A DNA stretch of 64,000 nt. It comes from Bacteroidota bacterium (lineage in GTDB: Bacteria; Bacteroidota; Bacteroidia; UKL13-3). Numbering within the stretch: position 1 is the first letter of the stretch; each line of letters starts with the position of its first letter. The DNA lies in NCBI GenBank assembly GCA_947460345.1, contig CANHGM010000015.1:1-64000 (forward strand). The letters are read 5' to 3'. A program made the translations under genes and the position numbers. A model generated the notes under the pieces. That model saw only the letters and a list, made by a program, of their open reading frames with translations. It ran no database searches and was not told the DNA's origin. Below, in pieces: positions 1-64,000 of the stretch.

Positions 1-1250
1 GCAGTTCCATAAGTAGCATCAGTAGCTCTAATGGTCATATTTTTAAATCTGAAGAAATTACCAGTATTTAAACCTAAGGTATAATTATTAGTAACATTTG
101 CAGCAAATGTTAAAATTCTAGAAGCAGCATTTCCAGCACCTCCATCAAAAGTGATGGTATTAGTTAATGAAGCACCAGTAACAGTATTAAGTGTTACTTG
201 TTCAGTATATGTACCAGAAGCCACACTAAAAGTAACAGGAGCAGAAACGCCACAATTGGTTAACGCCGTAACGGCAGCACCAAAAGTGGTATAGTTAGTA
301 GGGCCAGAACCAGCAGGGTCTATAGTATAAGCACCTGCTAAAGCCGAACAAACTATAAAATTATTTCTACAAGCAGTATCATTAGTAGCAGTAACTGTAC
401 CGCCACCATTTACATTGTTTAACCATACTTTTAAAGAATAAGTACCATTAGCAGGTATATTTAATTGAGTACTAAAAGTAGCTACATAAACTCCTCCAGC
501 AGGAACAGATAAACCAGAAAGAGATTGAGTTACAGCAGCATTAGAACCAAGTTTATATCCAATATCTACGCTTGTCATGGTAGTATTAGTTGTGTTAACC
601 ATTCTAAGTTGAATAGTATTATTACCTAATCCAATTGAAGCAGGCAAAATACCTGCTGCAATTCCATCAGCAGTACCAGCAGTAACTGCTAATGTGTAGT
701 CTTCAATTTCACCATAATTTAATGCACATGGATTACCAGATGGACTAGATCCAAAGTCTCCAGCAATACGCATTCTATATGCACCTTGAGCCGTTCCGCC
801 TGGTATAGTAAAACTTACAGAAACTAATGCACTTGCAGTATAATTACTAGAAGTCCAAACTAATTCAGGAGCAGAAGTACCAAACGTTCCATCATTGTTG
901 TAATCTACATAGATTTTAACTTGAGTATTATTTCCAGAACCATTGATAACCGAACCAGTGATATTACCACCAGCAGTACCATTTACTGTACTGTCTGAAA
1001 AATTAGCATATACAGGAAGAGATGAAGGAGGATAACCAGTTGTGTTGTTAATTGAACGCCCCGAACCTGATGTTAAGGTTACGTATGACATTCCCATACC
1101 ATAACTAGCTACATTTGAAACAGTTGGATTACAATAGGTAGGCGTCGTGTAGCACTGAGCCTTGGAGCTCGTGTAGTTCAGCACAAACAACAGCAGCAGC
1201 GTTGTGAGTGCAATGAATCTAGAAAAAGTGTGTTTAATTTTGCTTTTCAT
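1..1250 (-). CDS. N-terminal part of a giant secreted GEVED/beta-helix surface protein (runs off left edge)
   Basis: Open from an ATG at 1250 to the window edge (416 full codons), so only the N-terminus is present. Residues 1 to about 32 are a Sec signal peptide ending SSKAQ. Residues of about 40-187 resemble a GEVED domain, with the closing motif YGEIEDYTL. A CARDB-like beta domain follows (about 190-300). Then comes the opening of a right-handed beta-helix module (AYTIDPAGSG, later GTYTEQV and TNTITFDGG). That opening closely matches each module of the giant protein at 50388-64000, so the two are paralogs. Such proteins are exported by Sec and then usually by T9SS to the cell surface; the sorting domain expected at the C-terminus lies outside the window. 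The signal-peptide end of the gene is much richer in G+C than the rest. The exact ligand or role cannot be told. Confidence 0.9.
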   Translation of the reverse strand, partial: MKSKIKHTFSRFIALTTLLLLFVLNYTSSKAQCYTTPTYCNPTVSNVASYGMGMSYVTLTSGSGRSINNTTGYPPSSLPVYANFSDSTVNGTAGGNITGSVINGSGNNTQVKIYVDYNNDGTFGTSAPELVWTSSNYTASALVSVSFTIPGGTAQGAYRMRIAGDFGSSPSGNPCALNYGEIEDYTLAVTAGTADGIAAGILPASIGLGNNTIQLRMVNTTNTTMTSVDIGYKLGSNAAVTQSLSGLSVPAGGVYVATFSTQLNIPANGTYSLKVWLNNVNGGGTVTATNDTACRNNFIVCSALAGAYTIDPAGSGPTNYTTFGAAVTALTNCGVSAPVTFSVASGTYTEQVTLNTVTGASLTNTITFDGGAGNAASRILTFAANVTNNYTLGLNTGNFFRFKNMTIRATDATYGT

Positions 1251-1258
1251 GATTAATA

Positions 1259-1585
1259 TTAATTAAAGTAAGTTATTTGGTTTGACAATTTAAAATTACC
1301 TCTACCAAGCATATGAATGTTTTGTGCTTGAGGTAAAAGGTGAGAAGAAACCACTTGAATGCAATTGCTTTGTACTAATGAAGTGCTAACACTTTGTGAT
1401 ACTTGAATTGAAACATTGCTAGTGTTTGTGTTTGATGAACAAACAAAGCTAGAGCCTTTATTTAGTGAGATATTCACAACCTTAAAGGATGCAGCCTGCG
1501 TGAATTGATAATTCACTAAAAATAGCAATAGAATTGCTGAATGTTTAATGAAAAGTGAAAATGTGTGTGTAGATTTTTTTTCCAT
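1259..1585 (-). CDS. small secreted protein of unknown function
   Basis: A 108-residue protein whose stop lies 8 bases before the start of the large secreted protein at 1250, on the same strand, so the two are probably co-transcribed. It has a Sec signal peptide of about 31 residues ending FTQA. The mature part is about 77 residues, rich in Ser, Asn, Gln and Val, with two cysteines that could pair. The leader resembles that of the downstream giant protein in pattern (KxTHTFS.FI versus K.KHTFSRFI), which may reflect a shared origin or convergence. I recognise no domain. It could be an accessory of the giant protein or a remnant of a duplicated N-terminus. The ATG at 1585 is the only start that keeps the signal peptide. 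Confidence 0.6.
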   Translation of the reverse strand: MEKKSTHTFSLFIKHSAILLLFLVNYQFTQAASFKVVNISLNKGSSFVCSSNTNTSNVSIQVSQSVSTSLVQSNCIQVVSSHLLPQAQNIHMLGRGNFKLSNQITYFN

Positions 1586-1911
1586 ATTTTGTTTATTTGA
1601 TTTTTTATTAAAGTAGATAGATAGAACATCTAATATGCAATTTTCATAAATAAACTACATATTAACAAATTATTTTTAAATTATGACTTTAAAAATTTTT
1701 ATATCACTGATAATCAGATTATTTAATTTAATAAGAAATGTGGATAACTAACATTAATCTTACAAAAATAACATAAGTAAATCAGTATTTGACCATATTA
1801 AAGAGAAATAAGGGTTGCATGATATATACATATTTTATGTAAAACGAATGCGGAAAAAGTCCAAAATTACAGATAAATATATATCAATAAAAATTGAAAA
1901 ATGGCGGGGAA
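1586..1911. other. AT-rich intergenic stretch
   Basis: Very A+T-rich with several TATATA runs. It is the upstream region of the minus-strand pair 1585/1250 and should hold their promoter, but I see no clear TAnnTTTG element close to the start at 1585. No RNA gene or strong hairpin is visible. Confidence 0.5.
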
Positions 1912-2139
1912 TTAAAATGTATATATTTTATTTCTCATTTTTAAATAATATATATCAGCAATTGTTTTGCAAAAAACAAAAATGGATATAACAGTTAAAG
2001 TGGAAAGTACTTTGTATTGGGGATACTTTTCTTTTAAAAACATAAACGAAATAACACCCAAAACTATAATTACATGAATAACAATGGTTCTTGCATCAAT
2101 TACTGAAGACCAGTTTGTTAGATGCAAATTTTTATACAC
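1912..2139 (-). CDS. possible small two-helix membrane protein
   Basis: A 75-codon frame beginning with GTG in an otherwise empty region. The product would have two hydrophobic stretches of about 18-20 residues (residues about 18-36 and 44-62) separated by a charged loop (KEKYPQYK), and a basic C-terminus, as a small inner-membrane protein would. There is no recognisable family, no clear promoter element, and A+T-rich DNA can yield hydrophobic frames by chance. Treat it as tentative. Confidence 0.25.
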   Translation of the reverse strand: MYKNLHLTNWSSVIDARTIVIHVIIVLGVISFMFLKEKYPQYKVLSTLTVISIFVFCKTIADIYYLKMRNKIYTF

Positions 2140-2611
2140 TGGTTTTTATAAAAATTAACCAAACAATCAATAAGTTGATTGAAAATAAATATATATATAG
2201 TTAGATTAAAAAAAGTGTCTTTTTAAAAAAAAATATTTAAAATTGTGCTTTAAATCAACATTTTCAGAAGCCATTAATCCTATAAAAACAAATATAAAAA
2301 CTAAGTAAAATCTTAATATAAAAAGCCTAGCAACTATATATCTAAAAACTTTACCCATTCTAGAATCTCCATTCAAACGAATATGGAATTATCGTGCCCA
2401 AATATCATTTGATTCAGAACCTTTGGCAGTTAATATTATTAGACATTTACACCCGATAAAATGAGTGTTTCAACCCAATATAAATATATAATTGAAAACA
2501 GTGTCCAATGTTTTTCATAAATACTATATAAAGGTATCAAGTTTAGAAAAGACTGTGCAGCTATTTGTATATATATATAAACATTATAGAAAAAAAACGT
2601 TACAAATTATA
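2140..2611. other. AT-rich intergenic stretch
   Basis: No supported gene. The DNA has many short A/T runs and TATATA blocks. It lies downstream of the ChaN-like gene, but I see no convincing terminator hairpin. A short plus-strand frame at 2492-2689 runs into the ChaN-like gene and looks accidental. Confidence 0.5.
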
Positions 2612-3466
2612 TCAATAAGTGGTTGTTACATCTTCATCAACACAGATAATAAAATCAGCTTTGTCTATATTTTCTTTATCAAGTTTTGAAACATCGGCCT
2701 GGGTTACAGTGCTAATGGTTAAATATTTATAATTGGGAGATTGTTTTTTTAGATACCACAAAATTCCTTCAAAATGATCAGAGTGAAAAGCACCATTAAA
2801 ATGAATAAATAAATTATTAGCCATATAATTTTTAAGAATAAAATGAGCCATAGTTGCGTCTTTAGCTGCTTGAGCTTTAGGTAAATTTGCCCCCCCGTGA
2901 CCTTCAAACATGGCAAGCATTTGAACATATCCGGGCAAAGTAGAGTCATAAGCTATAGGCAAAGGAGCCAGCCAATTTTTTTCTGAAGAAGAAATAGAAT
3001 CAAGAGATTCGAAACCTCTTTTATACACCAAGCTAGCATATTTTCGAGGGATATTGGTTGCTATAAAAACAAGATGGCTGTCTTTAGCAAAATTAACCAG
3101 AGGAGCATAATCTGTTTTATAATTTGGCCATAGTCTTGCCAAAGTATCTAAACCTTTTTGTGTTATAGAACCAATTAAATAATTATTTAAAGCTTGTTGG
3201 TTATCTGACTCAAACATTTCAGCACCTAGCATTAACTTTCGTTTACTAAAACAATCTTTCAACACTTCTATTTGCAACCAATGAGCAATTGAAGAATTAT
3301 GTTGTTCTCCAAAAAGAACGATTTCAGATTTCTGAATCTGTTTTAACATCTGCTCGTAGGTAGTTTTTTTGCCATTTTTTTTATAAATAATATATGCTTG
3401 TTTATTTTGACCAATAGTATATAAAATTGTGAATAAAGTAAAAACAAAAGTGAATAAATATTTCAT
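2612..3466 (-). CDS. ChaN-like (DUF399, Cofac_haem_bdg) exported protein
   Basis: A 284-residue protein with a Sec signal peptide of about 19 residues (ending YTIGQ). Its body matches the ChaN / Cofac_haem_bdg family: the diagnostic FGEQHNS near residue 53, GAEMFESDNQQ near 82, and a C-terminal half with GHGG and HFNGAFHSDH, which supply conserved His residues. Family members in proteobacteria are outer-membrane lipoproteins that bind heme. This one lacks a lipobox, so it is probably periplasmic, and heme binding here is inferred from the family. It is divergently arranged to the DUF2851 gene. The ATG at 3466 is only 4 bases from a TAnnTTTG element, so the transcript may be leaderless. Confidence 0.85.
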   Translation of the reverse strand: MKYLFTFVFTLFTILYTIGQNKQAYIIYKKNGKKTTYEQMLKQIQKSEIVLFGEQHNSSIAHWLQIEVLKDCFSKRKLMLGAEMFESDNQQALNNYLIGSITQKGLDTLARLWPNYKTDYAPLVNFAKDSHLVFIATNIPRKYASLVYKRGFESLDSISSSEKNWLAPLPIAYDSTLPGYVQMLAMFEGHGGANLPKAQAAKDATMAHFILKNYMANNLFIHFNGAFHSDHFEGILWYLKKQSPNYKYLTISTVTQADVSKLDKENIDKADFIICVDEDVTTTY

Positions 3467-3470
3467 TCGT

Positions 3471-3478
3471 CAAATATA
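3471..3478 (-). promoter_or_regulatory. -7 element TATATTTG of the ChaN-like gene
   Basis: Matches the Bacteroidota -7 consensus TAnnTTTG on the minus strand. It ends 4 bases before the ATG at 3466. Confidence 0.55.
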
Positions 3479-3525
3479 GACCTATTAAAATTATATTTAT
3501 ATTCGTAATTGTTAAAAAATTGAAA

Positions 3526-4824
3526 ATGAAAGAAGAAATATTTTTTAAAGAACAATTGATACATTTTATATGGCAGCATGGTTTTTTTGATATTAAACAA
3601 CTTAAAACTATAGATGGTAAAGATGTAATTATACACCACAAAGGAATGTTAAACACTGATTCAGGAGCTGATTTTAGTAATGCTTTGGTTGAAATAGATG
3701 GAATAAAATGGGCTGGCAATATTGAATTACATTTATATACCAGTGATTGGGAAAAACACAACCACCAAAATAACAAAGCATATAATAATACCATACTACA
3801 TGTGGTGTATATACATGATAAAGAAATAAAAACTGAAGACAAACAACATATACCCATTATTGAATTAAAAAACAGAATACCCAATAAATATATTGAAACG
3901 TATAAATATCTAATAGAAAACAAAGAAAATATAGCTTGTGCTTCACAAATTAAAAACGTCAGGAGTATTACTAAAGAACAATGGTTGTCAAGTGTGTTGG
4001 TTGAACGATTGGTTGAAAAAAGTATGAAAGTAAAAGATATATATACACATACTCAAAATAATTGGGAAGAAACTTTTTATATATTAATTGCAACAAATTT
4101 TGGATTTAAGATAAACAATGAGACTATGATTCAACTTGCACAATCATTACCCCTACAGATAATAAGTAAACATAAAAATAGCTTACTTCAACTAGAAGCA
4201 TTGTTATTAGGTCAAGCTGGTTTTTTAGATAACAATTATACAGACGGCTACTTTAAAAATCTAAAAAGAGAATATATACATCTTAGAAATAAATTCGGGT
4301 TAAAATCTTTACCTAATCATATTTGGAAAATGATGCGAACTAGGCCTAGTAATTTTCCTACTATAAGACTTACTCAACTAGCATCTTTAATCCATCAATC
4401 ATCATATATGTTTTCAAAAATATTAGCCATCAATCATTATAAAGATGCTATGATGCTTTTGACATGCGAGTCGTCTGAATATTGGAATAGTCACTATCAA
4501 TTTGATGAAGAAACAGCCATAAAAAGCAAGAAAATAGGAGACCAATCTAAACACAATATCATAACCAATACAATTGTTCCGATGCTGTTTTTATATGGAA
4601 AAGAAAAGGGAATGGATGATTTTTGTGAAAAAGCAATTGATTTATTATATGAGATACCTGCAGAGAAAAACAATTTAATTGAAGAATGGAGCAAACACTA
4701 TTTGAAACCAAAAAACATGGCTGATAGTCAAGCACTCATTCACCTTAAAAACAACTACTGCAATTCACATAGGTGTCTAGAATGTATGATAGGAAAAGAA
4801 TTAGTTACGGGCCTTAAAATTTAA
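3526..4824 (+). CDS. DUF2851 family protein
   Basis: A 432-residue cytoplasmic protein of the DUF2851 family, found almost only in Bacteroidota and of unknown function. Recognisable features are the N-terminal GxDFxNA-type segment (DSGADFSNALVEIDG), WAGNIELHLYTSDW near residue 70, a nearby HNHQNNKAYNNTILHVVY stretch, and a cysteine-rich end (NNYCNSHRCLECMIG). The combination of acidic residues, an IELH motif and clustered Cys recalls nucleases, but I cannot assign an activity. I chose the ATG at 3526 over a TTG two codons earlier. No operon partner is adjacent; the CNNM gene 109 bases downstream has its own promoter. Confidence 0.88.
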   Translation: MKEEIFFKEQLIHFIWQHGFFDIKQLKTIDGKDVIIHHKGMLNTDSGADFSNALVEIDGIKWAGNIELHLYTSDWEKHNHQNNKAYNNTILHVVYIHDKEIKTEDKQHIPIIELKNRIPNKYIETYKYLIENKENIACASQIKNVRSITKEQWLSSVLVERLVEKSMKVKDIYTHTQNNWEETFYILIATNFGFKINNETMIQLAQSLPLQIISKHKNSLLQLEALLLGQAGFLDNNYTDGYFKNLKREYIHLRNKFGLKSLPNHIWKMMRTRPSNFPTIRLTQLASLIHQSSYMFSKILAINHYKDAMMLLTCESSEYWNSHYQFDEETAIKSKKIGDQSKHNIITNTIVPMLFLYGKEKGMDDFCEKAIDLLYEIPAEKNNLIEEWSKHYLKPKNMADSQALIHLKNNYCNSHRCLECMIGKELVTGLKI

Positions 4825-4909
4825 ATGTAAAAAGAGAATATTTTTGAGCATCTTACTTAAGATTCATATTATATTTAGTTAAAAACAATGGTATGAACAC
4901 ATTTTTATG

Positions 4910-4917
4910 TATTTTTG
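4910..4917 (+). promoter_or_regulatory. -7 element TATTTTTG of the CNNM transporter gene
   Basis: Exact TAnnTTTG match 16 bases before the ATG at 4934. No strong -33 TTTG is seen. Confidence 0.6.
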
Positions 4918-4933
4918 CACTATAATACTTTAA

Positions 4934-6196
4934 ATGGACAACTCCGTCATTATACTTTTTACACTTATTGCCTGTGCTTTTTTCTCAGGAATAGAAATAG
5001 CCTTTATCTCTTCAAACAAACTTAGATTACAACTTAAAAGCAAACAAGGTGACCGAATAGCCAATTTACTTATTCCGTTTGTTAAAACCCCTTCAAAATT
5101 TATTAGCACCACACTTGTAGGCAATAATATCAGCTTAGTTATCTATTCCATTTTTATGGAGCAGAAAATTTTGCATCCATTTTTTAACAATCTGATTCCT
5201 GACAAAAGTCAATTATTAAAAGTATTCTTAGAAACCTTAATATCTACTTTGTTCATACTTTTTACAGCTGAATTTTTACCAAAAGTATTGTTTAGAATTA
5301 ACCCTGATTTGGTTTTACAAGTATTGGCTTATCCATTTTTATTTTTTTACTATTTATTTTATCCACTTGTTCATTTCATCACTTGGTTGTCACGAAGATT
5401 TTTAAGCGGACTATTTAAATTAGAATGGAATGAGGGATATTCAGCATTTAACAAAGTAGATTTAGACAGGTATATAACTGAAAGTTCTACTAAAGATGTA
5501 AAAGAAGATTCAGAAGTAGACACTGAAATATTTAGAAATGCATTAGACTTTGGAAATGTAAAAGCTAGAGAATGTATGATTCCTAGAACAGAACTTGTTG
5601 CAATAGAATTAAGTGCAACTATAGAAGAATTATATTTAAAATTTACAGAATCAAATCATAGTAAGATAATCATATATCATGAAACTATTGATAATATTAT
5701 AGGATACGTGCATCAAACTTCATTGTTTAAAAAACCCAAAACAATTAAACAATGCTTAATACCTATAGTTATAGCTAATGAAAGTATGCCTGCACGCGAA
5801 CTATTAAATAAATTTACTTATTCAAGAAAAAGTATGGCTGTAGTGGTTGATGAATTTGGAGGAACTGCTGGTATTGTGTCTATTGAAGATATACTTGAAG
5901 AAATTTTAGGTGAAATAAAAGATGAGCATGACGATGAAGGTTTGACAGAAAAAAGAATAAATGAAAACGAATATATATTTTCAGCTAGATTAGAAGTAGA
6001 TTATATAAATGAGCAGTATCAACTTGAAATACCATATGGTGACTATGAAACACTTGCAGGATATATACTTAGCATACATGAAAGTATACCTTTAAAAGGC
6101 GAAAAAATACTTGATGAGCAATATATATATACCATTCTTTCAGTAGAAAATACACAAATAAAAGATATTCAAATAAACATAATTTCTTCGGAATGA
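4934..6196 (+). CDS. CNNM/CorC-HlyC family transporter (CBS-pair protein)
   Basis: A 420-residue inner-membrane protein. Residues 1 to about 165 form a DUF21/CNNM transmembrane domain (SGIEIAFISSNKLRLQ at the first helix, then LVGNNISLV). A soluble linker leads to two CBS motifs (about 205-320, including ARECMIPRTE and VVVDEFGGTAGIVSIED), and a CorC_HlyC domain ends the protein (about 340-415). Members are linked to Mg2+/Co2+ efflux or resistance; GldE of gliding bacteria is a paralog with the same layout. The stop overlaps the next start (ATGA at 6193-6196), so the following exported protein is translationally coupled. The ion specificity is inferred from the family only. Confidence 0.9.
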   Translation: MDNSVIILFTLIACAFFSGIEIAFISSNKLRLQLKSKQGDRIANLLIPFVKTPSKFISTTLVGNNISLVIYSIFMEQKILHPFFNNLIPDKSQLLKVFLETLISTLFILFTAEFLPKVLFRINPDLVLQVLAYPFLFFYYLFYPLVHFITWLSRRFLSGLFKLEWNEGYSAFNKVDLDRYITESSTKDVKEDSEVDTEIFRNALDFGNVKARECMIPRTELVAIELSATIEELYLKFTESNHSKIIIYHETIDNIIGYVHQTSLFKKPKTIKQCLIPIVIANESMPARELLNKFTYSRKSMAVVVDEFGGTAGIVSIEDILEEILGEIKDEHDDEGLTEKRINENEYIFSARLEVDYINEQYQLEIPYGDYETLAGYILSIHESIPLKGEKILDEQYIYTILSVENTQIKDIQINIISSE

Positions 6197-7140
6197 ACTT
6201 AACAAAACTATATATATTTTTTGTATATATATTTTTCTCTTGTACTATCACATCACAATCTGTAGTTTTAGATACTGATGCCGAAAAATATATGGCAAAT
6301 AGATTTGAAAAAATCACTTCAAAACTATTAGACTCATTGATTTCAGGACGTTTAAAAATAGATACCCTAGAAGTTAAAGAATTAAACATAGATCCTATTA
6401 AAAAAGAGTTCTCAGGTAAATATATATATTCAAAAAATTCTTATTCATCTATATTTTTAGAGGAATCATTTATTATAGATCCGAAAAATGTCTCTTTAAT
6501 TTGTAGATTTTCTGGAGATTTTATAGAAAATGATTGGAGCAATTTAAACAGCCTAAAACTAGGATGTGTGAATATAAAAAATAAAAACAAAGTAGATATA
6601 ATATTAACAACCATAGGGTTTAACAAATTTAACAAAACACTTTCAGAAGAAGACAAACAGATACTCAATTGGTATATAAATTATAAAGGTTTGTTTAGAA
6701 AAAACATATCATCATCGCCATGTTATATAGACTTACATGAGTTTAAAGAATATGGAAATTATATAATTTTTAACTTAAATTTAAGGCTTAGAAATTTTAT
6801 TTTAAATGGAAGATTAAGCACTTACAACAAACCAATATATATATATACCAAACATAATGGTTTAAGTATCTTAAAAACTGATACTATTGAAAGTATTTGG
6901 AACTATCAAATTCAACAATTCAAAACAGATACTTCTGTTAAAAGTGCATTTGTAATACAAGCTGATGGTGAGAAAAAATACTTTTGTGTATCTCCTACAC
7001 TAGCATTTGTTTTTAAAAATGCACTAGTAAAATCAACGCCCATTTATGATGGCTTTGTTATTTATGAAGACTTTAAACAATATATGAGTGAATCTGAAAT
7101 ATATATATTATGGAATGTGTATAAAAGTATTTATAATTAA
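6193..7140 (+). CDS. unknown exported protein coupled to the CNNM transporter
   Basis: A 315-residue protein with a Sec signal peptide of about 22 residues (ending TITSQ). Its ATG overlaps the stop of the CNNM transporter gene. The mature part has alternating hydrophobic and polar residues typical of beta structure and a duplicated-looking pattern: an Asp/Leu-rich N-terminal half (DTLEVKELNIDPIKKEF) and a Tyr-rich second half. I recognise no family. The tight coupling suggests that it acts with the transporter, perhaps as a periplasmic partner, but this is inference. The gene is unusually full of TATATA hexamers (eight separate sites). Confidence 0.75.
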   Translation: MNLTKLYIFFVYIFFSCTITSQSVVLDTDAEKYMANRFEKITSKLLDSLISGRLKIDTLEVKELNIDPIKKEFSGKYIYSKNSYSSIFLEESFIIDPKNVSLICRFSGDFIENDWSNLNSLKLGCVNIKNKNKVDIILTTIGFNKFNKTLSEEDKQILNWYINYKGLFRKNISSSPCYIDLHEFKEYGNYIIFNLNLRLRNFILNGRLSTYNKPIYIYTKHNGLSILKTDTIESIWNYQIQQFKTDTSVKSAFVIQADGEKKYFCVSPTLAFVFKNALVKSTPIYDGFVIYEDFKQYMSESEIYILWNVYKSIYN

Positions 7141-7195
7141 TTAGAATATTCGTTTTAAAATATATTTCTGTACCATTTTTTATGCATATTTTCAT

Positions 7196-7203
7196 TATTT
7201 TTG
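7196..7203 (+). promoter_or_regulatory. -7 element TATTTTTG of hmgA
   Basis: Exact TAnnTTTG match 25 bases before the ATG at 7229. Confidence 0.6.
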
Positions 7204-7228
7204 CCCAGATTAAAACAAAAAAACAATC

Positions 7229-8383
7229 ATGCCATTTTATTACAGATTAGGTGATATTCCTGCCAAAAGACATACACAGTTTCGAAAGCCAGATGGGAGT
7301 TTATATGCAGAAGAATTAGTATCTACAGAAGGCTTTTCAAGTATATACTCATTGGTATATCACTGTCATCCACCTACACTGGTAAAGCAAATAGGTGAAC
7401 CCATTGATAAAACACCTGTAGCCTTTTACGAAAAAAATTTACAGAACAGAAGTTTTCTCACCTTTAAAACAGCACCTACTGCAGACTATATAGAAAGTAG
7501 AAAAATATTGTTATATAACAATGATGTGTACTTAACAGCAGCTGCCCCCACTGAATCGATGAAGTATTTTTATAAAAATGCTGACAGCGATGAAGTGATT
7601 TTTGTGCATGAAGGAACAGGGAAATTTAAATCGTTATATGGCACCATAGATTTTGAATATGGTGATTATATAGTAATACCTAGAGGCACTATATATAAAC
7701 TTGAGTTTGATACCCCAAATAACAGGTTGTTTATCACAGAAAGCTTTAGTCCGATTAGACCCCCAAAAAGATATATAAACACATACGGACAATTACTTGA
7801 ACATTCACCTTATTGCGAACGTGATATCAAATTACCACATAGTCTTGAAACACATGACGAAAAAGGAGAATTTTTGGTGATGATTAAAAAGCAAGACAGT
7901 ATATGGCCATATACTCTAGCCTCACATCCATTTGATGCCATAGGATGGGATGGATTTCAATACCCTTACGGATTTTCTATACACAACTACGAGCCTATCA
8001 CAGGCAGGGTGCACATGCCACCGCCTATACATCAAACTTTTGAAGGACACAATTTTGTGATATGTTCATTTGTACCCAGACTATATGACTACCACCCACA
8101 ATCTATACCCGCACCATACAACCATAGCAATGTAGATAGCGATGAAGTATTATACTATGTGGATGGAGATTTTATGAGCAGAAAACATGTGGAGAGAGGT
8201 ATGATATCACTCCACCCTAAAGGCATACCACATGGCCCGCATCCAGGAACAGTTGAAAAATCAATTGGTGCAAAAGAGACCAAAGAATTGGCAGTGATGA
8301 TAGATCCGTTTTATCCTTTAAAAATAACTAAAGAAGCGGTAGAAATGGAAGATGTAAACTATTATAAAAGTTGGGTGGAGTAG
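7229..8383 (+). CDS. hmgA: homogentisate 1,2-dioxygenase
   Basis: A 384-residue enzyme that opens the ring of homogentisate to maleylacetoacetate in tyrosine and phenylalanine breakdown, using Fe(II) and O2. The cupin core is clear: VDSDEVLYYVDGDF near residues 302-315, and a Gly/Pro-rich HGPHPG at 335-340. The likely iron ligands are His299, Glu306 and His335. The 36-residue spacing between the two histidines equals that in the human enzyme (His335 and His371). The length is slightly shorter than the human enzyme but usual for bacterial homologs. No other gene of the pathway (hydroxyphenylpyruvate dioxygenase, fumarylacetoacetase) lies in this window. It has its own promoter and is convergent with the DUF4159 gene. 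Confidence 0.93.
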   Translation: MPFYYRLGDIPAKRHTQFRKPDGSLYAEELVSTEGFSSIYSLVYHCHPPTLVKQIGEPIDKTPVAFYEKNLQNRSFLTFKTAPTADYIESRKILLYNNDVYLTAAAPTESMKYFYKNADSDEVIFVHEGTGKFKSLYGTIDFEYGDYIVIPRGTIYKLEFDTPNNRLFITESFSPIRPPKRYINTYGQLLEHSPYCERDIKLPHSLETHDEKGEFLVMIKKQDSIWPYTLASHPFDAIGWDGFQYPYGFSIHNYEPITGRVHMPPPIHQTFEGHNFVICSFVPRLYDYHPQSIPAPYNHSNVDSDEVLYYVDGDFMSRKHVERGMISLHPKGIPHGPHPGTVEKSIGAKETKELAVMIDPFYPLKITKEAVEMEDVNYYKSWVE

Positions 8384-8426
8384 AAATGAATATATAAATT
8401 GTCGACTGACTGCTGTTTTTATATAT

Positions 8427-9098
8427 TTAATTATTAAAAGCAAATTTCACAATATTAGCTCCCATTTGCAGGGCTTTTAAACGCTTGTCTGCTGGGTCTT
8501 TGTGCACTTCAGGATTTTCCCAACCATCGCCTAAGTCGCACTCAAAATTATAAAAGCAAACCAATCTGCCTTTATATATCAAACCAAAACCTTGTGCCGT
8601 TTTGTTGTCGTGCTCGTGTATTTTTGGAAGTCCGTTTTTGAACTCAAAAGCACTGTGATATATAGGGTGAGAAAATGGCAGCTCTACTAGTTCTAACTCA
8701 GGAAAAATTCTTTTTAATTCTCTTCTTACTGACTTATCCATACCATAGCTATCATTTATATTTAAGAAACCACCACCTTCAAGATATTTTCTTAAGTTTC
8801 TAACTTCTAATTCGCTAAACAATATATTGCCATGACCTGTGATGTGAACCATTGGAAAATTAAACAACTCAGGACTTCCGGGTTCTACAATTTCTTCATC
8901 TTTGTCAATGTTAGTTCCTAAATTTTCGTTACAAAATTTAATTAAATTAGGAAGTGAAGTAGGGCTTAAATACCAATCACCACCACCGCTATATTTTAAC
9001 CTAGCTATTTTTAAAGGGCTATTATTTGAAGTAAAACTACATAGCAATGTAAAAATAAAAAAAACTGAGACAACTTTTAAGACTATTTTTGGTGTCAT
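8427..9098 (-). CDS. DUF4159 domain exported protein
   Basis: A 223-residue protein with an N-terminal hydrophobic segment (signal peptide, residues about 5-24) and a DUF4159 domain. The motif YSGGGDWYLSPTSLPNL is at the start of the domain, followed by PMVHITGHGNI and GGGFLNINDSYG. The fold is related to class I glutamine amidotransferase-like domains without an obvious catalytic Cys. In Bacteroidota it is often found near gliding and MoxR/BatA-type genes, but not here. A longer frame starts at 9128, but its first ten codons coincide with a TAAATTTG promoter element, so I take the ATG at 9098. The function is unknown. Confidence 0.88.
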   Translation of the reverse strand: MTPKIVLKVVSVFFIFTLLCSFTSNNSPLKIARLKYSGGGDWYLSPTSLPNLIKFCNENLGTNIDKDEEIVEPGSPELFNFPMVHITGHGNILFSELEVRNLRKYLEGGGFLNINDSYGMDKSVRRELKRIFPELELVELPFSHPIYHSAFEFKNGLPKIHEHDNKTAQGFGLIYKGRLVCFYNFECDLGDGWENPEVHKDPADKRLKALQMGANIVKFAFNN

Positions 9099-9106
9099 AT
9101 ATGTGG

Positions 9107-9114
9107 CAAATTTA
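9107..9114 (-). promoter_or_regulatory. -7 element TAAATTTG of the DUF4159 gene
   Basis: TAnnTTTG on the minus strand, 8 bases before the ATG at 9098. It lies inside the longer alternative reading frame and argues against the 9128 start. Confidence 0.55.
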
Positions 9115-9242
9115 TCTATGTATTTCACCTTTTGTTTAACTTTTTTTATTAAAAATTTTGATGGTACGAAATAATTCTACAAATTTGAGCCATAAAAAAT
9201 TAGGAAAGTTATACAAAAGACTAATTATTAAGTTTATACAAA

Positions 9243-11228
9243 ATGACGAAAAAAAATTCTTTGAGAATTAGTGCTTTCATTGCACTATTTGGGTTACTTT
9301 TTCTTTACGGATGTGGGGGTGGAAACAGTTTTGAGAAGGCAAAAAAATACGAGGATGCAAAAAAATATTTTGATGCTTCACAGATATATAAGAAAATATA
9401 TAGTTCAAGCAAGGATAAAAACGAAAAGGCACTTGCAGCTATTAAAGCTTCTGAAACTTTTAAGCAAGTAGGTAATATTAAAGAAGCTGACAAGTGGTTA
9501 AACAATGCTATCAAGCAAAATTCTACAGCACCTGAAGTAAACTTAATGAAAGCTAAAGTATTTATTTACAACGAACTATATACTGACGCTTTAAAATCGT
9601 TAAATGACTATAAAAAAGAAAGTAAAAATGATACTATGGGCGATTATTTAACAGGAGTTGCTACCAATGGTTTGAAGTGGAAAAAAGAAAAATCGAAATA
9701 TATAGTTGAAAATTTAAAGGTAATAAACACCAAGTTCTTTGATTTTGCACCGGCTGTGTTCAAAAAAGATTTAATGATTTTTACTAGTGACAGAGAAGGT
9801 GGTATCAATAAAACCCCATATAGTTGGACAGGATATACTTTTAGTGATTTTTACAAATCAGAAAGAAACAAAAAAACAGGAAATTGGGGTTCACCTATAC
9901 TTATCAAAGACAAGTTAAATACTAAGTTTAACGATGGTTCAGGGAACTTTGACTCAAAGGGCGTGTTCTATTGTACACAATGTAATGGCAAAAAAGGCGA
10001 AGGAATGCATTGCAATATTTACCAAACAGAATTAAAAAACAAAGATTGGGATGAGCCTGAATTGTTGCCATTCAATAATGATAGCTTATATGACTGTAGC
10101 CAACCTTGCCCTACCCCTGATGGTCAAATCTTATTTTTTAGTAGCAATATGCCAGGCGGAATTGGGGGACATGATATTTGGTTTGTTACCTATTCTAAAA
10201 AGTCTAAAACATGGAGCGACCCTATTAATGCCGGACCTGCTATAAACACACCAAAAGACGAAGTATACCCTTGGATACATAACGATGGAACTATGTTCTT
10301 TTCATCAAATGGAAAAAATGGAATGGGTGGTATGGATATATACAGTGCAATAGGACAAGGAAAAGATTGGAGTGAAGTTAAAAATATGAAAGCCCCAATA
10401 AACAGTGGTGCTGACGACTTTGCTTTTAGCTGTGACGATAGAAAAGAATCAGGTTTTTTAACCTCTAACAGAGTAGGCGGAAAAGGTAATGACGATATAT
10501 ATACCTTTAAAATGGCTCCTCTTGAAATTTGTTTGGTTGGAACAATTACTGATTGTAAAACCAATGAACCATTAGCAAACGCTATTGTGACAGTTACCAA
10601 CAGTATTGACACTAGTAGAATTATTCTAAAAACTGATGCTAAAGGTGGGTATAAAACCAAATGCAATTTGAAACCAAATGCTGAGTATAGTGTATATGCA
10701 CAAAAAAGAGAAGATTACTATTTTGACTCAAAAGTATTTGACATTTCTACCATGGGTATTGAAGTATCTACTACACTTAGACAAGACATGTGTTTGAAAC
10801 AAATTGATATTAAGGAAGTATTTACAGTAAAAGGAATTTTATATGATTTAGATAGAGCTGAAATAAGACCAGATGCTGCTCTTATTTTAGATTCATTGGT
10901 TTTAGTTATGAAAAAATATGCTAAAATAACTATTGAATTAGGATCACATACCGACTGTAGAGCTAGTTATGTGTATAATATTGATTTGTCACAACGCAGG
11001 GCTGATTCAGCAGTTGCATATATAATTAACCATGGCATAGACAAAGAACGTTTAACAGCTCGTGGATATGGAGAAACACAATTGGTAAATGATTGTGCTT
11101 GTGAGGGCGAAAAAGAACCAAAAGGTGGCAAACATGCTCCATTTGAACCTTGTAGCGAAGACTTGCACCAGTTGAACAGAAGAACTACAGTTAAAGTAAC
11201 TGGAATGAACTATATATCTAAGAAATAA
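9243..11228 (+). CDS. PorE-like OmpA lipoprotein (TPR, PD40 propeller, CRD, OmpA)
   Basis: A 661-residue outer-membrane lipoprotein, lipobox FLYGC with Cys24. The domain order is TPR-like helices (about 28-165), a PD40/WD40-like beta-propeller (about 165-430, repeats such as ILFFSSNMPGGIGGHDIW and MFFSSNGKNGMGGMDIY), a carboxypeptidase-regulatory-like beta-sandwich (about 430-510) and an OmpA_C peptidoglycan-binding domain (about 530-655). The OmpA Asp and Arg are visible in GSHTDCRAS and SQRRADSA. This order is that of PorE, a component of the T9SS that anchors to peptidoglycan. Related OmpA/PD40 proteins sit beside PorP/SprF genes, and none is seen here, so the exact role is uncertain. Two cysteine-rich insertions (CTQCNGKKGEGMHC and DCACEG) are unusual. 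The next gene starts 19 bases downstream. Confidence 0.85.
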   Translation: MTKKNSLRISAFIALFGLLFLYGCGGGNSFEKAKKYEDAKKYFDASQIYKKIYSSSKDKNEKALAAIKASETFKQVGNIKEADKWLNNAIKQNSTAPEVNLMKAKVFIYNELYTDALKSLNDYKKESKNDTMGDYLTGVATNGLKWKKEKSKYIVENLKVINTKFFDFAPAVFKKDLMIFTSDREGGINKTPYSWTGYTFSDFYKSERNKKTGNWGSPILIKDKLNTKFNDGSGNFDSKGVFYCTQCNGKKGEGMHCNIYQTELKNKDWDEPELLPFNNDSLYDCSQPCPTPDGQILFFSSNMPGGIGGHDIWFVTYSKKSKTWSDPINAGPAINTPKDEVYPWIHNDGTMFFSSNGKNGMGGMDIYSAIGQGKDWSEVKNMKAPINSGADDFAFSCDDRKESGFLTSNRVGGKGNDDIYTFKMAPLEICLVGTITDCKTNEPLANAIVTVTNSIDTSRIILKTDAKGGYKTKCNLKPNAEYSVYAQKREDYYFDSKVFDISTMGIEVSTTLRQDMCLKQIDIKEVFTVKGILYDLDRAEIRPDAALILDSLVLVMKKYAKITIELGSHTDCRASYVYNIDLSQRRADSAVAYIINHGIDKERLTARGYGETQLVNDCACEGEKEPKGGKHAPFEPCSEDLHQLNRRTTVKVTGMNYISKK

Positions 11229-11247
11229 CATATATAAATATCAAAAC

Positions 11248-11580
11248 ATGAAATCAAATAAAAAAATATATACATTTCTAACTACAATAATGGTAGGTGT
11301 GGGAATTGTTTTTTCTTTATCATTTAAACCAGCTGCAGATTTAAATATTAAAACTAAAGTGAGTATTTTTGGTGAAGACCCAACAAGAAGAGAAATTGAA
11401 TTTAGCAGTGATTGTAAGGATTGTGGTGCTATATTTATCTATTTGGATGGAAAATATGCTGGCCAAATAGACACTAAATTTAGAGACAGAACTATTTTAG
11501 TTAAAAAACCTGGCAGTTACACATGGAAAGCTAAAAACGATGCAGGACTTAATGATGAAGGAACTGTTGATTGTCCTTGA
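11248..11580 (+). CDS. small exported protein behind the PorE-like gene
   Basis: A 110-residue protein, 19 bases downstream of the PorE-like gene and probably in the same transcript. It has an N-terminal hydrophobic segment (residues about 8-26) followed by SFKPAAD, which could be a signal peptide. The mature domain is short and beta-rich with three cysteines (DCKDCG and the C-terminal DCP). The ending TWKAKNDAG resembles the edge of an Ig-like or FN3-like fold, but the similarity is weak. No family is recognised. The two close Cys and the C-terminal Cys could form a disulfide or bind a metal. Confidence 0.65.
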   Translation: MKSNKKIYTFLTTIMVGVGIVFSLSFKPAADLNIKTKVSIFGEDPTRREIEFSSDCKDCGAIFIYLDGKYAGQIDTKFRDRTILVKKPGSYTWKAKNDAGLNDEGTVDCP

Positions 11581-11663
11581 TTTGTCAGCAAGAAATATAC
11601 ATTTTCATTTCTGTGGTTTGATTGTTATTTTCGCTCTTATATTTAAAACGTAGATATAAGAAA

Positions 11664-14168
11664 GTGAAGTTATATATATTAAAAGTGCTATTTTTAGTGC
11701 TTTGTCCGACATTATTATTTTCACAAGAGACAACAGTTAAAGGAAAGGTTACTGATATATCAACTAATGAGCCTATAGCATACGCAAGCATAACGTTTAT
11801 AGGTATACAAGGCTTAAAAGCCACTTCTGACTTTGAAGGAAACTATTCAATTAAAACAAATAAAAAAGTTGACTCTATAAAAGTATCCATTTCAGGTTTT
11901 GCAACTAAAATAAAGTATGTAAATAATGGAGAAATTCAAACCATAGATTTCCAAATATCAACAGAACAAAAAGAACTTACAGCTACTGTTTTTAAAGCAA
12001 AGGCCAATCCAGCACATAGAATTTTAGACAGCTGTATTCAACACAAAAAAATAAATTCTCCATCAAATTTCATAGCCTATGAATGTGAAAATTTTAACAA
12101 GATGGAGCTTGCAGTAAACAATATTTCAGCTAAGCTCAAAAAAAATGCACTAACCAAAAAGTTAGGTTCACTGCTTGACACAACCAATCAAATGACCAAT
12201 GAAAATGGGAAAGCGATTTTGCCTGTTTTTGTTTCAGAGTCAGTTACTGATTATTATTATTTAAAAAATCCATTTAAAATAAAAGACTATATAAAAGCAA
12301 CGCATGTAAATGGAATAGGAGTTGAAGATGGAAGTGTTATTTCGCAAATGACAGGAACTTTATTTCAATCATATAATTTTTACGATGACTGGGTATCTAT
12401 TTTAGAAAAACAATTTCCAACGCCTGTAAATGTAAACTATAAAAAATATTATTACTATAAAATTACAGACAGCAGCTATACACAAAATGGATATAGATTA
12501 TATCAAATTCAAATAAAAAAACGCTACAAAAACGATATGCTTTTTAGTGGCACTATATGGATAGACGACTCTGTATATGCAATCAGACAAATAACTTTGG
12601 AAGTAGACAAGTCAGCTAATTTAAATTTCATAGAAAAGATAAAATTTCAACAAGAATTTTCAGTAACAGAAAGTGGTACATGGTTGCCTACAAAAACTAG
12701 AATTTCTTTAGATATAGACCAACTCACCAACAACTCTGCTGGATTTATTGCTAAATTTTATTCTACTTCTTCAAAAATTAAAATCAATAAACCCCATGAT
12801 TTTAAATTTTACGAAAAACAAATAACAGTAGCTGAAGATGCTAAATATGCAGCTGATACTTTTTGGCAAAACAAACATGTAGAATCAGGAACTTTAAACG
12901 ATCAACAATTTTATAATATGGTAGATTCAATTAAAAAACTACCAATAGTTAAATCGTATGTAGATTATATACAGTTTTTTGTTAGTGGATATAAGCCTGT
13001 AGGCAAGTTTAATTTAGGCCCTTATTTGTTTTTATATAACCATAATGTAGTTGAAGGCAATAGGTTTAGGGTAGGTGCTACCACTAATTACAAGTTTAGC
13101 AACAAACACTATTCAGGCGGATACGTTGCTTATGGCACTAAAGATCAAAGATTTAAATATAATTTTTTTTATGAATATATAGCTAACAGAAAACATTGGA
13201 CAAAATTTGGAATAGAATATAAAGATGATAATGAAGCAATAGGCTTAATGCCAATAGATAATTCAGCTACAAGCAACTTGTTTTCAGCATTTTCACTGTT
13301 TTCAAAAATAACCAGTTGGAGTAAAGTAAAATATGGAAAACTATATGCTGAGTGGGCCCCTTATGAAACTGTAACAGGTAGAATGAGGCTTGAATATAAA
13401 ACATTTGAACCTACAGATGCATATAAATTTGCTTATTATAGTGTGGCTAATAATAGCCAAAGAGAAATTAAACAAAACTTTATTAATGCATCTGCTACTG
13501 TTGAAATAAGATACGCGAAGGGAGATGTATTTTTACAAAACGATTTCAGTAGAATTAATATTGGATCACTAAAAAATCCTGCCATAACTTTAACATATAC
13601 TAAAGGATTCAAAGGAATAGGCAACAGCAATTTTGATTACCACAAGCTGAAATTTGCGATGAAGCAAAGTATATATTTAAGAAGATGGGGCATAGGTTTT
13701 TACCAAATAACAGCTACCAAATACTTCAATCCTCTACCCTATCCTTTACTTGATGTTCAACTTGGAAACCAATCCTTTATATATAATTCTGGTACTTATA
13801 GTTTAATGCGATTTGTAGAGTTTGTGGCTGACGAAAGTTACTCAGGATTTTATGAGCACAATTTTGAAGGAGGTTTCTTAAATAGAATAAAAGGAGTAAG
13901 GACCTGGAAGTTAAGAATGTTTGCCAATGTAAGAGGGGTTTGGGGTAAGTTAAGCGACAGCAATTACAACTTAATACCTACAACATATAACAACGAAACA
14001 ACACAAACATTCCAAAGATTTGAAAAAATACCTTATATGGAAATTGGGTATGGTATTGAAAATATATTCAGGTTATTGAGAGTAGATTTTGTACATAGAC
14101 TTACATACATAGACAAGCCCAATGCTAGACCTTTTGGAGCATTCTTAAGTGTTCAATTTAAACTATAA
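11664..14168 (+). CDS. DUF5686 outer-membrane protein with carboxypeptidase-like regulatory domain
   Basis: An 834-residue protein. Residues 1 to about 20 are a signal peptide (VLFLVLCPTLLFSQ), residues about 22-105 are a CarboxypepD_reg-like beta-sandwich (TVKGKVTDISTNEPIAYASI, typical of TonB-linked and related outer-membrane proteins), and the rest is a DUF5686 region that ends as a beta-barrel (final residues FLSVQFKL, aromatic C-terminus pattern). I take the GTG at 11664 because it gives a clean signal peptide; an upstream TTG at 11622 would add 14 residues with basic charges before it. The gene is 83 bases after the small exported protein and is convergent with the DOPA dioxygenase gene, with a single base between their stops. 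The role is unknown; membership of the outer membrane is well supported. Confidence 0.88.
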   Translation: MKLYILKVLFLVLCPTLLFSQETTVKGKVTDISTNEPIAYASITFIGIQGLKATSDFEGNYSIKTNKKVDSIKVSISGFATKIKYVNNGEIQTIDFQISTEQKELTATVFKAKANPAHRILDSCIQHKKINSPSNFIAYECENFNKMELAVNNISAKLKKNALTKKLGSLLDTTNQMTNENGKAILPVFVSESVTDYYYLKNPFKIKDYIKATHVNGIGVEDGSVISQMTGTLFQSYNFYDDWVSILEKQFPTPVNVNYKKYYYYKITDSSYTQNGYRLYQIQIKKRYKNDMLFSGTIWIDDSVYAIRQITLEVDKSANLNFIEKIKFQQEFSVTESGTWLPTKTRISLDIDQLTNNSAGFIAKFYSTSSKIKINKPHDFKFYEKQITVAEDAKYAADTFWQNKHVESGTLNDQQFYNMVDSIKKLPIVKSYVDYIQFFVSGYKPVGKFNLGPYLFLYNHNVVEGNRFRVGATTNYKFSNKHYSGGYVAYGTKDQRFKYNFFYEYIANRKHWTKFGIEYKDDNEAIGLMPIDNSATSNLFSAFSLFSKITSWSKVKYGKLYAEWAPYETVTGRMRLEYKTFEPTDAYKFAYYSVANNSQREIKQNFINASATVEIRYAKGDVFLQNDFSRINIGSLKNPAITLTYTKGFKGIGNSNFDYHKLKFAMKQSIYLRRWGIGFYQITATKYFNPLPYPLLDVQLGNQSFIYNSGTYSLMRFVEFVADESYSGFYEHNFEGGFLNRIKGVRTWKLRMFANVRGVWGKLSDSNYNLIPTTYNNETTQTFQRFEKIPYMEIGYGIENIFRLLRVDFVHRLTYIDKPNARPFGAFLSVQFKL

Positions 14169-14169
14169 A

Positions 14170-15054
14170 TTAGCAATATTTTACTGAGGTCATGGTGAGC
14201 GAACCACCAATTGCTTTGTCGTTAAAGAGTGTAGGTTTATCTTTAATTGTGGTTAAACCAAGGGTATATATTAATGGCAAATAATGTTCAGGAGTTGGGA
14301 TTGCTAACAAAGCTGATTTGCCTAGTTTTTCATAATCTATTAATGCTTGGTGGTTGTTATTCAATATATGTTTTTTGAATGTAGCATTTATTTCATGAGC
14401 CCAATCATAACCATATTCAGGATCATTTAATTTATCCCATGCTACCATACCAAGGTTGTGAACCATATTCCCACTTCCTATAAATAAAACACCTTTTTGT
14501 CTTAATGAATATAACTCTTTAGCCAGTTCATAATGATAACTGGCAGGTTTGGTATAGTCTATACTTAATTGTAGAATTGGAATATTAGCATGAGGATACA
14601 TTCTTTTTACTACGCTCCAAGTACCATGGTCTAAACCCCACTCATGGTCTAAACCCACTGTAGTTTTTTTGATTAATTTAGAAGCTTCCGTTGCCAAAAT
14701 TGAATTACCCGGAGCTGGATATTGAACTTCAAAAAGTTCTTTAGGAAAACCGCCAAAATCATGTATGGTTTTAGGGTGATTCATAGCAGTGATTTTTGTG
14801 CCTTTGGTATACCAATGTGCCGATATACAAATAACAGCCTTAGGTACTTGAATTTGTTTAGCTAAGAGTTCCCAACTGTGACTAAATTCATTGTTTTCAA
14901 TTCCATTCATAGGAGAACCATGCCCAACAAATAAAACAGGCATAATATCAGAAGCTTCAAGGGTTGATGTTAGTTTATTTAATTCAGAAAGTGACATAGC
15001 AGTAGTGGTTAGCGGTAGCCATGATATAAGCATTAAAAATTCATTTCTTTTCAT
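14170..15054 (-). CDS. ygiD: 4,5-DOPA extradiol dioxygenase family protein (YgiD-like)
   Basis: A 294-residue member of the class III extradiol ring-cleavage dioxygenases of the DODA/YgiD type. Likely metal ligands and active-site histidines are seen in VGHGSPMN, ISAHWYTKG, LDHGTWSV and PTPEHYLPL. YgiD-type enzymes open DOPA to betalamic-acid-type products; the natural substrate here is unknown. Unlike the E. coli protein, there is an N-terminal extension of about 37 residues beginning MKRNEFL with a hydrophobic stretch, resembling a degenerate export leader (twin-Arg signals usually read RRxFL). A TACATTTG element 21 bases before the ATG at 15054 supports the long form. The 3' end is 1 base from the DUF5686 stop. 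Confidence 0.88.
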   Translation of the reverse strand: MKRNEFLMLISWLPLTTTAMSLSELNKLTSTLEASDIMPVLFVGHGSPMNGIENNEFSHSWELLAKQIQVPKAVICISAHWYTKGTKITAMNHPKTIHDFGGFPKELFEVQYPAPGNSILATEASKLIKKTTVGLDHEWGLDHGTWSVVKRMYPHANIPILQLSIDYTKPASYHYELAKELYSLRQKGVLFIGSGNMVHNLGMVAWDKLNDPEYGYDWAHEINATFKKHILNNNHQALIDYEKLGKSALLAIPTPEHYLPLIYTLGLTTIKDKPTLFNDKAIGGSLTMTSVKYC

Positions 15055-15075
15055 GGTATTTCAATATATATACCT

Positions 15076-15083
15076 CAAATGTA
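15076..15083 (-). promoter_or_regulatory. -7 element TACATTTG of the DOPA dioxygenase gene
   Basis: TAnnTTTG on the minus strand, 21 bases upstream of the ATG at 15054. Confidence 0.55.
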
Positions 15084-15125
15084 ACTTATTTTATATAGCA
15101 GCAGCATTAAACTATATTAATAAAA

Positions 15126-15938
15126 TTAACTACTTAGCATATTTTTTAATATATAACACAATTTAGGTTCAGTAGAATTAGCTACATGAATAATTTCTGT
15201 TATATCCGTTTTCTTGATTCTAGGTTCGTAACATAAATCTGTAATGATACTTAAAGCCAATATTTTCAATTTCATGTGTCTGGCAACTATCACTTCAGGA
15301 ACGGTACTCATTCCTACACAATCAGCACCAATAATTCTAAGAAATTTGTATTCGGCTTTTGTTTCTAAATTTGGTCCGGGAACACTTACGTATACACCTT
15401 TATGCATACTATAAGAAGCATTTACGCCTATAGTATATGCTTTATTTATTAACTCTGGGTTATATATTTCTAACATATCAGGAAACCTCACCCCGAATTC
15501 ATCCAAATTCTGCCCTGTTAATGGGTTTTCGTATTGTAGGTTGATGTGATCTTCAATTACTACTATATCTCCCATCTCATAAGCAGGGTTTAATCCGCCT
15601 GAAACATTAGATATATATAATTGATTAATACCTAACATTTCCATTACCCTCACCGGAAATGTCACTTGTTTCATACTATAGCCTTCATAGAAATGAAACC
15701 TACCTTGCATCACCACCACAGGTGATTGATTTAAATATCCTAGTAATAGTCTGCCCTGATGCGTCTCTACTGTAGATACAGGAAAATGAGGTAAGTCTTT
15801 GTATTCAAAAGAAACCACAATATCTATATCATTAGCTAAACTCCCTAAGCCTGTTCCTAAAATGATGCCTGTTAAAGGTTTAAAATCAGTTTTGTTTTGT
15901 ATAAAAGTAGTACATTCTATTATTTGATTGTATGTCAT
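15126..15938 (-). CDS. purine nucleoside phosphorylase (PNP-I type)
   Basis: A 270-residue enzyme that splits purine nucleosides with phosphate to base and ribose-1-phosphate for purine salvage. Motifs fit the trimeric PNP family for inosine and guanosine: GIILGTGLGSLA (phosphate loop) near the N-terminus, ETHQGRLL, SNVSGGLNPAY, VSVPGPNLETKAEY and MSTVPEVIVARH. The usual NAAGG is NVSGG here, a mild change in the base-binding loop. I start at the ATG at 15938 rather than at 15974: the 36 extra bases read as a Tyr/Ile-rich stretch from TATATA DNA, next to a promoter element. It lies 71 bases upstream of the dioxygenase gene, which has its own promoter. Confidence 0.93.
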   Translation of the reverse strand: MTYNQIIECTTFIQNKTDFKPLTGIILGTGLGSLANDIDIVVSFEYKDLPHFPVSTVETHQGRLLLGYLNQSPVVVMQGRFHFYEGYSMKQVTFPVRVMEMLGINQLYISNVSGGLNPAYEMGDIVVIEDHINLQYENPLTGQNLDEFGVRFPDMLEIYNPELINKAYTIGVNASYSMHKGVYVSVPGPNLETKAEYKFLRIIGADCVGMSTVPEVIVARHMKLKILALSIITDLCYEPRIKKTDITEIIHVANSTEPKLCYILKNMLSS

Positions 15939-15957
15939 TATGTATATATATAATTCA

Positions 15958-15965
15958 CAAATATA
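15958..15965 (-). promoter_or_regulatory. -7 element TATATTTG of the PNP gene
   Basis: TAnnTTTG on the minus strand, 19 bases before the ATG at 15938. It falls inside the longer alternative frame. Confidence 0.55.
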
Positions 15966-16040
15966 ATTATACATTTAAATGAAACAAGTATAGTATAAAA
16001 TTAGCTTTGAAATTTGTAGTTCAAATGTTTATTAATTATA

Positions 16041-16048
16041 TATATTTG
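16041..16048 (+). promoter_or_regulatory. -7 element TATATTTG of the PKD lipoprotein gene
   Basis: TAnnTTTG only 5 bases before the ATG at 16054. Transcription would begin at or next to the start codon. Confidence 0.55.
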
Positions 16049-16053
16049 CAAGT

Positions 16054-16359
16054 ATGAAAGCATGTTTTATTGCCCTAATTACTCTTTTATTTTTTGGATG
16101 TAGTACACCCAACCCTTCAGCATGCATTGGCACCAATTTAGCCCAAGGAATAATATCTTTAAGAGATACTTTGGTGCTTGATGGCTCTTGTAGTAGCGAT
16201 ACTAAAAAATACCATTGGGATTTTGGCGATGGCACATCAGCTGATGGTGTAATTGCAAAACATATATATACAAAAGAAGGAGTTTTTTACATTACGCTAG
16301 CTGCATCTAATAGTAAAAAAGCTGACACTGCTTCTGTAGTATTTTCAGTTCAAAAATAA
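16054..16359 (+). CDS. small PKD-domain lipoprotein
   Basis: A 101-residue protein consisting of a lipoprotein signal (LLFFGC, Cys16) and a single PKD domain. The domain shows WDFGDGTSADG near residues 54-64 and HIYTKEGVFYITL, the classic WDFGDG and HxY..G.Y.V pattern. PKD domains are beta-sandwiches for protein or carbohydrate contacts at the surface. With only one domain it may be a binding module without enzymatic function. The promoter element is almost at the start codon. The outer-membrane protein gene downstream has its own promoter. Confidence 0.85.
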   Translation: MKACFIALITLLFFGCSTPNPSACIGTNLAQGIISLRDTLVLDGSCSSDTKKYHWDFGDGTSADGVIAKHIYTKEGVFYITLAASNSKKADTASVVFSVQK

Positions 16360-16384
16360 ATTTAAAGATTATAATAGGTTAGAT

Positions 16385-16392
16385 TATATTTG
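16385..16392 (+). promoter_or_regulatory. -7 element TATATTTG of the beta-barrel gene
   Basis: TAnnTTTG 26 bases before the ATG at 16419. Confidence 0.55.
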
Positions 16393-16418
16393 CTTCTATA
16401 TAAATTCTTCATCATCCT

Positions 16419-17108
16419 ATGAAAAAAGTTGTATTGTTATTGCTATATATATCTTCTATAATAACTTTAAAGGCCCAATCAAATGAGAAGCTTGGCTTAG
16501 CACTATATTTTTCTCCTGATTACTCCTATCGTTCATTGCTGTCAAACGATTCTCTGAGTAAAGCAGTATCTGTTGCAAGAGACAACCAAGAAACAGCTAT
16601 TTTTACCTACACAGCAGGTGCCTCACTATCAAGAAAAATTTTTGGAATTATAGCTATAGAAACTGGATTAAACTATAATAAAAGAGGTTATGTGTTTGAC
16701 AGTTCTGCAACTGCCGGAAACTATAGCTTAAATCAAACCTATATATATAACTATTTACAAATACCTGTAAAACTCAAAATATTTATTCCTCATATAAAAA
16801 GATATAATCTATATATCACCGGTGGCATTTCAGGAATGATGCTTTTGGATGCATTAAAAAATTCGATTGAGACTAAGAATGGCCTTCCAACTGTGAGTAA
16901 TGAAAAGCTAAAAGAAGATGTGGTAAAAAAATTCAATTATAATATATTGTTTGGTTTAGGTTTAGATTACAGAATTACTAAAAGGTTCTTCTTAAAAATA
17001 GAGCCTAGTTATAGTAAGACCATGGAATCTATTAGAAAAGAGAAAATCAATACCTTTTTATATTCTGGCGGTATTAATCTGGGTTTGTTATTTATCTTAA
17101 AAAAGTAA
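16419..17108 (+). CDS. outer-membrane beta-barrel protein (PorT-like family)
   Basis: A 229-residue protein with a signal peptide (ending TLKAQ, about 19 residues) and a small beta-barrel of about eight strands. The alternating pattern is clear in GASLSRKIFGIIAIETGLNY, YLQIPVKLKIF, LYITGGISGMML and the final GGINLGLLFILKK. The phrase YLQIPVKLK is typical of the OMP_b-brl_2/PorT family of Bacteroidota. PorT itself is needed for T9SS secretion, but this family has many paralogs and I cannot call it PorT. It is convergent with metK, separated by a strong hairpin terminator. Confidence 0.82.
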   Translation: MKKVVLLLLYISSIITLKAQSNEKLGLALYFSPDYSYRSLLSNDSLSKAVSVARDNQETAIFTYTAGASLSRKIFGIIAIETGLNYNKRGYVFDSSATAGNYSLNQTYIYNYLQIPVKLKIFIPHIKRYNLYITGGISGMMLLDALKNSIETKNGLPTVSNEKLKEDVVKKFNYNILFGLGLDYRITKRFFLKIEPSYSKTMESIRKEKINTFLYSGGINLGLLFILKK

Positions 17109-17151
17109 CATTTATTTATATATCAATTGTAAACATAAACAGACTTAAAAT

Positions 17152-17184
17152 AAAAAAGTCTCGCTGTAGTAGCGAGACTTTTTT
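17152..17184. terminator. bidirectional hairpin terminator between the barrel gene and metK
   Basis: A perfect stem of about 13-14 base pairs (GTCTCGCT core) with a GTAGT loop, flanked by an A-run on the left and a T-run on the right. It can stop transcription from both convergent genes. Confidence 0.88.
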
Positions 17185-17201
17185 TATTATTTAAATTGTG
17201 A

Positions 17202-18455
17202 TTATTTTAAACCAAATGCTTTTTTCACTTGAGCCACATAGTCTAATTTTTCCCAAGTAAATAATTCTACTTTCTTGGTTATTTTTTTACCATCAGGTCC
17301 AACAAATGTTTTTGAAACCACTTCATTGGTTCTGCCCATGTGTCCATAAGACGCTGTTTCAGAATAGATAGGGTTTCTTAATTTCAAACGGGTTTCAATA
17401 CCGTAAGGAGTCATATCAAATATTTTCTCCACTTTTTTAGCTATTTCACCATCTGACATTTTAACTTTAGCTGTACCATATGTGTTAATATAAATACCCA
17501 TTGGTTGAGCCACACCTATAGCGTAAGATACTTGAACCAACACCTCTGTACATAAACCAGCTGCAACTAAATTTTTAGCTATATGACGTGTAGCATACGC
17601 AGCTGAACGGTCAACTTTACTTGGGTCTTTACCACTGAAAGCACCTCCACCGTGAGCACCTTTTCCGCCATATGTATCAACTATGATTTTTCTTCCAGTT
17701 AAACCAGTATCGCCATGCGGGCCACCAATTACAAACTTACCAGTAGGATTGATATGGTATTTAATTTTGTTATTGAATAAGTGTTTGTATTTAGGATATT
17801 TTTTTACTACACGAGGAATTAGTAAATCAACGATATCTTTTTTAATTTTAGCTAACATTTTAGCTTCTGCATCAAAGTCGTCGTGTTGTGTAGAAACCAC
17901 AATAGCATCAATTCTGATAGGCTCATTTTTATCGTTATACTCTAAAGTAACTTGGCTTTTGGCATCAGGTCTAAGATATTTAATCGCTTTGTTTTCACGA
18001 CGCATATCAGCCAATTCTATTAAAATTTTGTGAGCTAAGTCTAAAGCCAAAGGCATATAGTTTTCGGTCTCGTTGGTAGCATAACCAAACATCATACCTT
18101 GGTCGCCGGCACCTTGTGTTTTAGGGTCTTTCTTTTCAACTCCTTGGTTAATATCAGGAGATTGTTCGTGAATAGCAGAAAGAACGCTACAAGAGTTGCT
18201 ATCAAACATATACTCACCTTTGGTGTAACCTATTTTTTTAATTACATCACGAGCAATAGTTTGAACATCTAAATACGATTTTGATTTTACTTCACCAGCC
18301 AAAAATACTTGACCAGTAGTAACTAGAGTTTCACAAGCTACTTTAGAAGTAGGATCAAAAGCTAAAAAATTATCAATTAGAGCATCTGAAATTTGATCGG
18401 CAACCTTATCTGGATGGCCTTCAGACACAGATTCAGAGGTGAATAAATATCCCAT
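17202..18455 (-). CDS. metK: S-adenosylmethionine synthetase
   Basis: A 417-residue enzyme that makes S-adenosylmethionine from ATP and methionine. All signatures are present: [15 protein letters not shown] at the N-terminus, [12 protein letters not shown] near residue 117, [19 protein letters not shown] near 270-290, and [13 protein letters not shown]. The protein is longer than the E. coli enzyme (384 residues), as usual for this phylum. The gene stands alone with a TACCTTTG promoter element 29 bases upstream and a strong terminator after it. No SAM riboswitch is seen in the short leader. Confidence 0.97.
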
Positions 18456-18484
18456 TTTTGTTTTGTTTTTTTATAAATGAGGTG

Positions 18485-18492
18485 CAAAGGTA
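18485..18492 (-). promoter_or_regulatory. -7 element TACCTTTG of metK
   Basis: TAnnTTTG on the minus strand, 29 bases before the ATG at 18455. Confidence 0.6.
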
Positions 18493-18919
18493 AGTTTAAA
18501 AATGGTAAAAAAAGAATTGAAGTATTTATAAAAAGGAGGTTGCTATTTAACTTTAGGGATTACATAAAAGCAAACCATTATTGTCTTTCTCTATTAACGG
18601 TGATGCATTTATAAGAATAGGGTATGCAACTAGTTTTCAATTGTTTAATTCTAAATAAACTTTTCTTTACATTCCTAGGTATCAGATCTTGCTTTTATAT
18701 TTAAGTGATCTTTCTTGAAGAACAGCGACAACTACACAGTGTTAGTTTGGCGAGAACTGGATAGTATCTAAATTTGATTAACAATTGCCAAGAATAAATG
18801 ACAGTTTAATACATGACTCATATAACAAACTGCCTATATCAAAAACTAATTCTGTAAACAATTTCTTCATAGAGATAAACCCAATTTCATATTGTATTTT
18901 CGCAGACTATATATTTGAT
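18493..18919. other. intergenic region between divergent metK and LOG genes
   Basis: About 430 bases without a supported gene. A frame from a TTG at 18785 runs into the LOG gene, but its residues before Met46 do not look like part of that family. The variant element TATTTTCG at 18895-18902 lies 17 bases before the LOG ATG and is a likely promoter. I see no RNA gene. Confidence 0.5.
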
Positions 18920-19633
18920 ATGAAAAACAACGAAGAAAATAAAATAAGAGAAGCATTTGAAAGCAGAGATTGGCCTGAGATTAAAATATCTGATTCATGG
19001 ATGGTTTTTAAAATCATGAGCGAATTTGTAGATGGCTTTCAGAAAATGAGTAAAATTGGTCCGTGTGTGTCAATCTTTGGCTCTGCCCGTACTAAAGACA
19101 ATAATCCCTATTACCTTTTAGCTGAAGAAATTGCTTTTAAACTAACTGAGAATGGTTTTGGAGTGATAACAGGTGGCGGACCAGGTATCATGGAAGCTGG
19201 AAACAAAGGGGCTAGAAAAGGCAATGGCAAAAGTGTGGGTTTAAATATAGAGCTACCTTTCGAACAGTTTAACAATCCATATATAGACCACGATAAAATC
19301 ATCAATTTTGATTATTTCTTTGTGCGAAAAGTTATGTTCGTAAAATATGCTCAAGGCTTTATAGTGCTGCCTGGAGGCTTTGGAACCATGGATGAATTGT
19401 TTGAAGCGTTAACCTTAATTCAAACCGATAAAATAGCCAGTTTCCCAATTGTTTTAGTTGGAAAAAGCTATTGGGGTGGATTGGTAGATTGGTTAAAAAA
19501 TGTGATGCTTGAAAAAGAAAAAAATATCAATGCCCCAGATTTAGAACTGTTTAGTTTGGTTGATACAGCTGATGAAGCCGTTAAAGTAATCACTGATTTC
19601 TATTCTAAATACTCTACCTCGCCAAACTTCTAA
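18920..19633 (+). CDS. LOG family (TIGR00730) Rossmann-fold protein
   Basis: A 237-residue protein with the LOG / lysine-decarboxylase-like signature: VSIFGSARTKDNNPYY near the start of the fold, ITGGGPGIMEAGNKGA, and the catalytic PGGFGTMDELFEALTL. Family members cleave nucleoside 5'-monophosphates (cytokinin-type or general) to base and ribose-5-phosphate. The longer PpnP/YgdH-type extension is absent, so it is the short to middle form. I choose the ATG at 18920 over the TTG at 18785, because the family begins near there. The next gene starts 13 bases downstream, suggesting a LOG, saccharopine dehydrogenase and MATE transcription unit. Confidence 0.92.
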   Translation: MKNNEENKIREAFESRDWPEIKISDSWMVFKIMSEFVDGFQKMSKIGPCVSIFGSARTKDNNPYYLLAEEIAFKLTENGFGVITGGGPGIMEAGNKGARKGNGKSVGLNIELPFEQFNNPYIDHDKIINFDYFFVRKVMFVKYAQGFIVLPGGFGTMDELFEALTLIQTDKIASFPIVLVGKSYWGGLVDWLKNVMLEKEKNINAPDLELFSLVDTADEAVKVITDFYSKYSTSPNF

Positions 19634-19646
19634 TAGACCATATATA

Positions 19647-20951
19647 TTGAAAAAAATATTCATCATAGGTGCTGGTTTATCTTCTTCGCATCTTATTAAT
19701 TATTTAAAAAAAGAAAGCGAAGCCAATCAATGGAAAATTACTGTTGGAGATGCTTCTATAGAAAATGCCAAAAACAAATGCAATGGACATAAAAATTGCA
19801 AAGCCATATCGTTTGATATAAATAATAAAGAGTTACGTGAACAAGAGATAAAAAATGCTGATATAATTGTTTCATTATTACCCCCTACTTTGCATATTAA
19901 AGTGGCTACCGATTGTGTGAAATATGGCAAGCACATGGTCACGGCTTCTTATGTTTCACCAGCTATGGCGGCATTGCATAAAAAAGCTGAAAAAGCGAAT
20001 ATATTGCTATTAAATGAAATGGGCTTAGACCCAGGAATTGATCACCTATCGGCCATGCAAATGATGGATCAAATTAGAAAAAAAGGTGGTGAGATTACTT
20101 CATTCAGGTCTTATTGCGGTGGATTGGTGGCCAAAAAATTTGATACCAACCCATGGCATTATAAATTTACTTGGAACCCTAAAAATGTGGTGATTGCTGG
20201 GCAAAGTGCTGCTAAATACAAGCATAACCATCATGTGAGCTATGTTTCAGCTTCTAGAATTTTTAGTGAAACTGAAGTAATAGAAAAAGAATTTGATGCC
20301 TATCTAAATCGAGATTCGATTAGTTATATAAAACCATACGGATTAGAAAATGCTAAAACAGTAGTAAGAGGAACGCTTAGAATTAAAGGTTTTTGCGATG
20401 CTTGGAATGTATTGGTTCAATTGGGTATAACCGACGATACTTATATAGTTGAACAAAGTGGGTTAACCATTAAAGAATATATACTTTCATTTTTACCAAA
20501 AGATTGTAAAAGTTTAAAAGCATATATTGTAGATCATTTAAAATATACCAAAAATATAGATAAAATATATAAGCAATTGCTGTATTTAGGTTTTGAATCA
20601 GAGACAGAAAAAATTACGATAAGCGATACACCTGCCAATATTTTGCTATCTATTTTGAAAGATAAATGGAAGCTAGAAAAAGGCGAACATGATAGAATCA
20701 TTATGATTCATTATGTAGACTATATACTCAACGGCAAAAAACAGAGTGCCAAAGCTATATTAGATGTAGAAGGAGAATCGCAACAACTCACTGCCATGTC
20801 TAAAACAGTAGGTTTGCCTATGGGTATAGCTGTAAAACTTATACTCACCAACCAGATAAAAGCCAGAGGGGTGCATATACCCATCACAGAAGAATTTTAT
20901 ACACCCGTATTGAAAGAGTTAAAAGCACATGGAGTAGCTTTTAAAGAATAG
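19647..20951 (+). CDS. saccharopine dehydrogenase family protein (LYS9-like)
   Basis: A 434-residue NAD(P)-linked enzyme. The N-terminus has a Rossmann nucleotide fold (IFIIGAGLSSSHL, then ADIIVSLLPPTLH). The C-terminal part is the saccharopine dehydrogenase C-terminal domain (NEMGLDPGIDHLSAM, FRSYCGGLVA, and TVGLPMGIAVKLIL near the end). LYS9-type enzymes interconvert saccharopine with glutamate and aminoadipate semialdehyde, and in Bacteroidota serve lysine breakdown; the substrate here is inferred. The start is TTG at 19647, the only start that includes the first beta-strand. The gene has 13 bases upstream and 2 bases downstream to its neighbours. Confidence 0.93.
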   Translation: MKKIFIIGAGLSSSHLINYLKKESEANQWKITVGDASIENAKNKCNGHKNCKAISFDINNKELREQEIKNADIIVSLLPPTLHIKVATDCVKYGKHMVTASYVSPAMAALHKKAEKANILLLNEMGLDPGIDHLSAMQMMDQIRKKGGEITSFRSYCGGLVAKKFDTNPWHYKFTWNPKNVVIAGQSAAKYKHNHHVSYVSASRIFSETEVIEKEFDAYLNRDSISYIKPYGLENAKTVVRGTLRIKGFCDAWNVLVQLGITDDTYIVEQSGLTIKEYILSFLPKDCKSLKAYIVDHLKYTKNIDKIYKQLLYLGFESETEKITISDTPANILLSILKDKWKLEKGEHDRIIMIHYVDYILNGKKQSAKAILDVEGESQQLTAMSKTVGLPMGIAVKLILTNQIKARGVHIPITEEFYTPVLKELKAHGVAFKE

Positions 20952-20953
20952 AT

Positions 20954-22300
20954 TTGTTTAACATTAAATATATAACTAAAACTTTTTCGTTAGCTTGGCC
21001 TATCATCTTAGGACAGCTAGGCACTATTTTAATGGGTTTTACAGATATTTTATTTGTAGGTAAATTAGGGCATGATAAAATTGCAACTGCAGGTTCAGCA
21101 AACTCTATATACTTTTTTGTAGCTATAGTAGGCATGGGAATTATGCTTGCAGTGTCAGCATTGGTTGCTAGATACAAAGGTGAAGAAAGCGAAGAAAAAA
21201 TTAAAAATATATTGCCCTCTGCTATATGGACAGCTATAATTTCAGGTTTTATTTTCACTATTATATTATTGGTTTTTGCAAACAATTATATATGGTTTAA
21301 ACAACCCAATGAGGTAACCATTCAAGCACCTAATTACCTTAGAATATGGGCTTTTTCTACTATTCCTTTATTAATTGCAATGGGTTTAAAAAGCTTTTGC
21401 GATGGACTAGAATTTACTAAAGTAGGTATGTATATAACCTTTGGTGGATTGGGATTAAACTGTATACTAAACTATGCTTTTATATGGGGAAATTTAGGTA
21501 TGCTTGAGTTGGGATTTGAAGGCTCGGCATGGGCTACATTTACTACTAGGTGTTTGATGGCTATAGCTATGCTTATATATATTGTTACGCATAAAGAATT
21601 AAAAAAATATTTTGTTTTAAGTAATATATTTAATTTTTCTGAAGTAAGACATATACTAAATTTGGGCTTACCAAGTGGGTTACAATATTTGTTTGAAGTG
21701 GGGGCATTTGCAGGAGCAGCTTTACTCATGGGAAATATAAGTGTGGTAAGTGGAGCAGCTCATCAAGTTGCATTAAATCTTGCAGCAGTAACGTATATGG
21801 CAGCAACTGGTTTTTCTGCAGCAGGTTCTATCATGACTGGCAATGCATTAGGTAGACATCATAAAAAAGATATATACGAGTCAGGCGTATCTACCTTGTT
21901 AATTATACTCTGTTTTATGGGCGTAAACGCAATTGCTTTTATTTTATTTAGAAACCAATTGCCCTATATATTTACTGAAGATGTAGAAGTAGTAAAACTA
22001 TCTGCTTCTTTACTTTTTATAGCTGCAATATTTCAACTTTCAGATGGAACGCAATGTGTAGCTCTTGGTATTTTAAGAGGAATAAATGATACCAAAATCC
22101 CGACAATAGTTACCTTAATTGCCTATTGGGTTATTGGACTTCCTTTGGGTTATTACCTTGGTTTTATTGCTGGTTACAAAGCTATGGGTGTATGGATTGG
22201 CCTTTCAGTTGGGCTCACATTTTCAGCAATATTTTTAAATTGGCGTTTTTTTTATTTATTAAAAAATATCACTTTTTCAGAACCTGAAAAAGAACAGTAA
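20954..22300 (+). CDS. MATE family efflux transporter
   Basis: A 448-residue inner-membrane protein with about 12 helices in two halves, as in the MATE (multidrug and toxin extrusion) family. N-terminal landmarks are AWPIILGQLGTILMGFTDILFVGKLG and ALVARYKGEE; the second half has VALNLAAVTYMAATGFSAA and the C-terminal GIWRG-type stretch (IPTIVTLIAYWVIGLPLGYYLG). It starts with TTG, two bases after the saccharopine dehydrogenase stop, so the two are coupled. MATE pumps export cationic compounds with Na+ or H+ antiport. The pairing with amino-acid enzymes might reflect chance or export of a metabolite. Confidence 0.93.
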   Translation: MFNIKYITKTFSLAWPIILGQLGTILMGFTDILFVGKLGHDKIATAGSANSIYFFVAIVGMGIMLAVSALVARYKGEESEEKIKNILPSAIWTAIISGFIFTIILLVFANNYIWFKQPNEVTIQAPNYLRIWAFSTIPLLIAMGLKSFCDGLEFTKVGMYITFGGLGLNCILNYAFIWGNLGMLELGFEGSAWATFTTRCLMAIAMLIYIVTHKELKKYFVLSNIFNFSEVRHILNLGLPSGLQYLFEVGAFAGAALLMGNISVVSGAAHQVALNLAAVTYMAATGFSAAGSIMTGNALGRHHKKDIYESGVSTLLIILCFMGVNAIAFILFRNQLPYIFTEDVEVVKLSASLLFIAAIFQLSDGTQCVALGILRGINDTKIPTIVTLIAYWVIGLPLGYYLGFIAGYKAMGVWIGLSVGLTFSAIFLNWRFFYLLKNITFSEPEKEQ

Positions 22301-22304
22301 ACAA

Positions 22305-23006
22305 TTATGCTTTTTTAGGACCCTTAGGTTGAAGCGGTCTCACCTCTAAATTTACTTGATGAAAATTGTCAGGTGTTTTTAAACTATATATAATCATATC
22401 AGCTACATCGTTGGGTTGTAGCATATATTCATGTGGCTTGATATTAGGACTGTTTCTAAAAAAATCAGTTTGAGTTGACCCGGGATACACACAACTAACT
22501 TTAATTTTAAAGTCTCTACATTCACGCCACAACGATTCAGTGATTCCTTTAACAGCCCATTTAGTTCCACAATAAACTGAAACTTGAGCCATTCCTTCTA
22601 ATGCTGCAGTAGATGCAATATTGATGATATGTCCATATTGTTGCTTCTTCATAACAGGCAATATATGTTTACAGGTATAAAAAATACTGTCAACATTGGT
22701 TTCAAACATCTGATGCCATTCATCTAGAGTAGTATCTTCTAAAAATCCAAAATACCCAAGTCCCGCATTGTTTATTAATATATGAATTTCTTTTTGAGAT
22801 TCTAAAATTTGATTCATAGCATGAGACACTTGTTTAAAATCTCTAATATCTGTTTCAATAAATACAAATGATGCATGAACATAATCAGGTTTGTTTAAAC
22901 CTAAACCATATACAGTGGTTCCATTGTCTAATAATTGCTTTACAATTGCTTTGCCTATACCTTTACTCACGCCTGTAACAATTGCTACTTTATTATTTAA
23001 TTCCAT
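22305..23006 (-). CDS. short-chain dehydrogenase/reductase (SDR)
   Basis: A 233-residue classical SDR. It has the cofactor loop TGVSKGIG at residues about 12-19, NNAGLGYFGF, the catalytic Ser in INIASTAAL and the Tyr/Lys pair in VYCGTKWAVKG. The type resembles 3-oxoacyl-ACP reductase and related oxidoreductases of unassigned substrate. I start at the ATG at 23006 rather than 23027, because the added residues would overlap the TAATTTTG promoter. It is convergent with the MATE gene (4 bases between stops). Confidence 0.92.
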   Translation of the reverse strand: MELNNKVAIVTGVSKGIGKAIVKQLLDNGTTVYGLGLNKPDYVHASFVFIETDIRDFKQVSHAMNQILESQKEIHILINNAGLGYFGFLEDTTLDEWHQMFETNVDSIFYTCKHILPVMKKQQYGHIINIASTAALEGMAQVSVYCGTKWAVKGITESLWRECRDFKIKVSCVYPGSTQTDFFRNSPNIKPHEYMLQPNDVADMIIYSLKTPDNFHQVNLEVRPLQPKGPKKA

Positions 23007-23024
23007 ATGCTTATATTTGAAGAG

Positions 23025-23032
23025 CAAAATTA
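23025..23032 (-). promoter_or_regulatory. -7 element TAATTTTG of the SDR gene
   Basis: TAnnTTTG on the minus strand, 18 bases before the ATG at 23006. Confidence 0.55.
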
Positions 23033-23045
23033 ATTCATTTTTATA

Positions 23046-24914
23046 TTGAAATTTGTTTTTAAATATTTAAAATACCTATATACAATTTGTTTAATATATA
23101 TTATCTCAATTGGTAATAGTCAGGATATTGGAAAATTTGATATTGAACGTAAAACAACATTTCAGAATATTACCGGAAGCTTAAAACCATTAGGTGAGTT
23201 TAGTTTACAAGACACTGCTGATATTCCTATATATCATATGCAGCCGTTGCCTTTAAATAAAGAAAATTGCGAAGGCGATTCAAACGAGTTAAAACAACTT
23301 ATTTCACAAAAAAAACAATATTACCAAAATCAACACAACACTAAAGATATATATACATTAACAGTTGCACCTCCTGAAGTTACTAAGACATTTCTTGCAC
23401 AACCTGCATCTTCCCAATTTACTCCAAACGACAATAGTTTAGCTGTTAGCAATAGTGGATATATCTTAAGCTGTATCAATTCAAGTTTTTATGTATTTGA
23501 TACACTGGGTGTAAATTTAAAAAAAGGAAGTTTCAATACCATTATAAAAATTGCTTCATTAGTAGGTGGTTTTTTTTACGACCCACGAGCTATATACGAC
23601 CCTATCACTGATAGGTTTTATATGGTTGTTTTATATGGTCAAAGTCCTTCAAACTCAAGCTTGATTTTATGTGTAAGTCAAAGTAATAATCCTTCTAATT
23701 TATGGAATGTATATGAATTTATAGGCGGATTCGGAAGTAATGATTTGTGGGTAGATTATCCGCAAGTAGGAATATCAAACAATGAGATTTTTATCACAGG
23801 GAATTTATTTGATGCATCAAATGTTTTCAAAAAATCTGTGATTCTTCAAATAAATAAAAGTGAAGCAATACAAGGCCAATCAATAAGTTTCAAAACATGG
23901 ATAGATATAGGCGGCAATCCTTTTAGTTTAAGTCCTGCAACGCCTGCATCGGTTGACCAATTTAATCAAAAAATGTTTTTTGTATGTAATGATGCAGTAG
24001 GAGGAAATAAATTATATATATATACTATAAACGAAAATCAAAAAAACAACCCATCTATAAACCGAACTGAAATTATTTTTAATAAGTATAACAAAGCACC
24101 TGACGCATATCAAAAAGGCTCAAACGATAAACTAGATCAAGGTGGATGTAGAATAAAAAATGCCTATTTAAAAGATGGACTAATACACACGGTATTTAGT
24201 AAATCATCAAGCACTGGTTTTGGATCAGTAGTATATGCTAGAATAGACATGGATAATTATTTATTCGAAACCAAAGAGTATAATGAGAGTGGTGTAGATT
24301 TGGCTTTCCCTTCAGTTGCACCAGCTAGCAATAAAAAGAATAATAAACTTGCATATATATATGTATTAGCATCGAGCAATGAAAGGTATCCAGAAAGCAG
24401 GGTTTTGTTATTTGATCAAAACATGAACTCCTCATCAACTCAAGTAATCAAACAAGGAGAAGGCTATGTGGATGCACTCACAGGAAATGAAAGGTGGGGA
24501 GATTATACAACTATTTTAAAAACATATGAAACCACTAAAGTTTCATTATGGAGCTCAGGAAGTTTTGGTACACTCAATCATAAATTAGGAAATATTGTTT
24601 CTTATTTTAATATAGAAAAGGATTCTGCATACTTATTTTCTGAACAATTTAACATTGAAATTTGGCCCAATCCTGTTGAAAATTATCTGAATATAAAATA
24701 TGAAATACCCTATTCGGTTTCGTTACAAGTAGATTTGGTGAGTATGAATGGCGTTCTTTATAGCGAACTGGATTTAATAAAAGAACTACGAAGTATCAAC
24801 TTAGTAAAGACATATAGAATACAAGATTTTTCCCCCGGTATATATCTATTAAATATTCACTCAGGTAAAGAAGTTTTAGCAAAAAAAAAGTTGGTTATTT
24901 TACCCACTAAATAA
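23046..24914 (+). CDS. secreted protein with T9SS type A sorting domain
   Basis: A 622-residue secreted protein. Residues 1 to about 25 form a signal peptide (ending GNSQ). The body (about 90-520) resembles a beta-propeller-like exported protein: repeated aromatic strands such as VGGFFYDPRAIYDPITDRFYM and DLWVDYPQVGISNNEIFI. The last 80-90 residues are a T9SS CTD, with IEIWPNPVENYLNI, a middle strand and the ending DFSPGIYLLNIHSGKEVLAKK. It is therefore cargo for the type IX system. The start is a TTG at 23046, the only one in reach of the signal peptide. No enzymatic motif is recognised. Confidence 0.85.
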   Translation: MKFVFKYLKYLYTICLIYIISIGNSQDIGKFDIERKTTFQNITGSLKPLGEFSLQDTADIPIYHMQPLPLNKENCEGDSNELKQLISQKKQYYQNQHNTKDIYTLTVAPPEVTKTFLAQPASSQFTPNDNSLAVSNSGYILSCINSSFYVFDTLGVNLKKGSFNTIIKIASLVGGFFYDPRAIYDPITDRFYMVVLYGQSPSNSSLILCVSQSNNPSNLWNVYEFIGGFGSNDLWVDYPQVGISNNEIFITGNLFDASNVFKKSVILQINKSEAIQGQSISFKTWIDIGGNPFSLSPATPASVDQFNQKMFFVCNDAVGGNKLYIYTINENQKNNPSINRTEIIFNKYNKAPDAYQKGSNDKLDQGGCRIKNAYLKDGLIHTVFSKSSSTGFGSVVYARIDMDNYLFETKEYNESGVDLAFPSVAPASNKKNNKLAYIYVLASSNERYPESRVLLFDQNMNSSSTQVIKQGEGYVDALTGNERWGDYTTILKTYETTKVSLWSSGSFGTLNHKLGNIVSYFNIEKDSAYLFSEQFNIEIWPNPVENYLNIKYEIPYSVSLQVDLVSMNGVLYSELDLIKELRSINLVKTYRIQDFSPGIYLLNIHSGKEVLAKKKLVILPTK

Positions 24915-24978
24915 TTAATACAATATCCTAAAACAAATAGCCAGATTTAAATTTAGTTAGATTTTTTAAAATACGTAT

Positions 24979-24986
24979 TACATTTG
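24979..24986 (+). promoter_or_regulatory. -7 element TACATTTG of the GGGP synthase gene
   Basis: TAnnTTTG 10 bases before the ATG at 24997. Confidence 0.6.
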
Positions 24987-24996
24987 CGTATCATAT

Positions 24997-25752
24997 ATGA
25001 CAACAGATATATATCAATCTATTTTAAAAGCAAAAACAAATAAAGTTAAACAAATAGCTTTATTAGTAGACCCTGATAAGTCTGATGAAATGTATATTAA
25101 CAAACTGATAGCGTTTGCATTAGAATCGAAGGTGGACTATTTATTTGTAGGTGGAAGTTTGCTTACAGAAGGGAAATTTGAAGAATGTATAGAGACGCTT
25201 AAATCACAAACTAAGATACCTGTTGTTATTTTTCCTGGAAATAATTTACAAATACATCCATTTGCTGATGCCATTTTATTTTTATCATTAATTTCAGGTA
25301 GAAATCCGGATTTGCTCATTGGTCAGCAAGTGAAAGCTGCACCACTTATAAAACAATATGGACTTGAATATATACCAACCGGATATATGCTTATAGATGG
25401 AGGAAATATTACTTCAGTTCAGTATATGAGCAATACCACACCTATACCTGCTAACAAACCAGATATAGCTGTAGCTACGGCTCTTGCAGGTCAAATGCTT
25501 GGACTAAAATGTATATATATGGATGCAGGTAGTGGTGCTAACAATCACATCAGTGAGCATATGATTAGCAAAGTGAGCGAGCAAGTAGACTTACCAATAA
25601 TAATTGGTGGAGGAATTAGGACAGCTGCAGATGCTCAAAAAATAGCAAAAGCAGGAGCTGATATAATTGTAGTAGGTAATGCTATAGAAAAAAATGCTGA
25701 ACTTATATTAGAAATGAGCCTTGCTATAAAAGATTTGGTTTTAAAGCCATAA
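24997..25752 (+). CDS. geranylgeranylglyceryl phosphate synthase (GGGPS, group II / PcrB-like)
   Basis: A 251-residue TIM-barrel enzyme. Signatures are LLVDPDKSDEM (N-terminal), FVGGSLLTEG, the Tyr-Pro loop YIPTGYMLIDGG, YMDAGSGANNHIS, and the phosphate-binding IIGGGIRTAADAQ and IVVGNAIEKN. GGGPS joins a C20 prenyl chain to glycerol-1-phosphate, the first committed step of archaeal ether lipids. Group II members occur in many Bacteroidota, where the product and use are not settled. The last 29 bases overlap the convergent mnmD gene. A UbiA-family protein is encoded about 19 kb away but with degenerate motifs. Confidence 0.93.
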   Translation: MTTDIYQSILKAKTNKVKQIALLVDPDKSDEMYINKLIAFALESKVDYLFVGGSLLTEGKFEECIETLKSQTKIPVVIFPGNNLQIHPFADAILFLSLISGRNPDLLIGQQVKAAPLIKQYGLEYIPTGYMLIDGGNITSVQYMSNTTPIPANKPDIAVATALAGQMLGLKCIYMDAGSGANNHISEHMISKVSEQVDLPIIIGGGIRTAADAQKIAKAGADIIVVGNAIEKNAELILEMSLAIKDLVLKP

Positions 25753-26386
25753 GCATATGTCTTTTACCAGGCGGACCTTCAAGCCTCTTCACCTCAAGTC
25801 CAGATGATAGCAAAGCACGTTTCACGCTCCCTTTAGAACCATAAGTTGTGAATACCCCTTTGGGTTTAAGAATAGAAGCTAGTTGTTCAAATACGCTGTC
25901 TTCCCAAAGTTCTGGTTGCGATTTTGGACCAAATGCGTCATAATAGATTACATCAAAAGTTTTTGAGTTTTGATGTAGAAATGAAAACAAATCAATGTTT
26001 ATTTTATGCAGTGAAAAATGCTTAGTTAATTGATATACAGTACCCCAAGGAGTATTAAGAATAGACATATGAAGGTTGTTTTTAGAAATATTATCAATGA
26101 TACTTTGTGGTAATGGATACGTATCTATTGCAGTATATATAATTTCAATTTGATTTAATGTTGCAAACTCGCAGCTCAACAAAGCATTGAGGCCAGTACC
26201 AAATCCCATTTCAAAAATCTCAAGTTTATTAAAACCATTTTCATTTGCTATTGACAATCCATTTTTTATAAAGACATATTCTGACTCTGCCAAAGCACCA
26301 TGTATAGAATGATAGGTAGAATCAAACAACGAACTATATATCGTATTTGATCCGTCATCAGTTTTCTTTATTTGATAATTTTCCAT
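25724..26386 (-). CDS. mnmD: tRNA 5-methylaminomethyl-2-thiouridine methyltransferase
   Basis: A 220-residue SAM-dependent methyltransferase that finishes the wobble-uridine modification mnm5s2U34 in tRNAs. The match is in DGSNTIYSSLFDSTYHSIHGA near the N-terminus, MGFGTGLNALL (SAM loop) near residue 60, and DVIYYDAFGPKSQPELW. It has only the methyltransferase half; the flavin oxidase MnmC1 of enterobacterial fusions is absent, as in most Bacteroidota. The 3' end overlaps the GGGP synthase gene by 29 bases in the opposite direction. A terminator lies just upstream of its start, so it needs its own promoter, which I do not see clearly. Confidence 0.92.
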   Translation of the reverse strand: MENYQIKKTDDGSNTIYSSLFDSTYHSIHGALAESEYVFIKNGLSIANENGFNKLEIFEMGFGTGLNALLSCEFATLNQIEIIYTAIDTYPLPQSIIDNISKNNLHMSILNTPWGTVYQLTKHFSLHKINIDLFSFLHQNSKTFDVIYYDAFGPKSQPELWEDSVFEQLASILKPKGVFTTYGSKGSVKRALLSSGLEVKRLEGPPGKRHMLMALKPNLL

Positions 26387-26392
26387 AGAAAT

Positions 26393-26430
26393 AAAAAACT
26401 CCGTTTGTGATATATCAAACGGAGTTTTTT
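26393..26430 (-). terminator. hairpin terminator of the Bax1-like gene
   Basis: Perfect 15-base-pair stem (ACTCCGTTTG core) with an 8-base loop and a T-run on the minus strand. It follows the stop of the Bax1-like gene at 26447 and insulates the mnmD start at 26386. Confidence 0.88.
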
Positions 26431-26446
26431 GTATAAAATTTTGATA

Positions 26447-27160
26447 TTATTTTCTGTCTCCAAAAATTCTCAACAAAGCTAAGAAAATATTGATAAAGTC
26501 TAGGTAAAGTTCTAAAGCTGCAGAAAGTGAAGCCTTTAAAGAAGACTGTGAACCAGGAACAACTTGCATACTATAGTCTTTAATTTTTTGCATATCATAA
26601 GCAGTTAGTCCGGTAAAAATTATAACAGCAATACAACTAGTTATATAACTCATAGTAGAGCTGCCAATAAACATATTAATAACGCTAGCTATTACAAGAC
26701 CTAGAAGAGCCATCATAAGCAATGACCCCATTTTAGTTAAATCTGTTTTGGTTGTATATCCAAGCACAGCCATTAAGCCAAATAAACCAGCTGATGCACC
26801 AAATATTGTGATGATACTACCCAATTGATATATTAAGAATATAAAACTAATGCTGATACCCATACATAATGAAAACAATAAAAACATACCAACATTTAAA
26901 GCATAGCTACCTTTTTGTAGGGTAAAGCCAATTACAAAAACTAAAATCAAAGGCGAAAACATAATAATTTTTCCGAATAATGTAAGTCCTGTTTCACCAA
27001 TTAACATGGATAATAATGCAGGGTCATGACTAAAAAACCAAGCAGCTAAACCTGAAATACCTAAGGCTGTTGCCATCCATGAGAATACTTGAGCAATAAA
27101 TGTTTTAGAAGCAGTTTGAGACTGTTGTTGTAAAATTTGAGGATTAAAATCGTTGTTCAT
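26447..27160 (-). CDS. Bax inhibitor-1/YccA family membrane protein
   Basis: A 237-residue integral membrane protein with about seven helices. After a Gln-rich cytoplasmic head (FNPQILQQQSQTASKTF), the family landmarks appear: VFSWMATALGISGLAAW, and near the C-terminus TGLTAYDMQKIKDY, followed by AALELYLDFINIFLALLRIFG. In bacteria these proteins leak ions (Ca2+/H+ in YetJ) or help protease FtsH (YccA); the exact role here is unknown. It is transcribed alone and ends in a strong terminator. Confidence 0.92.
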   Translation of the reverse strand: MNNDFNPQILQQQSQTASKTFIAQVFSWMATALGISGLAAWFFSHDPALLSMLIGETGLTLFGKIIMFSPLILVFVIGFTLQKGSYALNVGMFLLFSLCMGISISFIFLIYQLGSIITIFGASAGLFGLMAVLGYTTKTDLTKMGSLLMMALLGLVIASVINMFIGSSTMSYITSCIAVIIFTGLTAYDMQKIKDYSMQVVPGSQSSLKASLSAALELYLDFINIFLALLRIFGDRK

Positions 27161-27309
27161 TTTATTATTTTATTGATTGTGCAAATAACATATATTTTTA
27201 GTTAGTTTATATATTATTTTTTTTGGGTTCAATACTTATTCCATATATAGTTTAAAGACAAGTTGTCATATTTAAAAAATAATAAACTAGCTTTGTTAAA
27301 AAAAATATT

Positions 27310-27317
27310 TACATTTG
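27310..27317 (+). promoter_or_regulatory. -7 element TACATTTG of the PspC gene
   Basis: TAnnTTTG 9 bases before the ATG at 27327; a TTTG at 27292-27295 lies closer than the usual -33 spacing. Confidence 0.55.
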
Positions 27318-27326
27318 TGCTATAAA

Positions 27327-27557
27327 ATGTTAGATAAACTAAAATATTTTGTTGAGACGAAAGCTTTTGAAATGTTTAGTTTCTTAGGAGAGCGAATGGG
27401 AATTGAGTCTAGAAGAATAAGAACATTTTTTATTTACACTAGCTTTGTAACAGTTGGTTCTCCCATTATTGTTTTAATAATGATTGCAGGTTTTTGGAAA
27501 TATTTATTTCAACTAGTTATAGGAGCAAGAGGAAAAAAGAAAATTTGGGATTCTTAG
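27327..27557 (+). CDS. PspC domain small membrane protein
   Basis: A 76-residue protein that matches the small PspC-type proteins of Bacteroidota: an amphipathic N-terminus (FLGERMGIESRRIRTFFIYTSF), then one membrane helix (VGSPIIVLIMIAGFWKYLF) and a basic tail. PspC domains are inner-membrane proteins linked to stress responses in proteobacteria. Here the Bacteroidota form lacks a cytoplasmic regulatory domain. I use the ATG at 27327; a TTG four codons earlier overlaps the promoter element. It is convergent with korB, only 4 bases apart. Confidence 0.85.
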   Translation: MLDKLKYFVETKAFEMFSFLGERMGIESRRIRTFFIYTSFVTVGSPIIVLIMIAGFWKYLFQLVIGARGKKKIWDS

Positions 27558-27561
27558 TTCG

Positions 27562-28599
27562 TTATTGTATGGTCCAAGTTTCTTTACCAGCAATAAGCTT
27601 ATCTAAATCACCTTTGCCATAGGTATCAATTGTGTATTGAATTTGAGCGTTCAAACCATCTTCATAGGTTGGTCTGTTTTGTCTATAAAAAACACCAAAA
27701 GGTCTTGGCAAGTGCCCTTCTTTAGAAGGATCATCAAAGAAACGAGCTAAAATATTGCCTTTCACTTGGTCTGTTTCATCATGAATCCATAAATCGTTTG
27801 CTGAGAATCCATTGTTTAAATCGACCACCTTGGGTTTAAATCCATCTAGAATAATTCCTTTATCGTTATTTTCACCGAACAAAAGAGGTTGACCGTCTTC
27901 AACCATTAAAGTTTCAAGTTTTTTTGATGATTTTTCGGTAAATATTTCAAAAGCACCATCGTTAAATACATTACAATTTTGATAAATTTCTATGAGCGAC
28001 GTGCCTTTGTGGTCATAACCTTTTCTTATAACATTTTGCAAATGTTTTGGGTCTCTATCCATGCTTCTGGCTACAAAAGTTGCATCAGCACCTAAGCTTA
28101 AAGCAGCAGGGTTGAACGGATGGTCTATTGAACCATAAGGTGTTGATTTTGTAATTTTACCTTCTTCAGAGGTAGGTGAATATTGTCCTTTGGTTAAACC
28201 ATAAATTTGGTTATTAAAGAGCAATATATTTACATCTAAATTTCTTCTAAGTAAATGTATAAAGTGGTTTCCACCAATAGAAAGAGAATCTCCATCGCCA
28301 GTTATTATCCATACACTAAGTTCAGGTCTGCTAGCTTTAAGACCCGTAGCAATAGCAGTTGCCCTTCCATGAATACTGTGCATGCCAAAAGTGTCCATAT
28401 AATAAGGGAATCTAGAAGAGCAACCAATTCCAGAAATAAAAACAAATTCTTCTTTCTTTCTACCCAAATCAGGCATAACAGTTTGAACTTGTTTGAGTAT
28501 AGAATAGTCGCCACAACCAGGGCACCATCTAACATCTTGGTCGCTAGCAAAATCTTTAGGAGATAGCTTTGGGGCAGTTTGATCTATTATTGCATTCAT
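27562..28599 (-). CDS. korB: 2-oxoacid:ferredoxin oxidoreductase, beta subunit
   Basis: A 345-residue thiamine-diphosphate subunit. The Fe-S/TPP motifs are clear: WCPGCGDYSILKQVQ near residue 30, SGIGCSSRFPYYM, HSIHGRATAIATGLK, GDGDSLSIGGNHFIHLL (the TPP/Mg2+ motif) and NNQIYGLTKGQYSPTS. It forms the catalytic half of a 2-oxoglutarate or pyruvate:ferredoxin oxidoreductase. The alpha subunit gene, normally adjacent, is not in this window on either side, so it must be elsewhere. I start at the ATG at 28599 rather than 28626, because a TATTTTTG promoter element at 28611 lies inside the longer frame. Confidence 0.95.
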   Translation of the reverse strand: MNAIIDQTAPKLSPKDFASDQDVRWCPGCGDYSILKQVQTVMPDLGRKKEEFVFISGIGCSSRFPYYMDTFGMHSIHGRATAIATGLKASRPELSVWIITGDGDSLSIGGNHFIHLLRRNLDVNILLFNNQIYGLTKGQYSPTSEEGKITKSTPYGSIDHPFNPAALSLGADATFVARSMDRDPKHLQNVIRKGYDHKGTSLIEIYQNCNVFNDGAFEIFTEKSSKKLETLMVEDGQPLLFGENNDKGIILDGFKPKVVDLNNGFSANDLWIHDETDQVKGNILARFFDDPSKEGHLPRPFGVFYRQNRPTYEDGLNAQIQYTIDTYGKGDLDKLIAGKETWTIQ

Positions 28600-28610
28600 T
28601 TTATGGGGTG

Positions 28611-28618
28611 CAAAAATA
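28611..28618 (-). promoter_or_regulatory. -7 element TATTTTTG of korB
   Basis: TAnnTTTG on the minus strand, 11 bases before the ATG at 28599. Confidence 0.55.
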
Positions 28619-28668
28619 CAACACATACTTGAAGAAATAGTTTGAATAAAAACGAACGTATATATTTT

Positions 28669-28699
28669 TTTGTTTTTTTGTCAATTTATTGTAATATTG
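28669..28699 (+). promoter_or_regulatory. -33/-7 promoter of the anchor-V gene
   Basis: TTTG at 28669-28672, then 19 bases, then TAATATTG at 28692-28699 (one base off TAnnTTTG). The spacing is the one reported for Bacteroidota promoters. The ATG at 28710 is 10 bases further. Confidence 0.6.
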
Positions 28700-28709
28700 C
28701 CAAACTAAT

Positions 28710-29588
28710 ATGAATAATAATCACATGAAAAAAACAATTTTACTTTCATTTTTAACAGGAGCTGTTTGGTTAACTTTTGAAACTTTTAGTGCCATTTCAA
28801 ATGCGGGCGGGCCTCCACTAGGCAAAACTGGTGCTCCAGGAGAAGGATTATGCACAGAGTGCCATGCTGACAATGCTGTAAACTCTGGAAGTGCTGAAGT
28901 TAAAACAGACTACACTTATAATGGATCAAATGATACTACTTATAATCCAGATTTAGGAGCTAATTCTTATCAAACATTTTCTACTTTAGTTGAAACTGGA
29001 AGTGCTTCAACTGGGATAGAAATGACTATGGTAGATGAAAAAGGAAACGGAGCAGGAGAATTTAGTCCTAATAACACAAACAAAACAGCAGTAGGACTTA
29101 GCAACGGTAGAAGTTATTTTTATCACATCAAAAAAGCAAATCAAAACGCAGGTGCTAATGACTGGGGTGCAACATGGACTCCGCCAACAACCAACAAAGG
29201 TGTATTAACTCTATATACTGCATACAATGGTTCAGATGATGATGGAACTAGCAGTGGTGATTTTATTTACACTACTTCAAAGAAAATTTATCTTTCTCCA
29301 GATTTTAGTGGCGTAGAATGGCAAAAAAACAATGCTATGAAATTAGCAGTTTTCCCAACAACTGTTTCTAACGAAATTAATTTTAATTACACAAATACCA
29401 AAGACCAACAAATTGCTATTGAACTTATTGACATAAATGGAAACAAAGTTCATACGTTTATGAATATGAATCAACACCAAGGCGAAAACAACCTTAAATT
29501 TGACATGCCTAAAGTTGCAAGTGGTTTGTATTTTGTGAAAATTACAGCAGGGGCTCAACAAACTACTAAGAAAGTGTTTGTATTGTAG
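28710..29588 (+). CDS. choice-of-anchor V secreted protein with a CxxCH motif and T9SS sorting domain
   Basis: A 292-residue secreted protein. The signal peptide is followed by GGPPLGKTGAPGEGLCTECH at residues about 33-52, the typical start of a choice-of-anchor V domain. The CTECH is a CxxCH c-type heme attachment motif. A beta-rich domain (about 55-210) contains conserved NGRSYFYHI and GVLTLYTAYNGSD. The last 75-80 residues are a T9SS CTD, with KLAVFPTTVSNEINF, IELIDINGNKV and ASGLYFVKI. The protein should be exported to the surface by the type IX system. Heme binding is inferred from the motif; a second axial ligand is not assigned. The Met at codon 6 is an alternative start. Confidence 0.88.
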   Translation: MNNNHMKKTILLSFLTGAVWLTFETFSAISNAGGPPLGKTGAPGEGLCTECHADNAVNSGSAEVKTDYTYNGSNDTTYNPDLGANSYQTFSTLVETGSASTGIEMTMVDEKGNGAGEFSPNNTNKTAVGLSNGRSYFYHIKKANQNAGANDWGATWTPPTTNKGVLTLYTAYNGSDDDGTSSGDFIYTTSKKIYLSPDFSGVEWQKNNAMKLAVFPTTVSNEINFNYTNTKDQQIAIELIDINGNKVHTFMNMNQHQGENNLKFDMPKVASGLYFVKITAGAQQTTKKVFVL

Positions 29589-29606
29589 TATTAAAAAAAT
29601 ATCATT

Positions 29607-29642
29607 AAAAGCAGACTTTGTAAATCAAAGTCTGCTTTTTTA
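29607..29642 (+). terminator. hairpin terminator after the anchor-V gene
   Basis: Perfect 14-base-pair stem (GCAGACTTTG core) with loop TAAAT and a T-run, 18 bases after the stop at 29588. Confidence 0.9.
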
Positions 29643-29651
29643 TTAGAAAGC

Positions 29652-30080
29652 ATGATGATTAAAAAACTAGCAACCATTATTTTATTTTGTATTGTGCATG
29701 TCACTCAAGCTCAATCAAAAGACAGTATTCAAATTTCGCAGGTACTAAATAACCAACTCAAAGCATGGAACGATGGATCTATTGAAGGATTTATGCAAGG
29801 TTATTGGAAAAGCGACGAATTAAAATTTATAACCAAAAAAGGTGTAACACTTGGATGGCAAAAGGTTTTTGAAAATTATAAAAAAAGTTTCTCTACAAAA
29901 GAATTGATGGGTAAACTTTTATTTAATGTAGACAATATTTCAAAAATGACAAAGAACACTTATTTAGTGACAGGAAAATGGGTGGTTGATAGTAAAGAAG
30001 GCCCTAAAAATGGCTATTTCTCGCTTATCTTTAAAAAAGTAAGAAATGAGTGGTTAATAATTGTAGATCACACATTTTAA
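29652..30080 (+). CDS. exported SnoaL/DUF4440-like (NTF2 fold) protein
   Basis: A 142-residue protein with a signal peptide ending TQAQ and a single NTF2-like domain. The family pattern is visible in LNNQLKAWNDGSIEGFMQGYWKSDEL, WQKVFENYKKSF and FSLIFKKVRNEWLIIVDHTF. Such YybH/SnoaL-type proteins bind or act on small molecules, or have no known activity; several Bacteroidota have exported forms. No catalytic residue can be assigned. It begins just after the anchor-V terminator, and I do not see a strong promoter element. Confidence 0.85.
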   Translation: MMIKKLATIILFCIVHVTQAQSKDSIQISQVLNNQLKAWNDGSIEGFMQGYWKSDELKFITKKGVTLGWQKVFENYKKSFSTKELMGKLLFNVDNISKMTKNTYLVTGKWVVDSKEGPKNGYFSLIFKKVRNEWLIIVDHTF

Positions 30081-30131
30081 GAATTTTACAATTATTTTCA
30101 CAAATTGTTTCACAGTTTATAAACATTTGAT

Positions 30132-30139
30132 TACTTTTG
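30132..30139 (+). promoter_or_regulatory. -7 element TACTTTTG of rplY
   Basis: TAnnTTTG 26 bases before the ATG at 30166. It falls inside an in-frame upstream extension from 30127, which argues against the longer start. Confidence 0.65.
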
Positions 30140-30165
30140 CAGCCCAATTTTTATTAATTAATCAA

Positions 30166-30741
30166 ATGAAATCAGTTGCAATGTTTGGCGAAAAGCGTAG
30201 CTCTATCGGCAAAAGAAATTCTAAAGACTTACGTATAGAAGGTAAAGTTCCTTGCGTATTATATGGTAACAAAGTTGAGCCTATACATTTTTTTATATAT
30301 GCTTCAGACTTTACAGACATAGTTTATACTCCTAATACTTACACTGCAAAGTTGACAATTGATGGTCAATTACACAGAGCTATTATTAAGGATGTACAAT
30401 ATCATCCGGTAAATGAATCAATAATCCATGCTGACTTCATGGAAATAAGCGAAGACAAGCCAGTAACTTTAGATATCCCTGTAAAGGTTGTCGGAAACTC
30501 ACCTGGTGTTCGTGCAGGAGGTAAATTAGAAAAGAAAATAAAGAAGCTTAAAGTTAAAGGTTTAATCAATGATATGCCTGACTTTATAGAGGTAAACATT
30601 GATAACGTTGAGTTAGGTAAATCAGTGAAAGTTAGTGAAATGAAAGCTGATAAATTTACATTCTTAGATGCTACAGCAAATGCTATTATTTCTGTTGTTG
30701 CTACACGTAATTCACGTCAAGAAGCTAACGCTGCTAAATAA
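30166..30741 (+). CDS. rplY: ribosomal protein bL25, CTC form
   Basis: A 191-residue bL25 of the two-domain CTC type. Residues about 1-90 are the L25 domain that binds 5S rRNA (GKRNSKDLRIEGKVPCVLYG and VQYHPVNESIIHADFMEI), and residues about 95-175 are the TL5/CTC C-terminal beta domain (VGNSPGVRAGGKLEKKIKKL and LGKSVKVSEMKAD). I start at the ATG at 30166; the frame is open to 30127, but that part contains the promoter. It is expressed alone in this window (pth, a common neighbour, is absent) and ends at a GAAA-tetraloop terminator. Confidence 0.95.
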   Translation: MKSVAMFGEKRSSIGKRNSKDLRIEGKVPCVLYGNKVEPIHFFIYASDFTDIVYTPNTYTAKLTIDGQLHRAIIKDVQYHPVNESIIHADFMEISEDKPVTLDIPVKVVGNSPGVRAGGKLEKKIKKLKVKGLINDMPDFIEVNIDNVELGKSVKVSEMKADKFTFLDATANAIISVVATRNSRQEANAAK

Positions 30742-30772
30742 GTTTAAGAATATTACATTATTATAAATTTTA

Positions 30773-30804
30773 AAAACGGGTACTGAAAAGTGTCCGTTTT
30801 TTTT
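30773..30804. terminator. bidirectional terminator with a GAAA tetraloop
   Basis: A 12-base-pair stem including two G-U pairs in the plus-strand transcript, closed by the stable loop GAAA, and flanked by A-run and T-run. It separates rplY from the convergent CAP gene. Confidence 0.85.
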
Positions 30805-31387
30805 ATTTGCAAATTTTTGGCATTCCTTCTAAATCAATTTCAGCTCCAAACCAAACTACAGCATAGTTTCCATAAACAGAAATACCCATAGCTTTCCACT
30901 TCATAGACTTCCATATATCTTTGTTACATATTACTGCATTATGACCCTTGCTTTTTTTCCATAAATCTAAAGCCATTTCTGCAGTCATTTTATCAGAATA
31001 GTAAGTTGCTATCTCAAATCCATCAGCTTTGTATCCAGCTATTTCTTTTGGTTTAGACCACATACAAGGACCTTCATTGCCCCCTTTATAACAACAACCT
31101 TCCCATTTATCACCTTTGCTCCAACTATGTAAATTGCAAGGTGGTTTGTCAGGATGGTTTATAGATAAATCTATATTGTGTGTAATAGCAACTTTACTTA
31201 AAGATTTTGATAAAGGTATGCTATCTAAACCCAAAGTTTTTCTATAGCTATTGATTAATTTATACAATTTTAAGTCTTCTTTAGTTATACAAAACTCTTC
31301 TTTTACTGAAACTATTTTAAATTGTTTAGAGTTGATAAAGCTTAATAAGGCAAAAGATGTAATTAAAATTAAAAGGAGTTTTTTCAT
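30803..31387 (-). CDS. exported CAP domain protein
   Basis: A 194-residue protein with a signal peptide (about 19 residues, SFALLSFINS) and a CAP/SCP/PR-1 domain. The pattern is LYKLINSYRKTLGLDSIPLSKSLSKVAITHNIDL at the start and LDLWKKSKGHNAVICN, with the Trp...GHN core, near residues 137-152. A pair of cysteines (GCCYKG) lies in the middle and others at CNLHSW and CNK, perhaps making disulfides. CAP domains are extracellular and often bind lipids or metal. The start is 2 bases after the menD stop, so it is the second gene of the menD transcript. The relation to menaquinone synthesis looks incidental. Confidence 0.85.
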   Translation of the reverse strand: MKKLLLILITSFALLSFINSKQFKIVSVKEEFCITKEDLKLYKLINSYRKTLGLDSIPLSKSLSKVAITHNIDLSINHPDKPPCNLHSWSKGDKWEGCCYKGGNEGPCMWSKPKEIAGYKADGFEIATYYSDKMTAEMALDLWKKSKGHNAVICNKDIWKSMKWKAMGISVYGNYAVVWFGAEIDLEGMPKICK

Positions 31388-31389
31388 AA

Positions 31390-33027
31390 CTAATATTTGA
31401 TTTGTCTATATAACTCAAAAACATCTCCATTTATTTCAACTTGAGTATCTATTTCAAGAATAGCTATTTCAGCATAGGCTATAAATTCATTAAATCTGAT
31501 TTCTAAATCTGAAATATGATTTACATAAAAATATTTAATTCCAAAAGAATGTGCTGAAATCTGGATGCTTCTTTGTCGGGGCATCGCAAAAAGTGGCTCA
31601 ACTTCTGGTTGGTTTGAAGGGCCATCAATCAATCTAAAAATGCCTCCTCCATGGTTATTGAGAACAATAACTTTTAAATTATTAGGAAAATGATTTTGCC
31701 AAAAGGCATTTATATCATAAAAAAAAGAAATATCACCAGTAATCAATAAGTGTTGCTCTTTGGGTTGATCTATAGCAAAGCCAATAGCAGTAGAAGTAGA
31801 ACCATCGATTCCACTTGTACCTCTATTACAAAACACTTTTTGATTTCCTTTAAAAAAAATCTGCCCCCATCTAACGGGCATACTATTAGCCAAGTGAACT
31901 ATATATGACTCAGGTATAGAATTAAAAACAAACCGCATAGTTTCAAACTCACTAAACCCTGACCTAGAAACTAAAGAATTTATAGCAGAACACGCTTTTT
32001 CTTCAAATTGTTTCCATTCATTTAAATAAGTTGGATTCGAAATAAACCCTGATAAGTACTTTTTAAAAAACGAAATTTTACTACCCTTATAAAAATAATT
32101 AGCAGTGGAGGTACATTCTGCAATTTCGCCATTTGATGAAATGTATATATGAGGAATATCTTTTAAAGTAGAGATATAATTCTTCAAAATTTTAGAAACC
32201 AATCCTCTACCAGAGGATATAATAAGATCTGGTTTGGTTATAACATTCCCATATTTTCTAATAATAGCTTCAAAAGAATAGATGTTGTTAGTGGAGTATA
32301 GGTTAGAGGTTATATCAGCTAAAATAGGTATGCTTAAGCTCTTCATTAACTCTTCAAATTCATCATCTTTGTTATCTCTTGCGGCAATGTATAATATATT
32401 CTTATCAAACAAGTTTTGTTCGAATTTATCAGCGAATTCAGGATTGTTTTCAATTAAATGAACATCATATACTTGCGGATAATGAAAAGGGTCATGGTTA
32501 GGATAGAAAGGTTCTTCAAAAGGTATATTGATGTGAATTGGACCTTTTTTAATATTCTTAGTTGTATTAAAAAGGTCAATTAAATTTGACTCAAAGCTTG
32601 AAAAGTTATCACTATTTATATTTGATGGAGCTTGATAAAAACCGATGACATGAGGCTCAAATACATGAGATTGCACAATAGTTTGACCTTCATATATATT
32701 AAGTTGATGTAAAGGTCTATCAGCAGTAATAATTATTAATGGGGTGTGGCTATAAAAAGCTTCAGCTATTGCTGGGTAAAGATTAACAACCGCTGTTCCA
32801 GAAGTTACAATAATAACAACAGGAGACTGAGAAGACTGAGATAAACCTAAGGCTACAAAACCAGCAGAGCGTTCATCTATAATTGAGTGGCAAGTAAATT
32901 TATTAAACCTGCTAAAAGAAAATGTCAATGGTGCAGATCTAGAACCACTACAAAAAACTATATGCCTAACACCATATGCATAACACCAAGCGGGCAAATA
33001 ATTTAGTAGGTTATAATCAACAGCCAT
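31390..33027 (-). CDS. menD: SEPHCHC synthase of menaquinone biosynthesis
   Basis: A 545-residue thiamine-diphosphate enzyme that joins isochorismate and 2-oxoglutarate in menaquinone synthesis. The N-terminal CSGSRSAPLTFSFSR and IIDERSAGFVALGLSQ are diagnostic, as are TSGTAVVNLYPAIAEA and ITADRP. The TPP/Mg2+ motif lies in LITGDISFFYDINAFW, followed by VLNNHGGGIFRLI. The protein is near full length for MenD. Isochorismate synthase, which often precedes menD, is absent from this window. The CAP gene follows after 2 bases. The organism therefore probably respires with menaquinone. Confidence 0.95.
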   Translation of the reverse strand: MAVDYNLLNYLPAWCYAYGVRHIVFCSGSRSAPLTFSFSRFNKFTCHSIIDERSAGFVALGLSQSSQSPVVIIVTSGTAVVNLYPAIAEAFYSHTPLIIITADRPLHQLNIYEGQTIVQSHVFEPHVIGFYQAPSNINSDNFSSFESNLIDLFNTTKNIKKGPIHINIPFEEPFYPNHDPFHYPQVYDVHLIENNPEFADKFEQNLFDKNILYIAARDNKDDEFEELMKSLSIPILADITSNLYSTNNIYSFEAIIRKYGNVITKPDLIISSGRGLVSKILKNYISTLKDIPHIYISSNGEIAECTSTANYFYKGSKISFFKKYLSGFISNPTYLNEWKQFEEKACSAINSLVSRSGFSEFETMRFVFNSIPESYIVHLANSMPVRWGQIFFKGNQKVFCNRGTSGIDGSTSTAIGFAIDQPKEQHLLITGDISFFYDINAFWQNHFPNNLKVIVLNNHGGGIFRLIDGPSNQPEVEPLFAMPRQRSIQISAHSFGIKYFYVNHISDLEIRFNEFIAYAEIAILEIDTQVEINGDVFELYRQIKY

Positions 33028-33073
33028 ATTTTATGTGCAAATTTGCGGAATGAATTTTGAACTCTTGCATTAA

Positions 33074-33814
33074 ATGAAAAAGATTTTTTTCTTACTTTTA
33101 ATTTCAACAAAAATATATACATCAAATATATATGCTGAAAAGATTATTTCAACCGGAGCTGTATTATATGATATGAACTCTAGAGCTTCATTGGTATCGT
33201 TAGCAGGAAATATTAGTGTAAATACTGGAAACATAAATAAAGGTTTTTTTCCCATCATGATTTGGATAAAGTGCAATAAAAAAGATATAGTAGATGATAA
33301 TTATATTAGAAGAGGAAGAAAACTATATGATACATCAAGCAATTATGTAGGATATTCAAGAGAAAATATATATATACAAAGAAGAACAATAGACAGAGAA
33401 GACACCATTTTTATTGAACTATTGGGGATGGTAGATGAATTTTCAATTGAAGTTAAAAGCATTGTTGAATATGATTTGAACACCATTTTCAAGCTAAGAA
33501 AAAAAGAATTGGTATACGATGACTTTATATTTCATTTAAACAATTTCGCATATATAGATGGCAAAGGAGAAGGAAACTTTACTTCAAAAATATATATGGA
33601 TGGAGGTGTTGATAATTTCAATGACAAATACAGGCTTATTTTGGTGTTTATAAAACAAGATTTAGCAGCAATTTTATATACAAGAGAAATTAATGTGCCT
33701 TATTATGAGTCAAAAGCATTGTCTATGCCTTATAAAATTTATTATATGAAAAAATTAGTAGATAAGGAAAAACTTGAGTTAGCTAAATTATATTTACCAC
33801 AGTCAAAGCCTTAA
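33074..33814 (+). CDS. unknown exported protein
   Basis: A 246-residue protein with a signal peptide of about 21 residues (ending SNIYA). The mature part is beta-rich, with paired strands such as LVSLAGNISVNTGNI and FHLNNFAYIDGKGEGNFTSKIYMDGG. It is transcribed divergently from menD and converges on the GT51 gene (5 bases between stops). I recognise no family and no catalytic motif. It could be an outer-surface or periplasmic protein specific to this lineage. Confidence 0.7.
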   Translation: MKKIFFLLLISTKIYTSNIYAEKIISTGAVLYDMNSRASLVSLAGNISVNTGNINKGFFPIMIWIKCNKKDIVDDNYIRRGRKLYDTSSNYVGYSRENIYIQRRTIDREDTIFIELLGMVDEFSIEVKSIVEYDLNTIFKLRKKELVYDDFIFHLNNFAYIDGKGEGNFTSKIYMDGGVDNFNDKYRLILVFIKQDLAAILYTREINVPYYESKALSMPYKIYYMKKLVDKEKLELAKLYLPQSKP

Positions 33815-33819
33815 TTATC

Positions 33820-35874
33820 TTACTTTTTCAATTCAAGTTCTTCTTGAAAATTTATTTCAAAATCGTCAGCAGGGATTATTTCTTCTTCAGTAGTATCAGG
33901 AACATTTTTATATTTTCTTAACAAATTTTTAGCCGGCCCCGTAAGTTTAATTTCAGTATTAAGCATAGCAGTATCAGACTCATCCAATAATTTTCTTCCT
34001 GCCATAATTCTACTTAAATTCTTTATATATCTTTCCATATGTGGTTTTAATGCTGCAGTAGTATCATTAAAATTCCACATAAAGCCTTTAGGTCTTGGGA
34101 TTATAGCAGATAAATATATAGCCTCAGGCAAAGTGATATCAAATGCACTTTTATTAAAATAAAAATTTGAAGCTTGACCTATTCCATATATACCAGGCCC
34201 CCACTCTATCATATTTAAATATACTTCAAACATTCTTTGTTTGCTAGATACGTGGTTGTTTTCGATAAGCCAAACCAAAAGCATTTCTTCAAATTTTCTA
34301 GTCATTGTTTTTTGTCGGCTTAGAAAAACATTTTTAACCAATTGCATAGAAATGGTACTAGCACCTCTAGCAAATCTTTTTGAAATATAATTTTGAGCAA
34401 TACTGCCTCTTATAGATTCCATTACAAATCCTTTATGGCTATAAAAAGAAGGATCTTCAGAACTTAATACTGCATTTTTTAAGTAAGGCGAAATGTCTTC
34501 TATCGATATATAATTGGGGTTTGCCTCACCTAATTCAAATGATCTTTGTGGTTTTCCATACTCATAAGGTGTATAAGTAAAGCTTCCATTTATTTTGGGT
34601 AAATAAGCTGCACCCCAACTTTTAACTTTGAAATTATTTGTTCTTAATTCGCTATCAAATTTTACATCTCTAGGACAAGTATCATTCAGTTCACAAAACA
34701 TATGATAAGATAATATACCTTCTGCTTGAATACCGTTTAAGCTTTCAAACATCCCATCAGGTAATGAGTTAAAAAAGTCTTGGGCCTTCATATCAGGAGT
34801 ACTTACTTTTAATGTATATAATTTGAATGGGTTTTTTTGATATTTAACAAATGGGTGTAAGACTATTTTATTGACTGAAATAGAACTGCTGCTATCAAGA
34901 GTGAAAAAGTTTTCACCAACAATAAAATTAAATTCACCTGTACCACTATTTACTTTTATATCATGATCAGCTAAACGTTTATGATTCATAACCAAATTGG
35001 TATATGAAGCAAAACAATTTATTTTAAGTTCATCACTGCTATAATCTATATCTTCTAAATTGAGTTGAACTAAATCAGCACCAAGAATCAAGTTATACTT
35101 TTCGTCTACAACTGGTAAATACATTTTGCTATGGTCTTTTGCATACATCTTAACATCCGACCTCATATCTGTAGTAGAAAGTGAACCTTTAACAATCCAA
35201 TTTTGAACCAAAGTAGGAGTTGAAAATCCAATATTAGCATTTAATACTTCCTCATTTAAGCTAGTATTATCAAAAAAGAATTTATATATTTTATCTGAAT
35301 TTTTATAAAAAATATTAAAATGGTTAAGTTTAAAATCTGATGGAATTTGAGCCATCATTTTATTAATTATTTTATAAGCTGATTTTGCAAAATTTGCTTC
35401 TTTTTTATCTAAATCAATTTCTTGTGTGCTTTTTTCTTTTTGAAGAAAATTACTAAAGTTACTTGTTAAAGAATCGTACCTTATAAGGTTTATTTGACCG
35501 TCATTTAAACTTAAAGCAGACAACCTTAAGTTTCCAAAAAACAAAGGAAAAATCTTTATAGAAGCTTCCATTTCGTTTAACGACAAAAGTGTATCAGTGA
35601 AATTAGGTTTTAGTGAAATTTGTTTAAATTTAACTGAACTAAAACTAGTAAAACTGTACTCTTTTATAGCGAGAGTAGTTTGATATTTTTGATACACTTT
35701 ATGTTGAACTTTATTAATGGCCCAATTCAGAATATCATTTTTAAAAATAAAAAAAAGCAACAGAAAAACGCTAAAAACAAGCACAACAGAAACCCCAAAT
35801 ATTTTAATCCATTTAAAATACTTGGGGTTTAGTTTTTTACCGCTGAGTTCGTAGCGATTTTTGTTTTTTCTCAT
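33820..35874 (-). CDS. membrane-anchored GT51 peptidoglycan glycosyltransferase with AsmA-like N-terminus
   Basis: A 684-residue protein. Residues about 22-45 form one membrane helix. Residues about 60-440 are a long beta-rich region with AsmA-like features (repeated short strands such as LRLSALSLNDGQINLIRY). The C-terminal 200 residues (about 455-650) are a GT51 glycosyltransferase domain: SSEDPSFYSHKGF (catalytic Glu), GASTISMQLVKN, RKFEEMLLVWLIE, and VYLNMIEWGPGIYGIGQAS. There is no transpeptidase domain, so it polymerises lipid II but cannot cross-link. One residue of motif 2 (usually QQ) is MQ. The gene is 18 bases downstream of frr, so it is in a pyrH-frr-GT51 operon. Confidence 0.88.
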   Translation of the reverse strand: MRKNKNRYELSGKKLNPKYFKWIKIFGVSVVLVFSVFLLLFFIFKNDILNWAINKVQHKVYQKYQTTLAIKEYSFTSFSSVKFKQISLKPNFTDTLLSLNEMEASIKIFPLFFGNLRLSALSLNDGQINLIRYDSLTSNFSNFLQKEKSTQEIDLDKKEANFAKSAYKIINKMMAQIPSDFKLNHFNIFYKNSDKIYKFFFDNTSLNEEVLNANIGFSTPTLVQNWIVKGSLSTTDMRSDVKMYAKDHSKMYLPVVDEKYNLILGADLVQLNLEDIDYSSDELKINCFASYTNLVMNHKRLADHDIKVNSGTGEFNFIVGENFFTLDSSSSISVNKIVLHPFVKYQKNPFKLYTLKVSTPDMKAQDFFNSLPDGMFESLNGIQAEGILSYHMFCELNDTCPRDVKFDSELRTNNFKVKSWGAAYLPKINGSFTYTPYEYGKPQRSFELGEANPNYISIEDISPYLKNAVLSSEDPSFYSHKGFVMESIRGSIAQNYISKRFARGASTISMQLVKNVFLSRQKTMTRKFEEMLLVWLIENNHVSSKQRMFEVYLNMIEWGPGIYGIGQASNFYFNKSAFDITLPEAIYLSAIIPRPKGFMWNFNDTTAALKPHMERYIKNLSRIMAGRKLLDESDTAMLNTEIKLTGPAKNLLRKYKNVPDTTEEEIIPADDFEINFQEELELKK

Positions 35875-35892
35875 GTATTAATAAGAAAAATA

Positions 35893-36456
35893 TTAAACAG
35901 TCATAATTTCTTTTTCTTTAGAAATAAGCATTTGATCAACTTTGTCAATATGTTTATCAGTTATTACTTGAATTTTAGCTTCACAATCTTTAATATCATC
36001 TTCACTTACATTATCTGCTTTTAATTTTTTAGCTCTTTCGTTCGCATCTTTTCTGAGGTTTCTGATAGCTATTTTACCTGATTCACCTTCTGCTTTTACA
36101 TTTTTAACTAACAACTTTCTTCTCTCTTCAGTCAAAGGAGGAATAGTAATTCTAACGACCACGCCATCATTTTGTGGATTTAAACCAATATTTGCTTCAA
36201 CTATAGCTTTTTCAATAGCATGAATTGAGGTTTTATCAAAAGGAGTAATAAGTATTGTTCTAGCATCGGGAGCTGTGATACTTGCTAAGGCTGTAAGAAG
36301 CATTTCAGCACCATACATTTCAGCATGTAAGCTATCAACCATAGCTGGCATGGCTTTACCTGCTCTTATTTTGCTAAACTCATTTTCAGTGTGAATTACA
36401 GCTTTATCCATGGCTGTAGTAAGTTCGTCTAAAACTTTTTTTGTTAATTCGCTCAT
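35893..36456 (-). CDS. frr: ribosome recycling factor
   Basis: A 187-residue protein of normal RRF length that splits ribosomes after termination with EF-G. It shows the typical N-terminus (MDKAVIHTENEFSKIRAGKAMPAMVDS), ITAPDARTILITPFDKTSI, NDGVVVRITIPPLTEERRKLLVK and the C-terminal VDQMLISKEKEIM. It follows pyrH by 23 bases, the usual order in bacteria, and precedes the GT51 gene by 18 bases. Confidence 0.97.
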   Translation of the reverse strand: MSELTKKVLDELTTAMDKAVIHTENEFSKIRAGKAMPAMVDSLHAEMYGAEMLLTALASITAPDARTILITPFDKTSIHAIEKAIVEANIGLNPQNDGVVVRITIPPLTEERRKLLVKNVKAEGESGKIAIRNLRKDANERAKKLKADNVSEDDIKDCEAKIQVITDKHIDKVDQMLISKEKEIMTV

Positions 36457-36479
36457 AATTATTTAAAATATATTATAGT

Positions 36480-37202
36480 TTATGATTGGTGGGTTACTAG
36501 TGTTCCTACACTTTCGCCTTGTATTAATTTTTTTAAGTTACCTTTTTGGTTCATGTCAAAAACCATGATAGGCAAATTGTTTTCTTGACATAAAGTTATG
36601 GCTGTCAAATCCATCACATTCAAACCTCTTTCGTAAACTTCACTAAAAGTTATCAAATCAAATTTGGTAGCCGTTTTGTCTTTTTCAGGATCTGCAGTAT
36701 ATATACCATCTACTCTGGTTCCTTTAAGTATTACATCTGCTTCTATTTCTACTGCTCTGAGAGAAGCAGCAGTATCTGTAGTAAAATATGGATTGCCTGT
36801 ACCAGCACCAAAAATCACTACACGCCCTTTTTCTAGATGTCTTATTGCTCTTCTTCTGATAAAGGGTTCACATATCTGTTCCATTTTAATAGCACTTAAC
36901 AACCTGGTTTTGATTTTCAAAGTTTCTAAAGCACCTTGAAGAGCCATTGCATTTATAACCGTGGCTAACATACCCATATAATCACCTTGGGCTCTATCTA
37001 CAATACCACCTTGCACCCCTTGCACCCCTCTAAAAATATTGCCACCTCCAATAACTATGGCAACTTGCACTCCTGCATCAATCGCTTCTTTTACTTCATG
37101 GGCATATTGTTCTAAAATTTTGGGATCTATTCCATATTGTTGATTTCCCATCAAACTTTCTCCACTTAACTTTAGGAGAATACGATTATACTTGATTGCC
37201 AT
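36480..37202 (-). CDS. pyrH: UMP kinase
   Basis: A 240-residue amino-acid-kinase-fold enzyme that phosphorylates UMP to UDP. It has [11 protein letters not shown] at the N-terminus, [52 protein letters not shown], and [15 protein letters not shown]. First gene of the pyrH-frr-GT51 unit. The promoter should lie in 37203-37292, where I see no exact TAnnTTTG. Neighbouring tsf and rpsB, often upstream in other phyla, are not here. Confidence 0.97.
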
Positions 37203-37292
37203 ATTAGTCTGCGAATTTCGTTAACTTCTTTATCATAGACAACAATTTGTTTAAATATTACTGAGTTACTTTTTTATTCGCAAAAGATTGGG

Positions 37293-39794
37293 TTATTTTT
37301 TTACTGCAGATTCTTCTTTTAAAGTTTGTTTCACAGTAAAAAATATTCCTAAAGCTAAAGAAAGATATAATATAAGCGAACATAAATAGGCAATTGTTTG
37401 GCCTGTTTCAAAAGTTGCTGGTTCGAAAACAAATTCTATTTTATGATTACCAGCAGGTACTTTTAAAGCTCTTAACACATAGTTTGCTCTTGCTTGTTCA
37501 ACAGGTTTTCCGTCAATAGTTATTTTCCAACCTTTGTCATAAAATATTTCTGAAAACACAGCAACCGCATCGGTATTTGACAGACTTGAATATATTAAAT
37601 GGTTTGGCTCATACTGTGTAAGTTTGATTTGAGCAGATGAATCTAAAGCATTTTCAGAAACTTCTCCAATTCTCACTTTAAACGAATCGCTCACAACAAC
37701 TGTTTGTCTTAGGTTAACACCATTTAGGGTATCAATTTCTTGGTCTGCATTTTTAACCCAACATATATTTTTAACTAACCAAGCATTTCCATATTTATAT
37801 GGGTTTGGTACAGCTTGACCATTAGCAATAAAATATTTAGTATTCATCATATTAAATATTTCCATTTGTCCCATTTTTTGAAGGGTGTCAAGCAATATAG
37901 TTGCAGGAATGTTTTGAATATTACCTTGAACCATTCCAATAGGTTGGTCCATGTATGCTTCTCTTAATTCTTGGTATCTTCTAAATTTTGCTCCATGGTA
38001 ACCACCCACATTTTTATGGAAGTATGAAACAGTGGCATCGTTAAAAGGACTCACATCAAAACTTAGCACTCTGTAGTCAAGTTCTTTGTCTGCTAATATT
38101 TGCATATCAGCAGGTGAAGGTGCAATGGCTTGTTCGTTTGAATTTGTTTTCTTTTTAAATTGAGAGTAATTTAAATATCTAACATCTATAAGAGCCAAAT
38201 CGGCCACTATTAATAATCCAAGAACAACAATTACAGTTTCTTTTTTTAGTTTTTTAGAAATTAATAAATATATAGATCCAATAGACAAGCCAATAAAAAC
38301 TAGTGAGCGAAAAGCACTGGTTCTGGTCATAGATTCTCTGTCATCCATCAATGCTTGTAAAAAAGGTTGATTGTCTTTAAACTGCGAATCAGAGCTTGAA
38401 GTAAAATCTAAGAAAATCCCTGGTAACACTATAAATACAGCACATATACCACCCACAATAGAGATAGCATAAACTATTTTTTTAATTAAAACTTCTTTAG
38501 GAATATCTCCATATATAATCTCTTTAAGTGAAAGCAATGCCAGAATAGGAAAACAAATTTGTCCAATCACCATCATCATAGTAACGGCTCTAAATTTATT
38601 ATACAAAGGAAAATGATCAAAAAACAAATGAGATAATTCAGGCATGTTTTTTCCCATAGATAATAAAAATGCAAGTATAGAAATTCCAAAAAGAGCCCAT
38701 TTCATTGGAGATTTAATAATAAACAAACCAAGAATACAGAAAAAACAAATAATAGCACCAAAGTATATAGGACCCGATGTAAAAGGTTGGGTTCCATGGT
38801 ATGTAGGCATTCGTTTAGCATTTTCTAATGGAATACCATTTTGTTGCATATATTTATAAGATTTAGTGCTTTTACCTAATTCACCAGTACTTCCCCCTCC
38901 ATATACATCAGGAATTAGAATAGTTAAAGGCTCTAAAACACCATTACTCCATTGAGTAGCATAGTCAAAGTCTAAACCACCTGTTTGTTCATTAGCAACT
39001 GTCTTATTAGTAAGTTCAGACTTAGCTCTAATAGTATATTTACTATATTCTTCCGTTAATAATAAGTTTGATAAATTAAGCCCGACACCAATCAAAGCAC
39101 CTGCAATAGCCCCAGAACAGCCAATCATAAAACTTTTAATTCTATTTTGTTTTATAGCCAAAAACAATTCTACTATGCCCCAAATACCAATTATAAATAA
39201 CAAATAGTAGGTGATTTGAAGGTGGTTTGCATTTAACTGCATTCCAATTCCTAGTATAGCCATAATGAACGCCCAAAGCCAGTTACCTCTAAAAGCTAAA
39301 TTTACTGCAGCAAGAACCAAAGGAGCGAAAGCAACAGCTAAGACTTTTGTTTCGTGCCCAGCTACTAAGTTTATAAAATTATATGAACTAAAAGCATAAG
39401 CTAAAGAACCTAAAATTGCCAGCCATTTATCCACTTTAAATGTTAACATGAGTATATAAAAACAAAGCAACATTAAGAACAAGGATCCAGCAGGATTGGT
39501 TATATATAAAACCATGAGTCTGCTTAAATGTGGGGCCTTATTTCCAGAATATTCCATAAAAATTTGATAGGAAGGCATACCTCCAAACATACTATTGGTC
39601 CACAGGGTACTTTCTCCAGGGTGGTCTTTTCCGTATTGAATAATCTCTTGAGCACTGCCTTTCCATTGAAGAATATCATGTTGTTGGTCAAATGCTTTCC
39701 CTGTAAATTGAGGAAAGAAATATATAATAGTTACTAGTAAAAAAACACCTATTACTGAAAGGTGAGGCCAAAGTTTCTTGAATATTTGATTCAT
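37293..39794 (-). CDS. YfhO family membrane protein
   Basis: An 833-residue membrane protein with about 12-14 helices and a C-terminal extracytoplasmic domain. The N-terminus has FFPQFTGKAFDQQHDILQW and TLWTNSMFGGMPSYQI, which are typical of YfhO (the FGGMP motif after the first helix). The C-terminal part has FSEIFYDKGWKITIDGKP and LRALKVPAGNHKIEFVFEP. YfhO proteins are GT-C type glycosyltransferase-like proteins; in Firmicutes they add sugars to teichoic acids. The Bacteroidota role is unknown. It lies 77 bases before the MBOAT gene stop, so it may be in the same unit or be separate. Confidence 0.92.
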   Translation of the reverse strand: MNQIFKKLWPHLSVIGVFLLVTIIYFFPQFTGKAFDQQHDILQWKGSAQEIIQYGKDHPGESTLWTNSMFGGMPSYQIFMEYSGNKAPHLSRLMVLYITNPAGSLFLMLLCFYILMLTFKVDKWLAILGSLAYAFSSYNFINLVAGHETKVLAVAFAPLVLAAVNLAFRGNWLWAFIMAILGIGMQLNANHLQITYYLLFIIGIWGIVELFLAIKQNRIKSFMIGCSGAIAGALIGVGLNLSNLLLTEEYSKYTIRAKSELTNKTVANEQTGGLDFDYATQWSNGVLEPLTILIPDVYGGGSTGELGKSTKSYKYMQQNGIPLENAKRMPTYHGTQPFTSGPIYFGAIICFFCILGLFIIKSPMKWALFGISILAFLLSMGKNMPELSHLFFDHFPLYNKFRAVTMMMVIGQICFPILALLSLKEIIYGDIPKEVLIKKIVYAISIVGGICAVFIVLPGIFLDFTSSSDSQFKDNQPFLQALMDDRESMTRTSAFRSLVFIGLSIGSIYLLISKKLKKETVIVVLGLLIVADLALIDVRYLNYSQFKKKTNSNEQAIAPSPADMQILADKELDYRVLSFDVSPFNDATVSYFHKNVGGYHGAKFRRYQELREAYMDQPIGMVQGNIQNIPATILLDTLQKMGQMEIFNMMNTKYFIANGQAVPNPYKYGNAWLVKNICWVKNADQEIDTLNGVNLRQTVVVSDSFKVRIGEVSENALDSSAQIKLTQYEPNHLIYSSLSNTDAVAVFSEIFYDKGWKITIDGKPVEQARANYVLRALKVPAGNHKIEFVFEPATFETGQTIAYLCSLILYLSLALGIFFTVKQTLKEESAVKK

Positions 39795-39870
39795 TATTTA
39801 GTGTGAAATTAATAAAGCGCGAATATAGGTATTTTTAGTATAACTGAAAATGAGTGGTAAGCCATTTTAC

Positions 39871-41349
39871 TTAAAACTGAAAATATATGAAAGGAACTAT
39901 TTTGGATGATTTGGTTTGAATAACTAAAAAAATCATCACAAACATGACTATAGATTTTACTAATAAAGGCGACAAAATTAGTTTTTCCTGCAATTTAAAC
40001 TCATATATATTAGGTGTTAAATGAAATATATAACCAATAAGCATAGCAGCAATAATCAATGGATAGCCCATGATTAATTGTGGTAATATTTGTACATTAA
40101 AAACATTTACTATTTGATTTAAAATTTGTTCGACATTCGACATATCTGCAGCTCTAAAAAATATCCAACAAAAGCATATAAAATTAAATGTAATAAACCA
40201 AGATATAAAATTGCCTATATATGTTTGAAAAAAATTATAAAAAATTATATATTTTTCTTTATTCTCTATATATATTTTATGAATTACTAAAGCAGTACCA
40301 TGCATCCCTCCCCATAAAATAAATTTAATACCAGCACCATGCCACAAACCTCCAATAAGCATAGTAAGCATTAAATTTATATACGTTCTGATTTTACCTT
40401 TTCTGCTCCCTCCTAATGAGATATATAAATAATCACGTAACCACGATGAAAGTGATATATGCCATCTTCTCCAAAACTCAGTTACATGTAAAGATTGATA
40501 AGGTGAATCGAAGTTTTTACTTAAATGAAAACCGAACAATAATGCGATACCTATGGCCATATCTGAATAACCTGAAAAATCGCAATAAATTTGAAGAGCA
40601 TAACCATATACACCAAGCAAGTTTTCAATACCAGAGTAAAGCATTGGATTTTCAAATATCCTATCAACAAAATTGATACTTATATAATCAGAAACTATTG
40701 ATTTTTTAAACAAACCTATACATATGAGAAACACTCCTTTACCTAGCATTTCTTTTGTAACTAATGGCGTTTTAGTTATTTGAGGTATGAATTCTTTGGC
40801 TCTAACTATTGGGCCTGCCACCAACTGCGGAAAAAAGGAAACAAAAAAAGCATAGTCTAAAATATTTTTAACGGGTTTAATCTCATCGCGATATATATCT
40901 AATGTATAGCTTAATGATTGGAAAGTAAAAAAGGAAACGCCAACAGGTAAAAATATATCTAGTTTATGAAACTGACCTGATGTGATATAACAAAATGATT
41001 CGTATAAAAAATTGGTGTATTTAAAATATGCTAAGAGTCCAAGGTTTAACAGTAAACTAAAGACTAACCATGCTTTTCTTTTGAGTGGAGCAGAGGATTT
41101 AAAAATTAAATTTGCTAAAAAGTAATCTACTAGTGTAGAACCAACTAAAACCAAAAAATACCAACCACTTGATTTATAATAAAAAAATAAGGAGAAAACA
41201 ACTGTATATATTATTTTAGAAATATGTTTTTTATATACAAGTTGAAATCCAATTAGAAAAAAAGCAAATAAAAATAAAAACAAACCAGTACTAAATATAA
41301 GTGGCTCATTTTGATGATAAGTTAAAAGGTCGTTAATCTTCTGAAACAT
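39871..41349 (-). CDS. MBOAT family O-acyltransferase (AlgI-like)
   Basis: A 492-residue membrane protein with about 11 helices. The MBOAT motifs are strong: YCDFSGYSDMAIGIALLFGF, WRRWHISLSSWLRDYLYI, GGSRKGKIRTY and the catalytic His in IGGLWHGAGIKFILWGG. Members such as AlgI and PatA pass acyl (acetyl) groups across the membrane for polysaccharide or peptidoglycan O-acetylation. The two SGNH hydrolase-like genes lie directly upstream (2 bases gap, then an overlap), as AlgJ/AlgX-type or DltD-type partners do. The polysaccharide acceptor is unknown. Cofactor use and specificity are inferred. Confidence 0.95.
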   Translation of the reverse strand: MFQKINDLLTYHQNEPLIFSTGLFLFLFAFFLIGFQLVYKKHISKIIYTVVFSLFFYYKSSGWYFLVLVGSTLVDYFLANLIFKSSAPLKRKAWLVFSLLLNLGLLAYFKYTNFLYESFCYITSGQFHKLDIFLPVGVSFFTFQSLSYTLDIYRDEIKPVKNILDYAFFVSFFPQLVAGPIVRAKEFIPQITKTPLVTKEMLGKGVFLICIGLFKKSIVSDYISINFVDRIFENPMLYSGIENLLGVYGYALQIYCDFSGYSDMAIGIALLFGFHLSKNFDSPYQSLHVTEFWRRWHISLSSWLRDYLYISLGGSRKGKIRTYINLMLTMLIGGLWHGAGIKFILWGGMHGTALVIHKIYIENKEKYIIFYNFFQTYIGNFISWFITFNFICFCWIFFRAADMSNVEQILNQIVNVFNVQILPQLIMGYPLIIAAMLIGYIFHLTPNIYEFKLQEKLILSPLLVKSIVMFVMIFLVIQTKSSKIVPFIYFQF

Positions 41350-41351
41350 AT

Positions 41352-42602
41352 TTATCTTGTATTGTTTTTAAACAAATAATAAGAACTCATTAAAGCATCG
41401 TATAATAAATCTCCTTGTAACTTATATCCTTTGATAGATTGATGTACCTTGTCTTTGCTAAACAATCCATTTCTTATCCAATGATAACTAGATTTTTTTC
41501 CACCAGCTATTTCGTATAAATCCCAGAGCATAATGTTCTTGTTTGAAGCTACTTGGTTCCAGGCTTGTGCCACCCTGCCTATATGAGGGTTGGGTCTATT
41601 CCATTTAAACGACTCGAGCGGGGTGGTTATGACAAGTGGGGTATTGTATGTATACGTTTGAACCATTCGAATAAAACTATCAATATGAGTAGCAAACTCA
41701 TCATTTGTTTTTTTATAATCTTGTCCTTCGTTGGTGCCTAGTGATACTATAATTAAATCGGGTTTAAGAGTATATATATCTTCAAAAACTTGAGTATTAT
41801 TTAAATAATGAAAAGCTTGAATTCCGTTAACGCCAATATTATGCACAGCCACACCAGGCTTGTTGTTGTAGGCTACTATACCATGTAATATAGTTTCTCC
41901 TCCAGCAAATAAAAGACTGTCATTCCCTATTCCCCATTTACAAGTAGGGTTTTCAAAATTTACCACACTATATTTTTCATGATTGGTTTGGTTTAGTATA
42001 TATTCTTTCCCATTGGTCCAATCTTGAATTTTCAATTGAAAACCCATATTTTGTTTGTTGTGAAACACTAAAATTTTATGTGTAGCATTTGAATCAGGTA
42101 AGGCACAATTTTTCATTTCGAACAATATATAGTCCTCTACATTAGTAGATGAAACACTATAAGCTGCCAAGCCATTGGTATTGTTCTTAATGGGAAGTAT
42201 GGCTTTATTGGCTAGCCAAATTCCACCAAATGAGTTTTTATAATCTTGAGGTCCATTTGTTTTTGCTGACTTATAAGGAAACATGGTACCCCTTCCAGCA
42301 TTTCCAAACCTGCATTGAAATAACCTTCTCAATTCACCTGTGATATAATCAGCTTGTATATGTGAATCGCCTATATGAAATATATTTACCACTTCATTGC
42401 TGCCATTTTCTATTCTTAGTAATTTTGCAAATAATGAATCGAGTTGGTTGCTATTGCTAATATTGTTCTTTGCAAGTTTCACAAATGGATACTCGCATAA
42501 TAGGGTATCTTGAGCTTTTGCAGAAGTAACTATCATGCAAATAAAAAGTAAATAAAATTTATAGATTTTCTTTTTCAATATTATTTTTTTTAATTTCATC
42601 AA
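41352..42602 (-). CDS. SGNH/GDSL-hydrolase-like exported protein (second of a tandem pair)
   Basis: A 416-residue exported protein. After a leader (VTSAKAQ), it has the SGNH blocks: HIGDSHIQAD (Ser nucleophile), GVNGIQAFH (Gly block), LGTNEGQDYK (Asn block) and DKVHQSIKGY near the end (Asp/His pair). The likely role is as O-acetyl transferase or esterase partner of the MBOAT protein, which starts 3 bases downstream. It overlaps the upstream SGNH gene by 44 bases. Both share the arrangement GDSxxxxDxxTGxLR and a Gly-rich stretch (GNAGRGTMFP), so they arose by tandem duplication. The first Met (42602) or the next (42599) may start the protein. Confidence 0.85.
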   Translation of the reverse strand: MMKLKKIILKKKIYKFYLLFICMIVTSAKAQDTLLCEYPFVKLAKNNISNSNQLDSLFAKLLRIENGSNEVVNIFHIGDSHIQADYITGELRRLFQCRFGNAGRGTMFPYKSAKTNGPQDYKNSFGGIWLANKAILPIKNNTNGLAAYSVSSTNVEDYILFEMKNCALPDSNATHKILVFHNKQNMGFQLKIQDWTNGKEYILNQTNHEKYSVVNFENPTCKWGIGNDSLLFAGGETILHGIVAYNNKPGVAVHNIGVNGIQAFHYLNNTQVFEDIYTLKPDLIIVSLGTNEGQDYKKTNDEFATHIDSFIRMVQTYTYNTPLVITTPLESFKWNRPNPHIGRVAQAWNQVASNKNIMLWDLYEIAGGKKSSYHWIRNGLFSKDKVHQSIKGYKLQGDLLYDALMSSYYLFKNNTR

Positions 42603-43917
42603 CCATATGGCTTATAGCTTTTGCCATATTAACACCTACAAAATGTCCACCTTTAAAAGTAAGATGCGTATAGTCTTTATTAGCCATATTGTGATCTACA
42701 AAATATAACATACTGCCTTCACCACCCATTGCATCAAACAAGTTATAAAATAAAAAGTGATTATCAGTAGCCATTTTCTTTTGAACTTCTAAAAGCTCAA
42801 CTATGCCATTCATTGTACCGTTTTTGTTGCCTCTATCGCTCACACTCATCAATACTTTAGGGCAGTTTTTAAAAGCTGTATTAAATTGTTTTAACACAGG
42901 CTTCATACCTCTGCTATACCAATCGTAGTTAGTATAGTCTTCATTGGCTACATTCAACCCATATTGTAAAATTACGAGGTCATACTGTAGCAATGAATCC
43001 ATTAGCATATATGTTCTAGTTTTAACAGCTGACAATCCAATACCTGAATTACCACGCATAGAAAAATTATCGACTAAAATACCTTTGTTTTTCTTTTCGA
43101 TACTCACACCGTAGAATGCTAAATTACCCAGTTGTTCAGCAATGATCTTCACCTTATTGGTTTTAGGGATTTCAAGAGTCAACATTTGAATTTCGGGAGA
43201 AATTTCAAGCATATATTCTTTGTTATTGACTGTAATTTTTTCACCACTAGCTCCAGTATATATAATTTTTACCAAATCAAAAGAATCTAAACCTTTTCTT
43301 TTGCTAGCGTGATAATTAACCCAGCTGCCATTAGCTGGGATAAAGGAGTATCCACTAATGCCTAAATTGGCTTTAGCTCTGGGTTTATCTATAATGCTAT
43401 ATGTTTTCCAATCTTTAGAAAACGAATGTTGAATGGTAATTCTATAACCAGCAACTTGAGATGTTATGGGCATATATCCAATTCCACTATAGCCATATAT
43501 ATGTTGCAATGTATCTCTGAGATCGCCAGTCACCATATCACCTTCTACAAACGAGTCGCCAAAAAAAGCAATTCTAAAAGGCTTTTCGTTATTTATATAT
43601 TTTTTAATTGATACTGCTAATTGAGCTAAAGATGCAGAGTCGTTGGCTATATTTTCAATAGACGTAATTGAGTCTAGATAGAAATTGAGCGTTTTATTTG
43701 GGTTCTGTTTTGCGTTGAGATTGCTAGTGCTTATTGATTTTTTTGAAAGCTTAGATTTTTTTGAGGAAGTTTCCATTAAATCAGACAAGATATTAACTTC
43801 TTTGAAGCCAAGAGATTTATATAGAGAAGTGGGTAGTAAACTCAAACTTATAAAACATGTAAGCATGCTACAAATAAGAATAGCAGATTGGCCTATGTAA
43901 TTTTTGTTCAAGTTCAT
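42559..43917 (-). CDS. SGNH/GDSL-hydrolase-like exported protein (first of a tandem pair)
   Basis: A 452-residue protein with an N-terminal signal/anchor helix (about 10-28) and a low-complexity Ser/Lys segment (about 48-72). The SGNH blocks are FFGDSFVEGDMVTGDLR, RGNSGIG, LQYGLNVANED and DYTHLTFKGGHFVG. The first gene of the SGNH-SGNH-MBOAT unit; its stop overlaps the next gene by 44 bases. It differs from the second SGNH protein by the longer N-terminus, which may hold it in the membrane. The probable role is O-acetylation of an exported polysaccharide together with the MBOAT protein. Confidence 0.85.
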   Translation of the reverse strand: MNLNKNYIGQSAILICSMLTCFISLSLLPTSLYKSLGFKEVNILSDLMETSSKKSKLSKKSISTSNLNAKQNPNKTLNFYLDSITSIENIANDSASLAQLAVSIKKYINNEKPFRIAFFGDSFVEGDMVTGDLRDTLQHIYGYSGIGYMPITSQVAGYRITIQHSFSKDWKTYSIIDKPRAKANLGISGYSFIPANGSWVNYHASKRKGLDSFDLVKIIYTGASGEKITVNNKEYMLEISPEIQMLTLEIPKTNKVKIIAEQLGNLAFYGVSIEKKNKGILVDNFSMRGNSGIGLSAVKTRTYMLMDSLLQYDLVILQYGLNVANEDYTNYDWYSRGMKPVLKQFNTAFKNCPKVLMSVSDRGNKNGTMNGIVELLEVQKKMATDNHFLFYNLFDAMGGEGSMLYFVDHNMANKDYTHLTFKGGHFVGVNMAKAISHMVDEIKKNNIEKENL

Positions 43918-43930
43918 AAAAAATGAGAGA

Positions 43931-44011
43931 ACAAAAAACGAGTTTTAATGATAAAGTTAAATGAGGCAGAATACACAATGTGTGAATAACAGCATTAAAA
44001 TGTCGTTTTTT
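43931..44011. repeat. imperfect inverted repeat, possible terminator of the UbiA-like gene
   Basis: Arms at about 43931-43950 and 43993-44012 (core AAAAAACGAGTTTTAATG and its near complement) enclose about 42 bases, with a small palindromic ACACAATGTGT inside. It sits between the UbiA-like stop and the SGNH gene start, and the minus-strand transcript would end in a T-run. Confidence 0.4.
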
Positions 44012-44024
44012 ATTGACAGAAAAA

Positions 44025-44816
44025 CTACAATAAAGAACTTAAAAAAAGTAGGGTAAATTTAAGAAACATCGAAGCATCTAAAACAAGTTCAAAGATTTTA
44101 ACTTTACATAAAGAAGGAGACTGGAACAATAATATTGCAGTAGAAAAATCTATAACAGCCATAATTACCCCATATTGTGCAGATACATTTAAACTCGTAG
44201 CAATACCCATCAAACCTAGCGGTATGGCTAGATAAGACACTTTGTTTCCGAATACAGTGGGAAGTGTGGCTAACTTATCTTTTATATCTATACTTTGGTG
44301 GCTAATATCAAAAGCCAATGAAATCATTGAAACAAATACCAACCGATTGAGCAACACAGAGTATAATACTTCACTGTTCCAAAAATTAAGTTTTATAGGT
44401 AATATAACTGTGGCAGCAGTCCAAACATATACTATTAAAATAGTTTTGATAAAAGGGATATGGCGAAGAGAAGTTCCAAAAACAGGAATAGAATAAGCAA
44501 CACCAATTAAACACAAATGACCAATAAATAAAAGTTTTTCATATTCTAAATCAGAAACAAACCACAAGCAAAAAATTAAAGACAGAAAACCGATAATGGC
44601 ATTGATGTAAAAATAACTGCTTTTAGGAATGCTTTTTTTAACAAGGCTTGGCAATATTTGAATCAAATTATACAAACCTAATGTAGCTAGAACAATGAAT
44701 AATAGTTGGTTAGGAATTAAATAAATATCAATATTTAGGTGATAACAACTTTCGGCATATAAGAAACCAGCCCCTAAAGCCGTGAATAAATAGGTATGTG
44801 TTAAGAATTTTATCAA
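44025..44816 (-). CDS. UbiA-family-like membrane protein with degenerate motifs
   Basis: A 263-residue membrane protein with about eight helices that resembles the UbiA prenyltransferase fold of Bacteroidota. The second Asp-rich region is partly kept (FDISHQSIDIKDKLATLPTVFG, near residues 182-204), while the first NDxxD motif is not seen; the equivalent region reads LYNLIQILP. It may therefore be inactive or use another substrate. A longer frame reaches 44999 but overlaps the divergent helicase gene. I start at the TTG at 44816 (MIKFLTHTYLFTALG), which matches the usual start of the family and lies 8 bases after a TATATTTG element. Confidence 0.72.
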   Translation of the reverse strand: MIKFLTHTYLFTALGAGFLYAESCYHLNIDIYLIPNQLLFIVLATLGLYNLIQILPSLVKKSIPKSSYFYINAIIGFLSLIFCLWFVSDLEYEKLLFIGHLCLIGVAYSIPVFGTSLRHIPFIKTILIVYVWTAATVILPIKLNFWNSEVLYSVLLNRLVFVSMISLAFDISHQSIDIKDKLATLPTVFGNKVSYLAIPLGLMGIATSLNVSAQYGVIMAVIDFSTAILLFQSPSLCKVKIFELVLDASMFLKFTLLFLSSLL

Positions 44817-44824
44817 AAGTTGTG

Positions 44825-44832
44825 CAAATATA
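44825..44832 (-). promoter_or_regulatory. -7 element TATATTTG of the UbiA-like gene
   Basis: TAnnTTTG on the minus strand, 8 bases before the proposed TTG start at 44816. Confidence 0.5.
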
Positions 44833-44875
44833 ACAACAGCTATAAAGCAAATTTGTGTTTTAATTGAATAAAAAT

Positions 44876-47800
44876 ATGAAAAACTATAATGCCTTTTTTG
44901 AAACCGAGTTGAAGAGAATGAATGATGCACAAAAACAGGCAGTTGAAAGTACTGAAGGGCCTGTAATGGTGATAGCAGGACCAGGAACTGGAAAAACACA
45001 AATATTAGCTGCTCGAATTGGGTATATATTACAAAACAGCGATTTACAAACTTTTCCTGAGAATATACTTTGCCTCACCTATACTGAAGCTGGAGCGATA
45101 GCCATGAGACAAAGGTTGATTAGTTTTATAGGAACAGAGGCCAATAAAATTTCAATATTGACATTTCATTCGTTTTGCAATCAATTAATTCAGCAGTACT
45201 CAGATTATTTTGGTCATGATGATTTAAGAATGATTACACCTATTGAAGAACTTTTGCTCATCAGAGAAATAATTGACAAACTAGAAAAAAACAATCCACT
45301 TAAAAGATATACAGGCGATGTTTACTATGATGCAAAAAGATTGCTTTCTTTGTTTAAGCAAATGAAAAAAGAAGACTGGTCGAGCCAGTTTATAGAAACT
45401 AAAATTGAAGATTATCTAAAAGAAATAGTTGAAAAGCCTGAACAATATCCGCAGTTTTATTATACCAGAAAATATAAAGATAAAAACAAAGGTGACATCA
45501 AAGACAAAGCATTTGAGCTAGAGCAAGAAAAAATGGAGAAGTTAAAAGCTGCATCACTTTTAAGTGAAAAATATATGCAACTTATGGCACAAAAAAAACT
45601 TTATGACTTTGATGACATGATATTGTGGGTGCTCAAAGAATTAAAGACAAATGAAACATTTAAAAGTCAGCTGCAAGAGCGTTTTACTTATATATTGGTA
45701 GATGAATTTCAAGACACCAATGAATCACAAAACGAAGTAGTGAGTGAGTTGTGCAGCCATTGGGGTATAGATTCAAATATTTTTGTGGTAGGTGATGACG
45801 ACCAATCTATATACAGGTTTCAAGGAGCCAATATCCAAAATATTATATCTTTTAAACATATATATGAAAGTAATCTCAAAACAATATTATTAAAAGAAAA
45901 CTATCGTTCAAATCAATCTATATTAGATGCTTCAGCTTCTTTAATCAATAGAAACAATGAGCGTATTATAAACCAGTTTCAAGGAATGGATAAGAACTTG
46001 TTAGCTGTGAACAATTCATCGTCAGACAGAGTAGTTGTGACTGAGCTGCCAAATCAAGCTGATGAAATTATATATATTGTTAATCAAATTAAGAAAGATA
46101 TAGAAAATGGAATACCAGCAAAAGATATAGCAGTTATATACAGAAACAACAAACAAGCAGAAGAACTTGCAAAATATCTTGACTACAGCAAAATTCCCTT
46201 TTCGTTAAGAAAAAGGCTAAATATTTTACAAGAACCGTTTACTAAAAAGCTTATCTATTTACTTAAATATATCATTAATGAAAATGACAAACCATATAGT
46301 GAAGATGATAAATTATTTAGGCTTTTGCAATTTGATTTTTGGCAACTAAAAGACATCAACGAGCCTGCAAAACTTTTGTTAGCATACAATATAGAAAACC
46401 ATGGAAAGAAAGAAGATAGAATTCCTTTTAGAAAATATATACAACAGTTAAATGCCAATAATAAGGCTGATTTATTCAGCAGCAACCAAACACAGGTTCA
46501 GCATATTGTTACTTTACTCGACTCACTTATACAAGATGTAAATAATCATTCATCACAAGAGTTTTTCGAGCATTTTATAAATAAAGTAGGCTTGATACCC
46601 TATTTGTTAAAAAACACAGATAAAACTTTTTTACTCGAACAGTTAAGGAGTTTGTTTGATACCATTATAAGAGAAAGTGAAAGAAACAAGCATATGCAGA
46701 TAGAGCAAATTCTGGAGCAATTGCACTTGATGCAGCAACTTGATTTGCCTATTGAAATAGAAAGAATTATATATAGAGGAGAAGGTGTTTCGCTCACAAC
46801 GGCACATAGCAGCAAAGGTTTAGAATTTCATAGCGTATATATGCTAGGCAATACACATAAAGAATGGTCTTCGGGTAACAACTATGGTTTTTCATTACCG
46901 CCCAATTTGTTTCAAAGAATAGGTGTATTAGATGAAAATGAAGAACAACGAAGACTTTTTTATGTTGCGATGACAAGGGCAAAACAAAAATTATATATCA
47001 CCTATCATACTGAAAACTTTGATGGAAAAAAACAAGAGCCATGTATATTTATTCATGAATTGATTGAAAACACAAAAGACGTAGTAGTATTCAAAGAAAA
47101 AATTGACGAGGCTGATGCGGTAGATTTTCAGATGGTGGTGATGCAGCCAATAGAGCTAAAAGAACTGCCTGAAATGCACAACCCTATTGTGAAAAAGTTT
47201 ATGGATAATTTATCGATAAGTGCTACCCAAATGTCGTCATACTTAGAATGTCCTAGACAGTTTTATTATAACTATGTGTTAAAAGTGCCAGCTGCAAAGC
47301 AAAAAGCTTTGGTATTTGGGAATGCAGTGCATGCAGCTTATGAAAATTTATTTAAGAAACTAAAAGAAAACAATAATGAGTTTTTACCAGTTGAATATAT
47401 GTTAAGCGTGTTTAAAGCTAGAATGTATCAAGATGAGGGAGCATTTTCAGATGCCGATTTTAAACGATATATAGAACATGGCGAAAATATTATTACTAAC
47501 CATTACAACTATTATATACAAAGCTGGAATAAAATTGTAACTGCTGAAAGAAGAATGAGGGCTGTGGTCTATGGCGGTATTCCAATTACAGGTTTTATTG
47601 ATAAAATTGAGTTTGATGGAAACAAGGCATTTGTTGTTGACTATAAAACTGGAAAGCCTTCTAACGCTCTCGATAAATTTAAAAAACCTCAAACGGTAGC
47701 TGATAAATCAATTGCTAAAAAACATGAATTGTATGGTGGAGATTATTGGAGACAAGCCGTGTTTTACAAAATATTATTAGAACATGATTCTATAAAAGCC

Positions 47801-48004
47801 AATAGTTGGATATTTGCGGGTGCTGAGTTTGATTTTATTGAACCTGATGCTAAAACAGGCGTATATATAAAAGAACAAATTATCATCGAAAAAGAAGATG
47901 AAGAGTTTGTATCAAGTTTAATTAAAGAAGTTTACACTAAAATTAAAAACTATGAATTTGATCAAGGTTGTGGTGAATGTGAATGGTGTGATATGTTAAA
48001 ATAA
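44876..48004 (+). CDS. UvrD-type helicase fused to an Fe-S PD-(D/E)XK nuclease
   Basis: A 1042-residue single-chain DNA repair enzyme. Residues about 1-720 are a superfamily 1A helicase: GPGTGKTQ (Walker A, about 36-43), VDEFQDTN (Walker B), VVGDDDQSIYRFQGA, LTTAHSSKGLEFHSVYML, and RRLFYVAMTRAKQKL. The C-terminal part (about 780-1042) is a PD-(D/E)XK nuclease of the AddB/RecB/Cas4 group: GNAVHAAYENL, GFIDKIEFDGNKAFVVDYKTGKP, and an Fe-S cysteine set, one Cys in LECPRQFYYNY and three in GCGECEWC. It should unwind and cut DNA ends. I start at ATG 44876; a TTG at 44864 is less likely. The PLD gene follows after 14 bases. Confidence 0.92.
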   Translation: MKNYNAFFETELKRMNDAQKQAVESTEGPVMVIAGPGTGKTQILAARIGYILQNSDLQTFPENILCLTYTEAGAIAMRQRLISFIGTEANKISILTFHSFCNQLIQQYSDYFGHDDLRMITPIEELLLIREIIDKLEKNNPLKRYTGDVYYDAKRLLSLFKQMKKEDWSSQFIETKIEDYLKEIVEKPEQYPQFYYTRKYKDKNKGDIKDKAFELEQEKMEKLKAASLLSEKYMQLMAQKKLYDFDDMILWVLKELKTNETFKSQLQERFTYILVDEFQDTNESQNEVVSELCSHWGIDSNIFVVGDDDQSIYRFQGANIQNIISFKHIYESNLKTILLKENYRSNQSILDASASLINRNNERIINQFQGMDKNLLAVNNSSSDRVVVTELPNQADEIIYIVNQIKKDIENGIPAKDIAVIYRNNKQAEELAKYLDYSKIPFSLRKRLNILQEPFTKKLIYLLKYIINENDKPYSEDDKLFRLLQFDFWQLKDINEPAKLLLAYNIENHGKKEDRIPFRKYIQQLNANNKADLFSSNQTQVQHIVTLLDSLIQDVNNHSSQEFFEHFINKVGLIPYLLKNTDKTFLLEQLRSLFDTIIRESERNKHMQIEQILEQLHLMQQLDLPIEIERIIYRGEGVSLTTAHSSKGLEFHSVYMLGNTHKEWSSGNNYGFSLPPNLFQRIGVLDENEEQRRLFYVAMTRAKQKLYITYHTENFDGKKQEPCIFIHELIENTKDVVVFKEKIDEADAVDFQMVVMQPIELKELPEMHNPIVKKFMDNLSISATQMSSYLECPRQFYYNYVLKVPAAKQKALVFGNAVHAAYENLFKKLKENNNEFLPVEYMLSVFKARMYQDEGAFSDADFKRYIEHGENIITNHYNYYIQSWNKIVTAERRMRAVVYGGIPITGFIDKIEFDGNKAFVVDYKTGKPSNALDKFKKPQTVADKSIAKKHELYGGDYWRQAVFYKILLEHDSIKANSWIFAGAEFDFIEPDAKTGVYIKEQIIIEKEDEEFVSSLIKEVYTKIKNYEFDQGCGECEWCDMLK

Positions 48005-48018
48005 TATATGTTTGTTTA

Positions 48019-49554
48019 ATGAAGAAAGTCTATGCATTAATAATATGTGTTTGCATATATATGTTGTTTATAATTGCTTGTAAAGAAAACAACAAACCCA
48101 CAATTGAACAAGATTTTTGCAGCAATATACACCGCAATGATTCGACAAGTTTGTCAAAAGAGCTTGATTCACTTGCTGACTTGATAAAAAACAAAACAGG
48201 AGTATATGTGCTAGAAGATGGCGGAACTTCTATGGTTGCAAGGGCATGGCTTAGTGAATATGCAGAAAAAACAATAGATATACAGTATTTCATATTTTCT
48301 ACAGACAATGTAGGTTTGATAGCCTGTGACTATATAGTAAGAGCTGCAGATAGAGGAGTAAAAGTAAGAATTTTAGTTGATGACATAATGGTTGAAGCCA
48401 GTGGTAAAGAACTACTCACTATGGATGCACACCCAAATATAGAAATAAAAGTATATAACCCAGGTGTGAATGTTGGAAAAAATATATTTAGCAAACTAAA
48501 AAAATATACTACCGATTTTAGAAATGCCAACCAACGTATGCATAACAAAACCTTTATTGTAGATGAAAAAATAACCATCACAGGTGGAAGAAATATTGCA
48601 GACGAATATTTTGATTATGACCATGAATATAATTTTAGAGACCGAGATGTATTGTTGCTGGGAAAAGTTGTTGGCCAAGTTGAAAATTCATTTGAACTGT
48701 TCTGGAATAACAAACTAAGTGTGGATGTAAAAAATTTAATTGATAGTGATTCTGAAAAGTTTGATTCAAGTATATATCACAAGTTACATCAATATGCCTG
48801 TAACCCAATGAACTTTTGGCCACAAGTGAGAGAACGTATTCAAAAACTTCCGGAAGCGTTTAAACAAATCAATCATTCGGGTGAGTTGGTTTGGATGGAT
48901 AGTGTGTTTTTTGTTTCGGATACGCCGGGTAAAAACAATGGAACCCATGGTTTGCAAGGAGGTGGCATTACAACTGATACGCTTATATATTTAATAAAAA
49001 ATGCCAAAAAATCGATAGAGATTCAATCACCATATTTAATCACAACCGAGAAAAGTGAATCGATACTTAAAGCAGCTGTTGATAGAGGAGTGCAAGTAAG
49101 AATACTCACCAATAGTTTAGCATCTACTGATAATTTAGAAGCATTTAGTGGATACCAAAAAGGGAGAAAGAGACTTTTAAAAACAGGGGTAAAAATATAT
49201 GAGTTTAGACCTGATGCAGCAGAACGGTATAAAATAATGACAGGAGCTCTTCAAGAAAAAATTAAATATACGCCTATCTTTGGTTTGCATGCTAAAACAA
49301 TGGTCATAGACGGATATATAACTGTAATAGGCACTTTTAATTTTGACCCAAGAAGTGCAAATTTAAATACGGAGTGTGTGACCATTATATACTCAACTGA
49401 AATTGCAGCAGGAGTTTTGAAGGGAATGGAAATGGAATTCAAACCAGAAAATGCTTGGCAAACCACGCTAGATTGGAATCCTGATAGCCATGTTTCTATT
49501 AAAAAAAGAATCAAAACATATACAAGAAAATTGGTACCTAAGAATATTTTGTAA
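48019..49554 (+). CDS. phospholipase D family lipoprotein (cardiolipin synthase-like)
   Basis: A 511-residue lipoprotein, lipobox FIIAC with Cys21. It has two PLD domains: HKD motif 1 in QRMHNKTFIVDEKITITGG, and motif 2 in FGLHAKTMVIDGYITVIGTFN. Both show HxKxxxxD. Members hydrolyse or transfer phosphatidyl groups (cardiolipin synthase, periplasmic PLD-like). Being exported and anchored, it probably works in the periplasm or outer membrane. It begins 14 bases after the helicase-nuclease stop, so the two are co-transcribed, an odd pairing of cytoplasmic DNA repair and an exported lipid enzyme. Confidence 0.93.
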   Translation: MKKVYALIICVCIYMLFIIACKENNKPTIEQDFCSNIHRNDSTSLSKELDSLADLIKNKTGVYVLEDGGTSMVARAWLSEYAEKTIDIQYFIFSTDNVGLIACDYIVRAADRGVKVRILVDDIMVEASGKELLTMDAHPNIEIKVYNPGVNVGKNIFSKLKKYTTDFRNANQRMHNKTFIVDEKITITGGRNIADEYFDYDHEYNFRDRDVLLLGKVVGQVENSFELFWNNKLSVDVKNLIDSDSEKFDSSIYHKLHQYACNPMNFWPQVRERIQKLPEAFKQINHSGELVWMDSVFFVSDTPGKNNGTHGLQGGGITTDTLIYLIKNAKKSIEIQSPYLITTEKSESILKAAVDRGVQVRILTNSLASTDNLEAFSGYQKGRKRLLKTGVKIYEFRPDAAERYKIMTGALQEKIKYTPIFGLHAKTMVIDGYITVIGTFNFDPRSANLNTECVTIIYSTEIAAGVLKGMEMEFKPENAWQTTLDWNPDSHVSIKKRIKTYTRKLVPKNIL

Positions 49555-49603
49555 GCAGAAAATTATACTAAATTGCTATAGTAATTAATTAAAGTATATA
49601 TAT

Positions 49604-50113
49604 TTAAGGATAGATAACATATTGGGTATCAAAATTACCATGAGTGATATTTACAGTTTTATTGATTTTCCCATTTTTAGCTGTCAATTCAAACTCACCA
49701 GCTATTATTCTTTTGTATTTATTAGTTGAGTCTATATATTTTATATCTACATAGCCGCTCAAAGGTGCGTATTGATTGCCATTAGCATCTATATAAGATG
49801 CTGATGTTCTTGGTATTTTAAAATTTATTCTACCTAATTGAAATTTTATATCGTTTAAACCAAAATACACCCCTTCGTTGCTATGTGGAAAAAGGCAAAA
49901 TCCATATAAATTACTATCTTTTGAAATGTATGAGAAACCCATATCAGAAAGAGATACATTGTCAATTTTATAGGCTTTACCATCTACCATATAAGAGGCA
50001 CGGTTTAGACCTTTTTGGGTGTAAGGGAATACGGCTTCATGTCTACATGAATTAAACAAACTTATCACAATTATGCATAAAGCAATTATGATGAATTTGA
50101 GGTGGTTTTTCAT
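49604..50113 (-). CDS. DUF6252-like lipoprotein
   Basis: A 169-residue lipoprotein (start ATG 50113, MKNHLKF; lipobox LFNSC). The beta-rich body resembles the DUF6252 lipoproteins of Bacteroidota: ASYMVDGKAYKIDNV at the start, INFKIPRTSASYIDANGNQY in the middle, and IAGEFELTAKNGKINKTVNITHGNFDTQYVI at the end. The role is unknown. Longer frames start at 50137 and 50128, but they would place a basic stretch before the signal peptide. It lies 57 bases downstream of the S4 gene and may share its transcript. Confidence 0.8.
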   Translation of the reverse strand: MKNHLKFIIIALCIIVISLFNSCRHEAVFPYTQKGLNRASYMVDGKAYKIDNVSLSDMGFSYISKDSNLYGFCLFPHSNEGVYFGLNDIKFQLGRINFKIPRTSASYIDANGNQYAPLSGYVDIKYIDSTNKYKRIIAGEFELTAKNGKINKTVNITHGNFDTQYVIYP

Positions 50114-50170
50114 ATGACTGATATTCATTTTGAACAAAAAATCAAAACATACATAAAAACATATATATAT

Positions 50171-50380
50171 CTACAAAATTTTAATCACACTTTTTTGAAA
50201 AGTAACGGTATCTCCTGTTCTAAGCTTTTTTCTTTTCTGCTTCTCTACAGCATCATTTACCATTACTTTACCTTCATCTATTCTTTGGTTAGCCTCTCCA
50301 CCTGATTGCACTAAATTCAATAGTTTCAACAAGTTGTTCAAGGCTATATACTCATGCTCATGTAATTCAAATTCTATCAT
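50171..50380 (-). CDS. S4 RNA-binding domain protein (YbcJ-like)
   Basis: A 69-residue protein made of a single S4 domain: IALNNLLKLLNLVQSGGEANQRIDEGKVMVNDAVEKQKRKKLRTGDTVTF. The Asn/Arg and Gly-rich turns are those of YbcJ/RlbA-type proteins that bind structured RNA or aid ribosome maturation. The ATG at 50380 lies 7 bases beyond the stop of the giant surface protein gene at 50388 on the same strand, so it is at the end of that transcript or has an internal promoter. Confidence 0.92.
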   Translation of the reverse strand: MIEFELHEHEYIALNNLLKLLNLVQSGGEANQRIDEGKVMVNDAVEKQKRKKLRTGDTVTFQKSVIKIL

Positions 50381-50387
50381 TTATATA

Positions 50388-53300
50388 TTAATATTTTATC
50401 AATCTTATTTGGTATAGTTGCTCATTATAACTAAATCTTAATATATATATACCAGCAGCTTGCGAGGTTAAATCTAGGTTGTATATATTTTTATCATTTT
50501 GTAATATGTTAACATAAATTTCTCTACCCGCAATATCTGTTATGTTATACATTTTCACCTCTGCACTTTTTGGCATCTCTATATTAAACATACCATTTGA
50601 TGGGTTAGGATATACATTGATAAAGCTAAAGTCTTCAATAGAATTTACCCCAATAAACCAGGTAATTTTTCTCACCACTGATTTGCCTTTACATCCATTG
50701 GCATCAGTCACTTCTACAAAATAATCTCCATTTTGAGTAGGCGAATATACTTGGCTATTTGCACCCGGTATAATAGCGTTATTCAAATACCATTGATATG
50801 AATTAAATGATGATGAAGATATCTCTTTAGTTACATTGTTAATGGTAATATTAGGCAACGGAAGAGGTTTCACGCTTATTGTCACTGATGGTGAGTTGGT
50901 CAAACAACCATTTAAGTCTTTAATTTGTGCTATATAATTGCCCGCTTGTTTCACGTTTATTGGATTAGCAATAGTATTCATTCCTGAGCCATTTAACAAC
51001 CATTTTAAAGTACTTATACCTGTGGTATTGCTAGCAGATAAATCTACTGAATCTCCCGCACAAAGTGTAGTACTACCAGATGGAGTGATAAGCGAAGTAG
51101 AGCCTGCATTTACAGTTAAATTCACTTTATTAAATGACTCAGATGCACAACCATTGCTGTTAGTTACTTCAGCTGTATATGCTCCATTATTTTTAATAAA
51201 TATAAACGAATCGTTTGCATTAGATATATAATTTCCATTAAACTTCCATTTATAGCTAAACACTCCTGTATCTAGTGGCGACACACTGATTCTGATACTA
51301 TCACCTGAACATAATTTAGAGAATTTATTTCCATTTAACAATGGTGGTGTAGGCTTGTCTTTGTATTTAATATCAATAGGTGAAGAGATATTTACGCATC
51401 CATTATTATTAGTTATGGTAACGGTATAAGAGCCATTGGCTAAAACCAAAATAGTATTGGTAGTTGCCCCTGCTATTACATTGCCACTTTCTTTCCATAT
51501 ATAACTATATGTTGGTTTGCTAATAGCGGTTATATATACAGTATCAGAGCCACAAGCTTGTGTGTTTCCAGCAAAACTAATATTGGTATTTGGCAACGAA
51601 TCAATCAAAATATTAGCATTATTCGAAATGGTTTTACATCCATTGTTATTGGTAACTTCTACTTGATATGCACCCGTAGTTTTCACATAAAATATAGAAT
51701 CAGATGCACCGCTTATCAACGAACTGTTTTTAAACCATCTATAGGTAAGTCCGGCTGTGGCATTGGCTCTTAGTTTCAAGCTATCTCCCATACATTTAAT
51801 TCCATTGCCTATATATGTAATCGGTGAAGTTGGATTGGTGTTTATAATGATGCTATCCGTATTTGACACACCGCTACAACCAGTAATAGTATCAGTAATT
51901 ATTAATTGATACTTGCCAGTGGTTTTCACATAAAACATCGAATCTTTTGCACCGCTAATGTTTAAAGCATTTTTAGACCATTGGAATTTAATAGCTGTTG
52001 AAGATGAACTAGAACTTAGTTTAATACTGTCTCCTAGACAGGCCGCACCTGTTCCTACATGACTAATAGAAGTAGTTGGTAATGCATTAAATGTGATAGA
52101 AACATTATTTGATGTTGAATTACATCCTGTAGAGTTATTTGATATATATACACTAAATGTTCCAGTGTAGTTGGTATAATATATAGAGTCAGTTGCAGCA
52201 TTGATATCACTGCCATTTAACTTCCATTGATAACTTAAACCTGATAAAGGATTCGAACTTAATTTTAAACTATCGCCTATACATTTATTACTACTTCCTA
52301 TATAAGTTACATTAGCAGTTGGGTTGGCATTAATTGTAAAGCCGACAATTGCTGAGGTAGTAGCACATCCAGTGGCAGTATCGGTTACGATCACTTTATA
52401 GTTTCCAGTTGATTTGGCGTAGTATATAGAATCAGTTGCACCATTAATATTGGTACCATTTAGTACCCACTGATAGGTGAGTCCTGATATTGGATTAGAG
52501 CTCATTTTAAGGCTATCTCCAGCACACTTGGCAGGTGAACCTATATAACTTATAGTAACACTTGGTGAATTGTTAAATATAATATTTACACTATTAGAAG
52601 TAGCGTTACAAGTTGTTGATGTTTGAGTGATGATTACTTTATATGTTCCAGCAGATTTGGCATAGTATATAGAGTCTGATGCCCCATTGATATTAGAGCC
52701 ATTTAATACCCATTGATAACTTAATCCAGACGCTGGGTTTGAACTTAATTTCAAACTATCGCCTGTACATTTTTTACCATTTCCTATAAAGCTCACATTT
52801 GCTGATGGTGGATTGTTAAAGGTGATATTTACTCCAGCTGATGTATTAGAACAACCAGTGACGGTGTCTGTTATCAATACCTTATAACTTCCACTAATTT
52901 TTGCATAGTATATAGAGTCTTTAGCTCCACTTATATTACTTGCATTTATTATCCATTGGTATTTTAAACCAGATGATTGGTTTGAACTTAGTTTTAAACT
53001 ATCGCCAGCACATTTACTGTTACTTCCCACAAAACTTATGGCAGAAGTTGGCAAAGAGTTAAAGTTGATATTTGAAGTTGATGACGTTGATTTACATCCC
53101 GAAGAAATCTGTGTAATAATTACTTGATAACTTCCTGCAGCTTTAGCATAATATATAGAGTCGGTTGCACTGCCTATATTACTACCATTAAACACCCATT
53201 GATAAGATAAACCTGTGACAGGGTTAGAGCTTAATTTCAAGCTATCGCCAGCACATTTTTTACCATTGCCTATATAAGAAATATTGGCTGTTGGTGGATT

Positions 53301-56300
53301 GTTAAATGTGATGTTAACACTTGCAGAAGTAGCAGCACAACCAGAGGCTGAGTCGGTCACTAAAACTTTATATGTACCAGATGTTTTAGCAAAATACAAA
53401 GAATCTTTAGCTCCGCTGATATTACCAGCGTTTAGTATCCATTGGTATTTTAAACCTGACGATGGATTAGAACTTAATTTTAAACTATCGCCCACACATT
53501 TATTGTTGCTACCCACAAAACCAATAGAGGCAGTTGGTAAAGCATTAAATGAGATATTGACAGTGCTTGAGGTGTTGCCACATCCAGAAGCAGTATCAGT
53601 GATGATTACTTTATATGCTCCTGATGTTTTAGCATAGTATATAGAATCTTTGGCACCCGCAATATTGCTGCCGTTTAACACCCATTGATAGATTAAACCT
53701 GCGGCATTGTTTGAACTTAATTTCAAACTATCACCCACACACTTGTTGTTACTACCTATATATGAAATATTAGCAGTTGGTAAAGAGTTGAAAGTGATGT
53801 TTACTCCAGCAGAAGTAGAAGAACAATTGGTGGCCGAATCAGTTATAATAATTCTATAAGTGCCTGTTGTTTTAGAATAGTATATAGAATCTTTAGCATT
53901 GGTAATATTACTACCATTCAATACCCATTGATATTTTAATCCCGAAGTAGGGTTAGAACTTAACTTCAAGCTATCGCCTACACATTTTTTGCCATTTCCA
54001 ACAAAGCTTATAGAAACAGATTGAGCATTGCCTATGGTAATAGTAGCATTGTTAGAAACAGAGAAACAACCTGTAGTAGTATCGGTAATGGTTACTCTAT
54101 AAGAACCAGAGTTTTTCGCATAGAATAAAGAATCTTTAGCCCCGCTGATATTGCTACCATTTAAAGCCCATTGGTAAGACAAACCCGAGTTGGTATTAGA
54201 ACTGAGTTTTAAACTATCGCCAGCACATTTAAATCCATTGCCTATATATGTTATATTAGCAGTAGGATTGCTGTTAATAGTAAAGTTAAGACTGCTAGAT
54301 GTACTTGCACAACCAGTAGTACTGTCAGTTACAATTACCTTATAAGCACCAGTTGATTTTGCATAGTAAATTGAATCTTTTGCACCTGTGATATTACCGC
54401 CATTTAATACCCATTGATATTTTAAACCAGATGCATTATTGGTGCTTAATTTCAAACTGTCACCTGCACATTTTTTTGCATTGCCTATATAAGAAATATT
54501 AGCAGTTGGAGAGGTGCTTATAGATATAGATGTGATGCTTGAAAGTGTGGCACAATTTGCTACTGTATCTGTTACATATAATGTATAATTACCCGCATTT
54601 TTAGCATAATATATTGAGTCTTTTGCGTTGGTTATATTGGTACCATTATATATCCATTGATATTTGCAACTAGCCACTTTTGTTATACTCAACTTTGAAC
54701 TATCACCACTACAAATGGCTGACTTGCTCACAGCAAATGTAGCTGATGGAGCAGTTTTAACATTTAATGTAACGGTATCAGTATAAGCTGAACAACTAGA
54801 TGCATTGCTTATCACACAGTAATAAGTGCCTGCCAATTTTGCATATAATATAGAATCTGTTTTAGAGCTCATCAAAGTATTATTATAATACCATTGATAT
54901 GCTGTAACATTCTTACTATTTTTTGCTGAGAATTTAGCTGAGTCGTTGCTACATATTGTGGTATTGTTTTTAACTAATGCCGATGGAATTGGCATATTAG
55001 CCACTCTCGTCACATTGTTTAAAGTATCATTCAATCTGTTTTGATCGTTTTGCCAATATATGTATGGTCTGAATGTATATGTTCCATAACCTGACATGTC
55101 AAACGCATTGGTAATAGTCACATCTATTGAATCGCTAGGATAAAAAGTTTGATTTGTAACTTTGGCCGGACCATAGGTAACAATACCTCCAAGTGGGTCG
55201 GTAACTTTAGCATATACAAATGCAGTATCATTAGTTAACACAATTGTATCATTTCCAAGATTGGCAATTTTAACTTTAATAGTTTGATTATATCCTCCTA
55301 AACAAGTGGCTGTAACTGGTGCTAACAAACTAGTAACTGCAAAGTCTTTTTTACTAATAAAATAATATTCATCAGCACCCATATCAGGCGGCGTTTGATG
55401 TAATTCTAAATCTATGTCTTTTGGTATCATACCTGAAAGATTTTCACCGTTGAGATTAGTAACAGTAATATGTAAATCGGTAGGAGAAGTAAACTTTGGA
55501 TTTATATTTAATGACCCAATTCCACCACCACCAGAAGCAAATGCAGTATTGAGATTGCTAGAGGCATTAAAGGTTGATCCAAACATGATACCCAAAGTTG
55601 GGTTGCCTGCTAATGCCGAATAATAATCGTTATACCCAATAGAATCGTAATAAGTTGTAGAAGTTCCAGCAGCTATTTCAAATGGTATAGCAGAAGTAGC
55701 GGTAGCCGGACTTACTACAAATATATTGTTTTTGATTCTGTTTTTTGAGCCATATATACCACTCACATAAAAAGCTCTGTTAGCTCCTGAGGTGTTGGCA
55801 TCCATATTAAAGGTATTGTGATAAAAATTCCAAGGAGTTAAGTTACTGTTACTATAAAATGCATAACACACATTGGCACCAGTAGCTCTAAATCCGCCTC
55901 CAATCATATTGTTGTAAAAGGTGTTTTGTGGAGTAGATGCACCATTTAAAAGTACTGTGCTAAAGTATAAACCATATTGACCGGCATTGATAATTTTATT
56001 GTTGTTAAATTCTAGATTATAACCATTTATATTCGAATAACAAGATTGAAAATAGCCACCATAAGAATTTACAGAGCCTAATCTTCTCATCGAAATATTA
56101 TTGTTTCTAACTTTAAATGGCATGTTGTATATATATAAGCCATAATAATAACTGCTGTCGATAATGTTGTTGTTTATATATATAAATTTAATTGAATTAG
56201 TAGTACCTGAAGAAGCAATTCCATAATATCCACCAGAGATATAACAACTATCTACAGATATTTGGTCGTTGATGCCACTAGTAGTTGTGATATTTGTATT

Positions 56301-59300
56301 GCTTCCATTAATCACCACAGGCACTAAACTACCACTTGCTGACGTTGCACCTGAACCTGCAACTTGAATATTGCAATTAGATATTTTAAAATTCACTGCA
56401 TCTTTTACGTGTAAAGTCCAACCATAGTTAAAGTCAGTAGACTTAATGGTTAAGTTTTTAATGGTTATAAAACTGCTGTTATCAAAACGAAGCGTATATT
56501 GTTTAGTAGAGTTTGCTGTATAAGTTACTATTCTGTTTGATGCATTAATACCATCTATAGTTATAGTATTGGTAGATGAAGTACCTGTGATATTAGTAAA
56601 TGCAGCTTGTTCATTATACGTGCCTGCAGCTACTGATATATATACTGGAGCATTTACAATACCACAACCAAAAAAGGCAGCGGCTTCATTAAAACTAACA
56701 AAATTTGTAACACCTGAACCAGCAGGGTCTATAGTATAATTTCCACCAATAAAAAACGGAAAACTTTGTGTGATTCCATCGTTTAAAGGGTCGTTGTCTG
56801 TATTTCCATTTGGAAGTGTAGAATATGCATATATACTTAAACAAGAATTTACAGTTGGGCTAGTGTTAAACAATATCGACATAGTGTCGCAAGTGTTTAA
56901 TGAAACACCCGTTACAGATTGAGAAACAACAGAACCTCCATTTACCACATAATTTACAGTAAAAGAAGTCACCGTATTTTTACCAAAATTTTTAACTCTC
57001 ACCCTAATAGGAACTGAGCCAAAAGCAAAACCAATACTTGGTGTTATAAAAGCATCTATACCAATATTGTCTGTTACTAAATTACTATCATATAATTCAT
57101 CTGCACCAATGTTTGGAGGCATATTTCTAGTTTCGCCATCAAAATCTTTAGTGATACCTAAGGTAGAAGCTCCTCTCATACAGTTAAATCTGTTGTGCAA
57201 ATTTGTAGCAGATTTAAATTGTGGATTTTCATTTACTGAACCTATTCCACCACCAGATGGGTATGCAGTTGACACATTCGTATTGGTTATATATGTAGTA
57301 CCAATTTGAACTAAATTTGGTCTTGGGATACTCGAGTAATAATCGTTATGTGTTAACGTATCAACAAATATTGAATTGCCAATTTCTAAAGGTATACCAG
57401 TGCCAGATGCAGTTCCTGTTATAGCAAAAATATTGTTCCTGATTTTAATTCTTGTTCCTGATGACATCGCAAATGCCCTTATACCACCAGTAGAATTAGC
57501 ATCCATGTTAAATGAATTGTGATATATATCCCAAGGGAAGAAAGTAGATGCACTATAAAAAGCATAAGCATTTCCTGTCGTAACAGAAAATCCTCCACCA
57601 ATCATATTGTTATGAAACTTATTGGCAGGTATAGCAGTTGATGAAGAACTATAAACACCTGAAAAATACACCCCATATGTACCTGCATCAGTTACTATGT
57701 TGTTACTAAATTCTAGGTAATTACCATTAGTAGCAGTACAGTTAGCAAAATAGCAACCTGTAGAAGAAGGTAAATTATATCTTCTCATTCTAATGGTATT
57801 ATTGATCACTTTAAACTGTCCTTGTTGAAAATATATACCATAATAGTAACTGCTGTCTATGGTTGAATTATATATATTAAAATATTTACCAGATGATTGT
57901 GAAGCATATACAGCCACACCATAATAACCTCCTGTTATTTTACAACTATCTATAGTGATACTGTCTGTTCTGGTGCTATTGGATGAGAAATTAGTATTGC
58001 TACCGTTAATTAATATTGTTGCCAAATTCCCACTTGTTGAGGTAGCTGCTGCACCGTCCATTTTAATTATACAATTTGATACATTACACGCAATAGCATC
58101 TTTAAAATGTACTGTCCAACCATAGTTAGTATTTAATGATGAAATGGTCAAGTTTTTTAGGGTTGTATATTTTGTTCCATTTAGTCTAAATGTATAAGGA
58201 CTTGTTGAAACAGTTGCACTATAAGTTAGAATTCTGGTTGCCGCATTTCCACTGCCACCATTAAAAGTAATGGTATTGGTAGGTGACGCCCCAGCTATAT
58301 TTAACAAAATTGGCTGTTCGTTATATGTGCCTTGTTTCACATCAAAATATGCTGGGCAAGTAATACCTCCCACGTTAAGTAATGAAGTAGCACTTCCAAA
58401 ACTCACAAAGTTGGTTAATGATGCTGCCGAACTGTTGTCTATGGTATAATTGCCACAAAGGGCAGCTGCCATAGTAACTGGGGCTAAGGTATCATTCATT
58501 ATTTGTCCATCTGTAGATCCATTTGGAGAATCAGTATATGCTTTTATACTATACAATGTATTGGCTACAAAAGTTAAAGCATTTGCACCTGAGAACGTTA
58601 CAGATGTGGTTGCACTAGATGCTAAAGAACCAGTCCAAGCAACAGTAATCGGACTACCACCGTTTACCGAGTAGCTTACATTAGCAGCAGTAACTGTATT
58701 ATTTCCAAAGTTTTTTAATGTTACTGTTATATCTTTTGAACCAGGAACAAATGGAGGCGTAGGAGCAGTAATGGCAGTAATTCCTATATCGTTAGGCACT
58801 GCAGGCATTTCATATGCACCAGCATCGGTAGAAGCACTTCTGTTGGTTCCATCATAATCTTTGCTTACACTTGAAATAATAGGCATATTAAAAGAAGGAT
58901 CGGCCACGTGTAAGTCAGTATTTGAATAAAATATAGGATTGCCTATCATAGAATTGGTGTTGTATAAACCATAATTAATCAAATTTGCTGGGGTTAGATA
59001 TGTACCTGTTACATATGCAATGGGTGAAGAAGATGTGGCACCAGCAAAATAATATAAGTTGTAATTAAACGAATCTTTATTAATCACCGCATAGTTGAAT
59101 CCGTTTGGTAAATAAAACAAATTTGCGGTAGAGTTGGGATTGGTAATAGCCATGATATTATTTCTTACATTCAATAATGTAGAACCAGTAGTACAACAGT
59201 TACCGAAATAGATACATGCTCCTTGAGTTCCTGTTGCTGCATTGTCTAAATTGATAGAATTGTGATATACATTCCAAGCATAAGAGGAACTTTGGAAATA

Positions 59301-62300
59301 TATACCTACTGGGTCATTACCTCTGAACCCCCCACCAATCTGATTGTTAAGCATATTTCCTCTATTGGAAGTGAATGCAGATGTAGAAGATAAAAATATA
59401 CCGTACTGACCCGCATCTGTAATTTTATTACGAGATATTGACCATGTATTTGATGACAAAAATGCACTACAAGAACCTATATATAACCCATAACTTGAGG
59501 TTAAATTGGAATTCATATCAATGATGTTTCGGTCTACAATACTTGCATTTAATCCATATAAAAATATTCCATATTGATAAGCATTGTTACAAGTATTTCC
59601 AGTAAATACATTGTTACTATCTGCAGAAACATTAATACTATAAACCATTATATTGGTATAACCGCCATTAATGGTATTTGAATCAATATATATATTTGAA
59701 AAATAACCTTGAGTTGAATAAGAAGTAGTACTACCACTTAAAACAATTCCCATATAATTAGTACTATTAAAATTTGAAACAGGGGTAGAACCAAAGTCAA
59801 TTATACAATTTTTAATAGTATCAAACTTACAACCTACATTCCCAACTAACTGAACTGGCCAAGCATTTCCGCTGGTACCTCGTATGGTTAAATTTTTAAA
59901 AGATATATAACTAAGGTTATTGATTCTAATGGTAAAAGGCAAAGAACTATTACCTGAAGCTTGCACAATTCTGGTAGCAGCATTTCCTTGGCCACCATCA
60001 AAAGTAAGGGTATTTGTAGCTGACAAACCAGCAATATTAGTTAAATCAACTTGGCCAGTATAGGTGCCTGTAGCTACTGAAAAATACACTGGTCCTGAAA
60101 TTCCACCACATGATGTAATGGCATTTACTGCAGCTGTAAAAGATTGAAAATTTGTAGTGCTAGACGGCAAACTTGCATCGATAGTAAAGTTACCACTTAC
60201 ACCACCTGTACATATACTTTTACCTAAAGTATCATTGTTTTTATTATTATCTGTTGCACCATTTGGACTGTCTGAAAAAACTTTTAAGAAATGCAAGCCA
60301 GACGTAACATTTAGTTGTTTGGCTCCACTAAAAACAATTTGTAAGGTATCACAAGGGTTTATACTTGTAGCAAAAGAAGAACTTACTGCAGCATTTGCAT
60401 CAAATTTATAACTTACATTACCAGAGCTAATGGTGTTATTACCAACATTTTTAATAGTTACAACTACATTTTGTAATCCTGTAGAAATAGAACCCGAAGG
60501 AGCTCTGATGGCTATAACAGCTAGATTGTTTGATAAACTTGTATATTCATACGCTCCAATATTAGGAATGGTAGCTCTTGATAATCCATTATAGTCTGTT
60601 GTGATGCCAGTTCCGTTCAATCCAAGTATACATCCATCTCCTAAACTTAAATCAGTTGGTTCTGATACAAAATTGACTTGTTGACTTTTAGCACTTCCTG
60701 CTGCAGTATTGTTTTGTGTGTTTACATTAGCTTTCCAAGTTGCTAAATTATTATATATTGCTCCATTCCAATAAACCAAATTAGATCCAGTAGTATAATA
60801 CACATTATAATCAATTGCATTATTTGATAAAGAGTTGGAGCTGCCTGAAACCAAAGTATAAGCGCCATTTACACAATAAAATATATTATTCTGAATATTA
60901 AGCGATGAGTTTGAAGATATATATATAGCACCGCAATTTGTGTTTGTTAAAGAAGATTGATTATAACAAGTATTATGATACACATCAATATTATTTCCCG
61001 ATTGCATATATATAGGGTAAGAATTATACGAACCTGAATTACATATAATCACATTATTATATACTTTTACACGCGTTGCTGCAGAACCACCACCTGAAAC
61101 TGATCCACCAAAATATATACCATAGCCATTATTAATTCCTGTAATTTTATTACCTGATATTTGAACTGCGTTTCCCGCATTATTTAAATACATGCCATAA
61201 TAAGTTGATGCAGAAGAAGCATTAAATATATTATTAATCACTTTCAAACTATCAGATTGTGTTGCATATATAGCATAATTATACTGGTTATTAAAAGTGT
61301 TTCCACTAAAATATGGGCGTTGAATTCTATTGTTAGGATTTGAATAAAAACCAAATCCACTTGCATTAAAAGTACAACCTATAAAACTATTGAAATTATT
61401 AACCGAAGATTGTTCGAATATATGATAGTTTGATGTTGCTTGTGTGCTATTAAAAATACATCCATTAAAGGTATTTCTATCTGAGCCCCCTGCAAGTTCC
61501 ATATTTCTTGCTCCACCTAAAGTACTAGTTAAAAAACTTATATTATTAAATGTAGTATAATCAACACCTGCCATTTGTAACGTATATATAGTGCTGCTAG
61601 AGCCTTGCAAAATACACTGAGAAGCATTTCCTGATGCCGATGAAAATGTAATGGTATTAGTTGATGAATTACCGGAGATGCTAGCTAAACTTATACTTTC
61701 ATTATAGGTTCCATTTGAAACAGTAAATGTTACAGGACCACTAATGCCTCCGCAGTTTAATTGGTTAGCTGCTGCTGTAAAAGTTTGAAAATTTGTTGAA
61801 GATGCGGCTAGAGAAGGATTGATTGTATAAGCACCTGACATTTGAGTACACAAACTCACATTTATTGTATCGTTTGAGGGGAATGAATCACTTGCTAGTG
61901 ATGTATATACTTTTACATTATTTGAGCCATTTACAATGGATATATTAGTTGTAAATGTTATTGTTGCAGTATCACATTGGTTAAGGGCTGGACTAAAATT
62001 AAATGTTTCAGTAACTAAACCTCCACCATTATTAGAATAGCTAACAGATAATGAAGAAATAGTTGAAGAGCCATAGTTTTTGATAACTACTTTTAAAGGT
62101 TTAGATCCAGTAGTTATTGGAGAGCTAGGAGAAGATATATACATGACACCAGCATCTTTAGATGGAGATGTAGAACTTTCATCAGCACCTATATCTGGAA
62201 TTGAAGCTCTTGATTGATTATCAATATCTGTAGTGACTCCCAAGTTAGCTCCATTGTTACAAACTCCAGTGATATGATAATCACTATTGCTAACAAAATT

Positions 62301-64000
62301 AGGGTTAAAGCTAAATGAATTGACCCCACCACCACTTGGATATGCTGCATTAAAATTAGAAGCATTATATGCTGTACCAACTATTTTTAACAATGAAGTA
62401 CCAGTAGTATTGTAATATATATTGTTATTTAAATTGCTAACAGTAGTACTACCTTCAATTTGAACAGGTACTAAGTTGTTTGAGGTACTTGAAATTATTG
62501 CAAAAATATTATTTCTTAAATCATTTCCGCTATTCACATTTTGCTGGTAAAAACATATAGAACCAGCATTGGTATTGTTTGCAATTACAAATGTATTGTT
62601 ATAATATTTATATTGTCCTGAGGTAGAATTTACACCATATACTGCTCCTGAACTATAAAAATTACCACCGATAATATTATTATATACCTCACCTAAACTA
62701 GCACCATTGCCTCCATTAGCTGTTTGAGTATATATTCCGTAAGTTCCAACATTGTTAATATAGTTTCCTTTAATTTCATGTTGGGTTCCACCTGAACCAT
62801 TCGCATTTGAATTGATTAGGTTAATACCTGAAGAGTTTGTATTACTCGACCTGTTTTGAATATTATTATTAATAATTTTAACACTTTGACCGCTAGGTGC
62901 ATATATACTAGACATATATGCATTAGTAAAAGTATTATTTCTAAAATAGTTTATGTTTGATGTGTTACCTGCATAAGTAGCAATACCATAATACCCACTA
63001 ATAATATTGCAACTGTCTATATAATTATTATGACTACTTCCTGTAGTCCCCATTGATGTTGCACTTCCATTGATGACCACATTAGCAAGTTGCGAGTTGG
63101 TGCTACTATATGCTGAGCTAATAAACTCAAGTTTACATGAGCGCACTGTGTTATTATTTGCCGCTAATATATTAACGATCCAACCATAAGTAGGGTCAGA
63201 GCCGCTAATATTCATGTTTCTAAAATTTACATACTGACACCCATTAAAACGGAGTGTGTATGGCAATGAAGAGGTGCCAGCAGCAGTCAAAAAAGTACTA
63301 TTTGTACCTGAACCTACAAAAGTAATTGTATTAGTAGACGATGCTCCATTGATAGGTGGAATTGAAACTTGTTCATAGTAAGTATGACCAGAAACGGTGA
63401 AAACAACAGGCCCATTAATACCACCACAAGTTAAAAGATTTAACGCTGCTTTAAACGATTGAAAATTAGTTGAAGAAGCAGCAATAGATGAGTTAATGGT
63501 ATAATTTCCACTTATAGCACTACAATATGTGTTTTGTGCAGTATCATTTGTTTGGTCAACATCACCTGCTAAAGCTGTATATACTTTTAATATATTTGAA
63601 CCAGATACTAATGTAATATTATTAGTAAACGTAACTGATGCGGTATCACAAACAGTAAGGGATGGACTAAAATTAAATGTTTCAGAATCAACTGAATTAT
63701 TATTCAATTTGCAATAAACTTTTATACTTGAAACATTGTTGGTTCCATAGTTTTTAAGCAACACTTTCAATGGTTGAGACCCTAATGATACTGGATAAGA
63801 AGGAGAAATAATTTTAGCAACACCAATGTCTGAAGCTGCAATACCAGTAGGTTCATATGCACCCATTGAAGGTGGGTTTGGCCTGGTTGTGCCATCTAAA
63901 TCTATTGTAATTCCGGCAAGCCCACTTTGTCCTTTTAAACAAGAAGTATTATGGTGAAAATCGTTAGAAGAAGTAAAATTTATATTTCTATTTGATGAAT
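50388..64000 (-). CDS. giant T9SS-secreted beta-helix and Ig-like repeat surface protein (5' end beyond right edge)
   Basis: A continuous frame of at least 4,536 residues, partial at its N-terminus; an apparent Met at 63866 is an internal methionine, because the frame stays open to 64000 with matching module sequence. From N to C: the end of one module (63840-64000), five full modules of about 540-575 residues (about 55365-63840), one lone CARDB-like domain (about 55005-55355), 18 Ig-like repeats (about 50640-55000), and a T9SS CTD (50388-50630, INVYPNPSNGMFNIEMP and AAGIYILRF). Each module has a CARDB-like spacer, an opening such as SGNYTIDPAGSG, a right-handed beta-helix rich in Asn and aromatic residues (YYGIYF, YHNSFNMD) and a closing motif such as IPDIGADE. 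It is presumably a long surface filament or adhesin. The ligand is unknown. Confidence 0.93.
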   Translation of the reverse strand, partial: SSNRNINFTSSNDFHHNTSCLKGQSGLAGITIDLDGTTRPNPPSMGAYEPTGIAASDIGVAKIISPSYPVSLGSQPLKVLLKNYGTNNVSSIKVYCKLNNNSVDSETFNFSPSLTVCDTASVTFTNNITLVSGSNILKVYTALAGDVDQTNDTAQNTYCSAISGNYTINSSIAASSTNFQSFKAALNLLTCGGINGPVVFTVSGHTYYEQVSIPPINGASSTNTITFVGSGTNSTFLTAAGTSSLPYTLRFNGCQYVNFRNMNISGSDPTYGWIVNILAANNNTVRSCKLEFISSAYSSTNSQLANVVINGSATSMGTTGSSHNNYIDSCNIISGYYGIATYAGNTSNINYFRNNTFTNAYMSSIYAPSGQSVKIINNNIQNRSSNTNSSGINLINSNANGSGGTQHEIKGNYINNVGTYGIYTQTANGGNGASLGEVYNNIIGGNFYSSGAVYGVNSTSGQYKYYNNTFVIANNTNAGSICFYQQNVNSGNDLRNNIFAIISSTSNNLVPVQIEGSTTVSNLNNNIYYNTTGTSLLKIVGTAYNASNFNAAYPSGGGVNSFSFNPNFVSNSDYHITGVCNNGANLGVTTDIDNQSRASIPDIGADESSTSPSKDAGVMYISSPSSPITTGSKPLKVVIKNYGSSTISSLSVSYSNNGGGLVTETFNFSPALNQCDTATITFTTNISIVNGSNNVKVYTSLASDSFPSNDTINVSLCTQMSGAYTINPSLAASSTNFQTFTAAANQLNCGGISGPVTFTVSNGTYNESISLASISGNSSTNTITFSSASGNASQCILQGSSSTIYTLQMAGVDYTTFNNISFLTSTLGGARNMELAGGSDRNTFNGCIFNSTQATSNYHIFEQSSVNNFNSFIGCTFNASGFGFYSNPNNRIQRPYFSGNTFNNQYNYAIYATQSDSLKVINNIFNASSASTYYGMYLNNAGNAVQISGNKITGINNGYGIYFGGSVSGGGSAATRVKVYNNVIICNSGSYNSYPIYMQSGNNIDVYHNTCYNQSSLTNTNCGAIYISSNSSLNIQNNIFYCVNGAYTLVSGSSNSLSNNAIDYNVYYTTGSNLVYWNGAIYNNLATWKANVNTQNNTAAGSAKSQQVNFVSEPTDLSLGDGCILGLNGTGITTDYNGLSRATIPNIGAYEYTSLSNNLAVIAIRAPSGSISTGLQNVVVTIKNVGNNTISSGNVSYKFDANAAVSSSFATSINPCDTLQIVFSGAKQLNVTSGLHFLKVFSDSPNGATDNNKNNDTLGKSICTGGVSGNFTIDASLPSSTTNFQSFTAAVNAITSCGGISGPVYFSVATGTYTGQVDLTNIAGLSATNTLTFDGGQGNAATRIVQASGNSSLPFTIRINNLSYISFKNLTIRGTSGNAWPVQLVGNVGCKFDTIKNCIIDFGSTPVSNFNSTNYMGIVLSGSTTSYSTQGYFSNIYIDSNTINGGYTNIMVYSINVSADSNNVFTGNTCNNAYQYGIFLYGLNASIVDRNIIDMNSNLTSSYGLYIGSCSAFLSSNTWSISRNKITDAGQYGIFLSSTSAFTSNRGNMLNNQIGGGFRGNDPVGIYFQSSSYAWNVYHNSINLDNAATGTQGACIYFGNCCTTGSTLLNVRNNIMAITNPNSTANLFYLPNGFNYAVINKDSFNYNLYYFAGATSSSPIAYVTGTYLTPANLINYGLYNTNSMIGNPIFYSNTDLHVADPSFNMPIISSVSKDYDGTNRSASTDAGAYEMPAVPNDIGITAITAPTPPFVPGSKDITVTLKNFGNNTVTAANVSYSVNGGSPITVAWTGSLASSATTSVTFSGANALTFVANTLYSIKAYTDSPNGSTDGQIMNDTLAPVTMAAALCGNYTIDNSSAASLTNFVSFGSATSLLNVGGITCPAYFDVKQGTYNEQPILLNIAGASPTNTITFNGGSGNAATRILTYSATVSTSPYTFRLNGTKYTTLKNLTISSLNTNYGWTVHFKDAIACNVSNCIIKMDGAAATSTSGNLATILINGSNTNFSSNSTRTDSITIDSCKITGGYYGVAVYASQSSGKYFNIYNSTIDSSYYYGIYFQQGQFKVINNTIRMRRYNLPSSTGCYFANCTATNGNYLEFSNNIVTDAGTYGVYFSGVYSSSSTAIPANKFHNNMIGGGFSVTTGNAYAFYSASTFFPWDIYHNSFNMDANSTGGIRAFAMSSGTRIKIRNNIFAITGTASGTGIPLEIGNSIFVDTLTHNDYYSSIPRPNLVQIGTTYITNTNVSTAYPSGGGIGSVNENPQFKSATNLHNRFNCMRGASTLGITKDFDGETRNMPPNIGADELYDSNLVTDNIGIDAFITPSIGFAFGSVPIRVRVKNFGKNTVTSFTVNYVVNGGSVVSQSVTGVSLNTCDTMSILFNTSPTVNSCLSIYAYSTLPNGNTDNDPLNDGITQSFPFFIGGNYTIDPAGSGVTNFVSFNEAAAFFGCGIVNAPVYISVAAGTYNEQAAFTNITGTSSTNTITIDGINASNRIVTYTANSTKQYTLRFDNSSFITIKNLTIKSTDFNYGWTLHVKDAVNFKISNCNIQVAGSGATSASGSLVPVVINGSNTNITTTSGINDQISVDSCYISGGYYGIASSGTTNSIKFIYINNNIIDSSYYYGLYIYNMPFKVRNNNISMRRLGSVNSYGGYFQSCYSNINGYNLEFNNNKIINAGQYGLYFSTVLLNGASTPQNTFYNNMIGGGFRATGANVCYAFYSNSNLTPWNFYHNTFNMDANTSGANRAFYVSGIYGSKNRIKNNIFVVSPATATSAIPFEIAAGTSTTYYDSIGYNDYYSALAGNPTLGIMFGSTFNASSNLNTAFASGGGGIGSLNINPKFTSPTDLHITVTNLNGENLSGMIPKDIDLELHQTPPDMGADEYYFISKKDFAVTSLLAPVTATCLGGYNQTIKVKIANLGNDTIVLTNDTAFVYAKVTDPLGGIVTYGPAKVTNQTFYPSDSIDVTITNAFDMSGYGTYTFRPYIYWQNDQNRLNDTLNNVTRVANMPIPSALVKNNTTICSNDSAKFSAKNSKNVTAYQWYYNNTLMSSKTDSILYAKLAGTYYCVISNASSCSAYTDTVTLNVKTAPSATFAVSKSAICSGDSSKLSITKVASCKYQWIYNGTNITNAKDSIYYAKNAGNYTLYVTDTVANCATLSSITSISISTSPTANISYIGNAKKCAGDSLKLSTNNASGLKYQWVLNGGNITGAKDSIYYAKSTGAYKVIVTDSTTGCASTSSSLNFTINSNPTANITYIGNGFKCAGDSLKLSSNTNSGLSYQWALNGSNISGAKDSLFYAKNSGSYRVTITDTTTGCFSVSNNATITIGNAQSVSISFVGNGKKCVGDSLKLSSNPTSGLKYQWVLNGSNITNAKDSIYYSKTTGTYRIIITDSATNCSSTSAGVNITFNSLPTANISYIGSNNKCVGDSLKLSSNNAAGLIYQWVLNGSNIAGAKDSIYYAKTSGAYKVIITDTASGCGNTSSTVNISFNALPTASIGFVGSNNKCVGDSLKLSSNPSSGLKYQWILNAGNISGAKDSLYFAKTSGTYKVLVTDSASGCAATSASVNITFNNPPTANISYIGNGKKCAGDSLKLSSNPVTGLSYQWVFNGSNIGSATDSIYYAKAAGSYQVIITQISSGCKSTSSTSNINFNSLPTSAISFVGSNSKCAGDSLKLSSNQSSGLKYQWIINASNISGAKDSIYYAKISGSYKVLITDTVTGCSNTSAGVNITFNNPPSANVSFIGNGKKCTGDSLKLSSNPASGLSYQWVLNGSNINGASDSIYYAKSAGTYKVIITQTSTTCNATSNSVNIIFNNSPSVTISYIGSPAKCAGDSLKMSSNPISGLTYQWVLNGTNINGATDSIYYAKSTGNYKVIVTDTATGCATTSAIVGFTINANPTANVTYIGSSNKCIGDSLKLSSNPLSGLSYQWKLNGSDINAATDSIYYTNYTGTFSVYISNNSTGCNSTSNNVSITFNALPTTSISHVGTGAACLGDSIKLSSSSSSTAIKFQWSKNALNISGAKDSMFYVKTTGKYQLIITDTITGCSGVSNTDSIIINTNPTSPITYIGNGIKCMGDSLKLRANATAGLTYRWFKNSSLISGASDSIFYVKTTGAYQVEVTNNNGCKTISNNANILIDSLPNTNISFAGNTQACGSDTVYITAISKPTYSYIWKESGNVIAGATTNTILVLANGSYTVTITNNNGCVNISSPIDIKYKDKPTPPLLNGNKFSKLCSGDSIRISVSPLDTGVFSYKWKFNGNYISNANDSFIFIKNNGAYTAEVTNSNGCASESFNKVNLTVNAGSTSLITPSGSTTLCAGDSVDLSASNTTGISTLKWLLNGSGMNTIANPINVKQAGNYIAQIKDLNGCLTNSPSVTISVKPLPLPNITINNVTKEISSSSFNSYQWYLNNAIIPGANSQVYSPTQNGDYFVEVTDANGCKGKSVVRKITWFIGVNSIEDFSFINVYPNPSNGMFNIEMPKSAEVKMYNITDIAGREIYVNILQNDKNIYNLDLTSQAAGIYILRFSYNEQLYQIRLIKY
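50640..54990 (-). repeat. array of 18 Ig-like repeats in the giant protein
   Basis: Units of about 243 bases (81 residues). A typical unit reads KCAGDSLKLSSN...YQW...AKDSIYYAK..G.Y.V..TD...GC. The first 17 carry one Cys near the start and one near the end. The units at both ends are more divergent than those in the middle. Confidence 0.9.
52566..53537 (-). repeat. duplicated two-unit block in the Ig array
   Basis: Units 7-8 (53052-53537) and 9-10 (52566-53051) are each exactly 486 bases and align without gaps. Units 7 and 9 share KYQW(I)(L/I)NA(G/S)NISGAKDS, and units 8 and 10 share GLSYQWV(F/L)NGSNI and the rare IITQ. Confidence 0.8.
55365..64000 (-). repeat. tandem CARDB-like/beta-helix modules
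   Basis: Five full modules with approximate limits 63840-62185, 62180-60540, 60535-58805, 58800-57085 and 57080-55365, and the tail of a sixth at 63840-64000. Each opens with a DIGV/DAGV/NLAV-type CARDB start and ends with a GADE or GAYE motif. Confidence 0.88.

Follow-up and report, generated by a model that had tools for sequence, protein, structure and literature searches.

A 4,988-residue predicted T9SS cargo protein of a Bacteroidota bacterium combines six beta-helix and CARDB modules with an array of 18 Ig-like units

We analysed a 64,000-nt stretch of DNA (the window), which corresponds to positions 1-64000 of contig C15 (78,107 bp), from a 3.0-Mb, 99.3%-complete genome of a Bacteroidota bacterium. 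On the minus strand, positions 50388-64000 form a single open frame without internal stop, which continues past the window to an ATG start at C15:65354. The complete gene has 4,988 codons and encodes a protein (P0001) of 4,988 aa and 528 kDa. A previous reading made from the letters of the window (the sequence-only reading) had described an unbroken minus-strand frame of at least 4,536 codons whose 5' end was still to be obtained; the frame is indeed unbroken, and its 5' end lies on the same contig. The features of the gene, all on the minus strand and numbered as in the window unless C15 is given, are as follows.

50388..64000 (-), the part within the window of the 4,988-codon gene, which continues to C15:65354 outside the window (open frame and contig sequence)
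C15:65259-65354 (-), outside the window, signal-peptide-like N-terminus (read by eye)
63513..64000 (-), module 1, C-terminal ~160 aa (entire module C15:63513-65255; module comparison)
61839..63512 (-), module 2, beta-helix and CARDB-like Ig (module comparison)
60198..61838 (-), module 3, beta-helix and CARDB-like Ig (module comparison)
58458..60197 (-), module 4, beta-helix and CARDB (CARDB profile over cut-off)
56748..58457 (-), module 5, beta-helix (aa 2300-2753) and CARDB-like Ig (aa 2754-2869) (AlphaFold2 model)
55014..56747 (-), module 6, beta-helix (aa 2870-3329) and CARDB-like Ig (aa 3330-3447) (module comparison)
50643..54989 (-), 18-unit Ig-like array, aa 3456-4904 (unit count and Ig_7 profile)
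51594..54509 (-), Ig units 3-14 within that array (best outside matches)
50391..50615 (-), T9SS type A C-terminal sorting domain, aa 4914-4988 (PF18962 and TIGR04183 over cut-off)

Over this stretch the other five frames carry 228-560 stops each, against 0 in the giant's own frame, in which the longest exact repeat is 27 nt and N bases are absent. With these values, chance and repeat-driven mis-assembly both fail as explanations of the frame. The sequence-only reading had named a mis-assembly of several genes as the outcome that would overturn it, and contigs of this genome do end within such genes: contig C1 ends inside a related giant and C15 itself begins inside a module protein. However, the same architecture has been assembled independently in other genomes, including a gapless pair of 6,028/6,028 aa described below, and we consider it extremely unlikely that several genes were joined in this MAG.

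The N-terminal part of the protein consists of exactly six modules of 547-581 aa, with pairwise identities of 29-43%, each composed of a helix part (431-468 aa) followed by a CARDB-like Ig part (113-118 aa). The window contains modules 2-6 in full but of module 1 only the C-terminal ~160 residues. Since module 1 begins at residue 34, right after the signal-like N-terminus, the earlier estimate of "six or more beta-helix modules" stands as to the modules and is now closed at six. The CARDB profile PF07705 scores 25.6 bits on module 4, above its cut-off of 22.7, and is below cut-off or unlisted for the other modules. Pfam Beta_helix stays below cut-off in all six modules (best score 22.9 bits, 25.9 required), and the helix region of one module shows a weak, below cut-off likeness to the NCBIfam 'choice-of-anchor Q' domain. 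The assignment as beta-helix comes instead from AlphaFold: a model of module 5 built with 74 sequences predicts, with high confidence, a right-handed beta-helix followed by an Ig domain (pLDDT 93.8, pTM 0.90). This model also has a fold match to the PF1109 CARDB domain (3idu) with a TM-score of 0.61-0.63 on the target. A two-module model (mean pLDDT 88.2) is confident within domains, while its pTM of 0.61 indicates that the prediction leaves the angle from one module to the next undefined. Of the "rod-and-stalk fibre" proposed from the sequence, a string of beads on a stalk is supported; a rigid rod is not shown.

The helix part of module 5 finds its best fold matches among carbohydrate-active beta-helices, namely lacto-N-biosidase, phage tailspikes, pectin methylesterase and the AlgE/AlgG epimerases, as would suit a multi-headed polysaccharide-degrading enzyme in which every helix has a lyase or glycosidase activity like that of pectate lyases or GH136. 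These matches have low TM-scores on the query (about 0.2-0.4), however, and the helix body shows no conserved set of acids, whether pair or triad, across 89 and 74 modules. The invariant residues are mainly the ladder Asn, Gly and the caps, and the strongly conserved charged residues sit in the GTYNEQ end of the N-terminal cap (consensus sGxYTINxxxxxxTNFxSFxxAxxAL...GPVxFNVxxGTYNEQ) and in the C-terminal cap (D.DG..R..PD.GA.E, in which the pattern D.DG..R...G..E carries the charges). The lack of a conserved acid set favours a binding or structural role over a catalytic one; we rejected the assignment to beta-helix lyases or hydrolases and regard an enzymatic role as unlikely.

Downstream of the modules lie 18 Ig-like units of ~81 aa each, the number already counted by the sequence-only reading, and 17 of the 18 contain the canonical Cys pair. 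The Ig_7 profile PF19081 scores 153 bits over this region. The BiPBP_C profile (PF06832) also scores 97.6 bits, on Ig units only; we rejected a relationship to the C-terminus of penicillin-binding protein 1C, as the giant is without a transglycosylase or transpeptidase domain, and read the match as a shared Ig-like fold. The Ig array contains 42 copies of D[ST][AILVMT], a motif reported for O-glycosylation in Bacteroidota (PMC8550257), compared with 5.1 in shuffled sequences; the helices show no enrichment. The stalk may be glycosylated, although this is a lead only, because the copies fall at conserved positions of the Ig units and these repeats do not count as independent observations.

The strongest relative of solved structure is GhpA of Aureispira sp. 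CCB-QB1 (PDB 9flp), a 5,898-residue grappling hook protein reported to be a T9SS-secreted heptamer (PMC11205867, PMC13319060). Both proteins run to thousands of residues and carry a long array of Ig units of the same repeat type, and the whole-sequence E-value is 8e-139, with the best stretch at aa 3536-4726. An oligomeric, prey-catching fibre might be proposed from this likeness and the similar size. The match, however, lies wholly inside the Ig array, which belongs to a general repeat family (Ig_7): significant stretches are confined to aa 3495-4839, none of the six helix modules matches GhpA, and the module profile in turn does not find GhpA. We rejected whole-chain homology on these grounds, and a GhpA-like function seems improbable.

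The two ends of the protein suggest how it might be exported. The N-terminus, MEINYTTTLKRLTRYAFLFFLFLSLHIDLTA-QISG, has by eye the n-h-c pattern of a Sec signal peptide (aa 1-32). At the extreme C-terminus (aa 4914-4987) is a single Por_Secre_tail of T9SS type A, scoring 36.9 bits with PF18962 (cut-off 27) and 39 bits with TIGR04183 (cut-off 23), in agreement with the sorting domain claimed previously. The genome encodes SprA/Sov (2,452 bits), PorV (474 bits) and PorU (1,215 bits), all over cut-off. It also has a large cargo set, with 133 type A and 21 type B tail matches. Two further type A cargo genes are in the window, at 28710-29588 (+) and 23046-24914 (+), one of them with a choice-of-anchor V domain, and a PorE/OmpA-like gene at 9243-11228 (+) may be T9SS-associated (NF052230, 412 bits, cut-off 600). 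The genes adjoining the giant (PLD-like and UvrD-like helicase/nuclease) give no functional hint. Just beyond the window, at C15:65639-70294 (+) (L009, L060), lies a divergent neighbour of 1,552 aa with a Laminin_G_3 domain and a type B T9SS tail.

A known T9SS giant is SprB, the gliding adhesin of Flavobacterium johnsoniae (PMC10202324), and the sequence-only reading had pointed to it. In favour of a similar role, in which the T9SS/gliding motor would move our protein over the cell, SprB too is a surface-located T9SS protein of very large size, the genome encodes SprA and PorP/SprF-family proteins (on C6, C12, C13 and C35), and RemA is a type A cargo that takes part in gliding (PMC12618676). 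SprB, however, has a type B tail and a partner shuttle, SprF (PMC12618676), whereas the giant has a type A tail and contig C15 holds no PorP/SprF gene. The GldJ model scores 336 bits in this genome, short of its cut-off of 458, and placing RemA's type A tail on SprB yields a protein that is exposed at the surface but immobile (PMC12618676). The likeness to SprB-type gliding is thus unsupported. Membership of the SprB type, as judged by a TIGR04131 tail and an adjacent PorP/SprF gene, was rejected, and we consider a gliding adhesin very unlikely.

Type A tails are taken up by PorV, after which the cargo is statically anchored or released (PMC12618676). We propose that the giant is probably such a cargo, serving as a static, long-reach stalked adhesin, anchored or shed. 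Export and surface anchoring, the orientation of the stalk, adhesion and the ligand are inferred, the export steps from gene content and knowledge of the family. The putative N-terminal signal would direct the chain to Sec export; it would then pass the SprA/Sov translocon, with the type A tail picked up by the PorV shuttle, and the PorU sortase would remove the tail, leaving the protein attached to the outer surface or shed. By this route the giant very probably reaches the cell surface. Because the tail is C-terminal, in an anchored protein the 18 Ig units would form a cell-proximal stalk, with the six helix-Ig beads of the N-terminal part outermost and their long helix faces offered for binding to polysaccharide or to another surface. 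A beta-helix rises by ~0.5 nm per turn and an Ig domain spans ~4 nm; from these values the reach of the giant would, roughly, be of the order of 150 nm.

Such a protein could also be shed into the medium, where it would form part of an extracellular layer or a biofilm matrix. Release as well as anchoring is documented for type A cargo (PMC12618676), several paralogues occur within one genome, and the low dN/dS reported below suits a structural role. A stalk with outward heads is, however, more typical of an anchored protein, and we saw no lattice-forming domain; a matrix or coat protein is of low probability.

The giant is not unique, and its architecture is widely distributed. A profile search for the module, which the sequence-only reading had suggested, gave matches in 38 of the 40 genomes searched (our own and 39 relatives, which are Bacteroidota/Bacteroidia MAGs). 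Module-bearing frames of more than 5,000 aa (about 5,000-7,000) were present in 9 of 24 same-family genomes, our own included. Four genomes (G009, G014, G017 and G020) encode giants of 6,028-6,202 aa that resemble the window protein in the order of helix and CARDB modules, Ig units and T9SS tail, but that have nine modules and about 7-9 detected Ig units. Giants of roughly 8-10 modules with no recognised Ig units are found in G013, G022, G004, G016 and on our own contig C1, some of them with other sequence ahead of the tail. A wider collection scan, for which the pattern was taken from a two-module alignment (a six-module alignment being too divergent), added many Bacteroidota MAGs together with named strains of Chitinophaga, Niastella, Longitalea and Adhaeribacter. 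Frames of the first three genera (L089, L090, L093-L095, L097-L100 and L106; 2,820-4,102 aa) carry tandem helices of the same family joined by ~104-aa linkers; they differ from the giant in that the linker is missed by the CARDB model, few or no such Ig units are present and the tail model finds no tail.

The source genome itself has four or more module-bearing frames that exceed 2,000 aa. On contig C1 (genome G000), a module giant of 2,572 aa with 4 helices (L056, C1:212284-219999, minus strand) adjoins a frame of more than 5,055 aa with 8 helix matches that is ended by the contig edge (L057, C1:220729-235893, minus strand). At window 3-1250 (-), the contig edge likewise ends an N-terminal fragment of another GEVED and helix-module protein.

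The closest correspondence to the C-terminal plan of the giant is found in two shorter proteins, one from our own genome (C10:60265-66486, 2,074 aa) and one from G003 (C2:8543-14797, 2,085 aa). Both have 2 modules, 7 Ig units and a T9SS tail, and differ from the giant also in an N-terminal GEVED domain, which the giant is without. Their Ig1 and Ig2 are the best matches of stalk units 1 and 2 of the giant, their Ig4-7 correspond one to one to units 15-18, and their last CARDB and tail to CARDB6 and the tail. All twelve of units 3-14 find their best outside match in Ig3 of the C10 or the G003 protein, and Tandem Repeats Finder (TRF) reports a period of 243/486 nt over these units. The simplest reading of these matches is that a 7-unit stalk was lengthened by expansion of unit 3 to twelve copies; contraction in the other proteins would be less simple.

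A tree of 90 helix parts suggests that the six modules of the window protein are a mosaic of paralogues. Module 1 is closest to module 1 of the 2,572-aa C1 protein (75% identity) and module 2 to module 2 of the C10 protein; modules 3 and 4 are closest to modules 2 and 3 of the C1, G004 and G016 proteins, and modules 5 and 6 are each other's closest relatives. In the four nine-module giants, by comparison, modules group by position at 8 of the 9 positions and are not orthologous to those of the window protein. Module 5 of two of them (G009C1 and G020C7; L050, L052) clusters instead with modules from other giants, as though recombination had replaced it. Taken together, length appears to have changed through swaps of whole modules between paralogous giants and through multiplication of one Ig unit, and evolution would tune the length of the fibre by these means.

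No close orthologue of the window protein is present in the genomes examined, and selection was estimated from the orthologues of G009 and G020, two genomes of the same genus. These proteins are 6,028 aa each, 86% identical and align with 0 gaps; over the full length dN/dS is 0.074, and it is ~0.07 for each of helices, CARDB and Ig units, though local near-saturation of synonymous sites makes the ratio approximate. Purifying selection along the whole chain is clear in this pair. With dN/dS uniformly low, no diversifying binding face is seen in these relatives, which counts against the adhesin reading.

Among open-licence PMC papers on CARDB, beta-helix and T9SS or adhesin, the helix-CARDB-Ig architecture is not described. 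The giant proteins Giant1-4 of Apilactobacillus kunkeei, which are proposed adhesins, similarly have a long rod of repeats with a beta-solenoid at the N-terminal end (PMC12863079), but these belong to lactic acid bacteria and have alpha-helical repeats, one solenoid and no T9SS. The "distinct class" put forward in the sequence-only reading holds in part: the architecture recurs in the bacterial family and beyond and we found no paper on it, whereas T9SS surface proteins of giant size are already known (SprB, GhpA). As T9SS giants with Ig arrays are represented by GhpA, the helix-CARDB-Ig combination is a variant of such giants.

It is possible, though we hold this only tentatively, that these proteins form a broad and undescribed class of Bacteroidota fibres with helix-CARDB beads on an Ig stalk. 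Beads would be recombined between paralogous giants and one stalk unit expanded, setting length and binding range, whereas other genera would hold a nine-bead order for long periods, each bead having its own role (for example in successive contacts along one polysaccharide). The giants recur across the bacterial family and are under strong purifying selection where this can be tested. Stalks of 7 as against 18 Ig units, and fixed as against shuffled module orders, provide a natural system for the tuning of surface-fibre length and reach, and single modules, with their convenient size and high-confidence predictions, are directly open to ligand and structure work. The interest of the finding lies chiefly in this evolutionary modularity and in the ready testability of single modules.
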